The translations under genes were made by a program, and so were the position numbers. Under the pieces are notes generated by a model. It worked only from the letters and a program-made list of their open reading frames with translations. It made no database searches and was not told the DNA's origin. A stretch of DNA of 64,000 nt from Alteromonas sp. ALT199. Its GTDB lineage: Bacteria; Pseudomonadota; Gammaproteobacteria; Enterobacterales; Alteromonadaceae. The stretch spans positions 1-64,000 of the forward strand of contig NZ_JAHHDX010000132.1 in NCBI RefSeq assembly GCF_018619335.1. The letters are read 5' to 3'. Positions 1-64,000 of the stretch are shown here, piece after piece; within the stretch, counting starts at the first letter, position 1, and every line of letters begins with the position of its first letter.

Positions 1-292
1 GGTTATAGCTAAATACATTCTATTATCAAATGAATGCGATGAGCGACTTTGATACGCTATCTCGCTGAGACCCACTATAACTATAAGCTTTTGCTTTCTA
101 TAAGGTTATTCTTACCTTTTCCCTAACATTCGCCCGTAGAGCTAGAAAAACACATTCGGGCATTCGTGCTCGTTTATCAATATATAACAGTATGTGATGT
201 GTTTCATATGAAAAGATAATTATTTTTATTGTTTTGGCGTATGCATAATGCGCGGCATCAAACTTTAGTTTAATTATTTAGAGAATCTTGCA
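1..292. other. intergenic region upstream of the RND pump operon
   Basis: I see no gene in this stretch. It contains a perfect 12-bp palindrome, TTTCATATGAAA, at 202-213, about 80 bases before the adaptor start. Its size and place would suit a binding site for a repressor of the efflux operon, but no regulator gene is adjacent in the window. The 5' edge may contain the tail of a gene lying outside. Confidence 0.35.
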
Positions 293-1570
293 ATGAATAT
301 TTTTACCCGTTTATTGGCAATAGTTAGCCTAACTGCGCTTGTCGCTGCATGCGGTGGTGACGAGCAGGATCCAAGTCAATCAATGAGCGCAAACAAAAAT
401 ACAGGCATTCCTGTTGATGTGGCTTCTGTGGTAACTCAGCGTTTAACCGAATGGGACAACTTCACAGGCCGTTTAGAATCGCCGCACATTGTTGCACTTC
501 GACCACGCGTGTCGGGCTATATCGATTTTGTTGCGTTTGATGAAGGTGAATACGTTGAGCAAGGGCAAACCTTATTCTTAATTGATAATCGCACATTTAA
601 AGCGGAAGTGGACCGTTTGGCCGCTCAGCTTGAAGAAGCGAGAAGCCGTGTAAAACTGGCTGAGCAAAACTACAACCGCGCGTTTAAATTACGTAAAACT
701 CAAGCGGTTTCTGAAGAAGTGCTTGATGCTCGTTTAGCAGAAAAAAATCAAGCGCTAGCAAGCTTAAATCAAACACAAGCAACGCTTGAAGTAGCGCGCT
801 TGAATCGCGGATTCGCCCGTGTTGAAGCACCTATTTCTGGGCGTATATCGCGAGCCAATATAACAGAAGGTAACTTTGTTACTGCCGGTCAAACCGAGCT
901 AACCCGAATTGTGTCTACTGACCGTTTATATGCGTATTTCGATATAGATGAGCAGACTTACCTTAATTACGTTAACAGTGATAAAAGTGCGTCGACCGCA
1001 GTAAGCGACCAGCCAGTAGCCATGCGTCTTGCCAACGAGTCAGACTACAATCATTGGGGCCAAATAGATTTTATCGACAATCAAGTTAACGGCAGCACAG
1101 GGACACTTCGCGTTCGAGCGGTATTCAACAATGAAGAAGGGCGCTTAATTCCTGGATTGTTTACACATTTAAAATTGGCAGGCGATACCGAAGAGCAAGG
1201 CATTTTAATTAAAGAAAAAGCCATTGGCACAGACCTTAACAACAAGTTTGTTCTGGTTGTGAACGACGAAAGTAAAGTGGAATACCGTGCGGTTACTCTA
1301 GGTGACAAAGTAGGTAGCATGCGCATTATCACTAGCGGCTTAAAAGCAAACGACACCATTGTGGTTGATGGCTTGCAGCGTGTTCGCCCTGGCGCACAGG
1401 TTGCCGCAAATGAAGTATCTATGGGGGATGACGATGCGCTTGCAAGCTTATCTAACTGGCAGTCACGTGTTGATAATGCTACTCAAGTAACCCAAAACAT
1501 GGCGCAATATGAAGATGTTTTATCTGGTGGTTCATTTACCTCAGGTGCAGCAACGGCAGGTCTTAAGTAA
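293..1570 (+). CDS. RND efflux periplasmic adaptor lipoprotein, MexE-like
   Basis: This is the membrane-fusion subunit of a tripartite RND drug pump, linking the inner-membrane pump to an outer-membrane channel. The N-terminus is a lipoprotein signal with lipobox LVAAC, so the mature protein should be acylated on Cys20. The phrase WDNFTGRLES and the following RPRVSGYI belong to the MexE branch of adaptors. A biotinyl-lipoyl half-motif lies near residues 65-95, a helical hairpin near 105-165, and beta-barrel and membrane-proximal domains follow. Its stop overlaps the ATG of the pump gene (TAATG), so the two are translationally coupled. No outer-membrane factor gene follows, so the pump probably borrows a TolC-type channel encoded elsewhere. 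The drug specificity cannot be read from the sequence. Confidence 0.9.
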   Translation: MNIFTRLLAIVSLTALVAACGGDEQDPSQSMSANKNTGIPVDVASVVTQRLTEWDNFTGRLESPHIVALRPRVSGYIDFVAFDEGEYVEQGQTLFLIDNRTFKAEVDRLAAQLEEARSRVKLAEQNYNRAFKLRKTQAVSEEVLDARLAEKNQALASLNQTQATLEVARLNRGFARVEAPISGRISRANITEGNFVTAGQTELTRIVSTDRLYAYFDIDEQTYLNYVNSDKSASTAVSDQPVAMRLANESDYNHWGQIDFIDNQVNGSTGTLRVRAVFNNEEGRLIPGLFTHLKLAGDTEEQGILIKEKAIGTDLNNKFVLVVNDESKVEYRAVTLGDKVGSMRIITSGLKANDTIVVDGLQRVRPGAQVAANEVSMGDDDALASLSNWQSRVDNATQVTQNMAQYEDVLSGGSFTSGAATAGLK

Positions 1571-4500
1571 TGAATATCTCGCAGTTTTTCATTAGCCGCC
1601 CGATTTTTGCGGGCGTGCTTTCCCTGCTTATTTTTATTGGTGGTGCCATCGCCGTTTGGCAACTGCCCATCACTGAATACCCCGAAGTGGTGCCGCCTAC
1701 TGTGGTGGTAACCGCGAACTACCCTGGCGCAAACCCTGAAGTTATCGCCGAAACCGTAGCCACGCCGTTAGAACAAGAAATTAACGGTGTCGAAGATATG
1801 CTGTATATGTCTTCTCAAGCTACCAGTGACGGCCGCATGACCTTAACGATTACATTCGCTATCGGTACCGATCCAGACGAAGCGACAACGCTGGTACAAA
1901 ACCGTGTGAATCGCGCAACACCACGCTTGCCTCAAGAAGTGCAGCGCTTAGGCGTGGTTACCGAAAAATCATCACCAGATTTAACCATGGTGGTGCATTT
2001 AACGTCGCCCGATAATCGTTATGACATGCTGTATCTTTCAAACTATGCTGACCAGTTTGTTAAAGACGAACTAGCCCGAATAAATGGGGTAGGGCAAGTA
2101 CGTCTATTCGGTGCAGGCGAGTTTAGCATGCGAGTATGGCTAGACCCTAACAAGCTTGCAGCACTTCAATTAAACCCTGGTGATGTTGCGGCGGCTATTG
2201 CGGATCAGAACCAGCAAGCTGCGGCAGGAAGTCTTGGTGCGCAGCCGACAGGCACCAGTGAATTTCAGCTGCTTATCAATGTGCGCGGTCGTTTAAAAGA
2301 CGAAGCCGAATTTGAAAATATCATTGTTAAGACGGGTGAGAAAGGCGAGATTACGCGTCTTAAAGATGTGGCTCGCGTTGAGCTTGGGGCGAACAATTAT
2401 GCCTTAAGATCGCTGCTTAATAATAACCCAGCAGCGGCAATTCCAATATTCCAAGCGCCAGGCTCAAACGCCATAGAAATATCTGACGGCGTGCGTTCGC
2501 GCATGGCAGAGCTTTCAAAGGTGTTTCCCGATGGCTTAGAGTACGACATTGTTTACGACCCTACTGTGTTTGTAAGAGGCTCGATTGAGGCCGTAGTAAA
2601 CACGCTCTTAGAAGCCGTATTACTTGTTGTTCTTGTAGTTGTACTGTTTCTTCAAACTTGGCGTGCATCCATTATTCCATTAGTTGCGGTACCTATTTCA
2701 CTGGTAGGTACATTCGCCTTTATGCAGTTAATGGGCTTTTCTCTTAATGCGTTGTCTTTATTTGGCTTAGTGTTGGCTATTGGTATTGTTGTAGACGATG
2801 CCATCGTTGTAGTGGAAAACGTAGAGCGAAATATTGCCGAAGGTAAGTCTCCATTTGACGCTACTGTCCAAGCAATGAAAGAAGTAACTGGGCCAATCAT
2901 TGCTACCACGCTGGTTCTGGCTGCCGTATTTATACCAACGGCTTTCATGAGCGGCTTAACAGGGCAATTCTATAAACAGTTTGCACTTACTATCACTATT
3001 TCGACGGTAATATCTGCAATTAACTCGTTAACACTGAGTCCTGCTTTATCTGCTCTACTATTGAAGCCTCACGGTAAAGCAAACGATTGGCTTACTCGCG
3101 GCATGGATAAAGCATTCGGTCGCTTTGTATTTGCGCCTTTCAATCGTATTTTCGAACGTGGGTCAAAGCAGTACACGGGGGCGGTAGGCGGGTTGATCCG
3201 TAAAAGCGGTATTGTGCTTGTGTTATATGCGGGCCTTATTGCGCTTACTTATAACCAATTTGCAACTACACCGACTGGGTATGTTCCAGGTCAAGATAAA
3301 CAATATTTGGTGGCATTTGCGCAACTTCCTAATGCCGCGAGTTTAGATAGAACAGAAGAAGTGATTCGTGAAATGTCTCGAATTGCGATGGAACACCCTG
3401 GCGTGTCAGACGCAGTAGCGTTTCCGGGCTTAAATATTAACGGTTTTACTAATAGCCCAAGTTCTGGAATTTTATTCACGCCGCTTAAGCCTTTTAGCGA
3501 AAGACAGTCACCAGAATTATCTGCAGGTGCTATTGCAGCAAAACTCAATCAGCAGTTTGGTTCTATCAAAGGGGCTTATGTCGCTATTTTTCCGCCACCT
3601 CCGGTTATGGGGCTAGGCACTATCGGTGGCTTCCGCTTGCAAGTGGAAGATAGAGGAAACTTAGGTTTTGAAGAGCTAGAGCGTGTAACCCAGGAAGTGA
3701 TAGGTAAAGCGTGGGCGCACCCAGCGCTAACAGGTTCATTCACAAGCTTTACTGTAGCCGTGCCACAACTTGATGTAGACGTAGATCGTGAAAAAGCAGT
3801 GAGCCAAGGGGTAAACATCGATACGTTATTTACCACGATGCAAGCTTACTTAGGTTCGCTTTATGTAAATGACTTCAACTTGTTTGGTCGTACTTACCAA
3901 GTGAACGTGCAGGCTGATGCCCAATATCGTCAAGAGATAGGCGACATAACTCAGTTTAAAATCAGAAATAGCCAAGGTGAAATGATACCGCTAGGTTCAT
4001 TCCTAGACGTTCAGCATAGCGCCGGTCCAGACCGAGTGATGCATTACAATGGCTACGTTACCGCCGAAATCAATGGTGCTCCAGCGCCTGGCTATTCGTC
4101 AGACCAAGCGAAAGCGGCCATCGAAGAGATTTTGGCTGAAACCTTGCCGCTAGGAATGACCTACGAGTGGACAGAGTTAACCTATCAGCAAATATTAGCC
4201 GGTAATGCATCAGCTTTTGTATTTCCACTGGTTGTGCTTCTCGTGTTCTTAGTGCTAGCTGCACAGTATGAAAGCCTTCGTTTACCACTGGCAATTATAT
4301 TGATTGTTCCTATGACCCTATTGAGCGCCCTTATTGGTGTTCAGATTTACGGTGGTGACAACAATATCTTTACTCAAATTGGTCTGATTGTATTGGTTGG
4401 TCTTGCCACGAAGAACGCCATTCTTATTGTCGAGTTCGCTAAAGAGCTGCAGGACAGTGGCATGGATGCGCTTTCGGCAATTAAAGAGGCAAGTCGCTTG

Positions 4501-4692
4501 CGTTTACGCCCAATTTTGATGACATCAATTGCCTTTATCATGGGGGTATTACCTATGGTTATCTCTACTGGTGCGGGTGCAGAAATGCGTCAAGCAATGG
4601 GCGTGGCCGTATTCTCTGGAATGATAGGCGTCACTTTCTTCGGCTTAATTCTAACTCCCGTATTTTACTATTTGCTAAAACGTAAAGGTTAA
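1570..4692 (+). CDS. RND multidrug efflux permease, MexF/AcrB family
   Basis: This proton-driven inner-membrane exporter of the HAE1 family has 1040 residues, the usual length. It opens with the typical MNISQFFISRPIFAGVLS, and two large periplasmic loops separate two sets of six transmembrane helices. The TM4 proton-relay motif is seen as GIVVDDAIVVVEN with both aspartates, and the TM10 region carries the expected lysine in VGLATKNAILIVEFAK. It lies in an operon with the adaptor and is closed by a strong terminator. Substrates are probably hydrophobic drugs or metabolites by family analogy; this is inferred. The protein is unlike the metal-type CzcA at 45.3 kb, which has the HME signature instead. 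Confidence 0.93.
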   Translation: MNISQFFISRPIFAGVLSLLIFIGGAIAVWQLPITEYPEVVPPTVVVTANYPGANPEVIAETVATPLEQEINGVEDMLYMSSQATSDGRMTLTITFAIGTDPDEATTLVQNRVNRATPRLPQEVQRLGVVTEKSSPDLTMVVHLTSPDNRYDMLYLSNYADQFVKDELARINGVGQVRLFGAGEFSMRVWLDPNKLAALQLNPGDVAAAIADQNQQAAAGSLGAQPTGTSEFQLLINVRGRLKDEAEFENIIVKTGEKGEITRLKDVARVELGANNYALRSLLNNNPAAAIPIFQAPGSNAIEISDGVRSRMAELSKVFPDGLEYDIVYDPTVFVRGSIEAVVNTLLEAVLLVVLVVVLFLQTWRASIIPLVAVPISLVGTFAFMQLMGFSLNALSLFGLVLAIGIVVDDAIVVVENVERNIAEGKSPFDATVQAMKEVTGPIIATTLVLAAVFIPTAFMSGLTGQFYKQFALTITISTVISAINSLTLSPALSALLLKPHGKANDWLTRGMDKAFGRFVFAPFNRIFERGSKQYTGAVGGLIRKSGIVLVLYAGLIALTYNQFATTPTGYVPGQDKQYLVAFAQLPNAASLDRTEEVIREMSRIAMEHPGVSDAVAFPGLNINGFTNSPSSGILFTPLKPFSERQSPELSAGAIAAKLNQQFGSIKGAYVAIFPPPPVMGLGTIGGFRLQVEDRGNLGFEELERVTQEVIGKAWAHPALTGSFTSFTVAVPQLDVDVDREKAVSQGVNIDTLFTTMQAYLGSLYVNDFNLFGRTYQVNVQADAQYRQEIGDITQFKIRNSQGEMIPLGSFLDVQHSAGPDRVMHYNGYVTAEINGAPAPGYSSDQAKAAIEEILAETLPLGMTYEWTELTYQQILAGNASAFVFPLVVLLVFLVLAAQYESLRLPLAIILIVPMTLLSALIGVQIYGGDNNIFTQIGLIVLVGLATKNAILIVEFAKELQDSGMDALSAIKEASRLRLRPILMTSIAFIMGVLPMVISTGAGAEMRQAMGVAVFSGMIGVTFFGLILTPVFYYLLKRKG

Positions 4693-4735
4693 CTCTCCCG
4701 TCTACCCAAGCGTTGCCCTCTTAAGGGGCTCTTTA

Positions 4736-4763
4736 GGCCACTCAATTGAGTGGCCTTTTTTTT
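4736..4763 (+). terminator. rho-independent terminator of the RND operon
   Basis: A perfect 20-base palindrome, GGCCACTCAATTGAGTGGCC, is followed directly by eight Ts. It lies 44 bases after the pump stop codon. Confidence 0.93.
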
Positions 4764-4868
4764 GCCACTATTAGTCAGTTTTTCACTCGTTTTACGTTGC
4801 TAGAATGCTTATATTTCACTTTATCGTATGGTTATAGTGAAATGCACAGCAGATAAACGGAGATTCAA

Positions 4869-5579
4869 ATGAAAATTGGAGCTGCAATAATAATGGCATT
4901 GGGTATGGTGATAGCGGTGTCATTACTTGGCGTTCAAGTATCTTCAGCCATGAGTGATATGCAAACGTGGGACAGAGTTGTTACGGTGAAGGGGTTATCA
5001 GAGAAAGAATACATCGCCGACCAAGTGATTTGGCCTATTCAGTTTGTCGATGCGGGTAACGATTTACCTCAGCTTTATGAGCATATTGAAAAAAACAGTA
5101 TAAAAGTGGCGAGCTTTTTAGAAGATAAAGGTATTCCCGCAGAAAGTATTACCATAGGTAAGCCTGAAATTAACGATAAGTTAGCGCAGCAATACGGAAG
5201 TAGCGAAAAGGCACCGTTTCGCTACAGCGCTATCCAAACAGTAACTGTCTTTTCCAATGAGGTTGAAAAGGTGCGAGACCTTATGCAGCAGATTGGTGAA
5301 CTGATTAAAACTGGCATAGTGTTATCAGAGCAAAGCTATCGCGCTGCCCCAGACTACGTATTTACTCGCTTAAATGATGTGAAGCCCGCAATGATAGAAG
5401 AGGCAACGTTGAATGCTCGAGAAGTCGCTGAAAAGTTCGCTAAAGATTCAAAAAGTACGTTAGGTAAAATTAAGCGTGCTAATCAAGGTCAGTTTAGTAT
5501 ATCAAGTCGTGATAGCCATCATCCTCACATTAAGAAAGTACGCGTTGTGTCTACTGTTGAATATACGCTTGTAGATTAA
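4869..5579 (+). CDS. SIMPL domain (DUF541) protein
   Basis: A 236-residue protein of the SIMPL/DUF541 family, as in YggE and BP26. An N-terminal hydrophobic segment (about residues 5-28) acts as a signal or anchor, so the rest is probably periplasmic. The SIMPL domain spans roughly residues 40-235: it starts at the conserved VVTVKGLSE and includes the F-V-N-E-V-E-KVRDL stretch and the C-terminal VRVVSTVEYTL strand. Family members are linked to oxidative-stress resistance and to ring-like oligomers, but no reaction is known. The ATG at 4869 has a GGAG ribosome site eight bases upstream. It stands alone after a terminator, so it should have its own promoter. Confidence 0.85.
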   Translation: MKIGAAIIMALGMVIAVSLLGVQVSSAMSDMQTWDRVVTVKGLSEKEYIADQVIWPIQFVDAGNDLPQLYEHIEKNSIKVASFLEDKGIPAESITIGKPEINDKLAQQYGSSEKAPFRYSAIQTVTVFSNEVEKVRDLMQQIGELIKTGIVLSEQSYRAAPDYVFTRLNDVKPAMIEEATLNAREVAEKFAKDSKSTLGKIKRANQGQFSISSRDSHHPHIKKVRVVSTVEYTLVD

Positions 5580-5753
5580 TATCCGTGCTATGCTTTAACT
5601 GCTGTTTACCTATTACTTTGGTATGCATGTACTTAGTGTATTAGATTACTGCTAATGTCTACTGGCGAGATACGCTTATTTACGTTTTAATTTGGTGTGG
5701 CGCTGATTAACTTCGGTGCTTAAAGCTCATTGTTTAAAGGTGGTAAACCTGAA

Positions 5754-6044
5754 ATGACGGACCTCAAAGAGCAATCGCAGCAGCTGGAATTTTTTGAAAT
5801 TCCAAGCCCGTGTATTGGTGTCTGCGAGTCTGGACCAAGAGGTTATTGTAAAGGCTGCTTTAGAAGTCGTGACGAGCGTCTATATTGGCTTAAAGTTAAT
5901 GATGCAGCAAAAAGAAAAATAATTAGTGCGTGTGTAAGGCGTAAAAAAGCAAAGATGGCTAAATTACGCCAAGCGCAAGTACTCGAAAGCGAGAAGGCGG
6001 CGAAACAGTTTTCTCTTTTCGATAAGCCGCCTAAAAGTAGTTAA
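5754..6044 (+). CDS. DUF1289 small cysteine-rich protein
   Basis: A protein of about 96 residues with the DUF1289 core: SPCIGVCE, then YCKGCFRS and a conserved WLK. Four cysteines in CxxxC and CxxC pairs suggest a small metal-binding fold. I start it at the ATG at 5754, which has AAAGGTGG upstream, rather than at an in-frame TTG 24 bases earlier. After the core comes a basic stretch (RRKKAKMAKLRQ) and a charged tail. The family is widespread in gammaproteobacteria, and its function is unknown. Only 22 bases separate it from the HDOD gene, so the two may share a transcript. Confidence 0.82.
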   Translation: MTDLKEQSQQLEFFEIPSPCIGVCESGPRGYCKGCFRSRDERLYWLKVNDAAKRKIISACVRRKKAKMAKLRQAQVLESEKAAKQFSLFDKPPKSS

Positions 6045-6066
6045 AAAAGAGATAGAGACCCATTTA

Positions 6067-6891
6067 ATGCCGTTAGATAAGTATATTTCGTTTGCGACGA
6101 AATCCTTCACGTTACCTGATATCTGTATGCGTTTGCGTTCAATGTTGGACGATCCTCATTCCAACGTCGAGGATATTGCCAAATTGATCAGCGCGGATCC
6201 GTCTCTTACAGCAAAGGTATTACGCCTAGCTAACAGTTCCCTTTTCCGCTTCCGTTCTCAAATTGAGTCTGTCGCCAAAGCGATAAACATTATAGGCGGG
6301 GAAGCATTGTACAACTTAGTTATTGCCGAAACGGCTACATCAGCTTTTAAACATTTTGACACAATATTGATAGAGTTGGATAAATACTGGCACGCTTCAG
6401 TTTATTGCGGCATGGTCGCTAAAAGCCTCGCAATGCGTTTGAATGTTCGTGGGGCCGAACGTTTTTTTGTCATGGGTATTCTACAAAACCTCAGCGAAGT
6501 TATTGTAGCGAAGAAAGAACCTAAGCTTTATCAAGACTATCGCAGTGCTGAAAAAGCTGAATTGCCTCATATCGAGCAGCTTAAATATTTCGGTTTTACG
6601 TTTTCGCATTGTAGCGGTATCATACTTGAAAACTGGCGCTTGCCTATGGGGCTTTACTATCCGGTTACATTTATGAACGATGAAACCAAATATGTCTCTG
6701 AGGTTGATATCTGTGTACTTGCAATCGCAAGTCGTATTACATTAAGTCAGTTAGACAAAGAAAATTACGCGGATATTGAACTTTTTACTCCTGAGATAGC
6801 CAATACTGTAGGTCTGGACATGGAAGTAGTAAGTAACTCAATTGAATATGCTGAACAAGAGACAGCAAAAATTGTTTCACTTATCCACTGA
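6067..6891 (+). CDS. HDOD domain signalling protein
   Basis: A 274-residue protein made almost entirely of one HDOD domain, a hydrolase-dead relative of HD phosphohydrolases. The diagnostic opening is present: LPDICMRLRSMLDD, then IAKLISADPSLTAKVLRLANSSLF, followed by a helix with SVAKAINIIGGEAL. No GGDEF, EAL or receiver domain is fused, so it is probably a protein-interaction module acting in cytoplasmic signalling. Its partners cannot be named from the sequence. It follows the DUF1289 gene closely. Confidence 0.85.
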   Translation: MPLDKYISFATKSFTLPDICMRLRSMLDDPHSNVEDIAKLISADPSLTAKVLRLANSSLFRFRSQIESVAKAINIIGGEALYNLVIAETATSAFKHFDTILIELDKYWHASVYCGMVAKSLAMRLNVRGAERFFVMGILQNLSEVIVAKKEPKLYQDYRSAEKAELPHIEQLKYFGFTFSHCSGIILENWRLPMGLYYPVTFMNDETKYVSEVDICVLAIASRITLSQLDKENYADIELFTPEIANTVGLDMEVVSNSIEYAEQETAKIVSLIH

Positions 6892-7027
6892 GCTTGTAGT
6901 AAGACATCGCCTTAACGTTTCCGATAGTTAGCATGAACGTTGCAAAGCTCTTCCAGAGGATTGGTATAACAAGCGTCGCTCTAAGACGTGATCTAATAAC
7001 TAGAAAAGCTTAACGTATATAAAGATT

Positions 7028-7831
7028 ATGCTCACAAAAATCTTCCGGCCAAGTTTTGTCGTTGGTGTTGTTTGCCTAAGCCTTTGTGCTTCGGCCAGCG
7101 CTAGGGATCTTATTGAAACACTCTATCATGCAGATTTTACTCCCGACACTGATGATGAAATACCGCGTTTTAATCTAGATGGCGAGCTTGGTGTTCTGAT
7201 TAATACCGGAAATACTTCAGCAGCCAGTGTAAAAGCAGCAGTTAACGCTGATCATGAGACCGAAAATTGGAGCAGTGTCTATTTTGCAGAACTGCTATAT
7301 AAAGAGAGTGGAACGCCCACAACAGAAAGAAATATCAGTGCACAACGTTTTTTCACTAGCGCCCAATTTGATTACAAGTTACTAACACCCGGTCGGCGCC
7401 TTTTTATGTATGGTGATTATGAAGATGATCAGTTTACTGGCTACGATCATCGTGCGTCCTTAGCAGCGGGTTGGTCACAGCGCGTTTGGCGAAATGAAGA
7501 TAGTGAGTTTCGTTACAGCCTAGGGCCGGGTTACTCCTTTATTGAAGTGGAAGAAGACAACGATAGCCTTGTCAATGACGGCATAATCGTACGTGCATCA
7601 GCTGAATATAAATATCACTGGAGTTCAGGTGCCAAATTGCGGCAATTTGTTAGCACAGAAGCCGGTGCGGAAAATACAAAATCACGTTCGGAAACCTCGC
7701 TATCGGCCAACGTTTTCGGCTCCTTAGCAATGAAGCTGTCTTTTATATTAAATCATGAGACAGACACGCCTGAAGATGTTGCGGCTTTAAGTACAGAGAC
7801 ATCGGTAGCGCTAGTCTATCAATTCTTTTAG
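7028..7831 (+). CDS. DUF481 outer-membrane barrel protein, copy 1
   Basis: A 267-residue secreted protein of the DUF481 family (YdiY-like). A signal peptide covers about residues 1-25 and ends ASA. The barrel begins at the conserved GELGVLINTGNTS and ends with the strand SVALVYQFF, whose terminal phenylalanine is typical of outer-membrane barrels. Internal strands include RYSLGPGYSFIEVE. It is clearly a paralogue of the next gene. About 40 extra residues (LIETLYHADFTPDTDDEI) lie between the signal and the barrel, and these are absent in copy 2. The function of the family is not established. Confidence 0.85.
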   Translation: MLTKIFRPSFVVGVVCLSLCASASARDLIETLYHADFTPDTDDEIPRFNLDGELGVLINTGNTSAASVKAAVNADHETENWSSVYFAELLYKESGTPTTERNISAQRFFTSAQFDYKLLTPGRRLFMYGDYEDDQFTGYDHRASLAAGWSQRVWRNEDSEFRYSLGPGYSFIEVEEDNDSLVNDGIIVRASAEYKYHWSSGAKLRQFVSTEAGAENTKSRSETSLSANVFGSLAMKLSFILNHETDTPEDVAALSTETSVALVYQFF

Positions 7832-8040
7832 TCAATTAGTGTAAATTTGCCGGGTATTATTGGTTTTTTACCGCCTCCGCATTGACTGAGCGACGTGAGA
7901 ATGTACACTGCGCAGCAATATCTGCTGCGCTGGCCAACAAATGGCGCAGTCTAACTAATTTGTAAACTCGCATCGTACCGCTCTGTAGTACTCAAAGTGT
8001 CGTGTACAATTTATGGACCGATAATTAATAGGATTGTTTA

Positions 8041-8787
8041 ATGAAAAAGCAAGTGCTTGCATCTCTAGTTGCAATTTCTCTTTCTCCCGCCGTATTCGCT
8101 CAAGATAAAGAAGTAAAACCTTTCACAATGGAAGGCGAGCTAGGCTTTATATCAACATCGGGTAATACTGAAACTACTTCAATCAGTGCAGGTATAACTG
8201 CACACCAAGAATTAGAGAAGTGGAGTAATGACTACGCGCTTGAAGGCTTATATAAAAAAGAAACCACGGAAGATTCTAATGGCGATGATGTTGAGTACAC
8301 GTCAGCTCAGAAGTTCTTTGGTTCAGCACAGGGTAACTATAAGCTAGAAAACCCAGATAATCGTCTATTCGGCTTTGCGTCGTACGAAGATGACCGTTTC
8401 AGTAACTTTAACTATCAAGCAACGCTTGCAGCGGGTTGGAACCAAAAAATACTTGAGAATGACCGCCATACCCTTGAATATTCAATTGGTCCTGGTTACT
8501 CGTTTATTGAAACTCAAGAAGATGAAAACCTAGATAGCGTGATTGTTCGTGCATCGTCAGCGTATTCTTGGAAAATTTCTGATACTGCTAAATTTACACA
8601 AACAGTGAGTACAGAAGTCGGTTCTGATAACACAAAATCTCGTGCTGAATCAGCGCTTACGGCTACGATCAGCGGTAACCTTTCGATGCGTCTTTCTTTC
8701 AAACTTGATCACAATACCAATGTTGACGACGGCGTTGAGAAACTAGACACAGAAACCGCAGTTAGCCTAGTTTATAACTTCTTCTAA
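8041..8787 (+). CDS. DUF481 outer-membrane barrel protein, copy 2
   Basis: A 248-residue paralogue of the preceding gene. The signal peptide ends AVFA, and the barrel runs from GELGFISTSGNTET to the last strand AVSLVYNFF. Shared blocks with copy 1 include GPGYSFIE, VIVRASS/A and a stretch beginning TEVGSDNTKSR. The 209-base gap between the copies holds an inverted repeat (GCGCAGCA/TGCTGCGC, 7910-7930) without a T tail, so each copy may be expressed independently. Transcription ends at a shared bidirectional terminator before serA. Confidence 0.87.
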   Translation: MKKQVLASLVAISLSPAVFAQDKEVKPFTMEGELGFISTSGNTETTSISAGITAHQELEKWSNDYALEGLYKKETTEDSNGDDVEYTSAQKFFGSAQGNYKLENPDNRLFGFASYEDDRFSNFNYQATLAAGWNQKILENDRHTLEYSIGPGYSFIETQEDENLDSVIVRASSAYSWKISDTAKFTQTVSTEVGSDNTKSRAESALTATISGNLSMRLSFKLDHNTNVDDGVEKLDTETAVSLVYNFF

Positions 8788-8860
8788 GCCGAACTAATTT
8801 GCCTGGCATACCGAAAGTAGAGCTGGGCACTTCAAAGCATTGAAGTAAAATTACAGGCAT

Positions 8861-8891
8861 AAAAAAACGCTGCGCAATGTGCAGCGTTTTT
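8861..8891. terminator. bidirectional terminator between DUF481 gene and serA
   Basis: The stem ACGCTGC/GCAGCGT (8867-8873 with 8881-8887) is flanked by seven As on the left and a T run on the right. It can therefore serve both convergent genes. Confidence 0.88.
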
Positions 8892-8914
8892 GTTTAGACT
8901 TTAAATAAGTTTTC

Positions 8915-10144
8915 TTAGTGAAGAATACGTGTCTTTATTGTGCCGTCAATTTGTTGAAGCTCAGCTAGCGCTTCATAACCGCGGTCTTCTTTTACATCTA
9001 CTACTACATAACCAATTTCAGCGTTCGTTTGTAGGTATTGGGCTTCAATATTTATACCTTTCTCAGCAAACGCCTGGTTAATTTGAGTAAGAATACCTGG
9101 CTGGTTTCTGTGCACATGTAATAGGCGTGAACGGCCCGTATGTTCTGGTAACGATACTTCAGGGAAGTTAACCGCAGACAAGGTTGAACCATTATCGCTA
9201 TATTTTGCAAGTTTACCCGCTACTTCAATACCAATGTTTTCTTGCGCTTCTTGGGTGCTTCCGCCTACGTGAGGAGTAAGGATAACATTGTCGAAGGCGC
9301 GTAACGGCGATTCAAACTCTTCGGTATTAGACTTCGGCTCAACTGGGAATACATCAATTGCTGCTCCGTTAAGCTTGCCGCTTTCTAGCGCATTAGCTAG
9401 CGCATCGATATCAACAACTGTACCGCGCGATGCATTAATAAGAATGCTGCCTTTTTTCATTTGAGACAGCTCTTTTTCGCCAATCATATCTTGGGTTTGC
9501 TGCGTTTCTGGAACGTGAAGAGATACCACATCAGAGGTATTAAGAAGTTTTTCTAACGATTTTACTTGTGTAGAGTTACCTAATACCAGCTTGTCTTCAA
9601 TATCGAAGAACTGTACACGCATACCAAGGTGTTCGGCAAGGATACTTAGCTGAGTGCCGATATGGCCATAACCAATAATGCCCAGCGTCTTACCACGTGC
9701 TTCATATGAACCAACGGCTGTTTTTTCCCATTCACCGCGATGAGCCTTAGCATTTTTACTCGGCACCTGACGAAGAAGAAGGATAATTTGGCCAAGCACT
9801 AATTCAGCAACAGAGCGAGTATTAGAGAATGGGGCATTGAATACGGGAATACCACGACGTTGTGTGGCTTCTAAATTTACTTGGTTTGTACCAATACAGA
9901 AGCAGCCTATAGCCACTAGTTTTTGCGCAGCAGCAACAACCTTTTCAGTAATTTGTGTGCGCGAGCGAATACCTACAAAGTGGGCATCTTTAATCTTTTC
10001 AATTAACTCATCTTCAGGAAGAGAGGTCTTCAGAAATTCTATGTTGCTATACCCGTTACTTTTAAGCGTCTCCAAAGCACTTTGGTGAACACCTTCTAAC
10101 AACAAAATTCGGATTTTATCCTTCTCTAATGAAACTTTGCTCAT
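8915..10144 (-). CDS. serA: D-3-phosphoglycerate dehydrogenase
   Basis: It catalyses the first step of serine synthesis, oxidising 3-phosphoglycerate with NAD+. The reading frame extends further upstream, but MSKVSLEKDKIRILLLEGVH matches the E. coli start, so I use the ATG at 10144 (409 residues; E. coli has 410). The Rossmann motif GYGHIG, the NASRGTVVD segment with the catalytic arginine, and the HVGGST segment with the catalytic histidine are all present. A C-terminal ACT domain (about residues 335-409, from HRNQPGILTQIN) should give feedback control by serine. The upstream region of about 400 bases holds a possible MetJ operator. Serine also feeds the glycine cleavage and one-carbon genes further along. 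Confidence 0.97.
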   Translation of the reverse strand: MSKVSLEKDKIRILLLEGVHQSALETLKSNGYSNIEFLKTSLPEDELIEKIKDAHFVGIRSRTQITEKVVAAAQKLVAIGCFCIGTNQVNLEATQRRGIPVFNAPFSNTRSVAELVLGQIILLLRQVPSKNAKAHRGEWEKTAVGSYEARGKTLGIIGYGHIGTQLSILAEHLGMRVQFFDIEDKLVLGNSTQVKSLEKLLNTSDVVSLHVPETQQTQDMIGEKELSQMKKGSILINASRGTVVDIDALANALESGKLNGAAIDVFPVEPKSNTEEFESPLRAFDNVILTPHVGGSTQEAQENIGIEVAGKLAKYSDNGSTLSAVNFPEVSLPEHTGRSRLLHVHRNQPGILTQINQAFAEKGINIEAQYLQTNAEIGYVVVDVKEDRGYEALAELQQIDGTIKTRILH

Positions 10145-10392
10145 GAATTCGCTATCTCTCGCTGATGTAATTTGGTTCGCTGGAATAACCCGTATAAGCG
10201 CGCTTAACATTTAGGCAAAGGTACAAAACCGTAATGGCATCAAACCCTTGACGCAATGGTAAATTTTCGCTCAAGGTTATGTTGCTAATAAGCATTGTTG
10301 CTAACAAGCATTATAATCTTGCTGATGACCATAGCTATAAAGTTTTATGGTCTCAAACCGCTATGATATTTCGACATCTATCCTTCCTTTGA

Positions 10393-10408
10393 AGACATCT
10401 AGACGTCT
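10393..10408. promoter_or_regulatory. candidate MetJ operator (two tandem met boxes)
   Basis: AGACATCT is followed directly by AGACGTCT. The second is the exact consensus met box and the first differs by one base. Two adjacent 8-bp boxes are the minimal arrangement for cooperative MetJ binding. The site lies about 250 bases upstream of the serA start and about 135 bases downstream of rpiA, so serA is the likely target. MetJ itself is not in the window. Confidence 0.5.
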
Positions 10409-10457
10409 AAACGGAAATTAACAGAAAACGGGTAAAGTTAAAAGCTATTTTTGTATA

Positions 10458-10524
10458 GGTTTTCACCGTTGTTAGGTAATCGTTAAGCCAATAAACAGAA
10501 CTTAGCGATCTAGCGGTGAAAACC
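10458..10524. repeat. long inverted repeat between rpiA and serA
   Basis: The outer arms GGTTTTCACCG (10458-10468) and CGGTGAAAACC (10514-10524) are perfect over 11 bp. Inner arms ATCGTTAAG (10479-10487) and CTTAGCGAT (10501-10509) extend the stem with one G-U pair. No T run follows on either strand. It sits 20 bases after the rpiA stop, so it could be a factor-dependent terminator, an mRNA-stabilising structure or a leader element of serA. Confidence 0.5.
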
Positions 10525-10543
10525 GTTCCAGTATCAATATCTA

Positions 10544-11200
10544 TTACTTATAGGTGTCGACACCGCTCTCTGTCGCGCTAAGAACAACATCCGCTCCGCG
10601 CAGGGCGAAAATACCATTGGTTACTACGCCAGGTATATTATTAATTTGCTGCTCAAGCTCTCTAGGGTTAAGTATATCAAGGTTGTGCACATCTAAAATA
10701 ACGTTACCGTTATCTGTTACAACACCTTGTCTGTACTCAGGGTCGCCACCTAATTTTACCAGCTCGCGTGCTACAAAAGAGCGAGCCATTGGAATGACTT
10801 CTACGGGAAGAGGAAACGAACCTAATACAGGTACACGCTTGCTTTCATCCACAATACAAACAAAAGTAGTGGCAGCGCCAGCTACAATTTTCTCCCGGGT
10901 CAGGGCTGCACCGCCGCCTTTGATCATATGCTTGTGTTCAGTTACTTCATCCGCACCGTCAATATAAACTGAAAGATTGCTAACTTCATTAAGCTCGAAC
11001 ACTTCAATTCCTAAGGATTTTAGGCGCTCTGTGGATGCTTCTGAGCTTGAAACCGCACCTTCAATTTTGTGCTTAATCTTGCCCAGTTCTTCTATGAAAA
11101 AATTAACAGTAGAGCCCGTACCCACACCGACAATACTGTCTGCTTCAACATAGTCAATGGCTGCTTTGGCTACGGCTTGTTTCTTTGCGTTCTGATCCAT
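10544..11200 (-). CDS. rpiA: ribose-5-phosphate isomerase A
   Basis: It interconverts ribose 5-phosphate and ribulose 5-phosphate in the non-oxidative pentose phosphate pathway. At 218 residues it has the usual length. It shows the family phosphate-binding [12 protein letters not shown] near the N-terminus, then SSEAS, DGADEV and the [12 protein letters not shown] motif with the catalytic glutamate and lysine region. It lies between serA and fau, as in E. coli. Together with the nearby ribokinase and nucleoside hydrolase it can funnel salvaged ribose into central metabolism. Confidence 0.96.
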
Positions 11201-11302
11201 GGTTACTCTCCAACTTTTTATACTTGCAAGTGTAACTTATAAGTGCACATGAACCCATAAGTTCATATGTTCAATTTTTTATAGTGACTATCACTATCAC
11301 TA

Positions 11303-11947
11303 TCATGAGTTAGAAAACAGAAGCGTGCGTGAAGGGGTCACGATTGCATCTAGTGGTACATCCCATGGTGCAACAGGGAGGGCATCAACTTCTTGCACAT
11401 CGTGAGCGATACCTACTAATTTAGGAGTATGCTGGTTTAAGGTCGGTTGAGCATTCAACTTGCGTTGGGTAAAGCTTAAGGTGCGATCGTAATAACCCCC
11501 GCCCATACCCAAGCGGTTTCCGCTTGTATCAAACCCAACTAGGGGCATGAGAATAACATCGCATTGTGTCACAGGTATGACGGCTTCACAGGACAACACA
11601 GGCTCTTCTATGTTGTATTTGTTATTAATTAACGGATAATCAGGGGTATAAGATAAAAAAAGCAAGTGCCCTTTGCATACAGGGTGTAGCACAGGCAATG
11701 CGAACTTTTTATGCGAGAGTTGCCAGGTTGATTCAATGTAATATTTTAAGTTTACCTCGCCATCGTTAACCAAGTATCCCGCTACGGTGTCACTGCTCTC
11801 GAGAAAGGGCAGGGTGTTTAGTTGAGTTGCGACGCGCTGTGCTGCGTATTCATGTGTTTCATCAGATAAACCGCGTCGTGCTTCACGAAGTTTCTTTCGT
11901 AGTAGCGCTCTAGCTTGCATCCTTTCTTGTGAAACACTTGACTGCAT
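11303..11947 (-). CDS. fau: 5-formyltetrahydrofolate cyclo-ligase
   Basis: It converts 5-formyl-THF to 5,10-methenyl-THF using ATP, rescuing a dead-end folate. The protein has 214 residues, and the signature GFDTSGNRLGMGGGYYDRTL lies near the C-terminal third. In E. coli this gene (ygfA) is directly downstream of 6S RNA. Here its upstream neighbour, 45 bases away, is a histidine kinase gene, while 6S RNA is 3.6 kb away. The overlapping plus-strand reading frame at 11950-12189 is a shadow. Confidence 0.94.
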   Translation of the reverse strand: MQSSVSQERMQARALLRKKLREARRGLSDETHEYAAQRVATQLNTLPFLESSDTVAGYLVNDGEVNLKYYIESTWQLSHKKFALPVLHPVCKGHLLFLSYTPDYPLINNKYNIEEPVLSCEAVIPVTQCDVILMPLVGFDTSGNRLGMGGGYYDRTLSFTQRKLNAQPTLNQHTPKLVGIAHDVQEVDALPVAPWDVPLDAIVTPSRTLLFSNS

Positions 11948-11992
11948 AATTGACGACCTTGCTTTTACGAATAGAAAAACGAGTTTTTTCCA

Positions 11993-13609
11993 CTATCCTA
12001 AATAGTGATTCAGCACACGAACCAATTCACTATTATCTATGGGTTTGGTTAGCACGTCATCAAGACCTCGCTCTCGCAAATACTCTGACTCAGTTATCAC
12101 GTCAGCCGTTAGTGCAACAATCGGTAAATTCGGCTTATATACTTTTATCTGAGTCGTTGCTTCATCGCCTTGAATACCCGGTAAGTTAAGGTCCATGAGT
12201 ACTAGGTCAACGGGGTTAGACTTCGCATATTCAACCCCTTCTTCACCTGTGCTTACCACAGAAAGCGACAGACCCAATTTTTCAAACAAGGTCTGGATAA
12301 CCACTTGGTTTATATAATGGTCTTCAACCACTAACACATTCGCAGATTTATCAATGTTAACTTGTGCTACAAAGCTTTGTGGTTGTGCCTCAACGAATTG
12401 GTTCGCACTTAGCGCATCGGCGGGCAAGGTAACGCTTATGCGGGTACCGTGATTTAATTTACTGCTCACTTTAATCGTCCCATCCATAAGCTCGATAAGA
12501 CGCCTAGATATATTTAAACCTAAGCCAGTTCCACTAATCGCTTGAGCGTTTTTCATTCGTTCGAAAGGTTCAAAGAGTCGCTTTTGGTCGTTATCACTTA
12601 TACCAATACCTTCGTCAATGACATTGAATATCACTTTCCCGTTTTTGTATTTAACTTGTGCTTTTACGGACTTATCTTTATTGGTAAATTTAATCGCGTT
12701 AGACAATAAATTAAGTGCAACCTGTCCAAACTTGGTGTCGTCAAAAAATAACGAGTCGGGCACCGATTTATCAATGGTGGTGGAAAATACAATACCGCTG
12801 TCTTCGGCGCGAATCTTAGTTAACGAAAACAGATGTGTGAAGAAGTCGCTCGTATTCACTGCTCGAGCCATTACGCGCATTTTTCCGGCTTCTATTTGCT
12901 TGATATCTAATACCGAATTTACAATCTCTAGCAGCCTTTCGCCGCTTTGGCTTACATGTGAAAGCGGGGTGGTAAAAGACGGGGGTAATTCTAACTTTTG
13001 AGCTTCGCCTTCAAGAAGATGGCTGAACGTGTTTATAGCGTTAAGCGGTGTTCTAATTTCATGGCTAACGTAGGATAGAAAGTCAGACTTAAATTGGCTA
13101 GTGCGTTCAAGCTCTCGGTTCTTACGCTTTAGCTCTAAATGCGCTACAACTGATTTGCTCAATGTCTGCAAGGATGTTCTTTGTGTTTCAGTAAGCGTTT
13201 TCGGTTTACTGTCAATGGCGCAAAGTGTTCCAATCGCATGACCTGAAGGAGTAATGAGTGGCGCGCCCGCATAAAAGCGTATATCCGGCGAACCCGTTAC
13301 TAAAGGGTTGTCATGAAATCGCGGGTCTAACGTGGCGTTAGAGATTTCAAACACTTCTTCTTGCAAAATGGCGTGGGAGCAAAAGGCTATTTCACGTGCA
13401 GTTTCTTCTGCATCTACTCCAACGCGAGACTTGAACCATTGTCTGTCAGGGTCAATAAGACTAATAAGTGCAATGGGGGTTTCGCATATTTGAGAAGCTA
13501 ACGTGGTGAGGTCATCAAAAAGCTGCTCTGCTTCAGTATCGAGAACATCGTAACTGAGTAGCTCGGCAAGACGTTCATCTTCATTTTCTGGGAGTGCAGC
13601 TGCTTCCAT
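11993..13609 (-). CDS. GAF-domain hybrid sensor histidine kinase
   Basis: A soluble hybrid kinase of 538 residues without membrane segments. A GAF domain covers about residues 22-160 and ends in the usual GTLCAIDSKP. HisKA carries the phospho-accepting His183 in SHEIRTPLN. The HATPase domain (about 290-398) shows LLSNAIKFTN, DEGIGIS and GTGLGLNISRRL. A C-terminal receiver domain (about 423-537) has Asp473 in LMDLNLPG and Lys522. No response regulator gene is adjacent, so phosphate probably passes onward through a phosphotransfer protein or the receiver acts internally. The input signal is unknown. It is inserted between the normally linked fau and 6S RNA genes. Confidence 0.92.
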   Translation of the reverse strand: MEAAALPENEDERLAELLSYDVLDTEAEQLFDDLTTLASQICETPIALISLIDPDRQWFKSRVGVDAEETAREIAFCSHAILQEEVFEISNATLDPRFHDNPLVTGSPDIRFYAGAPLITPSGHAIGTLCAIDSKPKTLTETQRTSLQTLSKSVVAHLELKRKNRELERTSQFKSDFLSYVSHEIRTPLNAINTFSHLLEGEAQKLELPPSFTTPLSHVSQSGERLLEIVNSVLDIKQIEAGKMRVMARAVNTSDFFTHLFSLTKIRAEDSGIVFSTTIDKSVPDSLFFDDTKFGQVALNLLSNAIKFTNKDKSVKAQVKYKNGKVIFNVIDEGIGISDNDQKRLFEPFERMKNAQAISGTGLGLNISRRLIELMDGTIKVSSKLNHGTRISVTLPADALSANQFVEAQPQSFVAQVNIDKSANVLVVEDHYINQVVIQTLFEKLGLSLSVVSTGEEGVEYAKSNPVDLVLMDLNLPGIQGDEATTQIKVYKPNLPIVALTADVITESEYLRERGLDDVLTKPIDNSELVRVLNHYLG

Positions 13610-13631
13610 TTATAAAACCTAACGCTGAAAT

Positions 13632-13661
13632 AAAAAAGGGATTGTTTATTAACAATCCCTT
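13632..13661 (-). terminator. terminator of the nucleoside salvage genes
   Basis: AAGGGATTGTT and AACAATCCCTT form an 11-bp stem with a TATT loop. Read on the minus strand it ends in six Ts. It lies just after the nucleoside hydrolase stop, so the histidine kinase gene downstream needs its own promoter. Confidence 0.88.
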
Positions 13662-13668
13662 AAACATA

Positions 13669-14610
13669 TCACAGAGCGTAGGTGTCTATGAATAGTTGTT
13701 CCAGCTTTTTGTGGTCAACTTTGGTTGCCACTTTAATGGTATTTGCTTCGTTCCAAAGTGGGCTAGGTGTAGTGCCTGTTGGTGCAACCACTGTTTGGCC
13801 CCTGTCCAACGTGCCTGTACCAACGCGAGCGTGACCTTCAGTCAGTTCGAATAGCTCTGGGTGGCGAAGGTGAGCAATTGGGAATGCATCGTGGAAGAAA
13901 CATACACGGTCTTCACGGTTTTGCGAGTAAAAGTCCATGTAGAACTGAGCACTTTCTTTTACAAAGCCACCAAGTGTATTGTTTTTCTCTTCAAGCTTTT
14001 CAACAAACTCCGGTGAGAACGGCGTGAAGTTTGTCACGTCCAAACCAAACATAGTCAGTTCCCAATCGGCAGCGAATACGATTTCCGCTGCGTGGGCGTC
14101 GTTCCAAATGTTGGCTTCTGCTACAGGTGTAACGTTGCCAGGTACAAACGCTGCTCCACCCATAATACTAACGCCTTTAACCAGCTTAGGTAGCTCAGGT
14201 TCAAGACGAAGAGCTAGGGCTAAGTTACCCAATGGACCAATTGCCACTAACGTTATTTCACCTGGGTACTTACGCGCCATGTCTACAATAAACTGGGCAG
14301 AGCTGCGTGGGTCTAACTCTGTTTTAGGTGCTTCAGGTTTAATGTGACCAAAACCGTGCTCGCCGTGAACAAAGTGAGCATACGTAGACTCAGGACCTAC
14401 CCATGGCATACCTACACCTTTGGTTACAGGAATATCTTTTCCTGCAATTTCACAGAGAGTTAACGCATTTTGCGCTGCCATTGTTACCGGTACGTTTCCA
14501 TAAACAGTGGTTAAACCAAGTACTTCAATGTCTGGAGACTGAAAAGCGAAAAAAATCGCCATTGCATCATCAATCCCCGGATCTGTATCTAATATGATCT
14601 TATGTGCCAT
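13669..14610 (-). CDS. inosine-uridine preferring nucleoside hydrolase family protein
   Basis: It cleaves the N-glycosidic bond of ribonucleosides to release base and ribose. It has 313 residues, the usual length. The calcium-binding signature DTDPGIDDAMA is at the N-terminus, and the conserved TTVYGN, VAIGPLGNLA, MGGA and FHDAFPIAHL segments follow. The ribokinase gene lies 22 bases upstream in the same direction, so released ribose can be phosphorylated at once. Substrate preference (purine or pyrimidine) cannot be settled by reading. Confidence 0.92.
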   Translation of the reverse strand: MAHKIILDTDPGIDDAMAIFFAFQSPDIEVLGLTTVYGNVPVTMAAQNALTLCEIAGKDIPVTKGVGMPWVGPESTYAHFVHGEHGFGHIKPEAPKTELDPRSSAQFIVDMARKYPGEITLVAIGPLGNLALALRLEPELPKLVKGVSIMGGAAFVPGNVTPVAEANIWNDAHAAEIVFAADWELTMFGLDVTNFTPFSPEFVEKLEEKNNTLGGFVKESAQFYMDFYSQNREDRVCFFHDAFPIAHLRHPELFELTEGHARVGTGTLDRGQTVVAPTGTTPSPLWNEANTIKVATKVDHKKLEQLFIDTYAL

Positions 14611-14632
14611 TAAATTTTCTCAGTGCGTCTTG

Positions 14633-15529
14633 CTAGTTGGCGTGTTTCGCTAAGAAACGATCCACTTCTTTTTGTGTTGGAATACTCTGTGCTGCACCTT
14701 CACGAGTTACTGCAATCGCTGAGGCGGCACAGCCACGACGCAACGCTTGTTTTGCATCTGTGTGGTTGCTGTATGCAGATAAAAAATAACCGATAAAGGT
14801 ATCGCCTGCTGCAGTTGTATCAACTGCATCTACAGAAAAAGCGTTTACTTCTATTACTTCGTCTTTACGCAGCATCATTACGCCTGCTTTACCCAGTGTA
14901 ATAATAACTTCGCAGTGTGACCATTGTTCTTTGAACACTGTCACAATATCTTCAAATTCTTCTTTGCCAGTTATGGCTGCTGCTTCTGTTTCATTTACTA
15001 TAAGTAAATCAACACAGTCCAGCGGAAGCTGTTTAACCGACTCGCTCATAGGGGCTGGATTAAAAGCAACTTTTAGCTGTTTTTCTTTCGCTTGGCGAAG
15101 TACTTCTTCAATGCTGCTGGTTTCGTTTTGGGTTAGTACCCAGTCTGAAGGGCGAGTATCGTCTAGCGCTTGCATAACCGTTTTGGCTGTAATGGTTTGG
15201 TTAGCACCACCAAAAAGCACAATGGCGTTTTCGCCGCTAGGCGTAACTTGAATGATAGCGTGACCAGAAGGGACTTCTGAACACTTAACACCACGGCAAT
15301 CTACCCCTTTTTTAATAAGGGCTTGTTTGAAAGAGGCGTCGTTTTCGTGAATGCTGCCGACGTGTCGTACGTCTGCACCTGCTTGCGCTAAAGCAATCGA
15401 CTGGTTTGCACCCTTACCACCTAGTAAAGTTTGGTAATGGGTTGAGGCCAACGTTTCCCCAGGTTGTACAAAGTGGTCTACCTGATAAACGTGGTCAATA
15501 TTTATAGAGCCAAAATTTATTATTGCCAT
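14633..15529 (-). CDS. rbsK: ribokinase
   Basis: A PfkB-family sugar kinase of 298 residues that phosphorylates ribose to ribose 5-phosphate. The N-terminal PfkB signature appears as LLGGKGANQSIALAQAGADV, and the C-terminal signature with the catalytic aspartate is DTTAAGDTFIGYF. The substrate-binding segment begins NFGSINIDHVYQVD. Its partner downstream is a nucleoside hydrolase, and no ribose transporter is nearby, so the ribose source is probably nucleosides. The start codon lies about 20 bases downstream of the 6S RNA 3' end, so read-through from the ssrS promoter is possible. Confidence 0.9.
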   Translation of the reverse strand: MAIINFGSINIDHVYQVDHFVQPGETLASTHYQTLLGGKGANQSIALAQAGADVRHVGSIHENDASFKQALIKKGVDCRGVKCSEVPSGHAIIQVTPSGENAIVLFGGANQTITAKTVMQALDDTRPSDWVLTQNETSSIEEVLRQAKEKQLKVAFNPAPMSESVKQLPLDCVDLLIVNETEAAAITGKEEFEDIVTVFKEQWSHCEVIITLGKAGVMMLRKDEVIEVNAFSVDAVDTTAAGDTFIGYFLSAYSNHTDAKQALRRGCAASAIAVTREGAAQSIPTQKEVDRFLAKHAN

Positions 15530-15549
15530 TTCTTCTTCCGTCGAAAGAG

Positions 15550-15733
15550 GGCGCTTCCCAGAATGCCGCTGTTCATGTTTCGCCCGTGAACCGAAAAGTT
15601 CAGGGCGGAAGTATCACAATTGCCGTAGGCTTCTCGATACGCGTCGAGCTTGCACAATAGCAGCTGTTTCAACTTCCTAGGTTTAAAGCATCGGCCAGGG
15701 ACATGAATGAACTAGCAAACATCCCAGGAAACA
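15550..15733 (-). ncRNA. ssrS: 6S RNA
   Basis: Read on the minus strand, this stretch has the conserved 6S parts in order. The 5' closing arm is TTTCCTGGGATGTTTGCTAG. The mid block GGAAGTTGAAACAGCTGC is followed by CGACGCGTATCGAGAAGCC, and then by a CGCCC/GGGCG hairpin. The 3' arm is ACAGCGGCATTCTGGGAAGC, and it pairs back to the 5' arm. The length of about 184 nt fits. 6S RNA binds sigma70 RNA polymerase in stationary phase. The ends are placed by analogy with E. coli and may be off by several bases. Its neighbour here is ribokinase, not fau. Confidence 0.88.
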
Positions 15734-16267
15734 TTGTTGTTGTATTAACGCAACAGGGTATAACAAACGCAAGATCCAGTGAAGAGGATCACATAAAGCG
15801 CTTTATAACTATTTTGCGTGGTGAATATAAATGCGGTAAAAAAATACTATTTTCTTGACCAATTGGTCAGCAATTATACACGCATATACGATAAGCTCAA
15901 TAACAACCAAACAGCAAATTCAGGCTCTTATAAACTTACAAGTCGTTGAGTTAGTGTTGCGAGAGGAATTCCGTATCCAACGAATATGATCTTAGATGAA
16001 TTATGCCTCCGTTGCTAGCCATAGAAACATGTATTTTATTAATTTAGGGTCAATCAATGGTTGTTTGAACAGTCAGTAATCAATGCTTACGCTTGTTGTA
16101 TAAAGTATAAACTCCGCAAATAAATAACTGTGTAAACACTGCGCGGTAAATTGGCAAAAGTGGGCTTTGTATATTGATTTTTGCTAGTATTAACGCCATC
16201 ACGGAGTAACGGCCGAATCAAAAAGGGCTGTAAAATCTCAACTCATCTTAAATAAAGAGAACGAATC
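15734..16267. other. gene-free region between 6S RNA and ygfB-like gene; zapA missing
   Basis: In E. coli, zapA lies between ssrS and ygfB. I find no zapA-sized reading frame in this 534-base stretch on either strand. It must hold the 6S RNA promoter on the minus strand and the ygfB-pepP-ubi promoter on the plus strand. It also contains the palindrome listed separately. I see nothing else. Confidence 0.6.
15856..15869. promoter_or_regulatory. perfect 14-bp palindrome, candidate operator
   Basis: TGACCAATTGGTCA is a perfect palindrome preceded by an A/T-rich tract, about 125 bases upstream of the 6S RNA 5' end. The shape resembles operators of TetR- or LysR-like regulators. No matching regulator is adjacent, so its owner is unknown. 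Confidence 0.4.
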
Positions 16268-16834
16268 GTGGAAAAACAGCTCGATTACGATAGCGTAACT
16301 AATAAATTGTCACAGCAAGGTATCATTGTAGATGCGGCAGAAGTGCACGGTATTCTTACGGGAATGCTTTGTGGTGGCATGTCACTGACCGACCAGAAGT
16401 GGCTTGAAGCCCTTAGCGAAACCATCAACCAAGGTGATGCTTTTAGTGATCAAATTCAACACCTCCTCAATACGCTTTTCAACCAAACCTGTCAGCAGTT
16501 ATTAGAGCCTGAATTTGCGCTTAGCTTGCTGCTTCCTGAAGACCAAGCGCCTATCAACGACCGCGGCGCTGCGCTTATCAACTGGGTGCAGGGATTTATG
16601 CTTGGCTTTGGCTTACATCAGCAAGATTTAGTTCAATGTTCTGACGACGTAAAAGAAGCCCTTGAAGATTTCTCGGATATCTCTCGCATGGAAGAGCCGA
16701 TGGATGCTGACGAAGAATCTGAAAAAGCACTCTTTGAGGTTGAAGAATATGTAAAAATCTCAGCTATTTTGTGCTTCAGTGAACTTGGTCAATCACTTCT
16801 TGATGATCAACAAGACACGCCATCCGTACACTAG
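16268..16834 (+). CDS. ygfB: UPF0149 (YgfB/YecA-type) protein
   Basis: A 188-residue acidic protein of the UPF0149 family with the typical beginning VDAAEVHGILTGMLCGG and the later VQGFMLGFGL. I use the GTG at 16268, which follows AAGAGA and gives the expected N-terminus. It heads the cluster with pepP, ubiH and ubiI, the same order as in E. coli, with 75 bases to pepP. The family lacks an established enzymatic activity. Work on YgfB homologues links it to gene regulation, but that need not hold here. Confidence 0.9.
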   Translation: MEKQLDYDSVTNKLSQQGIIVDAAEVHGILTGMLCGGMSLTDQKWLEALSETINQGDAFSDQIQHLLNTLFNQTCQQLLEPEFALSLLLPEDQAPINDRGAALINWVQGFMLGFGLHQQDLVQCSDDVKEALEDFSDISRMEEPMDADEESEKALFEVEEYVKISAILCFSELGQSLLDDQQDTPSVH

Positions 16835-16909
16835 TACTTAAGGAAAGTTAAAAGTAGCAGCTGTTTAACCGGCTTACTTTACAGTGAATTAGTTAGGGTT
16901 TTCTAGTTT

Positions 16910-18223
16910 ATGATTAGCGCTCAAGAGTTTATTGCCAGGCAAGACAGGCTGCTGGCACAGTGTCAGCCAAACAGTGTGTGTATAGTACCTGCCGCTGGGC
17001 TGGTAACGCGAAGCCGAGACACCGAGTATACCTTTAGACAAGACAGCGACTTTTGGTATTTAACGGGTTTTGAAGAGCCTGATGCATGGTTAATATTGTC
17101 TAATCATCCTCGCTACGGCGAGAGCTATCGCGCAATGGTGGTTCAGGAAAAAGACAAAAGCGCTGAATTTTGGCACGGTAAGCGCCTCGGTGCTGAAGCT
17201 GCGCTTTCTCGATTTAGCCTAGATGAAGCGTTTGAATTAGATGAATTAGAAGAAGCCTTGTTAGCGTCTATTCAAGGGCAAGACAACGTGTACTTTTCAT
17301 TAGGTCATAACAAACTTAATGACAGATTATTTACAGAAGCTCTCAATACTTTGCGTGAAGCGCCAAAAGAATCATTAGCGCCTGGTGCGGTACACGATTT
17401 ACGCCCCCAACTGCATGAAATGCGGCTGTTTAAGTCTGCCTGTGAAGTGGCAATGATGAAAGCGGCGGGGGAAATTAGTGCCCGAGCTCACAAACGCGCT
17501 ATGCGGTTTGCTTCTCCTGGCTGTTTTGAATATCAGCTAGAAGCTGAAATTCACCATGAGTTTGCTATGGCTGGTGCGCGTTCTCCGGCTTACAGCACGA
17601 TTGTAGGAAGCGGTGATAACGCCTGTATTTTGCATTACACACAAAACAATGCGCAGGTAAGCGACGGTGATTTGATCTTGATCGATGCCGGCGCAGAATA
17701 TCAAGGCTATGCTGCAGACATTACCCGAACATTTCCTGCAAATGGTAAGTTCAGTCACGCTCAGCGTGAAATTTACAGTGTTGTACTGAAAGCGCAAAAA
17801 AGCGTATTGGATATGCTAGCGCCCGGCGTAACGCTTTCTGAAGCAATGCTGCACAGCGCGGAAATTATTACTGAAGGTTTAGTTGACCTTGGTGTTTTAG
17901 AAGGTAGTGTTGCTGAGAACCTTGAGAACGAAAGCTGGCGCCAGTTTTATATGCACGGGTTAGGTCACTTTTTAGGGCTAGACGTGCACGATGTAGGTAA
18001 TTACAAAATAAACGGCCAAGACCGCCCACTAAAGCCCGGAATGGTTATAACGGTAGAGCCGGGTATTTATATCAGTCAAGACAGTGGAGCACCCGATAAA
18101 TACAAGGGCATAGGTGTTCGCATAGAGGACGATGTGGTTATCACAGCATCGGGTGTGGAAATTCTTACATCTGACGTGCCTAAAGAGATTGACGAAATCG
18201 AATCACTAATGGCGAAAAATTAA
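16910..18223 (+). CDS. pepP: Xaa-Pro aminopeptidase P
   Basis: It removes N-terminal residues that precede proline. At 437 residues it matches E. coli PepP. The N-terminal creatinase-like domain spans about residues 1-170 (FWYLTGFEEPDAW). The pita-bread catalytic domain carries the dinuclear-metal ligands in DAGAEYQGYAADITRTF (two Asp), HGLGHFLGLDVHD (His), VEPGIYI (Glu) and RIEDDVVI (Glu). It is likely cotranscribed with the ygfB-like gene and the two ubiquinone hydroxylase genes; 45 bases separate it from ubiH. Confidence 0.96.
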   Translation: MISAQEFIARQDRLLAQCQPNSVCIVPAAGLVTRSRDTEYTFRQDSDFWYLTGFEEPDAWLILSNHPRYGESYRAMVVQEKDKSAEFWHGKRLGAEAALSRFSLDEAFELDELEEALLASIQGQDNVYFSLGHNKLNDRLFTEALNTLREAPKESLAPGAVHDLRPQLHEMRLFKSACEVAMMKAAGEISARAHKRAMRFASPGCFEYQLEAEIHHEFAMAGARSPAYSTIVGSGDNACILHYTQNNAQVSDGDLILIDAGAEYQGYAADITRTFPANGKFSHAQREIYSVVLKAQKSVLDMLAPGVTLSEAMLHSAEIITEGLVDLGVLEGSVAENLENESWRQFYMHGLGHFLGLDVHDVGNYKINGQDRPLKPGMVITVEPGIYISQDSGAPDKYKGIGVRIEDDVVITASGVEILTSDVPKEIDEIESLMAKN

Positions 18224-18268
18224 AACAACAAAAAGCGCTAAAGCTAAAGCGACGGGAAGACAAATATA

Positions 18269-19657
18269 GTGGAATCGGCAGCGGTTGATGTAGTTATTAT
18301 TGGTGGTGGGATTGTAGGAACCGTGCTTGCTAAAGCACTTTGTGAAAACATTTCTCTTAAAAAGTCCGAGGGTAAAAATACCGGATTGAGTGTCGCACTT
18401 ATTGACGCTGCAGACCCAAAAGAAATGGCACCCTCTCACAATGACTTTAACCCGTTTACCGATACACGAGTTATTGCGTTAGCAAGACGTACGGTTAACG
18501 AATTAGCCGATGTTGGTTTAAGCCTTGACGACTTAGCCAAGCAGCACAACGGCGAACTACCGCCCAAAATAAAGCAAATAGAAGTTAGCGATAAAGGTCA
18601 CCTTGGCCTTTTAAACCTGCATAGCCAAGATTATCACATCGACGCGTTCGGCCAGGTGGTAAGTTTAAGCGCACTCACGCGCTTAGCAGCAAATGCGAGT
18701 ACTGCTTATCAGCATATAGCGCCAGCAAAAGTAACAGGGGTTGAACAGCACAGCGACCATGTAGACGTATTGCTAGATAGTGGAGATGTACTAACCACTA
18801 AGCTGCTAATACTCGCAGATGGCGGGCGTTCAGGTTTAGCCGAGCGTGTGGGTATTGCTAAAACCGTAAGCGACTATCATCAAACCGCTATTGTATTTAA
18901 TGTGCATATGCAAATGCCTCATGAAAATAAAGCGTACGAACGCTTTACCGATTCTGGCCCCCTTGCTTTTCTACCCTTTGATAGTGAAATTAACGACGTA
19001 AAGGCGAATGGCAATGGTTTTTCAGTGGTGTGGACGCTAGAAACTCAAGCCGCTAGAGCACTTATGGAAATGGATAAAGCGTCGTTTGTTAAAGCGCTTC
19101 AACACGCTTTCGGCTATCGTCAGGGCAAAATACTAAGAGTGAGTGACACGGCTAGCTATCCTTTGGCGCTGACTAAAGCCCAGCAAGTTACCAGCCACCG
19201 AACGGTAGTAGTGGGGAACGCTGCGCAAGCCCTACATCCTATAGCAGGGCAGGGGTTCAATTTAGGCTTACGCGATTTGAGTGCCTTAGTATGTATATTA
19301 AAAAGAGAATCTGTATTAAAAAACGCTGCATCTGAGCTTTCTAAATCGCAAGCTTTTACGCAAGAAAACGCTCAAAAATCGCAATCGGAAGGTAGCGATG
19401 ACCACTTTGACGCTGGCGCTTTTAGTATCATTCAGCGCTATGCGAACGAGCGTAAGAAAGACCGAGATAATACGATTGCGCTTACCGATACCTTAGTGCG
19501 AACTTTCTCCAACCAGTATTTTCCTACCGTCATAGGCCGCAACGTTTCCTTACTTGCATTAAGTATGATGCCGCAAGCGAAGAAAACCTTTGTAAAGCAC
19601 ACCACAGGTTATGGCGTAACACCACACGGAAATAGAGATAACAATGCAGCATGTTGA
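18269..19657 (+). CDS. ubiH: 2-octaprenyl-6-methoxyphenol hydroxylase, ubiquinone synthesis
   Basis: An FAD monooxygenase of the UbiH/COQ6 family acting in ring hydroxylation of ubiquinone. The dinucleotide motif GGGIVG starts near residue 12. The mid-domain has DGGRSGLAE, and the FAD/ribityl motif appears as GNAAQALHPIAGQGFNLG, with asparagine-alanine in place of the more usual GDAA. At 462 residues it is about 60-70 longer than E. coli UbiH. The excess includes a low-complexity, Ser/Lys/Gln-rich insert at about residues 345-390. The start is a GTG. The 3' end overlaps ubiI by 14 bases. Confidence 0.9.
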   Translation: MESAAVDVVIIGGGIVGTVLAKALCENISLKKSEGKNTGLSVALIDAADPKEMAPSHNDFNPFTDTRVIALARRTVNELADVGLSLDDLAKQHNGELPPKIKQIEVSDKGHLGLLNLHSQDYHIDAFGQVVSLSALTRLAANASTAYQHIAPAKVTGVEQHSDHVDVLLDSGDVLTTKLLILADGGRSGLAERVGIAKTVSDYHQTAIVFNVHMQMPHENKAYERFTDSGPLAFLPFDSEINDVKANGNGFSVVWTLETQAARALMEMDKASFVKALQHAFGYRQGKILRVSDTASYPLALTKAQQVTSHRTVVVGNAAQALHPIAGQGFNLGLRDLSALVCILKRESVLKNAASELSKSQAFTQENAQKSQSEGSDDHFDAGAFSIIQRYANERKKDRDNTIALTDTLVRTFSNQYFPTVIGRNVSLLALSMMPQAKKTFVKHTTGYGVTPHGNRDNNAAC

Positions 19658-20816
19658 TATAGCAATAGTGGGCGGTGGAATTGTAGGGTTAACCCTAGCC
19701 GCAGCGCTAAAAGACAGTGAACTAAATATAGCGGTTATTGATAAGTCGCCCTGTTATCAGGTGCTTGCAGATAAACCAACGGCGCGTGTTAGCGCAATCA
19801 ATCAAGCTAATATTAAAGCGTTGCAACAGTTTGATGTGTGGCCTCATTTACAGCAAGACCGCGCCAACCCCTACACTGCAATGCATGTGTGGGACAAAGA
19901 CAGTTTTGGCGATATACATTTTTCGTGTGATGAGATGGGTAGCGATACCCTAGGAGTAATCGTTGAGAATCAAGCATTGGTGAATGCACTTGCTAAGTCG
20001 GTAGAGGCTCAGCCTAATGTGCAGGTAGTCACTACGGGTATTGAAAGGGTACTTGCTGGCCCAAACCAAACCATGCTAATGCTTGATAACGACGACGTAT
20101 TAAGCTGCAGATTGCTTGTAGGTGCAGATGGTGCAAATTCGTTTGTAAGGAAGCAGGCTGGCTTGGCAATTACCTTTAAAGATTATGAGCATACGGCCAT
20201 TGTAGCTAATATAAAAACCGATGAGCCGCACAACAATGTGGCGCGACAAGCGTTTACGCCCACAGGGCCGCTAGCGCTGCTTCCAATGTGCGAACCAAAT
20301 GTGTGTTCAATTGTGTGGTCGCAAACGCCAGAACAAGCAAGCGTGCTAATGGCACTCGACGATGACGCTTTTTGTCACGCTTTAACCGCCGCAAGCAATA
20401 GCGTTCTAGGCACTATCTCGCTTGAAACCGAGCGCGCCGCGTTTCCGCTCACCATGCGCTATGCAAGGCAGTGGGCCAAAGATGGGGTAGCGCTGGTGGG
20501 CGATGCAGCGCATACCATTCACCCGCTTGCCGGGCAGGGAGCAAACCTGGGTATGCAAGATGCCCTAGCGCTGGCTGAATCACTAAGCAGCCTAAGTAAT
20601 GCTGGTAAAGATATAGGTTTATACAAGCACCTGCGCAGCTACGAGCGCAGCCGGAAAACAGAAGCCACGAAAATGATAGCAGCAATGGATGGCTTCAAGT
20701 TCTTGTTCGACGGCAACGACCCTCTCAAAAAACTAGTTCGCGGCATAGGGCTTTCAGCCACCGACAAACTCACAACCATTAAAAACGCTTTCGTCAGCCA
20801 CGCCATGGGCCTTTAA
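19644..20816 (+). CDS. ubiI: 2-octaprenylphenol hydroxylase (UbiI/VisC family)
   Basis: The second FAD hydroxylase of ubiquinone synthesis, 390 residues, paralogous to its neighbour. It shows GGGIVGLTLAAAL at the N-terminus, GADGANSFVRKQAG in the middle, and the intact motif GDAAHTIHPLAGQGANLGMQ. Family knowledge assigns UbiI to C5 hydroxylation, but UbiF- and UbiL-type activities are hard to tell apart by sequence, so the exact position is inferred from synteny with E. coli visC. Directly after the stop begins a REP-like repeat cluster. Confidence 0.9.
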   Translation: MQHVDIAIVGGGIVGLTLAAALKDSELNIAVIDKSPCYQVLADKPTARVSAINQANIKALQQFDVWPHLQQDRANPYTAMHVWDKDSFGDIHFSCDEMGSDTLGVIVENQALVNALAKSVEAQPNVQVVTTGIERVLAGPNQTMLMLDNDDVLSCRLLVGADGANSFVRKQAGLAITFKDYEHTAIVANIKTDEPHNNVARQAFTPTGPLALLPMCEPNVCSIVWSQTPEQASVLMALDDDAFCHALTAASNSVLGTISLETERAAFPLTMRYARQWAKDGVALVGDAAHTIHPLAGQGANLGMQDALALAESLSSLSNAGKDIGLYKHLRSYERSRKTEATKMIAAMDGFKFLFDGNDPLKKLVRGIGLSATDKLTTIKNAFVSHAMGL

Positions 20817-20828
20817 ACCCAAAAAATA

Positions 20829-20926
20829 ATGGGGTCAGAGTACATTTCACAGCGTCAAGTATGGGGTCAGAGTACATTATTTCGATTTTACGCTGAGCAA
20901 AACTAAGTAATGTACTCTGACCCCAT
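20829..20926. repeat. REP-like element cluster, core GGGGTCAGAGTACATT
   Basis: Two direct copies of ATGGGGTCAGAGTACATT lie at 20829-20846 and 20861-20878. An inverted copy at 20909-20926 makes a perfect 19-bp stem with the second copy (20861-20879 with 20908-20926, loop 28 bases). A related half-element recurs at 25877. Such units are typical of REP sequences mobilised by RAYT (TnpA-REP) transposases. No such transposase is in the window. The hairpin could also end transcription of the ubi operon. Confidence 0.75.
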
Positions 20927-21003
20927 TCTTGCACTCTTGGCATTGAGATAGTTAGCGGTAAAGGATACTCTTTGATATCCTTTTTTATTTGCACCAACGG
21001 CTT

Positions 21004-22704
21004 ATGACTATTTCTCTTTGCAAACCTTATCGTGCCTTGTCTTTCGCTTGCGCTTCTCTGCTTACCGCTACTCTTTCTATTAGCTTAGCAAGTGCCGAAA
21101 CTACTACTAAAAACGCTGGTGGACTATCTTCGGCAACGCTAGCAAGTGAGAAAATGGAGCTGAATAACACCGCTATTGATTTAGGCGTTTATCGCGAGCA
21201 CGTTAAAACATTGGCTAGTGATGAGTTCGAAGGGCGAGGGCCGTTATCAAAAGGCGAGAAGAAAACCGTAGAATACTTGGTAGCAGAGTATAAGAAGTTA
21301 GGGCTAAAACCGGCTTTTGGTGATAGTTACACGCAAGCTGTGCCACTCGCCAAAATAACGCCTAGCAATATGAGTTCATTAAGCATTGGTGAGCTTTCTT
21401 TTGAGTCGGGAAGTGAGTTTACTGCTCGAACACAGCGTATAGTAAATGAATACTCACTAACTGATAGTGAGTTGATTTTTGTGGGGTACGGTATAAATGC
21501 GCCTGAGTATAACTGGAATGATTACGTTGGCCTTAATGTAAAAGGTAAAACGGTTGTAATGCTGGTAAACGACCCAGGTTTTGCTTCTAAAGATCCAAAT
21601 CTGTTTCAAGGCAATGCCATGACCTATTACGGCCGATGGACATACAAATACGAAGAAGCCGCTAGGCAGGGCGCAGAAGCTGTCTTCATTGTTCATGAAA
21701 CCATGCCTGCTGGCTACGGCTGGGGCGTTGTTGAAAACTCAAATTCTAATACTAAGTTTAGCCTAGTTGATGACAATAATAATGCGTCACAAGTAGGCGT
21801 AATGGGGTGGCTTCACCTTAATGCTGCCAGAACGCTTTTTGAAAAAGCCGGCTTAGATTACGGCGAGCTCAAAAGAAAAGCATCCAAGCCTGGCTTCACG
21901 CCTATCTCTTTAAACACCAAAGCTTCACTAAAATTCACTAATGCTATCGAGCATGCTGAATCGCAGAATGTTGCCGGTATTATAGAAGGCACCTCAAAGC
22001 CAGAAGAGTGGGTAATGCTGCATGCTCATTGGGATCACCTTGGAAAGGTAGAGAAGAACGGCAAAACTACTATTTACAATGGTGCGGTAGATAACGCATC
22101 TGGCACAGCTGGTGTGCTAACGCTGGCAGATGCGCTCTCAAAGCACAAAAATGGCTTTGCGCGTACGCTAATGTTTAGCGCATTTACCGCCGAGGAAACA
22201 GGGCTGTTAGGTGCTGATTATTTTGCAAATAACCCACCTGTACCTACTAAGAACATGGTAGCGTTTTTAAACATCGACGGCATGAACGTAAACGACGATG
22301 TTGACTATATCTTGCAGTATGGCGAAGGCTACTTATCTATTGAAGATGATTTAGCCATGGCTGCTGGGTTACAAGGGCGAACCGTTAAGATGGACCCGCG
22401 CCCTCAAAATGGCCTGTTCTTCCGCTCTGATCATTTCGCACTCGCAAAACAGGGCGTGCCCTCTATTTTGTTTATGAGCTTAGGCGATACCGACCCAAGT
22501 TTTATCGCTAAGCGCTATCACAAAGCCGATGATGACTATCTTCCAAGCTGGACCTTAGGGGGCGTAAAACAAGATCTCTCTCTTATTGGGACCATGCTTA
22601 CTCATTATGCTCAAGGTGATGTATGGCCTTACTGGAAGCGCGAAAGTGACTTTAAAGCAAAGCGTCTAGAGGCGTTGTCTGGTAGCGAAACTACCACCAA
22701 ATAA
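21004..22704 (+). CDS. secreted M28 family zinc aminopeptidase
   Basis: An exported metallopeptidase of about 566 residues. I prefer the ATG at 21004 over an in-frame TTG at 20989, because it opens directly into a signal peptide ending ASA. A PA insert domain fits residues of about 130-270. The M28 dizinc ligands are present in HAHWDHLG, GAVDNASGTAG, TAEETGLLG (Glu-Glu), NIDGMN and RSDHFALAKQGVP. It should cleave N-terminal residues from peptides in the periplasm or outside, which fits a particle-degrading marine lifestyle. It has no obvious operon partner. Confidence 0.9.
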   Translation: MTISLCKPYRALSFACASLLTATLSISLASAETTTKNAGGLSSATLASEKMELNNTAIDLGVYREHVKTLASDEFEGRGPLSKGEKKTVEYLVAEYKKLGLKPAFGDSYTQAVPLAKITPSNMSSLSIGELSFESGSEFTARTQRIVNEYSLTDSELIFVGYGINAPEYNWNDYVGLNVKGKTVVMLVNDPGFASKDPNLFQGNAMTYYGRWTYKYEEAARQGAEAVFIVHETMPAGYGWGVVENSNSNTKFSLVDDNNNASQVGVMGWLHLNAARTLFEKAGLDYGELKRKASKPGFTPISLNTKASLKFTNAIEHAESQNVAGIIEGTSKPEEWVMLHAHWDHLGKVEKNGKTTIYNGAVDNASGTAGVLTLADALSKHKNGFARTLMFSAFTAEETGLLGADYFANNPPVPTKNMVAFLNIDGMNVNDDVDYILQYGEGYLSIEDDLAMAAGLQGRTVKMDPRPQNGLFFRSDHFALAKQGVPSILFMSLGDTDPSFIAKRYHKADDDYLPSWTLGGVKQDLSLIGTMLTHYAQGDVWPYWKRESDFKAKRLEALSGSETTTK

Positions 22705-22756
22705 AAAACGCTTGAACGGCATGTAGTAAATTGATCTTAAAGGTAAAGCGACGCTA

Positions 22757-23632
22757 ATGAGTTGGGCATTATTCACATTGGGCGCGGTAATCATGCAAAC
22801 CGTGCGTAATGCGCTGCAAAGCAAACTAAGTAGTTCAGTTAACACCTCTGGTGTTACGCTATCACGCTTTATCTTGGCTCCGCCCATAGCCCTTGTTTAT
22901 TTGCTTATTCTCTATAGCAGTAGTGCAAGCCAACTGCCGCAATTTACGGGCTCATTCATAGTTGTGATTTTGTGCGCTTCACTACTTCAAATAGCGGCCA
23001 CCTCGCTCATGGTGATTTTGTTTAAGCAGAAGAACTTTGCCATAGGGGCTGGCCTAGCGAAAAGTGAGGCCTTGGTTGCGGGCGTGGTTGGCATGCTCTT
23101 TTTTGGCAGTTACTTAACGCCCCTTGGCTGGGCGGGTATAGTTATAGGCGGAGTCGCAGTATTTGTTTTAAGCAGTGGTAACAGGCTTCAAGGCATTAGT
23201 TTGAAAACCATGGTGCTTGGCCTTGCCTGTGGTACCTGTTTTGCTTTAACGTCATTGCTAGTGCGCGAAGCTAGCCACATGCTCACTATACAATACACCC
23301 TTGCCGCTGCTTGGGTTTTACTATGGGTGCTATGCGTACAGGCAATAGCGCTGAGCGGGTATATTGCTTTAACTAAACCATTTGTGTTTAAGCAGTTACT
23401 AAACGCTAAAAAGCAGGTGCTAGCAATAAGTATGGTTAGCTGTTTGGGTTCTATTTGCTGGTTTACTGCCATGGCGCTGCAGCATGTAGCGCTAGTTAAA
23501 ACACTTGGGCAGTTAGAGGTTTTGCTCACCCTGTTGTTATCCCATTACTGGCTAAAGAACGCGGTAACGCGTAGAGAAATTATAGGGCTTTTGCTTATTG
23601 GCGTTGCCGCCGTCATGGTGATGTGGGCATAG
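22757..23632 (+). CDS. DMT superfamily (EamA) transporter
   Basis: A 291-residue inner-membrane protein with about ten hydrophobic helices in two EamA repeats. Features are AKSEALVAGVVGMLFFGS in the first repeat and KTLGQLEVLLTLLLSHYWL in the second, where the RxxEP-like region is replaced by LGQLEV. EamA proteins export amino acids, nucleosides or other metabolites, but the substrate here is unknown. It starts 52 bases after the peptidase stop. Cotranscription is possible. Confidence 0.85.
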   Translation: MSWALFTLGAVIMQTVRNALQSKLSSSVNTSGVTLSRFILAPPIALVYLLILYSSSASQLPQFTGSFIVVILCASLLQIAATSLMVILFKQKNFAIGAGLAKSEALVAGVVGMLFFGSYLTPLGWAGIVIGGVAVFVLSSGNRLQGISLKTMVLGLACGTCFALTSLLVREASHMLTIQYTLAAAWVLLWVLCVQAIALSGYIALTKPFVFKQLLNAKKQVLAISMVSCLGSICWFTAMALQHVALVKTLGQLEVLLTLLLSHYWLKNAVTRREIIGLLLIGVAAVMVMWA

Positions 23633-23706
23633 TGTCGAGTAAATTGTTTTTTCAGTCAGTGTTCGAAAGCGTGAATACTGACGCGATTTAAGAGTGTAGA
23701 GAAGTT

Positions 23707-24747
23707 TTGAAATATATCATTGGGCTTATCATATTTGCGGCGCTAAGCGCTTGCAGCACCAACTTAATTAAAGATAGCACTAAAAGCAATAACTCAGTTG
23801 TTGCAAACGAAAGCAATGTAACGCCTGCATTTCAACTGGTTACTTTAGGTGATACTGGCGGTATTAAGGATGGCAATTTAAGTGCGTTTCTGCTGAGAAG
23901 TTTAGATGAAGAAAACTACATAGCCTTGGACGCGGGAACGATTGTGAATGGTATTGATGCAGCACTGGAATTAAACGCTTTCAAAGAGCTTAAAAGTGCA
24001 CCCGACGCAGACCTCAAGGCTAACGGTAATATATTGCATAATCATGTTGCAGCCTACTTAATTAGTCATGGGCATTTAGACCATGTAGCAGGTTTACTTG
24101 TTGCATCACCAGACGACAGCAACAAGCCAATCTATGCGCTTAAGTCGGTAAATGACACTATGGGCGCCACATATTTTAATTGGCAAGCGTGGGCAAATTT
24201 TACTAACAGAGGCGTTGAGCCAAAACTAAACAAATACGATGTTATCGACTTAGCGCCTCAGCAGACAGCCTCAATTAAGGGGACAACACTGAAGGTAACG
24301 CCTTTTAGTTTAAGCCACCCGTTAGAGTCGACCGCATTCGTTATTGAAAGCGAAGAAGACATGTTTGTTTATTTCGGTGACACTGGCCCTGACGATGTAG
24401 AAAAAGAAGGGAAGTTGAACGCGGTTTGGCGCTACCTTGCGCAACAAATGCGAACGAAGACATTAAGAGGTATGGTTATTGAGGTGTCGTTTCCGAACAA
24501 TCGCCCTGATAACTTGTTATTTGGTCACCTTACGCCTAAATGGCTAATGCAGGAACTTACTCGGTTTCATAGCTTAGCTGAAGACAAGACGCAATTTTCT
24601 GCGATGAATATTGTGATAAGCCATATTAAATACAGCTTAAGAGCGGGAAAGCCCCCGCGCTCTGTAATAGCAGCCGAGCTGGAACAAGCCAACAAACTTG
24701 GCTTTAACTTCACGTTAGCAAAGCAAGGTCAGTCACTTGTTTTTTAG
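23707..24747 (+). CDS. cpdP: class II 3',5'-cyclic nucleotide phosphodiesterase lipoprotein
   Basis: It hydrolyses cAMP and possibly cGMP. The class II PDE signature is seen as SHGHLDHVAGL, with metal ligands His121, His123, Asp125 and His126 in a metallo-beta-lactamase-type fold. Later ligands fit YFGDTGPD and the C-terminal VISHIKYS. The N-terminus is a lipoprotein signal with the lipobox LSAC, so it is probably periplasmic or membrane-attached, as in the yeast-type/CpdP branch found in Vibrio. The start is a TTG at 23707. A periplasmic place would suit use of extracellular cAMP as a nutrient. Confidence 0.88.
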   Translation: MKYIIGLIIFAALSACSTNLIKDSTKSNNSVVANESNVTPAFQLVTLGDTGGIKDGNLSAFLLRSLDEENYIALDAGTIVNGIDAALELNAFKELKSAPDADLKANGNILHNHVAAYLISHGHLDHVAGLLVASPDDSNKPIYALKSVNDTMGATYFNWQAWANFTNRGVEPKLNKYDVIDLAPQQTASIKGTTLKVTPFSLSHPLESTAFVIESEEDMFVYFGDTGPDDVEKEGKLNAVWRYLAQQMRTKTLRGMVIEVSFPNNRPDNLLFGHLTPKWLMQELTRFHSLAEDKTQFSAMNIVISHIKYSLRAGKPPRSVIAAELEQANKLGFNFTLAKQGQSLVF

Positions 24748-24751
24748 TTGG

Positions 24752-24777
24752 GTTTAGCGAACTGTCGTTTGCTAAAC
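24752..24777 (+). terminator. hairpin after cpdP, weak terminator candidate
   Basis: GTTTAGC (24752-24758) and GCTAAAC (24771-24777) pair, and the inner AAC/GTT extends the stem. Only ATTTT follows, so termination may be partial. Confidence 0.4.
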
Positions 24778-24912
24778 ACCATTTTAATCAAACTGTTATA
24801 TATACTTTCGTCGATTTTCTCTGTTGAACGATTAAATTCTGTGTAGGTAATCTCTCAAAATTTTTGCTAGCTGTTACACTTACTTCATAATCGTAAATAA
24901 AGGAAACACGTA

Positions 24913-25845
24913 ATGTCAGAGAGAAAGTTTAGATTAGTTACCCGAAGTGATTTTGACGGGCTAGTATGCGCAGTCTTACTAAAAGACTTAGACATGATTG
25001 ATGATATTTTGTTTGTGCACCCTAAAGACATGCAGGACGGCAAAATAGACATTACAGAGAACGACATTACAACTAACTTGCCTTATGTTGAAGGCTGCTA
25101 TTTAGCTTTTGACCATCACCTTAGCGAAACCGTGCGAAACGCCAGCGATATCGAGAATCATATTATCGACCCGGAGGCACCCTCAGCCGCACGAGTAGTG
25201 TATGACTATTATGGCGGAGCCGAGAAATTCCCTAATATATCTGTAGATATGATGGAAGCGGTTGATAAAGGCGACTCAGCACAGTTTTCAAAAGAAGAGA
25301 TTCTAGAGCCTACCGACTGGGTGCTTATGAATTTCATTATGGACGCGCGTACTGGGCTTGGCCGTTTCAGAGATTTTAAAATTTCAAACTATCAGTTAAT
25401 GATGAAGCTGATTGATGCGTGTAAAGACCACAGCATTGAAGAAATACTGCAAATGGAAGATGTGGCTGAGCGCGTAAGTTTGTATCACGAGCACAACGAA
25501 ATGGCGAAGGCACAAATAGCTAAGTGCTCTACCGTACACAATAACCTTGTGGTACTCGATTTAACCGAAGAAGAGACCATTTACGCCACAAACCGTTTCG
25601 TTATTTACGCCATGTACTCAGACTGCAACATTTCCATTCACAAGATGTGGGGGCTTAAAAAGCAGAACGTGGTGTTTGCGATTGGTAAGTCTATTACAAA
25701 TCGTAGTTCTAACACCAATGTGGGTGAGCTGTGTTTGAAATATGGTGGCGGCGGTCACATGAATGCGGGTACCTGCCAGGTTGAAACCAGTAAGTCAGAA
25801 GCCGTGCTTAGCGAGCTTATCGACACCATCACAAGCGACGGTTAA
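24913..25845 (+). CDS. DHH family phosphoesterase
   Basis: A 310-residue protein of the DHH/DHHA1 phosphoesterase family, which includes nanoRNases, cyclic-dinucleotide phosphodiesterases and exopolyphosphatases. Metal-binding motifs are RSDFDGLVCA near residue 12, the eponymous FDHH near 65 and a DKGDSAQFS segment. The DHHA1 motif GGGGHMNAGTC lies near the C-terminus. The compact form is often annotated as exopolyphosphatase-like, but sequence alone cannot separate polyphosphate from oligonucleotide or pAp substrates. It ends before a REP-like hairpin shared with the convergent LysR gene. Confidence 0.85.
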   Translation: MSERKFRLVTRSDFDGLVCAVLLKDLDMIDDILFVHPKDMQDGKIDITENDITTNLPYVEGCYLAFDHHLSETVRNASDIENHIIDPEAPSAARVVYDYYGGAEKFPNISVDMMEAVDKGDSAQFSKEEILEPTDWVLMNFIMDARTGLGRFRDFKISNYQLMMKLIDACKDHSIEEILQMEDVAERVSLYHEHNEMAKAQIAKCSTVHNNLVVLDLTEEETIYATNRFVIYAMYSDCNISIHKMWGLKKQNVVFAIGKSITNRSSNTNVGELCLKYGGGGHMNAGTCQVETSKSEAVLSELIDTITSDG

Positions 25846-25866
25846 CGCGTAATAGCATACGGATGG

Positions 25867-25898
25867 AGGGGCAGAAAATGTACTCTGACCCCTTTTCT
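25867..25898. repeat. REP-like half element acting as terminator between convergent genes
   Basis: AATGTACTCTGACCCC (25877-25892) is an inverted copy of the repeat core seen at 20829-20926. It pairs imperfectly with GGGGCAGA just upstream, and TTTTCTTT follows. It is well placed to end transcription of the DHH gene. Confidence 0.65.
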
Positions 25899-26747
25899 TT
25901 ATTGCGTTAGGCGCACTTTGAAAAATTCTGCGAGGGTTTTGCTGATAACTGGGTGTTGGGTGTCTTGATTAAACAGGCAGATGTTGACCTTTCCTAGCTT
26001 GGGCAGGTGCGGGTGGTTTAGTACTGCTAAATTTGCCGGTAAGCTTGATTTTGCTAGTGCTGTAACGCCAAGGCCTTGTTGAATAGCTGCTACAAGGCCG
26101 CCCAAATCAGCATTGGTGTAGCTAATCTTCCAAGCGAAGGTTTGCTGCTTTAGCTGTTCAATTACCCGGCTTCTATACATACAGCCATCTGGCGCTAGCA
26201 CTAATGGAATATTATTTCCCACTAACGGGTGAGAAGTATCACCTACCCAAACCACATCATCCTCTATTACTACTTCGCCCTCGGTTTGTTCATCTGGGTT
26301 CACCAGTGCCAATATCAAATCGAAGTGATCTCGCTGAGACGGGTGAAGCAGATCGCGACTTAACGCCGATGTAACCTCTAACGATACATCTGGATAGCGC
26401 TTTGAAAACTCACCAATTAAGCCCGGTAATAGAGTAGAGGCAAATTCATTTGGAATGCCCAAACGTAATCTGCCGCTTAGTGGCGCAGGAGTAAGGCTTC
26501 GAAAGATATTGTCGTTAAGCTCTAGTAGCTCTTTCGCTTTTGGGTAAAGCCAGTTTCCATCGGCGCTAGGTACATGGCGTTGACCTACCTTGGTGAACAG
26601 CTTTCTGTCTAGCTGCGATTCAAGCTTTTTGATTTGCAAACTAATAGCAGGTTGAGAGCGACCCAAAAAGTCGCCAGCCTTTGCATAGCCACCAAGCTCA
26701 ATAACACTAACAAAGGTGCGTAAGGTATCTAGAGAAAGCTGTTTCAT
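25899..26747 (-). CDS. LysR family transcriptional regulator
   Basis: A 282-residue LysR-type regulator. The N-terminal winged helix-turn-helix covers about residues 1-60 (GYAKAGDFLGRSQPAISLQI), and a periplasmic-binding-like effector domain follows. The recognition helix contains the usual SQPAISLQIKKLE. No operon lies immediately divergent except the nag genes 428 bases away, so those are possible targets, but it may act at a distance. The inducer is unknown. Confidence 0.9.
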   Translation of the reverse strand: MKQLSLDTLRTFVSVIELGGYAKAGDFLGRSQPAISLQIKKLESQLDRKLFTKVGQRHVPSADGNWLYPKAKELLELNDNIFRSLTPAPLSGRLRLGIPNEFASTLLPGLIGEFSKRYPDVSLEVTSALSRDLLHPSQRDHFDLILALVNPDEQTEGEVVIEDDVVWVGDTSHPLVGNNIPLVLAPDGCMYRSRVIEQLKQQTFAWKISYTNADLGGLVAAIQQGLGVTALAKSSLPANLAVLNHPHLPKLGKVNICLFNQDTQHPVISKTLAEFFKVRLTQ

Positions 26748-27175
26748 ATTTATCAGGTTTATTAATGTAAGTGCCCTTTGTTATTGTATTTGCAAATGTA
26801 TGGCACTGAAAGCCCATATTCTTAACTTAGATAAGATTTACGTTGTTAGCTGTATAAAAGCGAGCGTGAATACGCCCTTTTGAGTACCGCAAGTCAATGT
26901 AGAGTAAGCGTACTCACGTTTATAAATTCACGAATTCAAGCTAACAAACGTAGCAAACTAGGTTAAGCTAAGCGTAATTGTGATAGGCTTTAGAAAGTAA
27001 ATATCGATACGATAATTAACTAATAGCAGCAAACAGTTACGCTCTAACGGCGCTTTTAAAAAATTTAAATCAGCGTGTCGATTTAAGAAGTGTTGAGCAT
27101 TTAAAGTGAGTTACCTGCGCAAAACGATGTGCTGGCTAGGTATGTAATGAATGATGTTAACTACGAGAACACGTA
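26748..27175. other. intergenic region between lysR and nag genes
   Basis: No reading frame of note occurs here. A short inverted repeat, GAGTAAGCGTACTC, is present at 26901-26914. The region should carry the divergent promoters of the LysR gene and the nag genes. I cannot point to a specific operator. Confidence 0.4.
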
Positions 27176-28090
27176 ATGAACTCTGATCTGTATTTTATCG
27201 GTATAGATGGCGGCGGTACTAAGTGCAGAGTCATAATACAAGATAAGAACGGCACGCAGCTAGGTCAGGGCATTAGCGGCCCCGCTAATATAATGCGAAA
27301 CGCAGAACTTGCTAAAACCTCTATATTGGATGGAGTAGAAAAGGCTATTGAATCTGCCAACGTCTTTTTAGCTTCACAAAGCAGTGATGCCTCCATAACA
27401 CCTATCACAGTATCACAATGCGTAGTAGCAGCCGGTCTTGCTGGCGCTAATATTACATCCGCGAAAACGCGCTTTGAAACCTGGGCGCACCCCTTTCACT
27501 CGCTTTATATACTAAGTGATTTACATGCTGCCTGCGTAGGCGCTCACAACGGCAAGCCCGGTGCAGTAATTATTGTGGGTACGGGCTCGGCTGGCACCGT
27601 ATTCAATAAGGATAAGTTTACAGACTTAGGTGGGCACGGTTTTCCTGTCGGCGACTTTGCCAGTGGCGCTTGGCTGGGTTTAAAAGCTATTCAGCACACC
27701 TTACTATGTATAGACAATATTCGAAGCCCTGATGGCCTCGCCAAAAAAGTATATGCAGAGCTTGGTACCTCAAATGCCGATGAGATTGTGGCTAAATGTG
27801 CTGGGTTTAGTACTCATCACTACGCGAGTTTAGCACCCTGTATGCTACCGCTTTTGCGTGAAGGTAATAACCAAGCGGTTCGTATCTTTAAAGAAGGGGC
27901 AGAATACTTAGAAACTATGGCACAGCGGCTTCTAGGTGATAATACGTATAAACTTGCTTTAATTGGTGGGTTAAGCAATGTGTATGTACCTTATTTTTCT
28001 GAGAATACCCGTACGCGCCTAAAAGCATGTGAACTATCGCCAGAGCAGGGCGCTATCAAGTACGCTAAGGCAATACATGATGACCAATAA
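27176..28090 (+). CDS. nagK: BadF/BadG/BcrA-type ATPase, probable N-acetylglucosamine kinase
   Basis: A 304-residue sugar kinase of the ASKHA fold. The phosphate-1 motif is GIDGGGTKCRVIIQD at the N-terminus. The phosphate-2 region is IIVGTGSAGTVF, and GGHGFPVGDFASGAWLG is the hallmark of the GlcNAc kinase branch of the BadF family. The next gene is nagA, which supports a role in making GlcNAc-6-phosphate from chitin-derived GlcNAc. Glucosamine kinase is an alternative. A 128-base gap with no terminator separates it from nagA. Confidence 0.85.
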   Translation: MNSDLYFIGIDGGGTKCRVIIQDKNGTQLGQGISGPANIMRNAELAKTSILDGVEKAIESANVFLASQSSDASITPITVSQCVVAAGLAGANITSAKTRFETWAHPFHSLYILSDLHAACVGAHNGKPGAVIIVGTGSAGTVFNKDKFTDLGGHGFPVGDFASGAWLGLKAIQHTLLCIDNIRSPDGLAKKVYAELGTSNADEIVAKCAGFSTHHYASLAPCMLPLLREGNNQAVRIFKEGAEYLETMAQRLLGDNTYKLALIGGLSNVYVPYFSENTRTRLKACELSPEQGAIKYAKAIHDDQ

Positions 28091-28218
28091 CGGTAAGTAA
28101 GCCATAAGGTCACATGGCAAATTTCGATGCAAGTAATGAGATAAGCGACGAAAAAGCAACGTTATAAGCAGCAAAAAACTCTGCTACAACCGCACGTAAT
28201 TAGGAAAGTGAAAGCCCA

Positions 28219-29358
28219 ATGATGAAAACAATTTTAGCCGAAAACGTTTTGATAAATGGTAAGTGGGAAAAAGGCCAAGTACTCACTATCAAAGATGGCG
28301 AAATTACTCACATCGAAGCACTTTCTAATTCAAAAAAACAGCGCGAAGAAATTCCTGAGTGCGTGTCAAACAGGCTTATTCCTGGGTATATAGATACACA
28401 AGTGAACGGTGGCGGTGGCGTATTGTTTAATCACGCCCCAACGTTTAAAAGCATAAGCACAATGGCCAAAGCCCATCGAAAGTTTGGCACCACCACATTA
28501 TTTCCCACGCTTATTACCGATGACATAGCAACAATCGAAAGCGCCGCCAATGCGGTAAGTGAAGCGATAGAAAGCGGCCACCCAAGCGTTGAAGGTATTC
28601 ATTTTGAAGGGCCGCACTTAAGCGTTGAGAAAAAAGGTGTACACCTTTCGAAATACATTCGCCCGCTCACCGACAGAGAACTTGCCACTTATACCCGAAA
28701 AGATCTCGGCAAGGTTATGATTACCGTAGCGCCAGAAAATACGTCGTGTGATGTTATTCGCGACTTGGTAAATCAAGGCGTTATTGTGGCGTTAGGGCAC
28801 TCTAATGCACCGTTTGAAGTGGTGGAACGCGCAATTGAGGCAGGTGCGTCTGGGTTTACTCATTTATATAATGCCATGTCGCCGTTTACGTCTCGTGAAC
28901 CTGGCATGGTTGGCGCAGCGCTTTTAAGCAACAACACCTGCGGCATCATTGTCGACCATCAGCATTTGCATCCTAAAGCCGTTGAACTTGCCTTTAAAAC
29001 CAAAGGGCCATCACAATTAATGCTGGTTACCGATGCAATGGCCCATGTCGGGGCTGACGAAGACGTTATAGACTTTTTCGATACGCACATAACCCGTGTC
29101 GGAAACAAGCTTACTACACCTGATGGCACCCTTGCAGGAAGTTGTTTAGACATGCACGGGGCAGTTATTAACTGCGTTAACGACATCGGAATTTCGCTAG
29201 AAGAAGCGAGCAAAATGGCAAGCGCAACACCGTCTATGTTTATGAGCATTAACGAGACGTTAGGCTGCATAGCTGTAGGTCAGCGGGCGAACTTTGTAGA
29301 GCTGAGCGAAGACAACGCACTTGCAAACGTTTGGCAAAATGGTGAAGTGTGCGTTTAG
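28219..29358 (+). CDS. nagA: N-acetylglucosamine-6-phosphate deacetylase
   Basis: It deacetylates GlcNAc-6-phosphate to glucosamine-6-phosphate, the committed step of GlcNAc use. At 379 residues it has family length. Metal and substrate residues appear in GYIDTQVNGGGG, HFEGPHLS (Glu), ALGHSNA (His), THLYNAMSPF (His) and LVTDAM (catalytic Asp). Two adjacent ATG codons exist at 28219 and 28222. A nagB deaminase and a transporter are not visible, so the pathway is completed elsewhere. Confidence 0.95.
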   Translation: MMKTILAENVLINGKWEKGQVLTIKDGEITHIEALSNSKKQREEIPECVSNRLIPGYIDTQVNGGGGVLFNHAPTFKSISTMAKAHRKFGTTTLFPTLITDDIATIESAANAVSEAIESGHPSVEGIHFEGPHLSVEKKGVHLSKYIRPLTDRELATYTRKDLGKVMITVAPENTSCDVIRDLVNQGVIVALGHSNAPFEVVERAIEAGASGFTHLYNAMSPFTSREPGMVGAALLSNNTCGIIVDHQHLHPKAVELAFKTKGPSQLMLVTDAMAHVGADEDVIDFFDTHITRVGNKLTTPDGTLAGSCLDMHGAVINCVNDIGISLEEASKMASATPSMFMSINETLGCIAVGQRANFVELSEDNALANVWQNGEVCV

Positions 29359-29724
29359 CACACTTGCTATTGAACAACTTGTAACAGGCTACTAATCAGC
29401 ATTTAAACATTCCTCACAACGCCCTCAACAATTGCGTAGCAAGCATTCAGCAACGTTTCAAAAGAGCTGAGTATTAAATTGTAACTGCCCGTTCTAAACA
29501 CCATCTGATATTTAGCTTTTTCAAGTTTAATAGTGCGGCTATGAATCTTCGTTAACCAATTTGAAAGTATCAGCAAGCGCTTACATATTTGCATTCCTCA
29601 TGTTTTCTTAAGAATACATTTGCTTTTTAAATGTATTGATAAAAATTTCCAATTTGTTGCATAAACGTTAGCTCACTATACTCAATCTCGTTTTCTACCT
29701 TTCAAATCAAAAAGAGTAAGTGGA
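29359..29724. other. intergenic region upstream of gcvT
   Basis: A minus-strand reading frame of 63 codons (29403-29594) has no recognisable family and is probably chance. ATACATTT (29614-29621) and AAATGTAT (29629-29636) form a short hairpin. I do not see the conserved core of a glycine riboswitch. The gcv promoter should lie in the last 120 bases. Confidence 0.4.
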
Positions 29725-30804
29725 ATGTCTAGTACCACCGCCCTACACGCAAAGCACCTAGAAGCCGGTGCGAAAATGGTCGATTTCTTCGGCTGGGATA
29801 TGCCAATTAACTATGGTTCACAAATTGAAGAGCATCACGCTGTGCGTCAAGACGCAGGTATGTTTGATGTGTCTCACATGACCATTGTTGATGCCAAAGG
29901 CCCTCAAGCCAAAGCGTATCTTCAGTACCTTTTAGCCAATGACGTGGCAAAACTAAAAGACAAAGGCAAAGCGCTATACAGCGGCATGCTTAACGAAGAA
30001 GGCGGTGTTGTAGACGACCTTATCGTTTATCACTTCGACGAAACTAACTACCGTTTAGTAGTTAACTCAGCAACGCGCGAAAAAGACATGAACTGGTTAA
30101 TGAGTAAAGCAGAAGGCTTTGACGTCACCATTACCGAGCGCCCTGAATTTGCCATGATTGCAGTGCAAGGCGCTAACGCAAAAGAAAAAGCAGCAAGCCT
30201 ATTTAGCGCAGCGCAAAAAGAAGCGGTGGCGGGCATGAAGCCATTCTTTGGTGTACAAGCAGAAGACTTGTTCATCGCTACCACGGGTTACACAGGTGAA
30301 GCAGGCTACGAAATTATGGTGCCAGCAGATCAAGCGGAAAGCTTCTGGCAAAGGTTGCTAGATGAAGGTGTTAAGCCATGCGGCCTGGGTGCTCGCGACA
30401 CCCTTCGCCTAGAAGCAGGCATGAACCTGTACGGCCAAGATATGGATGAAACCGTATCGCCACTAGCCGCTAACATGGGCTGGACAATTACATGGGAACC
30501 GGCTGAACGTGATTTCGTAGGGCGTAAAGCACTAGAAGCGCAGCGCGAAGCGGGTACCGACAAGCTAGTAGGCTTGGTTATGACTGAAAAAGGCGTGCTG
30601 CGTCATGGTCTTAAAGTGAAAACAGAAAGCGGCGAAGGCGTTATCACTTCAGGTACGTTCTCGCCAACACTTGGTCACTCAATTGCGATGGCACGAGTAC
30701 CACGTGACGTTGGTGAAACAGTAGAAGTTGAAATGCGCAAAAAGTGGGTTACAGTAAAAGTGGTTAAGCCCTCCTTTGTTCGCAATGGAAAAAGTGTTTT
30801 ATAA
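29725..30804 (+). CDS. gcvT: glycine cleavage system T protein (aminomethyltransferase)
   Basis: The T protein moves the methylene group from aminomethyl-lipoyl-GcvH to tetrahydrofolate and releases ammonia. It has 359 residues. Typical segments are [20 protein letters not shown] at the N-terminus, [15 protein letters not shown] and [19 protein letters not shown] near the C-terminal third. It is first in a gcvT-gcvH-gcvP cluster with 48 bases to gcvH. The pathway breaks down glycine to CO2, NH3 and 5,10-methylene-THF, and the shared L protein (lpd) is encoded elsewhere. Confidence 0.97.
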
Positions 30805-30852
30805 GGCCTCAGCTACTAGGCCCCAAGTTAACAGAGAATAACAGGAACGATT

Positions 30853-31242
30853 ATGAGCAACATCCCAACTGATTTACGCTATGCCGCTACGCACGAATGG
30901 GTTCGCCCTGAAGGTAACGGTGTTTTCACTGTAGGTATTTCTGAGCACGCTCAAGGCTTACTTGGCGACATGGTTTTCGTTGATTTGCCAGATGTTGGCG
31001 ACGCAGTAAGCACTGGCGACGACGTATGTGTTGCTGAATCGGTAAAAGCAGCGTCTGACGTTTACGCGCCAATTTCAGGTGAAGTGGTTGAAGTAAACGA
31101 AGACCTAGAAGATTCACCAGAACTAGTTAACACTGACCCATATGGCGATGGTTGGCTATTTAAAATTAAAGCTGACGACGCGGCTGAAGTAGAAGGTCTA
31201 CTAGACGCTGAAGGCTACGAAAACAGCATAGACGAAGAGTAA
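30853..31242 (+). CDS. gcvH: glycine cleavage system H protein
   Basis: The lipoyl carrier shuttles the aminomethyl intermediate between P, T and L proteins. It has 129 residues with the lipoylation lysine at about Lys65 in ESVKAASDV. The N-terminus [13 protein letters not shown] and the C-terminal [12 protein letters not shown] are typical. It lies between gcvT and gcvP, with a hairpin downstream that may lower expression of gcvP. Confidence 0.97.
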
Positions 31243-31274
31243 TTCGTTACGCAGTTTTAAAAGAACCATATTTT

Positions 31275-31308
31275 AAAAAGGGGCATGAAGATAATTCAGC
31301 CCCTTTTT
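31275..31308 (+). terminator. intra-operon hairpin between gcvH and gcvP
   Basis: AAAAAGGGGC (31275-31284) and GCCCCTTTTT (31299-31308) pair perfectly over ten bases and end in a T run. It looks like a rho-independent terminator inside the gcv cluster and could allow partial read-through, or gcvP may have its own promoter. Confidence 0.7.
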
Positions 31309-31363
31309 AACTTAAAGATTTAACGCGCCCTTGCGGCAACCATTACGAGTGCTTAACAACGTT

Positions 31364-34272
31364 ATGTCGAATACTTCCCCTACATTGGCTCAACTAGAGC
31401 AAAAAGATACATTTATCCGCCGTCACATTGGCCCGGGTAAAGGCGAAATTGAAGAAATGCTGTCTGCCATTGGTGCAAGCTCACTAGACGATTTAGTTGA
31501 GCAAACTGTACCAGCAGGTATTGCGCTACCAGAGCCACTAAAATGTGGTGAAGGGGCGACAGAAGTTGAAGCATTAGGTGAACTTAAAGCCGTTGCAGAA
31601 AAGAACAAAATTAACCGTTCTTTCATTGGTATGGGTTACTACGATACTCACGTACCGAACGTTATTCTTCGCAACGTGCTAGAAAATCCAGGTTGGTACA
31701 CCGCGTACACGCCTTACCAGCCAGAAATTGCCCAAGGTCGTTTGGAAGCCATTCTTAACTTCCAACAAGTGACCATTGACCTAACTGGCCTAGAGCTGGC
31801 GTCAGCGTCATTACTTGACGAAGGTACAGCCGCAGCAGAAGCCATGGGCCTTGCTAAGCGCGTATCTAAAAACAAAAAAGCGAATGCGTTTTTTGTTGCA
31901 AACGACGTTCACCCGCAAACGGTTGACGTGGTTGAAACTCGCGCTGAAATGTTTGGTTTTGAAATCATCAAAGGTGCGGCAGAAGAAGCAGCAGAACACG
32001 ACGTATTCGGTGCGCTACTTCAATATCCAACCTCTACCGGTGAAGTAAAAGACATCAGCGACATCATTGCTGCAGTACAAGCGAAAAAAGGTATTGTGGC
32101 AGTAGCCGCTGACCTAATGAGCTTGGTAATGCTTAAGTCGCCTGGCGAGCTAGGTGCAGACGTTGCACTTGGTAGTGCACAGCGCTTTGGTGTACCTATG
32201 GGCTATGGTGGCCCGCATGCGGCATTCTTTGCTACACGCGACAGCTACAAGCGCTCACTACCTGGCCGTATTATAGGTGTAAGTAAAGATAGCCGCGGAC
32301 GCCCAGCACTTCGCATGGCGCTACAAACCCGTGAACAGCACATTCGCCGCGAAAAAGCGAACTCGAACATTTGTACAGCGCAGGTGCTGCTAGCCAATAT
32401 GGCAAGCTTCTACGCGGTATACCACGGCCCGCAAGGTCTTAAAACTATAGCTGAGCGCATTCACCGCTTCGCCGACATTCTTGCCACTGGTATTAGCCAG
32501 AAAGGTGCAGAAAAAGGTGTAGCCCTTAAGCACAGCACCTACTTCGACACGCTAACCGTAATGGTAAGCAACAAAGAAGACGTACTAGCAAGCGCCTACG
32601 CAAAAGGCATGAATCTGCGTGCAGACCTTGAAGGTGCGGTAGGTGTATCGCTAGACGAAACCACCACGCGTGAAGACATTGTTGCACTATTCGACGTACT
32701 GCTTGGTGAAGAGCACGGGTTATCAGTTGAAGGCCTAGATGCTGAAGTAACCACGCAAGGGTTAAATCTATTCCTGATGCGCTAGTACGTACAAGCGACT
32801 TCCTAACCCACGAAGTGTTTAACAAGTATCACTCTGAAACAGAGATGCTTCGCTATATTAAGAGCCTTGAAAATAAAGACTTGGCACTTAACCACTCAAT
32901 GATTTCATTGGGTTCGTGCACCATGAAGCTAAACGCAACGGCTGAGATGATCCCAGTAACATGGGCTGAATTCGGTCAGCTTCACCCGTTCGCGCCGCTA
33001 GACCAAGCAGTAGGCTACCAAGAAATGATTGCCGAGCTAGCCGAGTGGCTAATTAACGTAACAGGCTACGATAATCTTTCTATGCAGCCTAACTCGGGTG
33101 CGCAAGGTGAATACGCAGGCCTATTGGCTATTCAGCGCTATCATGAAAGCCGCGGCGAAGGCCACAGAAACGTGTGCCTAATTCCAAGCTCTGCCCACGG
33201 TACTAACCCAGCTTCGGCACAAATGGTTAGCCTTAAAGTGGTAGTAGTAGCTTGTGACGCTAACGGTAACGTAGACCTTGATGACCTTCGCAAGAAAGCA
33301 GAAGAAGTGGGTGAGAATTTATCGTGCGCCATGATCACATACCCGTCTACCCACGGCGTATACGAAGAAACTATTCGCGAAATGTGTGACATTGTTCACC
33401 AATACGGCGGCCAAGTTTACATGGACGGCGCGAACATGAACGCGCAGGTGGGCATTACATCGCCTGGCTTCATTGGTTCAGACGTATCGCACCTTAACCT
33501 GCACAAAACCTTCTGTATTCCACACGGTGGTGGCGGCCCAGGTATGGGACCAATTGGTGTTAAGTCGCACCTTGCGCCTTTCCTACCAAACCACACGGTT
33601 GTTAACGTAGAAACCGCAGGCAAAGGCTGTGGTGCGGTATCGGCAGCGCCATGGGGCAGTGCGTCAATTCTGCCTATTAGCTATATGTACATCAAAATGA
33701 TGGGCAGCGCAGGCCTACGCAAAGCGACCGAAGTCGCTATTCTTAACGCTAACTATGTGGCTAAGAAGCTAGAAGGGCACTTCCCAGTGCTTTACAAAGG
33801 CAACAATGGCCGCGTAGCGCACGAATGTATTATTGACCTTCGCCCACTTAAAGAAGCAAGTGGTGTAACCGAGCTAGACATTGCGAAACGCCTAAACGAC
33901 TACGGTTTCCACGCGCCAACCATGAGCTTCCCAGTAGCGGGTACGCTTATGATTGAGCCAACCGAGTCGGAAGCGAAGTACGAACTAGACCGTTTCATCA
34001 ACGCCATGGTTAGCATTCGCCAAGAAATTGCGAAAGTAGAAAGTGGCGAGTGGGATGCCACTGACAACCCGCTACATAACGCACCGCACACATTGGCCGA
34101 CATATGTGACAGCGACTGGAACCGCAGCTACGACCGCATGTTAGCGGCGTACCCAGCACCAGAAGTACACAGAAACAAGTTCTGGCCAACGGTTAACCGT
34201 ATTGATGACGTTTACGGCGACCGCAACCTTATCTGTTCTTGCCCTAGCATTGAGAGTTATGTTGAGGAGTAG
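31364..34272 (+). pseudogene. gcvP: glycine dehydrogenase (P protein) with a one-base frameshift
   Basis: The P protein decarboxylates glycine using PLP. I start at the ATG at 31364 rather than the upstream TTG. The first part reads in one frame to a stop at 32783-32785. The rest continues in another frame as [16 protein letters not shown], then the region before residue 500 of the family, through the PLP lysine motif [18 protein letters not shown], to the stop at 34272. The break sits at GGTTAAATCTATTCC (32760-32774), where one A or G missing after TTAAA would restore GLKSIPDAL. Apart from this, both halves are intact and full length for the roughly 965-residue family. It may be a true recent mutation or an assembly error. 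If real, the cell could not cleave glycine. Confidence 0.88.
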
Positions 34273-34289
34273 GGGGTTGGTGATGACTG

Positions 34290-34346
34290 TTAATTAAGTC
34301 TGTGACTATTTTAATTAAGTTTGTGACTGTAATTAAGATTGTGACT
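34290..34346. repeat. three tandem 18-bp repeats after gcvP
   Basis: Units of the form (T/G)TAATTAAG(T/A)(C/T)TGTGACT start at 34290, 34311 and 34329. They differ at few positions. They lie between the gcvP stop and its terminator, and no function is evident. Confidence 0.75.
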
Positions 34347-34370
34347 GACTAAGCTGTTTATAGATTTGAA

Positions 34371-34398
34371 AGGCGAGCCTTAAGTGCTCGCTTTTTTT
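34371..34398 (+). terminator. terminator of the gcv cluster
   Basis: GCGAGC (34373-34378) and GCTCGC (34386-34391) form the stem, and seven Ts follow. Confidence 0.88.
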
Positions 34399-34612
34399 AT
34401 TTTGATAAAAATTGGCAGTTATTGTAGCAGGCGAAATTTTTTTACTAAATGTTTAAACAGTTAGTGTTGGTTGGTAACAATAATTTGTAGTTTTCTATTG
34501 CAGTGTAATTTTTTACACTTTGATGTAATTGTTTTGGGTCAATTAGTTATTTGAATTATTGAGAAGTGCTGTGATGAATGAGTAGTTATTAGATAGATAG
34601 GTTCCCAGGTAA
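34399..34612. other. AT-rich spacer at the start of the accessory region
   Basis: No gene is visible. AGTGTAATTTTTTACACT at 34502-34519 is a perfect hairpin with 7-bp arms and a TTTT loop, possibly an operator for the zinc-ribbon genes downstream. Composition falls sharply here, so the backbone/island junction is probably close. Confidence 0.45.
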
Positions 34613-34663
34613 GGGCGAACTAAATCTATTTACAAAGAATTCTACCAATCACTTCAAAAATCA

Positions 34664-34906
34664 GTGGAAGTTAAAATTGTTGAAAATGAGATCCCAGTAA
34701 TTGAATGTACATCATGCCACAACCAGTCTTTTGATATAGATAAGGAAGAGTGCCTCCTGTGTGGTCATAAGGAAGAAGTACTTGATTGTAAATGGTGTAA
34801 TGCACCGTACATCTACTCTTCATTTGAGTACGCTGAAGAGGCTGAACTGTGCCCAAGTTGTGAAAGAAAAGATGGCTACGCATCTGCTAATCATGAAAAA
34901 TATTAG
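34664..34906 (+). CDS. small four-CxxC zinc-ribbon protein, possibly a truncated gene
   Basis: An 80-residue acidic protein with four CxxC pairs (CTSC, CLLC, CKWC, CPSC), which could bind two zinc ions. The frame stays open upstream to a TAA at 34610, so residues such as IYKEFYQSLQK could precede the GTG I use. The four cysteine pairs and their spacing resemble the C-terminal part of the next gene, which carries an additional N-terminal HEPN-like domain. So this may be the tail of a once larger paralogue. No function is recognised. Confidence 0.55.
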   Translation: MEVKIVENEIPVIECTSCHNQSFDIDKEECLLCGHKEEVLDCKWCNAPYIYSSFEYAEEAELCPSCERKDGYASANHEKY

Positions 34907-34952
34907 TGATGAGTTTGATAAGTAACGTTAGGCAGCTTTAAAGGAGTAAGTT

Positions 34953-35873
34953 TTGCAATTCAAATTCGATATAAAAGCCAATGCTATAGATAGCTTTAAC
35001 GAAGCGCTCGTAAAGTATGAACAAGGTCAAGCAGGTGATTTAAGGGCATTTAAATTCGCAATAACGCATTTGGCACATAGCGTTGAGTTAGTACTCAAAA
35101 TGTATCTTCAGACTTTAGATGAAAATCTCATCTTCTCAAAGTGCTTCAAGCATGTCACCAATAGAGCAAAGGACGACAATACTAATGTATTGGCAGCATT
35201 TAACGCTCTTAAATCAGAAAGCTTTGATTTTGAAAACCTAGTACAAGGGCACGCTTCTCCTCACACTGTCACAGTTGAACAAGCTCTCTCAATGGCTAGA
35301 TGTGAAGTGTGCAGTATCACCGGAAATCATTTTGTTGATCAAGACTTTATTGATGACATCAACTGGATGAAAAGTCTGAGGAATGAAATCGAACATTTTG
35401 AGTTTGAGTTTACCGCAAAAGATGTTCGTTTAAGCGTTGGTAAGTTGGTTCGTGGATTAGATGAGTTTACTGATCTATTTTCTCTATTCGATTTAGGAAA
35501 TGAAGTTGGTCAGGAACGCTATCAGGTCTTTAAGGTACTAGCGGATGAGTATGAGCATGCTGTCGCGGAAGCAAACATAGCTGTCGGGGAACAGAAGCAG
35601 GCGCTTTTTGCAGGGGTTAGGCCCAAACACCAGATACTCATAGAATGGAACATCTATACATGCCCTAGTTGTGGCAATAACACCATGATTCCTAACGATG
35701 ACTCTCAGATGGGATATCGCTGTACTCTCGAAGGTTGTGGTAACGAAGAATCAGAAGATATTGAGGTGGATTGCGAAATATGCGGAGCTGCTTGGGCAAA
35801 TGGAGAAATGACCTCTTGGGATGACACTTATACATATGTGTGTCCAAGATGCGAGAACCCAGAGGCTTGGTAA
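34953..35873 (+). CDS. HEPN-like domain plus C-terminal zinc-ribbon protein
   Basis: A 306-residue protein not matching a family I can name. The first 170 residues are helical, with FAITHLAHSVELVLKMYL early and LRNEIEHFEFEF later. The latter contains Arg143-x4-His148, the RxxxxH motif of HEPN ribonucleases. The last 85 residues carry four cysteine pairs (CPSC, CTLEGC, CEIC, CPRC), a double zinc ribbon. The start is a TTG with a strong AAAGGAG site eight bases upstream. HEPN proteins are common toxins and defence effectors, so an RNase role is reasonable but inferred. It lies 178 bases from the convergent ATPase/nuclease pair and may be part of the same defence cluster. Confidence 0.65.
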   Translation: MQFKFDIKANAIDSFNEALVKYEQGQAGDLRAFKFAITHLAHSVELVLKMYLQTLDENLIFSKCFKHVTNRAKDDNTNVLAAFNALKSESFDFENLVQGHASPHTVTVEQALSMARCEVCSITGNHFVDQDFIDDINWMKSLRNEIEHFEFEFTAKDVRLSVGKLVRGLDEFTDLFSLFDLGNEVGQERYQVFKVLADEYEHAVAEANIAVGEQKQALFAGVRPKHQILIEWNIYTCPSCGNNTMIPNDDSQMGYRCTLEGCGNEESEDIEVDCEICGAAWANGEMTSWDDTYTYVCPRCENPEAW

Positions 35874-36051
35874 CACGCAAAGACCGCAACTCTCACTTGG
35901 CTGCCGAGCAGCCCAAAAATACTCAAACTTCAAATTATATTATATATTCTAACACATATAATCGCCTGCGTCCGCTAAAGGCACTAATCCAAAGCTAAAG
36001 TGATAGTAATCCATATTATCTTAAGTAGAGAACTACATGTCAGTTCTTCAT

Positions 36052-37818
36052 TTAGATTACAGTTATATCAATGGTTTCTTCATGAAGTTCTCGATAATTT
36101 TCTAGTGATTGAGAAAAAAAGCTACGCTCTAACTTTCCACCGCCTACGTAAAACAGTTTTGAGTTAGTCGGAAAGTAAGAGCTTTGAACGTCTTTAACTC
36201 TGACTTTTTCGATAGGTTTGATTTCTTCATTTTCTTCAGGAATAGACTCTTTAACATGCTCAGATATTGACACAAACGTTTGAGTATCACTTGGCAGATT
36301 ATTCGCAACAAATGACAGAATAGTCTCCAAGTTAGTCTCATCAATATCCTCCTTGAGAATGGCGTCAAGCAAGAATGGTAGTCTATGGGCTGTTTTGGAT
36401 TTCGCTATCATGGCGTTTAAAGCAAAGTGATAAGCCATGACGGTCTTGTGAAGTTCAACACCTTGACGTGGGAATGAATGTATTTTGTACAAATCTAGAT
36501 ATCGAGAATCAGTTAAAGGCTTCAGCTTTAACTGTGATGTGTATGCTGTAAATATCTTCTTGAATGCCGTTTCCTTACTTATTCGCGAGAATATTGTTTC
36601 TTGTTCAGTTACCATAGAGCCAAGAGAGAGTTTAACGCCTTCTAACTCGCTTTCTGAGTGCTCAATATCTGCTTGCATTTGTTTATATAGCGTAATATTT
36701 GCTTTATTTGCCACCCACTGTTCAAACGTAACTCCGTCTACGTTTTTGTCCAAAAGTACGCCATAATCATTAAAAATTTCGTTTTCGATAGTCGTCATTT
36801 TCTTCTTAGACGAGTTTATCTTAGATTTTTTATCAATTAGCTTAGTTGTAATGTGCGACTCAAGTTCGAGGGTATCATTATATTTTTGATAGTGGCTGTA
36901 CAATCCTTCAAGTGAATATGACAGAACCTGCGTGCAGGCTGGGCAACGATCAACATCGTTGTAATTCTGTTTCTTAATATTACTCTTGGTTCTTTTCAGA
37001 ATTTTATGGTGATTTTGTAACAGAGAAAATTCATTACAAAGCTTTATGTACTTGTTCCTCTCTTCCTCTAATGACTTTGCCTTTAAAACGTAGTTTTCAA
37101 TATAGACTTCTGCTTGCTCGCCAAACGCTTCGTCAACTAAATTAGAAAACTGGAACTCTGCTTTCTTACTGTACCGTTTGAGGTTATTTATTTCAGCAGA
37201 TAGTCGATCTCTTTCCTTTGTTAACCTTCTATGCTCCAAGCGATCAAATCTGTTACTTATACCTAGGTAATAATCTAAATAGTCGTCTTTAAATCCCTTG
37301 TAATATTGAAGATTAGAGAACGACTCACGCAAATATACCCAGCCTACAGACTGAGAAATATAATATGGTAAAAACATGCTTTCAAGCGGAGCAGATTTTA
37401 GCTCTCCTTTTTGCTCAAGAATAAGCGAAAATCCAATTAAATCTCTTATGTAATCCTTCAGTCTAATGTGCTCAACACTGTTATCTGCATCTATTCCACG
37501 GAAAGAAACTATTTTTCCGCTTGGCTCTTTGACATAGATGGATTTTGAATCCCTTACAATGGTGTAAGATTCCTCAACATCACCTACTTTCTTAGTAAAG
37601 TCTACTCTGAACGTCGGCTGATATGACAGAATTTCGTCTAAACTTTCTCTAACGTCATTAACACCAAACGCGAACATTAGACTCTGGATCAAAGAGCTTT
37701 TACCTGATGTGTTGCGCCCACTAATTAGGTTTACACCAGGTGAAAACTCATTACTGAAACAAGAATTATGCGATTCAGAACTTACAAATAATCTGTTAAA
37801 CGTAATTGTTGTGTTCAT
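36052..37818 (-). CDS. SMC/Rad50-like ATPase with zinc hook
   Basis: A 588-residue ABC-type ATPase. The ATG at 37818 overlaps the stop of the nuclease gene (TAATG), so I prefer it to a start 12 codons upstream. Walker A is GRNTSGKSS (residues 34-42, Lys40). Two helical coiled-coil stretches (about 185-290 and 310-420) flank a CPAC zinc-hook at 292-295, as in Rad50. Walker B fits RLPFLLDAI with Asp485; the usual glutamate after the aspartate is replaced by alanine, which may slow ATP hydrolysis. With the partner nuclease this resembles the sensor-effector pairs of Lamassu-like and ABC-three-component defence systems. It could also be a DUF3732-type ATPase. Confidence 0.75.
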   Translation of the reverse strand: MNTTITFNRLFVSSESHNSCFSNEFSPGVNLISGRNTSGKSSLIQSLMFAFGVNDVRESLDEILSYQPTFRVDFTKKVGDVEESYTIVRDSKSIYVKEPSGKIVSFRGIDADNSVEHIRLKDYIRDLIGFSLILEQKGELKSAPLESMFLPYYISQSVGWVYLRESFSNLQYYKGFKDDYLDYYLGISNRFDRLEHRRLTKERDRLSAEINNLKRYSKKAEFQFSNLVDEAFGEQAEVYIENYVLKAKSLEEERNKYIKLCNEFSLLQNHHKILKRTKSNIKKQNYNDVDRCPACTQVLSYSLEGLYSHYQKYNDTLELESHITTKLIDKKSKINSSKKKMTTIENEIFNDYGVLLDKNVDGVTFEQWVANKANITLYKQMQADIEHSESELEGVKLSLGSMVTEQETIFSRISKETAFKKIFTAYTSQLKLKPLTDSRYLDLYKIHSFPRQGVELHKTVMAYHFALNAMIAKSKTAHRLPFLLDAILKEDIDETNLETILSFVANNLPSDTQTFVSISEHVKESIPEENEEIKPIEKVRVKDVQSSYFPTNSKLFYVGGGKLERSFFSQSLENYRELHEETIDITVI

Positions 37819-38939
37819 TACAAGGCCTCTCCGTGGTGCTCTACAAATGAGCATAAGGTAGAGAAGAAAATATCAATATCGTTTAGATTAATGCTGTTCT
37901 TACTTTTAATATCCGAAACGTACGCTTCAAACATTTCCTCATGGCTGTAATAGTTCATAGAGTAGTCATTGTCCCTAACGAAGCTTTTGATTATCTGATG
38001 CTCGTTATTCATCATGTCCTTGAGAAGTTCAAATGTGTTCTTAATATAGTTTTCGTGACTATTTTGGATACCTATAGGAACTCGAAACTTACGGGCTAAT
38101 TCTGTTGAGTGATCTCTCCACAGCTTGAATGTCTTTTGTTCCGTTTCAATGATATCAATCGCTTTCCTGATTTCATCGCCCTCAACCCTCTTAGAACTGT
38201 CAAGTAAGGTAATAATTTTGCCTTGGTTGTATATGGCTTCAACTTCCCTAAACAAGCTAAGAAGCAACTCAACGGCTGCAAAAGAATCTGATACATGTGG
38301 AAACTTTCTCCTCATTAGCCCCACTAAGCAATCTTTTTGTGCACTCTTTGTTCGTGGAAAATCCACCCATTGAATATGGAGATTGTCGAGCTCATGTTTG
38401 TGGAAAGTTAGTTCTGCCTTGTCACAGAAACTGTCTACTTTCTTGGTGATTTTGTCCTTAATATCGTCAGGAAAGGAATCGTATTTACAACTACAGTTCT
38501 GCTCGTTAAGCAGTGTTGTTATTTCCTTTTTTCCATCATCCTTTTCTTGCTGATTAGGCTTGAATTTAAGCTCAATGTCGGAGTTGGATATAAACGTTAG
38601 CTCATGAGTATAAGTTTGACATTTAGGTGCTGGATCGTTTCGGAGGTCGTTTCCAACTTCTAGCATCTTAGCTATTATTTCAGAGAAACGTTCATTTATA
38701 GTCCATACCTTGCCTGAAAGTTTTTTGGCTTGATAAGAATGCACTTCTTCAATATTGCTGCGACAATCTGTTCTGTAGCAAAATAGGAAATCGTCATGAT
38801 GCTCAATACTCAGAAAGAACTCTCTTCCATTGAATCGATTATATTCGTTTAGGAGTAAGTACAACGCACAATTGCGCTGAAACTCGAATCCCAATAAAGC
38901 ATCAATACCTGAGTTAGCTGATTTTTTTCTTGTACTCAA
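37818..38939 (-). CDS. Cap4-like (DUF4297) nuclease, partner of the SMC-like ATPase
   Basis: A 373-residue protein. The N-terminal 120 residues show the DUF4297/Cap4 PD-(D/E)xK-type pattern: GFEFQ at 17-21, Glu46 and Asp50 in IEHHDDFLF, and Gln70-x-Lys72 in SYQAKKL. These are the expected metal-binding and catalytic residues of a dsDNA nuclease. The remaining 250 residues are mostly helical with no recognised domain and may hold the contact to the ATPase. It precedes the ATPase gene with a TAATG overlap, so the two are made together. By analogy it would degrade DNA when the ATPase senses foreign DNA ends. This is inference. Confidence 0.72.
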   Translation of the reverse strand: MSTRKKSANSGIDALLGFEFQRNCALYLLLNEYNRFNGREFFLSIEHHDDFLFCYRTDCRSNIEEVHSYQAKKLSGKVWTINERFSEIIAKMLEVGNDLRNDPAPKCQTYTHELTFISNSDIELKFKPNQQEKDDGKKEITTLLNEQNCSCKYDSFPDDIKDKITKKVDSFCDKAELTFHKHELDNLHIQWVDFPRTKSAQKDCLVGLMRRKFPHVSDSFAAVELLLSLFREVEAIYNQGKIITLLDSSKRVEGDEIRKAIDIIETEQKTFKLWRDHSTELARKFRVPIGIQNSHENYIKNTFELLKDMMNNEHQIIKSFVRDNDYSMNYYSHEEMFEAYVSDIKSKNSINLNDIDIFFSTLCSFVEHHGEAL

Positions 38940-39336
38940 AGCTTCACCTTAATCAAAACCTCATAGCATCCTCATTACACAATGCCATTCGCCCTTAAAC
39001 TTTGTGACATATTGCCACTTAAGTTGCTTAGTGTAGGAGAGCAGGTTTTGCTTCTATGTCCCTTTATTGAAGAACAGTTTTACATACTTTAGGTCAAACT
39101 CATATCCCATTGCGCTCTCATTCGGCTGATTTAAATTAAAGATTAGAAATTTTAAATTGAGGGGGCTGCCATTCGCCTAAATAAAAATCAGAGAGTTATA
39201 TGCAATCGTGTGCAGTAATTTCAGACGCTAACCAGATCACGCTGTACCGTTGTGTAATGGCCTCTAAAGTCTACTCAAAACTATCCAAAACGCGCCTTTC
39301 GTGCCGATTTTGCCCCCCAAGGTGAAAATCCCGACC
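38940..39336. other. spacer upstream of the nuclease gene
   Basis: I see no gene. The left part is AT-rich and should carry the promoter of the nuclease/ATPase pair. From about 39240 the composition becomes clearly richer in GC, marking a junction with foreign, decayed DNA. Confidence 0.4.
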
Positions 39337-39365
39337 ATAGCGCATAATCCGAGATTATGGTGAAT
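39337..39365. repeat. Xer/dif-like palindromic site
   Basis: ATAGCGCATAA and TTATGGTGAAT flank a 7-base centre, TCCGAGA. The arms resemble the XerC (GGTGCGCATAA) and XerD (TTATGTTAAAT) halves of gammaproteobacterial dif, and the inner CATAATC/GATTATG is a perfect inverted repeat. It could be a recombination site left by a Xer-using or tyrosine-recombinase element, or a terminal hairpin of an IS91-type element. Confidence 0.35.
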
Positions 39366-40136
39366 ACGTTGAGGTTGACTTACTCGGCCTGCTCGTGACT
39401 TGTTTGCTCCGGCTCTTGGGATGTTGGGTCGGATTATGTTCGGCACGGTGTGGGGCTTGGAACAGGCATTCTGCACCGCCAGGCTAGGTGACATCGACGG
39501 GGAAGCGTGCAAACACGGCGACACAGTGAGCATGATACGTCTACAAATACACACAACGCCTGCCGATGGTTGCTATACTGGAGCCATCCTTTTTCCGATA
39601 GCGAACGGTTTTGAGTGACCATGCATAAACCTGTTGATCGTCAACCATCTCATGAAGAAACGAATCACGATAATGATGCCGCCGCGCTGCTGGCATGGAT
39701 TGCCCTTGGCGAGCAAGGGATCGCCGAGGATCCGCTGTCGTTTGATGATGTCATCGCGTTGTTGTCTAAAATGTAAATTAACCCACCCATTTTAGATGGC
39801 GTCTTTACGCAAGCGTGGTCAATGAAGCCTGGTTGCACGTCACGCAAGAGGACCTCGATAGCCTGGAGCGGTCATCTGGTTCTTCGTGTCTTCATGGCTG
39901 GTTTGTACGTAAAGCGGACGTTGGCATTACGAAAAGCCAACTTCTCCAATGAGCGATCAACGGACATTCAAACGATCTGAGTCCTCTGGCCGCTATGTCG
40001 GAGGTAGCGGACACATCTTTTATTTGACTATTGTCAGCTTCGAGCGAATCGTGGATCATCAATTTATAATTGATGACAATCGACTGTGCTAAGAAAGTAG
40101 GCAAGCGTAAAACTATAATACTTGTAGATATGAGTA
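39366..40136. other. GC-rich decayed mobile-element remnant
   Basis: This stretch is richer in GC than both flanks and has several short overlapping open frames on both strands, none of which I recognise. One plus-strand frame near 39812-39952 reads as plausible coding tail (VNEAWLHVTQEDLDSLER onward) without a start. I take the region to be the remnant of an insertion that brought the metal-resistance genes. Confidence 0.4.
39621..39776 (+). CDS. small hypothetical protein in the remnant region
   Basis: A 51-residue frame with ATG start. Its second half, AALLAWIALGEQGIAEDPLS, followed by FDDVIALL, looks like a genuine helical protein segment, and the base composition follows codon-position bias. 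The ribosome site is weak. It resembles short accessory or antitoxin-like proteins of mobile elements, but I do not recognise a family. It could be a fragment. Confidence 0.35.
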   Translation: MHKPVDRQPSHEETNHDNDAAALLAWIALGEQGIAEDPLSFDDVIALLSKM

Positions 40137-40526
40137 TCACTTTTCAAGTAACTGCAATACCCCACACTCTTTAACTTTTCTATCATCTGTGCATGCCGAG
40201 GCCATCTCAGATAGTGTAAGTTTTAGCTCCTCAAGCTCTGCAATGCGATGTGTGACGTCAACCATATGTTGATGGATCAAATTGTTCACACTAGAACAAC
40301 TTTTGTCGGGATTATTTTTCGTATCCAACAGCTGTTTAATTTCTATTATAGTCAAATCTAATGAGCGACATTGCTTAATGAATCGCAGTGCTCTCAACGA
40401 TGACGCGTCGTAAATTCTATAGTTGCCTTCACTGCGATTGCAAGCCTCAAACAAATCCTGTTTTTCATAAAAACGGATCGTCTGAATAGAACACCCACTT
40501 TTTTTTGATAGCTCACCTATTTTCAT
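40137..40526 (-). CDS. cadR: MerR family Cd(II)/Pb(II)-responsive regulator, CadR/PbrR-like
   Basis: A 129-residue MerR regulator. The winged-helix DNA-binding domain covers residues 1-70 (MKIGELSKKSGCSIQTIRFYE). A long dimerisation helix and a C-terminal metal loop follow. Cysteines at 77, 112 and 121 match the three-cysteine site of CadR and PbrR (77, 112, 119), so Cd, Pb or Zn is the likely inducer. It is divergent from the first CDF gene, across an 81-base intergenic region holding a MerR-type promoter. It probably represses and, with metal, activates the whole resistance cluster. Confidence 0.9.
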   Translation of the reverse strand: MKIGELSKKSGCSIQTIRFYEKQDLFEACNRSEGNYRIYDASSLRALRFIKQCRSLDLTIIEIKQLLDTKNNPDKSCSSVNNLIHQHMVDVTHRIAELEELKLTLSEMASACTDDRKVKECGVLQLLEK

Positions 40527-40544
40527 AAACGCGCCTTTTTGTTG

Positions 40545-40575
40545 TTGACTCTATACTAAATATAGACTTTACACT
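40545..40575 (+). promoter_or_regulatory. MerR-type promoter and operator of the metal cluster
   Basis: The -35 TTGACT (40545-40550) and -10 TACACT (40570-40575) are separated by 19 bp, longer than the usual 17 and typical of MerR-controlled promoters. The spacer holds the dyad CTATA-CTAAA-TATAG (40551-40565). It lies 33 bases before the CDF start. Confidence 0.85.
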
Positions 40576-40607
40576 GTACCTATAATTTTGGGAATAAGAG
40601 TTGAACA

Positions 40608-41243
40608 ATGAGTGGTTGCGGCTGTGAAGTGGAAATCAAAGATGCCTCACAAAAACGGGTTTTGTATTGGCTGCTTGGCATCAATGCGACGATGTTTTTC
40701 GTTGAGATGACCGTTGGTATTTTGGCTGACTCTACTGCCTTGATAGCAGACTCTATGGATATGCTAGCGGATGCGGTTGTATACGGCATAGGTATTTATG
40801 CTGTGGGTCAATCTATACTTTACAAAGCCAAAGCTGCGCAAATCAGTGGTTACTTTCAGCTGTTGCTGGGCGTGATCATTCTCATTGATATTACCAGAAG
40901 ATTATTCTTGGGCAGTGAGCCTATCTCATCATTAATGATAGGAATGGGGTTCATTGCACTCATTGCAAACGTCGCTTGCTTGGTGATTATTCGTAATCAT
41001 AAAAACGACGAAGTACATATGCGAGCCAGCTGGATTTTTTCAGCTAACGATGTCATTGCCAACATGGGTGTCATCATCGCCGGTGTTCTAGTGGTATGGC
41101 TTGATAGCAGAATGCCGGATCTGGTTATCGGCTGTATAGTGTCAATAGTCGTGCTACGCGGAGCGTGGATGATCCTGAAAGACGCCAAGCAGGAAGCACT
41201 TAATAACGAAGTACAGAAATGTAAAGCGGGTGATCCACAATGA
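40608..41243 (+). CDS. cation diffusion facilitator-type transporter, short form
   Basis: A 211-residue inner-membrane protein with about six helices and no C-terminal cytoplasmic domain. The TM2 metal motif is DSMDMLADA. In TM5, ANDVIANMG replaces the HxxxD of zinc transporters, which hints at a different metal preference. The N-terminus begins MSGCGCEVE, with a CGC cluster able to bind metal. It is directly behind the MerR promoter and overlaps the DUF3703 gene by ATGA. Export of Cd, Zn or Co is inferred from the context. Confidence 0.85.
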   Translation: MSGCGCEVEIKDASQKRVLYWLLGINATMFFVEMTVGILADSTALIADSMDMLADAVVYGIGIYAVGQSILYKAKAAQISGYFQLLLGVIILIDITRRLFLGSEPISSLMIGMGFIALIANVACLVIIRNHKNDEVHMRASWIFSANDVIANMGVIIAGVLVVWLDSRMPDLVIGCIVSIVVLRGAWMILKDAKQEALNNEVQKCKAGDPQ

Positions 41244-41599
41244 CATACAATAAAGCCGTTAAGCCGCATATCGATTCCAAATTAACCGATTACTTAGATG
41301 CAATGTCTAACAATAATGAGAGGCAGGCATTTGCAGCGCTGGAGGATGCGCATGTAATTGGTCAGCACTCTACTTATTATCATTGTTTAATCCATTATAA
41401 AATGCTGCGACATGGTTTTCTAAACAAAGATTGGAGAGCCGTTTTTGGACAAGTTATAAGAATAATTGGTGCTGCAACCAAAACCGCTATCGGCCTTGTA
41501 CCCAAAGGGAACACAGGTGGCACTAATATCAGTCCATTCAAACGACTACCGGTAAGTGCTAAAAATCAAGCGATATTGGACAAAATCAATCATGCATAA
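41240..41599 (+). CDS. DUF3703 protein
   Basis: A 119-residue soluble protein of the DUF3703 family, often found with CDF and czc genes. Conserved parts are AFAALEDAHVIGQHSTYYHCLIH, with several histidines, HGFLNKDWRAVFGQVIRI and a C-terminal VPKGNTGGTNISPFKRLPVS. The histidines could bind metal, but no role is proven. It overlaps its neighbours at both ends (4 and 8 bases), so it is part of the same translationally coupled operon. Confidence 0.85.
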   Translation: MTYNKAVKPHIDSKLTDYLDAMSNNNERQAFAALEDAHVIGQHSTYYHCLIHYKMLRHGFLNKDWRAVFGQVIRIIGAATKTAIGLVPKGNTGGTNISPFKRLPVSAKNQAILDKINHA

Positions 41600-42476
41600 T
41601 CATAACCACAGTCACAGTAATAACAGCGCTTCAAAACGCATTGGCTGGGCATTTTTCTTGAATGTCGTATTTACTATCATTGAATTTATTGGCGGATGGC
41701 TGACAAACAGCACGGCCATAATGGCTGACGCAGTACATGATTTGGGCGATAGTTTATCTATTGGCACTGCATGGGGATTGAACAAGCTAAGCGATAAAGA
41801 AGCGAATACCACATTTTCATATGGTTATAAACGATTTTCGCTGTTAGGCGCTTTGATCAACGGAATTGTTTTAACTATAGGCTCAATATGGATTTTGTTC
41901 GAGGCCATACCTAGGCTTTCAGCACCTGAAATGCCGCAAGTGGAAGGTATGTTAATGCTTTCGATATTTGGTATCGCGGTAAATGGTTTTGCCGCATATA
42001 AACTTAGCGAAGGGAGCTCCTTAAACGAACGTATCTTAAACTGGCACTTACTTGAAGATGTATTGGGTTGGGTGGCAGTGCTGATCGTATCGATTGTGCT
42101 GATGTTCAAGCCATGGGCAATTTTGGATCCCATTTTATCTATTGGCTTTACATTATTCATTTTATTTAATGTCGTCAGAAATCTAAAAGAAACCTTGTTG
42201 TTATTCTTGCAAGGCACGCCAGATACGACGCAGATGGTGAAAGTGCGTAAAGTACTTATGTCAAACGCTGATGTGGCGGATATACATCATTTTCATATCT
42301 GGTCTTTGGACGGTGAACATAGCGTCATGACGGCACATGTGGTGTTGAAACAAGATGTTTCGATTTCTCAATTGAGAACACTCAAAGACGAATTTCGTCA
42401 CGACCTTGGTGAATTTGACTTTGTGCACACTACCATTGAAATTGAATTTGCCAGTGAAGATTGCCGTGATAAGTAA
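41592..42476 (+). CDS. czcD: CzcD-like Zn/Cd/Co cation diffusion facilitator
   Basis: A 294-residue CDF exporter that expels divalent metal from the cytoplasm against protons. I start at ATG 41592, which gives the histidine-rich MHNHNHSHSNN seen in CzcD proteins, rather than an upstream frame start. The TM2 site is MADAVHDLGDSLS and the TM5 site HLLEDVLGW, both with HxxxD. A cytoplasmic C-terminal ferredoxin-like domain follows (VADIHHFHIWSLDGEHSVMT). Compared with the short CDF gene upstream it is the classical zinc-type exporter. Confidence 0.92.
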   Translation: MHNHNHSHSNNSASKRIGWAFFLNVVFTIIEFIGGWLTNSTAIMADAVHDLGDSLSIGTAWGLNKLSDKEANTTFSYGYKRFSLLGALINGIVLTIGSIWILFEAIPRLSAPEMPQVEGMLMLSIFGIAVNGFAAYKLSEGSSLNERILNWHLLEDVLGWVAVLIVSIVLMFKPWAILDPILSIGFTLFILFNVVRNLKETLLLFLQGTPDTTQMVKVRKVLMSNADVADIHHFHIWSLDGEHSVMTAHVVLKQDVSISQLRTLKDEFRHDLGEFDFVHTTIEIEFASEDCRDK

Positions 42477-42563
42477 TGTAATGGTTGAAATACTTTGTTT
42501 TGGTTGGTCGATTGGCCTTAGTTCGATAAGCTGTTAACATAAACATGATGAGAGAAGATAGAT

Positions 42564-42959
42564 ATGTTTAGTGTAAGGGTGGCAAGTTACCTGTTGATTT
42601 CGCTGATTTTGTTTCAGTCGTTTTCGGCTGTCGCTAATTCCTTGGATTTTCATGTTATCGACTCGCAACATCTAAGCGAAATACACGAACATCAGGCGGG
42701 AGATAACACTGTTTCTGCGAAGGCGCTTGTTCAACAGCAATCTAACGAACAACCCAATGCTGATAAAATCACCGTAGATATTTCTCATAATCCCGCTGAT
42801 TGCCACCACTGTGGTCATTGTCACGGAACCCATGCTCACTGGCTTGGAAACAGCAATGGCATCGAACTCGATTCTGTTACCACCCATCACGGTTTCTATT
42901 ACTTAACGAAAGTAATAGAAGGGCCCGTCACACAATTGTTACGCCCACCTAAAGCATAA
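42564..42959 (+). CDS. czcI: CzcI-like periplasmic metal-binding protein
   Basis: A 131-residue secreted protein heading the czcCBA genes. The signal peptide ends at about AVAN (residue 26). The middle is rich in histidine and cysteine: CHHCGHCHGTHAHW, plus spaced histidines earlier. This layout and place fit CzcI, a small regulator-like protein before czcC. It also resembles DUF2946 proteins. It may buffer or sense periplasmic metal. It lies 87 bases after czcD and 74 before czcC. Confidence 0.75.
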   Translation: MFSVRVASYLLISLILFQSFSAVANSLDFHVIDSQHLSEIHEHQAGDNTVSAKALVQQQSNEQPNADKITVDISHNPADCHHCGHCHGTHAHWLGNSNGIELDSVTTHHGFYYLTKVIEGPVTQLLRPPKA

Positions 42960-43033
42960 CCCTGAACTAATCAAACACCGTTCGCCAACAACTTGGCGAT
43001 ATATATTTTTGATAATTTAGGAATAAAACAACA

Positions 43034-44353
43034 ATGAAATTTTCATTGAATAGTCCTGTGCGTGTGCACGCTTGGGTGGTTTCCATGATGATTGTCCTTT
43101 TGACAACACACACCGTGGTAGTAGCACAAACAAACAGTACCAACAATCTAGAAATAACGTTGCAAAGCGCCATACAGCGTACATTAACTAATTCGCCAGA
43201 ATTGCATGAGTTCACATATAGGCAACAAGCAGTTGAGGGGGAAATTAAAACGGCGTCTCTCAAACCTGAGGTTACAGCCGGTATTGAACTAGAAAACTTC
43301 TTAGGTACAGGAGATGTCTCAGGAACTAAGGACACCGAGATGACTCTCACATTGTCGTCGGTCATTGAATTGGGCAATAAACTCAACTCACGTAAGGAGT
43401 TTACTAAGGCGCAATCCACCTTAGTCGAAGCACAAAAACAAGTGCAAACCTTGGATGTTTTAGCTGAAGTGACACGTCGCTACATCGATGTCTTAGCGCA
43501 ACAAGCGCTAATTGACACTCAACAAGAGACAGAAACTCTTGCCCGATATACCTATCACGCGGTCACAAAACGTGTGGATGCGGGAGCATCTCCAGTATTT
43601 GAACAGCAACGTGCTGAAGCTGCACTGGCAAGAGCCAGACTGGATGTGGTGACGGCACAGCAGACTAAGCAAGCCATGATAAAAAGCCTGGCTATTATGT
43701 GGGGGGAAAAAAATCCTACTTTTACTGGTGTTGAGGGTGACTTATTTACACTGCAATCATCTCCTTCATTAACCTCGCTTTTCAACACACTATTGAACAG
43801 TCCCAATCTTGAGGTCTATACGAAAGAATCGAGATTGCAGGCATCTCAAGTCCGCCTTACTCAAGCAGCTAATCAATCAGATTTAAGCTGGACAGCGGGA
43901 ATAAGACGTATAAATAGCATTGATGATACCGCTTTCGTAGCAGGTGTCAGCATGCCGTTGTTTGCGGCAAGTCGAAACCTTGGTGAGTATGAAAAACAAC
44001 GGGCTGTTCAAGGGCAATTGGAACAACAAAAACAGTCTGCAACCCAAAACCTTTACCATCAACTAAATATGGCGCTAGTAGCGAGAAATAATGCGCTGCT
44101 CAATGTGCAGACACTACAAGACTCGATTATCCCGCCGTTAGTTCAAGCGCTGAAATTGGTAGAACAAGCCTATATCAATGGGCGTTTTAGTTATTTTGAG
44201 TGGGTCAGCACCCGTCAAGAACTACTTAATGCCAAGCAAGCCTTAATTCAGTCTGCCAAACAAGCACATCAGCGGGGGGCGGATATTGAATCACTCACTG
44301 CGCAACCGCTTGCTGATGCAAATGTCACATCTTCTTCGAGTAAAAATCAATGA
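43034..44353 (+). CDS. czcC: CzcC-like outer-membrane efflux factor
   Basis: A 439-residue TolC-family protein forming the outer-membrane channel of the metal RND pump. A signal peptide ends near VVVAQ. Two outer-membrane efflux (OEP) repeats follow, with LQSAIQRTLTNSPEL in the first and FAASRNLGEYEKQRA in the second. Long helices predict the periplasmic tunnel. It overlaps czcB by four bases (ATGA). Confidence 0.9.
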   Translation: MKFSLNSPVRVHAWVVSMMIVLLTTHTVVVAQTNSTNNLEITLQSAIQRTLTNSPELHEFTYRQQAVEGEIKTASLKPEVTAGIELENFLGTGDVSGTKDTEMTLTLSSVIELGNKLNSRKEFTKAQSTLVEAQKQVQTLDVLAEVTRRYIDVLAQQALIDTQQETETLARYTYHAVTKRVDAGASPVFEQQRAEAALARARLDVVTAQQTKQAMIKSLAIMWGEKNPTFTGVEGDLFTLQSSPSLTSLFNTLLNSPNLEVYTKESRLQASQVRLTQAANQSDLSWTAGIRRINSIDDTAFVAGVSMPLFAASRNLGEYEKQRAVQGQLEQQKQSATQNLYHQLNMALVARNNALLNVQTLQDSIIPPLVQALKLVEQAYINGRFSYFEWVSTRQELLNAKQALIQSAKQAHQRGADIESLTAQPLADANVTSSSSKNQ

Positions 44354-45288
44354 ATAACAAAACAGTAATCAAGACACAAAACACCCTGCGAACTTTCATA
44401 ACATGCAGTGTGTTCATATTACTTATAAGTCGTCCAATATACGCATCAGAAGGCGAACATAGGGATGAAGATACCCACAACGCTGAATTTGTGCTTATAT
44501 CTGACAATATGGCGCAAAAAATGGGTGTGGTGACACAAAAAGTGAGTGCAGGACAACTCAATATCACCACTACCGTTTACGGAAATGTGGTGACCGACCC
44601 GGCTTCACTGAGTCATGTCCGCGCCCGGTTCGACGGTATGGTGACTAAAGTCAACGCAAATCTGGGTTACAAAGTCAAAAAAGGCGAGACACTGGCAATC
44701 GTTGAATCCAACGAAAGCTTGAAAAGCTACCCCGTTACAGCACCGTTTTCAGGAAGCGTGATTGCGAGGCATGCCAATGAAGGCGAGTTATCTAATGGAC
44801 AAGTGTTATTTTCAATCGCCAACTACGAGGATGTGTGGGCGCAGCTTAAGATTTTCCCACAACAACTCTCAGAGATAGCTGACCAACAAAGCGTTCAGCT
44901 TAGTTTGTCAGAGGCAAAGTTAAACACAACTATTCAGCATATTTTACCATCACCCGATGAAAAGCCTTACGTCTTGGCTTACGCAAAAATTGCCAACACG
45001 TCAGGTAGGTGGCCTGTTGGCGCAGCTATCAAAGGTCTGGTCACAATCAACAAACTTGATGTCGCCATGATGGTACCTAAAGCTGCGATTCAAGAATTTG
45101 AAGGGACATCTGTAGTATTTGTTAAAGAAGGTGAGGAATACCATCCCGTTCCCGTTATGCTTGGTCAACAAGATAGTAACAATATCGAAGTGTTATCAGG
45201 CCTGCATATTGCAGATGTCATTGTCAGCCAGAATAGTTATCTATTTAAAGCCGATTTAGAAAAGTCGGAGGCTGGTCATGATCATTAA
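44350..45288 (+). CDS. czcB: CzcB-like periplasmic adaptor of the metal RND pump
   Basis: A 312-residue membrane-fusion protein. A signal-like hydrophobic segment (about 15-32) is followed by a histidine/acid stretch (EGEHRDEDTHN). The lipoyl-like domain is split by a short hairpin (HVRARFDGMVTKVNANLGYK and APFSGSVIARHANEGELS). It ends in GHDH, a possible metal-binding tail. At 312 residues it lacks the large N-terminal extension of Cupriavidus CzcB. It joins CzcA to CzcC and may pass metal to the pump. Confidence 0.9.
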   Translation: MNNKTVIKTQNTLRTFITCSVFILLISRPIYASEGEHRDEDTHNAEFVLISDNMAQKMGVVTQKVSAGQLNITTTVYGNVVTDPASLSHVRARFDGMVTKVNANLGYKVKKGETLAIVESNESLKSYPVTAPFSGSVIARHANEGELSNGQVLFSIANYEDVWAQLKIFPQQLSEIADQQSVQLSLSEAKLNTTIQHILPSPDEKPYVLAYAKIANTSGRWPVGAAIKGLVTINKLDVAMMVPKAAIQEFEGTSVVFVKEGEEYHPVPVMLGQQDSNNIEVLSGLHIADVIVSQNSYLFKADLEKSEAGHDH

Positions 45289-45323
45289 TCACGCAAGACT
45301 ATCTGTCTGGTCTATCGCCCTAA

Positions 45324-48455
<3,132 letters not shown>

Positions 48456-48460
48456 TTGTT

Positions 48461-48493
48461 AAGCACCGTATTTAAGAAGATACGGTGCTTTTC
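48461..48493 (+). terminator. terminator of the czc operon
   Basis: AAGCACCGTAT (48461-48471) and ATACGGTGCTT (48480-48490) pair perfectly over 11 bp, with an 8-base loop and a short T run. Confidence 0.85.
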
Positions 48494-48585
48494 GTCTTAA
48501 AATTCAAAATAATTGAAAATGATCACTGGATAGTGTGTCCACCAATAAGGAACTGATTGTCCAGAATGCTACGATTGCCACTATT

Positions 48586-48786
48586 TCAATCAAGGTGGAA
48601 TGAAGATCCGCGAATGACATAAACATCTTCGGCAGGTTTAACGCTCGTCTGTCCACTTAGGTTCACATCTGCCTTCCAGAGAACTTCTTTTAAACGGCTG
48701 CAATTGGTAAAATGCAGAATCTCATGAATTAATACCTGAACGTCCGCTCCTTGTCTAATGCCGACTGTCAGGGCAAGTCGAGACCT
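48586..48786 (-). pseudogene. truncated gene with an HExxH zinc-protease-like motif
   Basis: A 66-codon frame without a usable start, bounded upstream by a stop. It reads VLIHEILHFTNC, an HExxH motif, and ends in DVYVIRGSSFHLD. It appears to be the C-terminal remnant of a small metalloprotease or ImmA/IrrE-like protein. It lies between the czc terminator and the next hypothetical gene, in a zone of decayed genes. Identification rests on the motif only. Confidence 0.4.
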
Positions 48787-48825
48787 TTAAATCAAAGTGT
48801 CAGATTAGATATGAGCCACTACACA

Positions 48826-49491
48826 TTAGATTGGGAAGAAATGGCTCGGGTCGACATTAATATCTAACGGGGCATTATGGTCGCCCTTATAGATTTCGTC
48901 GGGGAAAATTACGATTCGCCATTCGTCTTGTCCAATGAATGGTTCTTCCGGCGACTTCCGCAAGCAATTAGGGTCGAACGAATGAATGCTTTCTGCTTGA
49001 TCTCCTTCGCCGATCTTAAATATGCCCCCTTGGCCCTCTTTTATGCGTGACTTGGAGATTGCAGTGTGTTGGTAACTAACTTGACCATAACGATAACCTC
49101 GGACATTAATCTTTTGAGACACTTGATACAAGACCTCTACGGCTAATTTTGAGAGGCATTTAATTCCGAAAGTATGCCCCCCGAATCCACTTATGATGTC
49201 CTCTCGTATGCCTACCCCGTGGAGTGACATTATGTAATGAGGGGGGAGCTGAGTTCCAATAAGACCATTTCCTTTCGTAATTAACCTCAAACCTTTGAAC
49301 TGTATTATTTGTTCCGCCTTAGTCCCGCTGATTCCTTCAATAGCGTCTTGTCGTTCCTTGTTTTCGAGGGTTTGATAGTATTGGTTGCTCCTGAGCCAAA
49401 TGCTGCCTTCTTCAATACTCGCCTTATATACCTTTTCGTCAACAGTTCTAAAAATCATAGGTTGACCAAAGTCTGTGTCGATATGTGCCAT
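48826..49491 (-). CDS. hypothetical protein, unknown family
   Basis: A 221-residue soluble protein. I use the ATG at 49491 (MAHIDTDFGQPM), which has GGGAGTGG upstream, rather than a start 12 codons earlier. Early in the sequence is ASIEEGSIWLRSNQYYQTLE, followed by an ERQDAIEGISG segment. The pattern GSIWLRS-x-YY with later R-x-D-x-x-EG recurs in uncharacterised proteins of mobile regions as far as I recall, but I cannot name the family. No membrane segment or known catalytic motif is seen. Confidence 0.65.
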   Translation of the reverse strand: MAHIDTDFGQPMIFRTVDEKVYKASIEEGSIWLRSNQYYQTLENKERQDAIEGISGTKAEQIIQFKGLRLITKGNGLIGTQLPPHYIMSLHGVGIREDIISGFGGHTFGIKCLSKLAVEVLYQVSQKINVRGYRYGQVSYQHTAISKSRIKEGQGGIFKIGEGDQAESIHSFDPNCLRKSPEEPFIGQDEWRIVIFPDEIYKGDHNAPLDINVDPSHFFPI

Positions 49492-49608
49492 TGTGTTACC
49501 ACTCCCTGATAGTCGAAAATAAAGCACTCCGCCAGACTACAACCTTTCTGAACCATCAGCATTAACTATTAAATAGTTTTCTATGGGTTTAGTTGAAAAA
49601 AACTCGTA

Positions 49609-49810
49609 AAATAGTGTACTTTAAAACTGAGACGGCCGCTTCTGACCATTTTCAGTCTCGGCAGCGGCTGTTTTAGACTCCAATGAGCGAGAAGCGGATG
49701 AAAATCGCTAGCGGATTAAATATAGGTTAATGGTCCATAGCGGACCCTCTAAACGCATACTTGAATCCACGTTAATTTATTTCTTCCGGAATTACGGTTA
49801 ATTCTCTATA
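49609..49810. repeat. intergenic module, copy 1
   Basis: A noncoding stretch of about 200 bases upstream of the HNH gene. It shares long blocks with copy 2: CTGACCATTTTCAGTCTC, then GGCTGTTTTAGACTCCAATG, and at its end TTAATTCTCTATA. Between these are GCGG-type half sites that can pair (GGCCGCTTCTGACC, AGCGGATG, TAGCGGACC). Confidence 0.7.
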
Positions 49811-49845
49811 GTAAATTGCTATGCGTAAAAAGGACGAATAGAGCT

Positions 49846-50160
49846 ATGGCGAATAATTGGAATATTCCAGCAGAGATAGAAAAGGAAGTCCGCGAACGTG
49901 ATAAGTCATGTGTTTATTGCGGTAACGAGTTTCTATCACACAAAGAATCTGCAAAAGCTTCTGCAAGCTGGGAACACATCATCAATGATGCTTCAATAAT
50001 CACCAGAGAAAATATATGTCTTTGTTGTCGTGGCTGCAATGCAAGCAAAGGTCAAAAACAGCTTTCGGTTTGGCTTCAAACTAAATACTGCGTTGAGCGT
50101 GGCATTACCCGAGAAACTGTGGCACCAATTATTAAACAAGCGATTGCAAACGGGCAATAA
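49846..50160 (+). CDS. HNH endonuclease
   Basis: A 104-residue HNH nuclease. The ATG at 49846 is preferred over a TTG ten codons earlier. Zinc-binding CVYC near residue 25 and CRGCNASKG later frame the catalytic core; the first His of the HNH is in SWEHIIND and the middle Asn in the same stretch. Such small stand-alone HNH proteins occur in phages, cassettes and restriction modules. Its target is unknown. It sits between copies 1 and 2 of the repeated intergenic module. Confidence 0.8.
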   Translation: MANNWNIPAEIEKEVRERDKSCVYCGNEFLSHKESAKASASWEHIINDASIITRENICLCCRGCNASKGQKQLSVWLQTKYCVERGITRETVAPIIKQAIANGQ

Positions 50161-50274
50161 TATCGTGAATATCAAAGCCAGCGACATTCGCCAGCAAGTT
50201 GGTTGGACTCGCGACTTCGGTGCTCGTCTGTGTTGGTGGGGAGGAAGATCTCTTTATCAAAATTTTTAGTTCTA

Positions 50275-50507
50275 AAGTGAGTTGGTAGACTTTACCGAAG
50301 TCTCCGCTCCTGACCATTTTCAGTCTCAGTAGTGGCTGTTTTAGACTCCAATGAGTGAATAGCGGAAGAATACAGCTAGCGGTTTAGATAAAGGTTAATT
50401 GCCCAGAACGGATCTTTTATACTCATAATTGAGTCCCATCAAATTGGCTGACATTAAACAGATATATTTATTCCGGAACTACGGTGAATTCTCTATAATT
50501 AGATATT
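50275..50507. repeat. intergenic module, copy 2
   Basis: The second copy, upstream of the GFA gene. It matches copy 1 in CTGACCATTTTCAGTCTC, GGCTGTTTTAGACTCCAATG, TAGCGG and GAATTCTCTATA. Its 5' part (AAAGTGAGTTGGTAGACTTTA) matches copy 3 at 51060. The module therefore lies after the HNH gene and before the GFA gene, as a cassette joint would. Confidence 0.7.
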
Positions 50508-50552
50508 ATGTGTATTTCGCTACATTCACCCCGTGCCATGAAAGAGATTCTG

Positions 50553-50954
50553 ATGACTGATCATGTCGGTTCTTGTCTATGTGGTACCGTCAAATTTGAG
50601 GTTAAAGGTGACTTCAATGGCTTTTACCTATGCCATTGTCAGCATTGCCAGAAAGATACAGGCTCGGCTCATGCAGCAAACCTATTCTCACAGTCAGCGA
50701 AATTGGTCTGGCGGTCAGGTGCAGATGCTGTGACGTCCTTTACGCTTCCAGGCACTCGTCATAACAAAAGCTTTTGTAAGTTGTGTGGCTCAGCATTGCC
50801 GAACACTCAGATCCCAGACTTGCTCGTCATTCCCGCAGGATGCTTAGACACAGAAATCTCAATCGTGCCAACAGCGCACATCTTTTCATCCAGCAAAGCT
50901 GTGTGGGATGAGGGGTTAGAGGACCTGCCAAAATTCGAGGGTCTGCCAGATTGA
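50553..50954 (+). CDS. GFA (glutathione-dependent formaldehyde-activating) family protein
   Basis: A 133-residue protein of the GFA/CENP-V fold. Zinc sites are seen in GSCLCGTVKFEVKG, CHCQHCQKDTGSAHA and FCKLCGSALP, the full cysteine set of the family. I use the ATG at 50553; earlier in-frame ATGs are possible. Family members were named for formaldehyde-glutathione adduct formation, but that activity is disputed for most. It is a frequent gene of integron cassettes and islands. Confidence 0.85.
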   Translation: MTDHVGSCLCGTVKFEVKGDFNGFYLCHCQHCQKDTGSAHAANLFSQSAKLVWRSGADAVTSFTLPGTRHNKSFCKLCGSALPNTQIPDLLVIPAGCLDTEISIVPTAHIFSSSKAVWDEGLEDLPKFEGLPD

Positions 50955-51059
50955 GTAACCACCACATAACCAGTGGCTGCTGGCGGACGCACCTACGCTA
51001 ATCTCCGGCACATCGCAAAGCCAAGCGTTGATACCCGCTTTTGCAAATTTATTTTCCCA

Positions 51060-51180
51060 AAGTGAGTTTGGTGGTCTTTATGGAAATGACCGCTTTTGAC
51101 CAAAGTCCGAAGTAAAGATTACATCATTTAACGTCTGCTTTGTCTTAAGCCGTCATTGAGAAAGCAATGAACTGGTTTGC
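51060..51180. repeat. intergenic module, degenerate copy 3
   Basis: AAAGTGAGTTTGGTGGTCTTTA and the following GACCGCTTTTGACC parallel the start of copy 2. The remainder has diverged. It follows the GFA gene, so the three copies repeat about every 700-800 bases. Confidence 0.5.
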
Positions 51181-51188
51181 GAAATCGT

Positions 51189-51341
51189 TCATTTTACAGA
51201 CTTAGGTTGGTCCGGAAGTCCACGTGCTTTTCTTTTTTCTGCCAAGTTAATTTCTGCAAGAATATCAACAGCTTTCGCTCTGGCAGCCAATTGTACTTCT
51301 GGCTTAGTCTTCTTACGAAGTTCATTTAATGATTTAGCCAT
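51189..51341 (-). CDS. small XRE/HigA-like antitoxin, truncated
   Basis: A 50-residue protein, too short for most gene finders, with an excellent AAGGAGG ribosome site. A second ATG lies one codon upstream, but the spacing favours 51341. The sequence MAKSLNELRKKTKPEVQLAA, then INLAEKRKARGL, resembles the first helices of XRE-type antitoxins, which continue into a helix-turn-helix. Here it breaks off after two helices, so it is either a remnant or a short functional regulator. No toxin gene is adjacent. Confidence 0.55.
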   Translation of the reverse strand: MAKSLNELRKKTKPEVQLAARAKAVDILAEINLAEKRKARGLPDQPKSVK

Positions 51342-51498
51342 CATATCCTCCTTGGCCCTTATCGGCCCTTAAGTTTAAAAGAAGTATCTATTCTAATCCC
51401 ATTTGGGCGATCATCGGATACTCGTAATATTACCTAAAGTTTCTGTGCATTTTTTGAACGCACAAAGTTCAAGTTAGCTTACTTCTGAGCTAGGTAAG

Positions 51499-51816
51499 TT
51501 ATGATTCGTTGCCTATTTGTTTCTTGATTAATTCGATAGCCGCTAGCTTATTCTGATATTGAGAACGATATGACGTACTTTGAACGGTAATATCGAATTC
51601 AGCATACCTTGCTTCAACACCCACCTCGGCGCTGGCGATAACGCTTCTTGGGGACTTGATGATTTTGAATTCGATGTCGTTGATATCAACACATCCTGCC
51701 TGCTGAAACGATTTACCCATCATATTCTTGAACCTTATTAAATTTAGATACACATCACGGTTTACACTCCCCCCTAACTCACGCGCAGGGAGCCAGCGCT
51801 TGGCGATATAGCATTT
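51499..51816 (-). CDS. hypothetical protein, start uncertain
   Basis: The frame is open from 51939, but its first 40 codons overlap another minus-strand gene in a different frame, so I place the start at 51816 (MKCYIAKRWLPARELGGSVN), giving 105 residues. The C-terminal part, VGVEARYAEFDITVQSTSYRS, looks like a regular beta strand protein. I do not recognise it. The start could also be a later GTG. Confidence 0.45.
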   Translation of the reverse strand, partial: KCYIAKRWLPARELGGSVNRDVYLNLIRFKNMMGKSFQQAGCVDINDIEFKIIKSPRSVIASAEVGVEARYAEFDITVQSTSYRSQYQNKLAAIELIKKQIGNES

Positions 51817-52075
51817 CATAGCGGTCACATAAGCGTCGGTATTCAGGAGGTTCGATACCCAATACGTCGATACTCGGGGTTGGAATACCTGTACGCTTGT
51901 CGATATCGATGTAGAAGACATGAAAGGCTGACTGTTCACTACTTAGCGCGTTGAGCTCTCTGAGCAACTTTATAAACAAGAATACATAGCGGGCATCAAT
52001 GGTGGCTTGGCATGAAAGTGTAAGAAACTCGTGTTGTCCGACGAATAGGGTGAGGGAATGTTTGTCGAATGTCAT
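51779..52075 (-). CDS. hypothetical protein
   Basis: A protein of about 98 residues, with ATG at 52075 and GGATAAG a few bases upstream. Earlier in-frame starts lack a ribosome site. It reads like a real soluble protein (HSLTLFVGQHEFLTLSCQAT; FHVFYIDIDKRTG) with no family I can name. Its end overlaps the start of the following hypothetical gene, so they may be a coupled pair. Confidence 0.45.
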   Translation of the reverse strand: MTFDKHSLTLFVGQHEFLTLSCQATIDARYVFLFIKLLRELNALSSEQSAFHVFYIDIDKRTGIPTPSIDVLGIEPPEYRRLCDRYEMLYRQALAPCA

Positions 52076-52132
52076 GGGCTTATCCTGATGCTGTTTATTT
52101 ATACAGTATGGCATGAATTTCAGCGTGTTCAA

Positions 52133-52615
52133 TCTGTTTATGTATTTTGAACGGATTTACAGGCTCAAGCCTCGTTTTGGGCAAGCTTCGCTTGGACATC
52201 CAGTATGCTTGTTTTTTTGGTATTTTATTTGTGCTTTTGATGTAATCCTCATGTTTTATGATGAAAGAGAACAAGGTGATTTCAATAGATATAGGCCGCT
52301 GCGATTATATTTTTACGACTCACCTATATATAGTAGTAGGACCCTTTTTTTGGCTTTTACAGTTAGAAATTTGAGTTATTTTCAAAGTGTGACGGTCGTC
52401 ACAAAAATGCGAGCCGTGAGGGGGGCTGAATATCTCTTTTCTGCTGGTTTTTTGAATATATTCAAAAGCTCGTGTTTTTTGCGTCGCGTACATGCTTTTT
52501 TCTTCATTTTGAAAGAAAAAAGAGGAAGAGGTGCGTGTTGAGGAAAGCAACTGGGTGTTGCTGAGCCGGAAGGCTCAGGACAAAGGGCAAAATGTGTTAC
52601 GTGCCTCGGTCGTCA
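52133..52615. other. gene-poor region
   Basis: A plus-strand frame at 52113-52541 is rich in Phe, Tyr and Arg in an order typical of noncoding DNA, and I do not accept it. A hairpin CTGAGCC-GGAA-GGCTCAG at 52561-52578 follows the small minus-strand gene at 52616, and may end its transcription, though no T run follows. Confidence 0.4.
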
Positions 52616-52819
52616 CTATTTGCATTCCCGTGCTGTTTGATTGGCAAGTAATTGGGCAATCGCTTCAAGAATAATAGCGGCATCGGCAACGTTGTTTGTC
52701 AATACACCGTCATCACCATAGAAGTAACAAACATTCCCATTTCGACCAATGACACACGCGGCAAGTGCGTCGTCCAAAAGGTGCTGGCACACCTTCGCGT
52801 TACTATCATCGTTATTCAT
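52616..52819 (-). CDS. small hypothetical protein downstream of hipA-like gene
   Basis: A 67-residue acidic protein with an AAGGAAAG ribosome site. Its sequence includes ALAACVIGRNGNVCYFYGDD and a helical LEAIAQLLANQ tail. I do not recognise a family. It lies 58 bases after the hipA-like gene in the same direction, so both may be on one transcript; it does not look like a HipB-type DNA-binding protein. Confidence 0.55.
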   Translation of the reverse strand: MNNDDSNAKVCQHLLDDALAACVIGRNGNVCYFYGDDGVLTNNVADAAIILEAIAQLLANQTARECK

Positions 52820-52877
52820 AGTCTTTCCTTGTTGTGCTGATAGCTATACGGCTATCGAGTAAACTGATGCGTTAGCG

Positions 52878-54221
52878 TTAGAATAGCGTGCGCTGAATTT
52901 CATCAAATAGCGCCACTTCACCAAGGAAATGGTTGGCTCGCTGTTTGATAAGTTCAATGAGTTGGGTCAGGCAGTGATTTTTCCGTCGCGAGAATTTCGC
53001 GTCGCGACACAGCGATAATGACGCAGTTTTAATGCACGCCGTAGCGACTCCTAAAAGCACGTTCTTTAGCTGTTCTGGGGTAATGCCCACTTCCTCTGCA
53101 AAGCACAGCAGGTGATAGGCAGTGATTGCCTCAATATCGAATTCATCGCCGATGGCCATTGCTAATGACGTATCGAGCTTCGGATCACCTTTTGCTTCGA
53201 AGATAATAGAGACGAGGTCGTAAAAGGGGGCCAGGTGAATGCCCGATGGGTCGACATAAAAGCTAATGTTCTTTGCATGGGCGTCACTGTTGCCAATGAC
53301 AAGGTTAAAGCAGACCCATGCCAACAATTGCTCTATCGCATCCTCAGACTGGCAACGCTCACGGACAAAGCCGAAGAGCTGAGACAAATTTGCACCGTCA
53401 CGGCAATGAGCAACGTCTTTATGTGAGCCATAAAGTCGCTCATATTTGTGCTCTGGCGGCAGGTTGAGTGCTTGGCAGCCGTCGATGATGTGACGCTTGC
53501 TGACAGTCCCGTCTTCACTCACATCCCTGTCAAAGCGCTTCACGAGTAAAGTGTCAGGCAAACGCTTCGTGCGCGTTAATCTACGGAATTCAACCTTCGC
53601 GACAGGCAGGCCAATTGCTTCAGCCATCAGCATGCAAAAGAGCTCATTGAGTACGATGGAATAAGCAGGTGGCATGAACTTCAGAATGTGAGTGGATGGA
53701 AGTGCGCTCGTCCCAAGCTGATAGGTGTTCTCGGGTGTCAGGTATACGTTGAGTTTCTTCTGTACCCCTGCAACGTTGAGGCGAAACAAGCCGTCGAAAA
53801 TAACGACATTCGTCCCCTGAGAAATCCGCAGACCAAGCTCTTGCTCAGACAGCTCTCGCACCTCTGGCTCAATAGTATCGGGATACTGAAAATGTAAGAT
53901 GCCTGCACTTTCTGACGCGATATGCTTGAGAAGGCCTCCAAGATTGTGGCGTGAGAGGGAGTAGTTATTGAGTAAACACTCCAGTGCAGAGCCTTCGGGT
54001 AACAGGTTATTTAAGAAGCGACAAAGACTTTTGGTATCAACTGGCTTGTCCAATGGGAGGTGGGGGGAGATGGCATAGCCGCTTTTTAACCAGCACTGGT
54101 CATAGCGAAATGTAAATTTCATCTCAGAGGTTATCATCAGACTCCCCACCTTTTGCGACTCGGCAAACACCTCGAACTGATTTGATGGGTGCTGGGATGT
54201 ATTTAGCATGTTGGTGCTCAA
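52878..54221 (-). CDS. hipA: HipA-like serine/threonine kinase toxin
   Basis: A 447-residue protein of the HipA family, kinases that phosphorylate tRNA synthetases or other targets to arrest growth. The N-terminal HipA domain (about 15-120) includes YAISPHLPLDKPV and NNLLPEGSALE. The kinase domain carries the ATP-binding NVAGVQKKLNVYL, the catalytic HRD-like GNSDAHAKNISFY and the metal-binding FYDLVS. All key residues seem kept, so an active kinase is likely. No HipB-type gene is found directly upstream, where it normally lies. The upstream region has an operator-like palindrome. Confidence 0.88.
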   Translation of the reverse strand: MSTNMLNTSQHPSNQFEVFAESQKVGSLMITSEMKFTFRYDQCWLKSGYAISPHLPLDKPVDTKSLCRFLNNLLPEGSALECLLNNYSLSRHNLGGLLKHIASESAGILHFQYPDTIEPEVRELSEQELGLRISQGTNVVIFDGLFRLNVAGVQKKLNVYLTPENTYQLGTSALPSTHILKFMPPAYSIVLNELFCMLMAEAIGLPVAKVEFRRLTRTKRLPDTLLVKRFDRDVSEDGTVSKRHIIDGCQALNLPPEHKYERLYGSHKDVAHCRDGANLSQLFGFVRERCQSEDAIEQLLAWVCFNLVIGNSDAHAKNISFYVDPSGIHLAPFYDLVSIIFEAKGDPKLDTSLAMAIGDEFDIEAITAYHLLCFAEEVGITPEQLKNVLLGVATACIKTASLSLCRDAKFSRRKNHCLTQLIELIKQRANHFLGEVALFDEIQRTLF

Positions 54222-54301
54222 ACTGATGAATTGGTCACTAACACGTTACCAATGAGTTTTTTGTCTGTAAACCTTTTATTTATCATGTGGTTACGCGTTA
54301 T

Positions 54302-54326
54302 GGTTAGTGTCATTTTGATACTAACC
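54302..54326. promoter_or_regulatory. palindromic operator candidate upstream of hipA-like gene
   Basis: GGTTAGTGTCA (54302-54312) and TGATACTAACC (54316-54326) form 11-bp inverted arms with one mismatch around a TTT centre. A related half site, ACTAACAC, recurs at 54237-54244, nearer the hipA start. Such paired sites are typical of HipB-type autoregulators. Confidence 0.6.
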
Positions 54327-54779
54327 TATGACAATTTTTCAGAGATTTTTATGAATTGTTGTCGTGAATTTCTTTTGCTTTTTTAGAGGGAAAAGTGGGG
54401 CAGATTTTAGCGGATAGTTTATGTAGGTAGATGATTTTACATAGGAAGTACCACCACTTGGGAGTGGGTGCTGTTGGCGCTAGCCACGACAAAAAAGAGA
54501 TAAAAAAATCTGAATTTTAAGGAAAAAAGCTACTGAAGGAAAAAATACTTAAAAATTACGATTTTTAAAAAAATACATTAATATCATGAAGTTACGTGTC
54601 AAGTTGATATAGCGGAAAATCGCTTAAAAGATAAGTTTATACGGCTAAAATTGACTGATTTTAAAACTCTCATATATTATGTAAGTTTCTGAATTATAAC
54701 ATAAAAATTCAATGACTTGCAGTCTTGAAAAACACTTTTTTTGCTGTATGGTGCGTGTTTTTTATACAGGGTGCGCAGC
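54327..54779. other. AT-rich region between hipA-like gene and tnsA
   Basis: The Tn7-like end close to tnsA should lie here, but I could not define a TGT...ACA tip or an array of about 22-bp TnsB sites. Just before tnsA are CTGTAT (54744-54749) and ATACAG (54764-54769) as an inverted repeat, plus a repeated GGTGCG (54750 and 54770). These could be the operator or TnsB-binding site controlling the tns operon. Confidence 0.45.
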
Positions 54780-55607
54780 ATGAAACACATTATCGTCACA
54801 GCGAGTTACGACGACATTAAAAAGCTGAATGCATGGAAGCGCGACTATCAACAGACCGGGCTTTTTAAGCCTTTTGTTACAGTAAGAGATGTCAACAGGG
54901 TCGGGCGAAGACATTGGTCTCGCTGTCCCGTTCAAGAGCTTGAGACGCATGAGCTGTCAGACGGTGAATATCGTGCATATAGAAAGCTAATGATGTCCAA
55001 GCATTGCATAGAAGTGCTAGAACAATATCCGCTTGATATCGATGAGACTCTCGATATCGCTGTTGCGATGAATCTTATTCATCCACGCGATTATAAGTCT
55101 AATATCGCGCACGTGATGACGACAGATTTTCTTGCTAAATATCGCTCTGCAACGGGAGAGAACTATCGCATTGCTTATACATTTAAGTACTTTGACGTGA
55201 TTTATGAAGAAGATGAGTTGGGGAATATCTCTCGTAAAAATGAGCGGACATGGCAGAAATTTGAAATTGAAAGACAGTATTGGCAGCGCAGAAAAGTCGG
55301 CTATCAAGTGCTCACTGAGCGAGATGCGACGAAAGCAGAATCGTGGAATTACAATTACTTTGAGCGAGGGCTTGGGACAAAAGCGACTTCATCTGAATTA
55401 GAAGCATTTTGCCTAGACTTTATCGAGAGTTGGTTAGCATCGCCCAGGGCTGAATTGCAAGAGCATTTACAGCGAATTTCAACAACTAACAACGAGAGTT
55501 TTCAGCGTGTGCAAAGCTTGTTTCAGAGCGCTTGCCAGAGAAGCCTATTGCCCATCGATACGACTAAATATGTTCGCTTATTTCGTCCTGTAGGGCTGAC
55601 GATATGA
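54780..55607 (+). CDS. tnsA: TnsA endonuclease of a Tn7-like transposon
   Basis: TnsA cuts the 5' ends of the transposon, so that with TnsB the element leaves by cut-and-paste. I start at ATG 54780; an earlier frame start lacks support. The protein has 275 residues. The restriction-enzyme-like catalytic residues fit Glu63, Asp116 (in VMTTDFLAKY) and Lys136 (in AYTFKYF), matching Tn7 TnsA Glu63, Asp114 and Lys132. A C-terminal domain for TnsC contact begins near 170. It overlaps tnsB by four bases (ATGA). Confidence 0.92.
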   Translation: MKHIIVTASYDDIKKLNAWKRDYQQTGLFKPFVTVRDVNRVGRRHWSRCPVQELETHELSDGEYRAYRKLMMSKHCIEVLEQYPLDIDETLDIAVAMNLIHPRDYKSNIAHVMTTDFLAKYRSATGENYRIAYTFKYFDVIYEEDELGNISRKNERTWQKFEIERQYWQRRKVGYQVLTERDATKAESWNYNYFERGLGTKATSSELEAFCLDFIESWLASPRAELQEHLQRISTTNNESFQRVQSLFQSACQRSLLPIDTTKYVRLFRPVGLTI

Positions 55608-57832
55608 TTTATGCGGGACAACATATTGTCGATGATAAAAAGCGTGTGAAGCTACTGGTCTGTCACGTTGATTTGGCGTTAAAAACGGCCGCGGTAACGG
55701 ATTTGGTGCGAATAGAGGGGGCAGAGAATATACCTAAGCCAGCGCTGATGAAGTTTTCAGCGTTGTACGCCGTATTACGAAGCCCAAGTGCAACGTCGGC
55801 GCAGTATGAGTTCGATGCAGAACTGTCTTTAAGCGATGATGCAATTACGCAGCTAGGCAAACAAAATTGGCTCAAGAAGCGTGACAAGAAATACACGTTA
55901 ATCGCGCCTCTTACAACAGAAGTTATGATACGCCAATACTTATATCGAGATGGTATTGCAGAAGACGTCAGGCAGTTAATTGACACTAATCGGCAGCTAG
56001 CAATTCCTGGAGCATGGAGTACAAAAGGTGCTTATTACCATGCACTGAATCGCTTTATCGTCTTCGGATGTACGCGGAATGCTTTACTCCCCGTCAAGCT
56101 GAAAAATGTTGGCAAGAATACACATTTGCCAGCAAAAATTGGTGACAAGAACATTAAACGTGGTCGAGGCGGTGCTGATAATCGTTTCAGTCGCTCTAAA
56201 TCCATGGGCGTGACTGAGCAGCATAAAGCGCAGATGCGTGCGACCATTGCGTTCATGAAATCCAAAGATGGAAAAATTCAATACCCAAAGTTTGCGATTT
56301 ATAAAGCGATTGAATTATATCAGTACAATTTTGAGTCGACTGTTATCGAGCGAACTGTCGATAATGTAACAACTGAAACACGCATTCCGTTTGACGAGGA
56401 ACACTCGCTCTCAGAAGCCCAGTTGAGGTATCACTACAAACAAATCCTTGATAAAACTGAGTATTTGAAAATCCGGTATGGTCACATCGCTTATGAAAAA
56501 GATCATGCTGACAGACAGGGGAGCTCACACGACGGCGTACTAGGGGCAACATTTCGCTATGAAGTTGACGCTACCGTTTTAGATAAATATATACGCTATC
56601 CATTTGATAATACTGGCCAATACTCGATGGGGAGACCTGTCCTTTACATTGTTATTGACGTGTTTTCTACGGCGATTGTCGGAATGTACGTAGGATTTGA
56701 TGGCCCTAATTGGGCCGGGGCAAGTCAGGCTCTAGTGAATGCATGCAGTGATAAAGTGGCGTTTGCTGCACAATTTGGCGTGACGATTACTGAAGATGAG
56801 TGGCCATGCCACCACGTTCCAGTGGAAATCACCGTTGATAACGGCAGAGAATATCCCGATGGTCTTATTGAGTCAGTGCTTCGCACCGAAATCGGCGTGC
56901 GAGGGTTTAACTTTACGGCAGTATTCAGAGGTGATGCCAAAGCCGTGGTTGAGAAAAAGTTTGATGTCTTAAATAAAGGCTCACTTCATTTTTCACCGGG
57001 AGCTATCCCAGAAGCCCCGCAGCGTGGGGAGCAGCATCCATCTAACCAAGCGCTTCTCGACTATGATTCGCTCGTTGCTGAGCTTATCCATACGATCGTC
57101 TTGCACAATAACTCCGCAGACAGACTGCATCGACTAGATATAAACGCTATCCGAGCGGGTATTGATATCACGCCGATCTCGCTCTTTAAGCATAGTTTGA
57201 CTCAAGAAATGAATGGCGGCCGGGATGCAAAAAAAGAAGAGCAAGGACGTCTACAGTGGGCTTTCTTGCCTGAAGAGACTGCGTCAGTTCGGAGCGATGG
57301 CATTTATTTTGATGGTCTTGTTTATTATTCAGATTACGCGAAAAAAGCTGGATGGTTCACAAAAGCAAAACATCATGGCGCGTTCAAAATTCCTGTAAAG
57401 CGTTGGCGGCAATGGACGACGCACCTGTGGCATAAAACACTGGATGGTCAGTATGTTTGTTTCAATTTGAAAAATGTTAACGATGAAAGTCCTTTCATCG
57501 ATCAACATTGGGAACCGGTGCTTCATCTGCTGGAGCAGTTCAAAGATAAACGTCATGAAAACAGGCTTAATCTGAAGAAACTGCGCATTGCGAAACAGCA
57601 GTATTCTCAAGAGCTCATACGCTTAAATCAGCAAATTATTGCAAGTGCTCCAGACAATACTCGTGTGAGCATGAGTCCTCGAATTAAAGAATTACAGCGT
57701 CAATACGCCGCTGTTCAACATGTAAAGCATGCGTTGGAAATCCACGAGCAACTTGCCAATGAAAACAGCACTGCGTCACTTCTCCCGAATTTCGGATATG
57801 ACGACATTGATAACGAATTATTTGGAGATTAA
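55604..57832 (+). CDS. tnsB: TnsB DDE transposase
   Basis: The 742-residue transposase of the DDE/retroviral-integrase superfamily binds the ends and joins the 3' strands to target DNA. The catalytic triad is Asp322 (FRYEVDATVLD), Asp412 (ITVDNGREYPDG) and Glu450 (DAKAVVEKKFD). N-terminal helix-turn-helix segments bind DNA, and a C-terminal tail for TnsC follows (to about 742). All residues are intact, so the transposase should be active. It is somewhat longer than Tn7 TnsB (about 702). Confidence 0.94.
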   Translation: MIYAGQHIVDDKKRVKLLVCHVDLALKTAAVTDLVRIEGAENIPKPALMKFSALYAVLRSPSATSAQYEFDAELSLSDDAITQLGKQNWLKKRDKKYTLIAPLTTEVMIRQYLYRDGIAEDVRQLIDTNRQLAIPGAWSTKGAYYHALNRFIVFGCTRNALLPVKLKNVGKNTHLPAKIGDKNIKRGRGGADNRFSRSKSMGVTEQHKAQMRATIAFMKSKDGKIQYPKFAIYKAIELYQYNFESTVIERTVDNVTTETRIPFDEEHSLSEAQLRYHYKQILDKTEYLKIRYGHIAYEKDHADRQGSSHDGVLGATFRYEVDATVLDKYIRYPFDNTGQYSMGRPVLYIVIDVFSTAIVGMYVGFDGPNWAGASQALVNACSDKVAFAAQFGVTITEDEWPCHHVPVEITVDNGREYPDGLIESVLRTEIGVRGFNFTAVFRGDAKAVVEKKFDVLNKGSLHFSPGAIPEAPQRGEQHPSNQALLDYDSLVAELIHTIVLHNNSADRLHRLDINAIRAGIDITPISLFKHSLTQEMNGGRDAKKEEQGRLQWAFLPEETASVRSDGIYFDGLVYYSDYAKKAGWFTKAKHHGAFKIPVKRWRQWTTHLWHKTLDGQYVCFNLKNVNDESPFIDQHWEPVLHLLEQFKDKRHENRLNLKKLRIAKQQYSQELIRLNQQIIASAPDNTRVSMSPRIKELQRQYAAVQHVKHALEIHEQLANENSTASLLPNFGYDDIDNELFGD

Positions 57833-57837
57833 TCACG

Positions 57838-59271
57838 ATGATTGAAGACGCACAATACGCTCCACACCTTGATATCAACTTGAACAATAATCCGCTATCG
57901 GAAGCATTGAGAGTTGAGCTTTATACATCGACTTTATTGGAAAAACTTACCGTCAATGCGGATGTCATGGCTAATTTCTGGGAATTACCACTATTTTATC
58001 AAACGACACAGCTACGCCAGTTGACAGAGATACATATTCCCGCGTCGCAGACCTACTTTCTCTATAACAAAATAATGAGCCTGATTTTATTTGGCTATGT
58101 AAAACGAAATCCATTTTCTGCGCAAATGCGTGGGCTTGGCGACAAGATTGCTGCGGCGATGCGTGCAGGAAAATACTATGGGTTTAGTAGCGAAAGTACA
58201 TATACAGCGCCCAGCGCATTAGTCCACGGTGAGTCGGGGACGGGGAAGACGACGGTGATACGTCGGACTTTGAAGCAAATACCGCAAACTATTCAACATA
58301 ATAGCTATCGAGGGAAACATTTCACAAAGAAGCAGATTGTCTGGTTGTCATTTGATTTACCGCCGAATGGTTCACCAAAAGCAATGGTTAATAACTTTAT
58401 TAGAGCGGTTGATAAAGCGTTGGAAAATGACTTCGAAGAAAGTTATGCCAAGCAGTGGGTAGATGGCAATGGAAAGTATTCGGTAGATAAGCTGATGGCG
58501 GTGATGCAAAACATCGCGATGCAACACTGTGTTGGGTTGGTACATATTGATGAACTGCAATTTATGCTTGGTTATCATAAAGTTAAAGATAGTCCATCAC
58601 TTCAAGTCTTAGAGGCATTGTTCAATAAAATAAGTATTCCACTACTACTAAGTTCGACTACTCGAGGTGTGGAAATTTTTAATACCCTCAAAGCAGATGA
58701 TCATCGGTTGGGACACGACATTACTATTGTAAGGCGAATGCTCAATGACAGAGAGTTTCGCCTGAGTCCCTATCCTCTAGAGTCAAAATCGTTTGAACGG
58801 TTATTTGATGCTTTATTTCCTCCAGGAATCATTCTCAACGATGACACGGAACAGCGTGATGTGTTCACCAAGCAGTTTCACAAGTTGTCATGCGGTTTGC
58901 CTGCGATCATGACACGCCTTGCTCATCAGTTTCATGAGACGCTAGTAAATATCCTTCAGCAGCCTGAAAATCGTCATAAATATACGACGTCATTCGATGT
59001 GGAGCTGCTCAATAAAGTCTTTAAGAATCAGTTTCATTTAATTGAACCTGCGTTGGTTGCCCTTCGTGCAGGAAACGCGGCAACATACGAGTCAAAAGTA
59101 CGAGACAATGATGTAAAGAAGGCCGTTTATTCAAATGCCGAAGTGCAAGCGTTAGAGAAAGCCAAACGGACACAATTGTCTCCTCAGCCGAAAGTACTAA
59201 AGTTTGATGATGCTCCGCAGGAAGGAATAGGACTGATTGAGTCAGCTTTTCTGAAGGATAAGCAAAAATGA
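57838..59271 (+). CDS. tnsC: TnsC AAA+ regulator
   Basis: The 477-residue ATPase forms filaments on target DNA and links target selectors to TnsA-TnsB. Walker A is GESGTGKTT (131-139), and Walker B is VHIDELQ with Asp238 and Glu239. A sensor segment, PLLLSSTTRG, lies near 275. The N-terminal region of about 130 residues should contact TnsB/TnsD. It begins five bases after tnsB and overlaps tniQ by four bases. Confidence 0.93.
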   Translation: MIEDAQYAPHLDINLNNNPLSEALRVELYTSTLLEKLTVNADVMANFWELPLFYQTTQLRQLTEIHIPASQTYFLYNKIMSLILFGYVKRNPFSAQMRGLGDKIAAAMRAGKYYGFSSESTYTAPSALVHGESGTGKTTVIRRTLKQIPQTIQHNSYRGKHFTKKQIVWLSFDLPPNGSPKAMVNNFIRAVDKALENDFEESYAKQWVDGNGKYSVDKLMAVMQNIAMQHCVGLVHIDELQFMLGYHKVKDSPSLQVLEALFNKISIPLLLSSTTRGVEIFNTLKADDHRLGHDITIVRRMLNDREFRLSPYPLESKSFERLFDALFPPGIILNDDTEQRDVFTKQFHKLSCGLPAIMTRLAHQFHETLVNILQQPENRHKYTTSFDVELLNKVFKNQFHLIEPALVALRAGNAATYESKVRDNDVKKAVYSNAEVQALEKAKRTQLSPQPKVLKFDDAPQEGIGLIESAFLKDKQK

Positions 59272-60236
59272 TTAGTTCACCTTCACTGCCATATCTGTTG
59301 CCTAATGAGCACCTAATAAGCGGTTTGGTACGTTGGTTTAATCATACCGGGTTGAATGAATTTCGGAGAACCTGTAGTCCGTATTTTCAAAATATATCGA
59401 CCCTCTCGCCAATGGCGGCCTGGCGTCCGCTTTATAGTGAGATCGCACAGATATACCGGCATACCTTGAGCCCCCAGCAATTACTGAGTCAGCACTCATT
59501 GTTGAATTATTACTATCCGTTTTTTCTTACTAAGGAGCGAGCAATTGCAGATGAACAATTATTGCTGAATCACCTCGATATAAAAATCCAACCAGGTTTA
59601 CAAAAACATCTACGGCATGCTCACCATTGGCGATGGTGCTCTCAATGTGTTTCAGATGATGTAAGCCAGTTCGGTGGACCGTATTGGCATACTTATCATC
59701 AAATTCCGACGATGCTGCATTGTTATCGTCATGGCGAAGTTTTACTGGCAGGTTGTGAAAGCTGTGGCTTCAGATTTACATCATTTGATACCCATTGGTT
59801 ACCACCAGACGATAGCCAATGCCCCGTCTGCCAGACTGAACTTAAAGGGCAATGTATACCGCTAACAGGCACTGTACGCTGGCTTGAATCGGTGAGTTAT
59901 GCGCTTCAGAGGGAAAAGTCGGAGATTACGCGAGAGAAGTTTTTGTCGTGGATACACGACAAACTTGGGTTTCACACATTACCTTCAATTTATAGCCTGG
60001 CTTTGCGAAAGAAACTGAGTCGTTTACGACTCGAATTCACTGACAGCCTGGATGACGAACTGCTTTCTTTGTATTTTCGAGAAGAGCCATCGAGGCTAAG
60101 AGGCGCGACCCAAAAGCTATTAAATATCATTTGGGTTGCTTACAGGGGGACATCTGTACCGCCTATAAGTCTATTACTTATGCTTAGGCACCTCGGACTC
60201 GAACATCAATTAACCTGTATGCTCACTGAACAGTAA
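59268..60236 (+). CDS. tniQ: TniQ-family protein, short
   Basis: A 322-residue TniQ-family protein. The N-terminal region has LPYLLPNEHLISGLVRW. The zinc-finger part includes WCSQC, HCYRHG, CESCG and CPVC. It lacks the long C-terminal DNA-binding part of TnsD, so it resembles the smaller TniQ (TniD-type) found beside a TnsD-like protein in Tn6022-type operons. It probably recruits TnsC to some target or supports the second selector. Confidence 0.85.
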   Translation: MISSPSLPYLLPNEHLISGLVRWFNHTGLNEFRRTCSPYFQNISTLSPMAAWRPLYSEIAQIYRHTLSPQQLLSQHSLLNYYYPFFLTKERAIADEQLLLNHLDIKIQPGLQKHLRHAHHWRWCSQCVSDDVSQFGGPYWHTYHQIPTMLHCYRHGEVLLAGCESCGFRFTSFDTHWLPPDDSQCPVCQTELKGQCIPLTGTVRWLESVSYALQREKSEITREKFLSWIHDKLGFHTLPSIYSLALRKKLSRLRLEFTDSLDDELLSLYFREEPSRLRGATQKLLNIIWVAYRGTSVPPISLLLMLRHLGLEHQLTCMLTEQ

Positions 60237-60243
60237 GGAGAAT

Positions 60244-61704
60244 ATGATGACATGGAATGTCAGAGATTTTTGTCCAGAGATTCTGCCAAAAGAAACGGTC
60301 TATAGCTGGGTAGCTCGCTGGTTGGAGGCGATACCTGTTCCTAACATCGATGAAGCTGCAACTGTGTTAATTGGTTCATCAAGTAAACAATGGGATGCAA
60401 GCTTGCCCAGTTTTTTACCTGAACTGTGTGCGTTTTCAGGAATGACAATTGAATCGCTTATAAACCAACACACGCTCATCCCTTACTACCGTCACTTTTG
60501 TAGGCCGGAAACATTTAAAAACATACTTATTGATATAAGCGTCGGCGATACGTCGTCCAGTTACAGTAAGTTATCGCTGGTAGCGGGAAGAGTGATTGAC
60601 TCCCCAACGTTAAATTATTGTCCAGAGTGTGCCAAAAAGGATATTCAAGAAATGGGAATAGCCTATTGGCATATTGAGCATCAATTACCTGGCGTCAGTG
60701 TTTGTAATCATCATAGTCTGCATCTACATCGAGTTAAAAGACAAAGAGGCGTACTTGTAAAGCCGCCACAATTTGAGTGTGGAATCACCAGCCATAAAGC
60801 GAATCACGTTGCTCATAAACTGGCGATAATGAGTTCAGTATTATTAAGTGAGCCAATTGGGTTCGTACATGGTGAACCCATGGCCCAGCTTTATGTTGCG
60901 CGACTGCAGGAAATTGGAATGGCAACTGGACGTCACCACATAAAGCAGCGATTATTAAGTCGTGCTTTACGCGCTTACTGGCAACCAATATCTAAAGAGC
61001 CCTTAGTAAAACAAATTTTTTCGTTGGGAAACGGCACTGCATTTCCTCAAACGTTGTTTTATCACAGTGACAATTCCTTCCATCCGCTAAAACATCTTCT
61101 CATGATTGGCTTTCTTTTTGATTCTGTTGGTACTTGTTTGAACTACTCAAGGCCGCAATTAACAACGGAGAAAGAAAGCGATAATCAGCAAACGCAATCA
61201 AGTTTGAGGAAGGAAAAAAAGGCGTTGGCTGCGCTAGAAGGAGGAAGTAGCTTGCGTGCAGCAAGTCGTGTAAGTGGTTTGAGCGTAATAAAAGTTAAGC
61301 AATTGGCGTTGGCTAATAAATACTATGTCGACAGACGAGAAAGTAAGTTGTTTGCCTGCGAGAGGTTGAAAATTGTTCAAGCGCTTGCTGAGGGAAAGTC
61401 TACTCAGACTATTGCTAAAGCGATGACGTGTTCTGTTGGGGCGGTCGAGCAGCTATTGACTCAGCATCCGGAATTAAAACTAAAGCGTGAAAAATTGCGT
61501 TATCGACGGAAAAAAGCATTTGCCAGGGCACATCTCATTATGGCCATAAAGTCTTTAGAGAATAATCGGCTCACGCGAAATGAACTCAAAGCGTTAGTTG
61601 GCGGAACTTATGCTTGGCTGTACAAGCACGACAAAGAGTGGCTATACGCCAGATTGCCTACTAGACGAGCTTATTGTTACTGGCCCCGCAAAACTTTTTG
61701 TTAA
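60244..61704 (+). CDS. tnsD: TnsD-like target-site selector (TniQ domain plus helix-turn-helix)
   Basis: A 486-residue protein. The N-terminal TniQ domain (about 1-180) carries zinc motifs YCPEC and CNHHSLHLH. The C-terminal 150 residues hold several helix-turn-helix segments, such as GGSSLRAASRVSGLSVIKVK and STQTIAKAMTCSVGAVEQLL. These would read a specific chromosomal attachment site, as TnsD does for glmS. The site is not known here. With TniQ it makes two TniQ-type selectors in one operon. The operon ends here. Confidence 0.88.
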   Translation: MMTWNVRDFCPEILPKETVYSWVARWLEAIPVPNIDEAATVLIGSSSKQWDASLPSFLPELCAFSGMTIESLINQHTLIPYYRHFCRPETFKNILIDISVGDTSSSYSKLSLVAGRVIDSPTLNYCPECAKKDIQEMGIAYWHIEHQLPGVSVCNHHSLHLHRVKRQRGVLVKPPQFECGITSHKANHVAHKLAIMSSVLLSEPIGFVHGEPMAQLYVARLQEIGMATGRHHIKQRLLSRALRAYWQPISKEPLVKQIFSLGNGTAFPQTLFYHSDNSFHPLKHLLMIGFLFDSVGTCLNYSRPQLTTEKESDNQQTQSSLRKEKKALAALEGGSSLRAASRVSGLSVIKVKQLALANKYYVDRRESKLFACERLKIVQALAEGKSTQTIAKAMTCSVGAVEQLLTQHPELKLKREKLRYRRKKAFARAHLIMAIKSLENNRLTRNELKALVGGTYAWLYKHDKEWLYARLPTRRAYCYWPRKTFC

Positions 61705-61855
61705 GCTAGTTAGGGCTTGGTTCGCAGTTCTGAAAGCTTATCTCAAGTATGGCGTCATTAAGTCAAATCAGTTAGTTTAAGTTATAGTAAGAATTCGATG
61801 TTTCTTTAACATCATAAACCATACGTTATGGTAGCCAATTTTAAAGGTTTTCTAC

Positions 61856-64000
61856 ATGGAAGTTGTTTACATTATTGTCGTTATATTTGTTATTTGGCTA
61901 ATAGTTAAGCCCAAAAAAGAAACGAAAAAAATAAAACCTGATGCTAGATACAATAAGAAAATAATTGGGGAAAAAAAAGGAAGCAATAAATCGGTAATTA
62001 ACGAAAGTGAAGTTGTAGTGAGGATCCCCGTTTCTGGTAAAGAAATGGGTGTAGATCTCGAAGAAAAAAGAGATGTTGACTGTATCGTCGAAGCTGAAAA
62101 AGAAAGTACTCAAAATATTATTGATGATATAGCTAAATCCAGTCTTGAGAACAGAGTCAATACCGACTTGACCGGGCGCAATGACAGGGAAAACACAGCA
62201 AGAGACAAGGAAATAACTAGAAGCAACTCGGGCCCTATAGAAACTTCTAAAATTCCAGCTACCCCTAAAAAGGCTTTGGAAAGTTTGGCTTCTCGACTTG
62301 ATAGTCAATCCCAATACTCTACTTCAAGAGTTGAGCATGCATCTAGTTCATCTTCCTCCGATGATGGTCTCGCCTCGTTTAATATTTTTGAAAGCTCAAA
62401 CCCCCAAAGCGATTTAGTCAAAGTAGGAAAAAAGGGGACGTGGATTGGTAAGTACCAGGAGGTTAAGGTACTCGGTCGTACGCTAAGAGGTTTTCTGTAT
62501 GTTGGGGAACGCATGGAATCAATGCGTGGTTATATGCAAGAGCCTGCGTTAGTAAATGGTTCCTTACCTGCCGCAAAGCCATTAATTCCCCCGACAAATT
62601 TTTACACTGATGATTCGCTAGGTTACTGGCCCAGCTATGATTCACTTTCACGGGAATGCAGATGGTCGTACCTTGACTGGTTAGCTTCAGATAGAAGTGC
62701 AGAAAATACCCCTATTGGGTTTGTTTTTTTATATTTTTATGGCTTTGAAAGGTTTTTCCTGGAGAATAGTAAAGATACAAATACTGAAGTTATTCATTTT
62801 GAGCATATTTTTGAGGAAGTTCTTCGACTTAATAGGGTCTTTGGGTTTAACCGCTCATTTGCTGGTTACTCTGCAAACTTCCTTGAATTAATGTATTTGG
62901 TTAAACCTGACCTATTTGAAAGTGAAAAACATAAGCTGCCTAAAACACGACACTCATTACTTTTCAAATTACGTTTAGCAGAGCAAGTTGTTTCAACAGA
63001 AAAAGTTGATGAAGGATTAGCGCTTGAATGGATTAAAAATACAGAACAATACAGTTTAAGAACCGCAGCAAGACGGTGCGATGTTGAATTTGACTCCCTA
63101 TTTAAGGTTTATTTTAAACAGAAATTTCCTGAAGGAATGCCTGTTAAACCTAACAAGACTAAATTAAATGCAGAGTATCATGCTGCCAGTGGTGGTATAC
63201 CTTCGGTTAAAATTCATTTGGAGAGTTTACCCGATCCTAGCATTCTAAAGGGACCGGTCAACAAGCTCATACCACTTGCAGATAAAGCTACTGAAGAATT
63301 GGCTAGTTACAGTCGATATTTAGGTAAAGCTGATACAACTAAAGATGACTTAGCAGCATTAATGTTACTTCCTGGTGCCATCGCGAATAGTCAGCCATCC
63401 CCACTAGTCGAATCATTTAAAGCTTGGGCGCAGACAATCATTTCTGAAAATGAGGGGGTGACAGATGTTGCTGAGTTTTGGTTACAAACAGGATTACCGA
63501 AACCAAAAGCCATTAACAAAAAAGAAAGTGAATTGATTTGTAGTCTGGCAAACTTTGCGAATGTTGGGATTGCCCCTGATTTAAGGTATCACCACGCGAA
63601 ACTTAAGTTAGATGGGAAAATCGTGTTGTTTACACCAGGTCATGAAAACGGTTTTATTCCCAGTCATACATTTAACCAAGTCGGTGTGGCTCTTCGGTTA
63701 GGGGCGATGGTTGCCAGTATAGATGGTTTTGTTGATGAATCAGAAAGCACTGAGTTACAGAAGCTTATTGCGCATGATGAAAAGCTAACAGATACAGAAA
63801 AGCGCTCTTTACAAGCATATTTGACATGGCGCTTAGCAACACCTTCCGACAATACAGGTTTGAAAAATCGACTTAGTAGCCTGGGTACAAAGGAGATCGA
63901 GTTTGTTAAGCGGTTTATTATTTCTATAGCACTCGCTGATGGCAATGTTGATAACAAAGAAGTAAAACAGATCGAGAAACTCTATACGAATTTAGGGTTG
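61856..64000 (+). CDS. TerB-domain membrane-anchored protein, first cargo gene (3' end outside)
   Basis: An open frame of 715 codons without a stop before the window ends. It starts at ATG 61856 with AAAGG upstream. A membrane helix (VVYIIVVIFVIWLIV, about 3-17) is followed by a charged, Ser/Thr-rich linker to about residue 170. A TerB_N-like region includes GTWIGKYQEVKV and ECRWSYLDWLASDRS. A TerB domain near the end has VALRLGAMVASIDGFVDESE and FIISIALADGNVDNKEV, with acidic metal-binding loops. Such proteins belong to Ter-linked stress or phage-defence systems. The remaining partner genes must lie beyond the window. As the gene lies behind tnsD, it is likely transposon cargo. Confidence 0.8.
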   Translation, partial: MEVVYIIVVIFVIWLIVKPKKETKKIKPDARYNKKIIGEKKGSNKSVINESEVVVRIPVSGKEMGVDLEEKRDVDCIVEAEKESTQNIIDDIAKSSLENRVNTDLTGRNDRENTARDKEITRSNSGPIETSKIPATPKKALESLASRLDSQSQYSTSRVEHASSSSSSDDGLASFNIFESSNPQSDLVKVGKKGTWIGKYQEVKVLGRTLRGFLYVGERMESMRGYMQEPALVNGSLPAAKPLIPPTNFYTDDSLGYWPSYDSLSRECRWSYLDWLASDRSAENTPIGFVFLYFYGFERFFLENSKDTNTEVIHFEHIFEEVLRLNRVFGFNRSFAGYSANFLELMYLVKPDLFESEKHKLPKTRHSLLFKLRLAEQVVSTEKVDEGLALEWIKNTEQYSLRTAARRCDVEFDSLFKVYFKQKFPEGMPVKPNKTKLNAEYHAASGGIPSVKIHLESLPDPSILKGPVNKLIPLADKATEELASYSRYLGKADTTKDDLAALMLLPGAIANSQPSPLVESFKAWAQTIISENEGVTDVAEFWLQTGLPKPKAINKKESELICSLANFANVGIAPDLRYHHAKLKLDGKIVLFTPGHENGFIPSHTFNQVGVALRLGAMVASIDGFVDESESTELQKLIAHDEKLTDTEKRSLQAYLTWRLATPSDNTGLKNRLSSLGTKEIEFVKRFIISIALADGNVDNKEVKQIEKLYTNLGL

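Follow-up and report, generated by a model that had tools for sequence, protein, structure and literature searches.

Passages of a review of the Lamassu family (PMC10586767) report anti-phage and anti-plasmid activity, cite types I and II and state that the component LmuC is 'lacking in some systems'. A literature search on the two-gene form returned nothing useful beyond that review. A two-component complex with a CxxC hook has been solved and deposited in the PDB as 9ux7 ('CryoEM Structure of LmuAB-DNA complex'). In the following, 'type I' denotes the two-gene form.

Tn7-like transposons are defined by TnsA, TnsB, TnsC and TniQ/TnsD, by ends that bear inverted repeats and by a 5-bp duplication. 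Defence genes as cargo of such transposons are described in parts of Benler 2021 (PMC8649781).

Here, we describe a nuclease-ATPase gene pair from Alteromonas sp. ALT199, located in a 64,000-nucleotide stretch of DNA (contig NZ_JAHHDX010000132.1, positions 1 to 64,000) referred to as the window. The original prediction had suggested a Lamassu or ABC-three-component kind of defence module, possibly an undescribed variant involving a neighbouring HEPN gene; the underlying observation was confirmed and this interpretation was partly supported. The locus is very probably an intact two-gene (type I) Lamassu system with predicted anti-phage/anti-plasmid activity, and it belongs to the cargo of a Tn7-like transposon located behind gcvP.

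Identification of the lmuAB gene pair

Both predicted ORFs were present and shared one base within TAATG (Table 1), and no ORF was found between lmuA and lmuB in the window. The LmuB start is the ATG at 37818, from which the tblastn alignments with relatives run; the mechanical ORF list extends this frame to 37854, which is merely the longest possible start. The PADLOC models for LmuB (PDLC00250) and LmuA (PDLC00244) covered residues 1-586 of 588 and 1-371 of 373, respectively. Searches with LmuB against Pfam and NCBIfam gave generic ATPase matches only, and LmuA matched nothing in NCBIfam. The term 'DUF4297-type' that had been given to the nuclease agrees with the description of one PADLOC LmuA model matching the window LmuA and with the predicted fold, but not with Pfam, where LmuA matched no family at E<=1.

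Table 1. Positions of features of the lmuAB locus and of the transposon that carries it
Feature	Position	Strand	Basis
Left copy of 5-bp duplication GTTGG; its first base is the fourth past the gcvP stop	34276..34280	.	by-eye comparison
Left end of Tn7-like transposon with three AATTAAG-type TnsB-site-like repeats (34290-34346)	34281..34346	+	3 found in the window vs 0.29 expected
Small zinc-ribbon gene	34664-34906		
HEPN-like gene	34953-35873	+	PADLOC candidate defence family PDC-S64, E 2.3e-18
lmuB, SMC/Rad50-like coiled-coil ABC ATPase, 588 aa	36052..37818	-	PADLOC PDLC00250, E 8.7e-244; Foldseek 9ux7_A, E 1.2e-14
Walker B LPFLLDAILKEDID, catalytic Glu position Ala486	36340..36381	-	Ala in 16/16 subclade rows; Ser in 6/6 more distant LmuBs
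Zinc hook CPAC, LmuB residues 292-295	36934..36945	-	CPxC in 16/16 subclade rows
Walker A GRNTSGKSS with Lys40, LmuB residues 34-42	37693..37719	-	22-LmuB alignment; G39, K40 and S41 invariant in 16-row alignment
lmuA, Cap4-type nuclease effector, 373 aa, TTG start	37818..38939	-	PADLOC PDLC00244, E 7.3e-148; Foldseek 9ux7_C, E 7.8e-06
E46 ... D49 D50 ... Q70-A-K72 stretch of LmuA, likely PD-(D/E)xK-type active site	38724..38804	-	all five residues invariant, 15/15 rows
Transposition genes tnsA, tnsB-like, tnsC-like, tniQ and tnsD	54741..61704	+	Pfam

Structural models of the two proteins, built from 13- and 14-row alignments, were of moderate confidence (pLDDT 77.7 and 78.8). The best Foldseek match of the LmuA model was 9ux7_C (373 alignment columns, TM 0.47/0.55, 12% identity), and that of the LmuB model was 9ux7_A (15% identity), followed by three-component LmuACB, SMC and Rad50; 9uxh ('type II Lamassu, LmuACB') and 9hqu ('nuclease sequestration state', Lamassu) were among the LmuB matches. 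The matches to 9ux7 had TM-scores of 0.47-0.55 and rmsd values of 8.8 and 31.5. In sequence searches of the PDB, a profile of 16 LmuBs reached 9ux7_A (E 1.8e-10) and an LmuA profile reached none of the LmuA chains at E<=1. Searches with the single sequences retrieved no credible match for LmuA and, for LmuB, fragments of Rad50 plus a depolymerase that is unrelated. The sequence similarity of the pair to the solved LmuAB is weak.

Directly after LmuA in the Foldseek results came Cap4 6vm5 (E 1.9e-04), as might be expected of a Cap4 effector of CBASS that responds to a cyclic nucleotide. This match covered fewer columns at a lower TM-score (~270, ~0.3) than that to the 9ux7 LmuA, however, and the partner of the nuclease is a full-length LmuB; a CBASS effector of this kind is exceedingly improbable. 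The proposed combination of a Cap4-like nuclease and a Rad50-like ATPase of the Lamassu or ABC-three-component kind was borne out by the PADLOC assignments and the fold matches to 9ux7.

Judged from sequence, the pair is a two-gene Lamassu, LmuA-LmuB, in which both proteins are intact and the motifs are kept. The pair is a fresh example of a known defence system and not an undescribed one: PADLOC named it LmuA and LmuB, so that it represents a known full system with these genes, its models fit both proteins, the absence of LmuC is already described in passages of PMC10586767, and 9ux7 is solved. The suggested undescribed variant was therefore not upheld.

Relatives and distribution of the pair

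Besides the window, 14 complete loci were identified (L001-L007, L009-L011, L013, L014, L038 and L039), spanning Alteromonas (among them an Alteromonas abrolhosensis contig, L007), E. coli (strain JX2, L038, adjoining tRNA-Thr and an integrase), Bacteroidota and a Paenibacillus plasmid (L039). The two genes overlapped or were <=8 bases apart, with no ORF between them, in all 15 complete loci (window included). An all-vs-all blastp of flanks of <=5 kb (L014 had little flank) detected no recurrent extra gene; the exceptions were gcvP (shared by the window and L003), a recombinase-like gene (shared by the two Pontibacter loci) and a short match between L006 and L007. The predicted absence of a third component was borne out as regards a separate gene, there being neither an ORF between the genes nor a shared extra gene in these flanks. 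Pairwise comparisons of the window with the genus relatives L014 and L007 gave dN/dS ratios of 0.107-0.151 for LmuA and 0.128-0.185 for LmuB, which indicates that both genes are under purifying selection. These low ratios, together with the joint occurrence of the genes in the 14 other complete loci, argue that the pairing is more than chance.

Since Lamassu usually has three components according to passages of PMC10586767, the pair could be seen as a degraded three-gene Lamassu/ABC-3C system that has lost LmuC and is non-functional. This is very unlikely, as no gene lies between the pair in any of the 14 other complete loci, across phyla, no extra gene is common to their flanks, the two intact proteins evolve under purifying selection, and a two-component LmuAB-DNA complex has been solved. 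These loci show that having the third component 'missing' is normal for this branch of the family.

Full-length LmuB was present in 3 of 59 genus genomes (window's included), in each of them with LmuA adjoining. Any LmuB match was found in 10 of 394 genomes of the order sample; besides the window's own, one showed 35% identity over near full length, two showed 25%, and the others were short. With control genomes giving no match, the LmuB model detected 6/398 genomes of the phylum sample at E<=1e-20 (window's own included), and the LmuA model 2/369 of the class sample, namely the window's own and one partial match. Of 5426 E. coli genomes, three contained similar DNA (~65% identity, 67% query coverage). 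LmuBs from plasmid (30) and phage (12) records were all <60% identical, more distant nuclease-ATPase pairs were present on Klebsiella and Vibrio plasmids, and a viral-contig scan yielded one LmuA relative, L013. The few scattered carriers in genus and order point to a sporadic, mobile pattern.

Conserved motifs and the Walker B position

A 22-row alignment of LmuBs comprised 16 sequences of the window subclade (window plus 15 at 34-94% identity to it) and six more distant ones. L020 was included here; as the LmuA-like frame found adjacent to it had only 112 aa, it was not counted as a complete pair. Left out were a broken copy situated where its contig begins (L008/L032/L037), the window itself (L012, L028, L029 and L031), a second entry from the contig of L007 (L015), short or weak matches (L016-L019 and L023-L027), an LmuA fragment (L030), one locus with no tblastn match (L035) and one annotated in two pieces (L042).

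The CPAC hook and the Rad50-like character of the ATPase were recovered as predicted, the latter by the PADLOC LmuB assignment and the SMC/Rad50 folds; the hook was missing in four of the six distant LmuBs. The nuclease residues Glu46, Asp49, Asp50, Gln70 and Lys72 of LmuA, which from the fold family we take to be the active site, were likewise found intact in all 15 rows.

The replacement of the Walker B glutamate by alanine held for the whole subclade: the core FLLDA of the window LmuB contains Asp485-Ala486, and Asp-Ala followed by KED was present in 16/16 subclade sequences. The six more distant LmuBs have Asp-Ser at this place, and in the 9ux7 LmuB the Walker B Asp is also followed by Ser. 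Gln is generally found at the Glu position of LmuB and a zinc hook in many LmuBs, not all, according to passages of PMC10586767. Since the glutamate is also replaced by Gln (review) and by Ser (9ux7 and distant LmuBs), its loss is a trait of the LmuB family, and Ala is the version of the window subclade. With Ala at this position LmuB would not hydrolyse ATP, as passages of the same review infer for the Gln form (PMC10586767).

The neighbouring HEPN-like gene

The HEPN-like gene noted alongside the pair in the original prediction does exist, but on the other strand.

Its product matches a PADLOC candidate defence family (Table 1) and it adjoins the pair, which would suit an undescribed system in which this gene and the small zinc-ribbon gene act with the nuclease and the ATPase. 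However, the HEPN-like gene is convergent with lmuAB, and tblastn of 42 loci, many with ~1.5 kb of flank, detected it beside no other LmuB (the matches in L012, L028 and L031 are the window itself). It was present in one of 59 genus genomes, the window's own, compared to three of 59 for lmuAB. Two genus relatives share blocks of ~3.1 kb with the window (36020-39183 and 36034-39142) that include the pair, and the HEPN-like gene lies outside them. Because of its convergent orientation, its absence beside other LmuBs and its position outside these common blocks, it is a separate gene, and a joint system of this kind has very little probability; the part given to it in the original prediction was accordingly abandoned. 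As a candidate third component it was rejected on the grounds of the convergent strand, the absence at other loci and the 1/59 occurrence in the genus.

The Tn7-like transposon carrying lmuAB

The lmuAB pair is cargo of a Tn7-like transposon inserted directly behind gcvP, the stop of which is at 34272. Compared with eight genus relatives, the window sequence behind gcvP ceases to match at ~34280 for five and at 34341 for three; the DNA of these three itself carries related repeats there. Three inverse AATTAAG-type copies are located at contig positions 68014, 68069 and 68126, past the window end. The right end is followed by GTTGG (on the contig, past the window) and then by sequence resembling the gcvP-adjacent DNA of L059, L062 and L063; these three carry no such repeats behind gcvP, and L063 has a single GTTGG at the matching place. 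As GTTGG flanks both ends, the element is taken to extend from contig position 34281 to 68152 (~33.9 kb), the boundary being set by eye. Pfam matches were obtained for TnsA (E 1.8e-12), AAA_22/TniB (E 9.5e-13 / 1.4e-7), TniQ (E 5.8e-10) and TnsD (E 3.4e-23), and the tnsB-like gene was called from Mu-transpos_C (E 7.6e-4, below its cut-off) and gene position. The cargo consists of the Lamassu pair, the HEPN gene, a metal-efflux cluster and hipA. With its ends, empty site and close relatives, this well-delimited copy makes gain, loss and exchange of cargo traceable.

The two other pair-bearing genus genomes (G042 and G001) gave no match to the window TnsD, which indicates that the pair is in another setting there. 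A TniQ search of nine genomes bearing relatives (L001-L006 and L009-L011) was negative in all nine, and controls likewise gave no match.

At E<1e-55, the window TnsD had 22 matches, spread over 21 genomes of the overlapping genus (59) and order (394) samples; outside this count are G055's additional short match and eleven from the order sample with E 2.9e-40 to 4.1e-31. Of the 22, 18 matches in 17 genomes (window included) share contig and strand with gcvP and lie 7-45 kb downstream of it. The remaining four (G219, G074, G101 and G009) were on a contig other than that of gcvP, and, with the window's own match set aside, two of them are in the top three. The match in G219 has >300 kb of contig before it, so that a location at gcvP is improbable there. 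None of six weaker genus matches was linked to gcvP. Lying upstream of TnsD in 17 of the 21 genomes that have E<1e-55 matches, gcvP is probably an attachment site of this Tn7-like group. Our literature search found no report of gcvP or glycine dehydrogenase as a Tn7-like/TnsD target, which supplementary tables may hold, and the main text of a target-selector survey contains no word starting with glycine or gcv. If confirmed, gcvP would extend the set of attachment sites of Tn7-like elements, and defence genes could be sought there in this bacterial order.

Proposed mechanism

By analogy with the family, an LmuB dimer joined via the CPAC zinc hook would bind ATP and keep LmuA inactive. LmuB would then bind aberrant DNA (ends, hairpins) arising in infection or plasmid replication, upon which LmuA may be freed or rearranged and cut DNA indiscriminately, killing the infected cell. 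The LmuB dimer on DNA, the hold and release of LmuA and the killing are modelled on the family mechanism in passages of PMC10586767, where the hairpin and killing data come from a three-gene Vibrio system, not a two-gene one, and on the PDB titles 'nuclease sequestration state' and 'LmuAB-DNA complex'. As the catalytic Glu is Ala in the subclade, ATP would most likely serve as a binding latch and activation would be one-way. A wider idea, tentative and rather doubtful at present, is that of an LmuAB subfamily without ATP hydrolysis (Ala fixed, altered signature QGVELH), with LmuB as a single-use latch, on gcvP-homing Tn7-like transposons that fill the site with defence genes. If one asks whether ATP must be hydrolysed at all for Lamassu to be activated, the Walker B Ala subclade is a natural test case.

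Comparison with known systems

The element resembles Tn7-like transposons in gene order, domains, inverted end repeats, 5-bp duplication and defence cargo, and differs in that it appears to target gcvP at the 3' end. The nuclease domain of the pair is related to that of CBASS Cap4, whereas the partner here is an SMC-like ATPase and 9ux7_C is closer to LmuA. With Lamassu type II, DdmABC and ABC-3C systems (LmuA-LmuC-LmuB) the pair has the logic of ATPase and effector in common, and 9uxh and 9hqu match LmuB, but no third gene lies between the pair in 15/15 loci. The LmuAB of 9ux7/9ux8 likewise has two components, a CxxC hook and no Walker B Glu, and was the best Foldseek match of both models; identities in the fold alignments were 12% (LmuA) and 15% (LmuB), and the Ser there is Ala here. 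As in Lamassu type I, two overlapping genes are present, nuclease first and ATPase second, with no LmuC; nothing at this locus excludes membership, the Walker B position being Ala in the window subclade and generally Gln in passages of PMC10586767.

Lamassu pair as cargo of a Tn7-like transposon

Immediately 3′ of gcvP the window was found to contain a Tn7-like transposon, and the Lamassu pair (the nuclease effector LmuA and the SMC/Rad50-like ATPase LmuB) is part of its cargo. When the genus sample (59 genomes) and the overlapping order sample (394 genomes) were searched with the TnsD of this element (60244-61704), 18 of the 22 strongest matches, which came from the window and 20 other genomes, were encoded on the gcvP strand and 7–45 kb downstream of that gene. 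This suggests that TnsD proteins of this group use gcvP as their attachment site. The remaining four matches were on contigs other than that of gcvP.

The gcvP of the window is read as two frames, either because the gene is truly interrupted or because the assembly is wrong at this place; the gene was a single long frame in all 15 other genus genomes looked at.

Features of the Tn7-like element and the adjoining gcvP
Feature	Position in window	Remarks
gcvP	31331-34272	frames 31331-32785 and 32815-34272
Tn7-like transposon	34276-64000, on to ~68152 of same contig	~33.9 kb; inverted end repeats and GTTGG duplication
HEPN-like protein	34953-35873	match to PDC-S64 (PADLOC candidate defence family), E 2.3e-18
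LmuA start codon	38937-38939	TTG
MerR regulator, cation-efflux protein, RND-type efflux protein	40137-48455	inside same element

Among the MerR and efflux genes, further efflux-like frames were noticed by eye. Inspection of the HEPN-like protein likewise showed the motif R-x4-H and, at the C-terminus, a zinc ribbon, and its gene was present in only one of the 59 genus genomes, that of the window itself.

Start codon of LmuA

TTG is the LmuA start in all close gammaproteobacterial rows (9/9, window counted), GTG in the E. coli row and ATG in five distant rows. The TTG start may be a conserved means of keeping the level of a toxic nuclease low.

Gene content downstream of gcvP in other genomes

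In Rheinheimera sp. EpRS3 (locus L003, 6862-9776) the Lamassu pair too adjoins the 3′ side of gcvP, in convergent orientation and with a gap of ~280 bases; the end-repeat motif of the window was looked for in this locus and not found. Gene content downstream of gcvP in eight genus members (L059-L066) largely differed between genomes, and by eye the genes at this site include a cas-like operon in L061, an hsd-like restriction operon in L065 and a DUF262-like/ATPase pair in L063.
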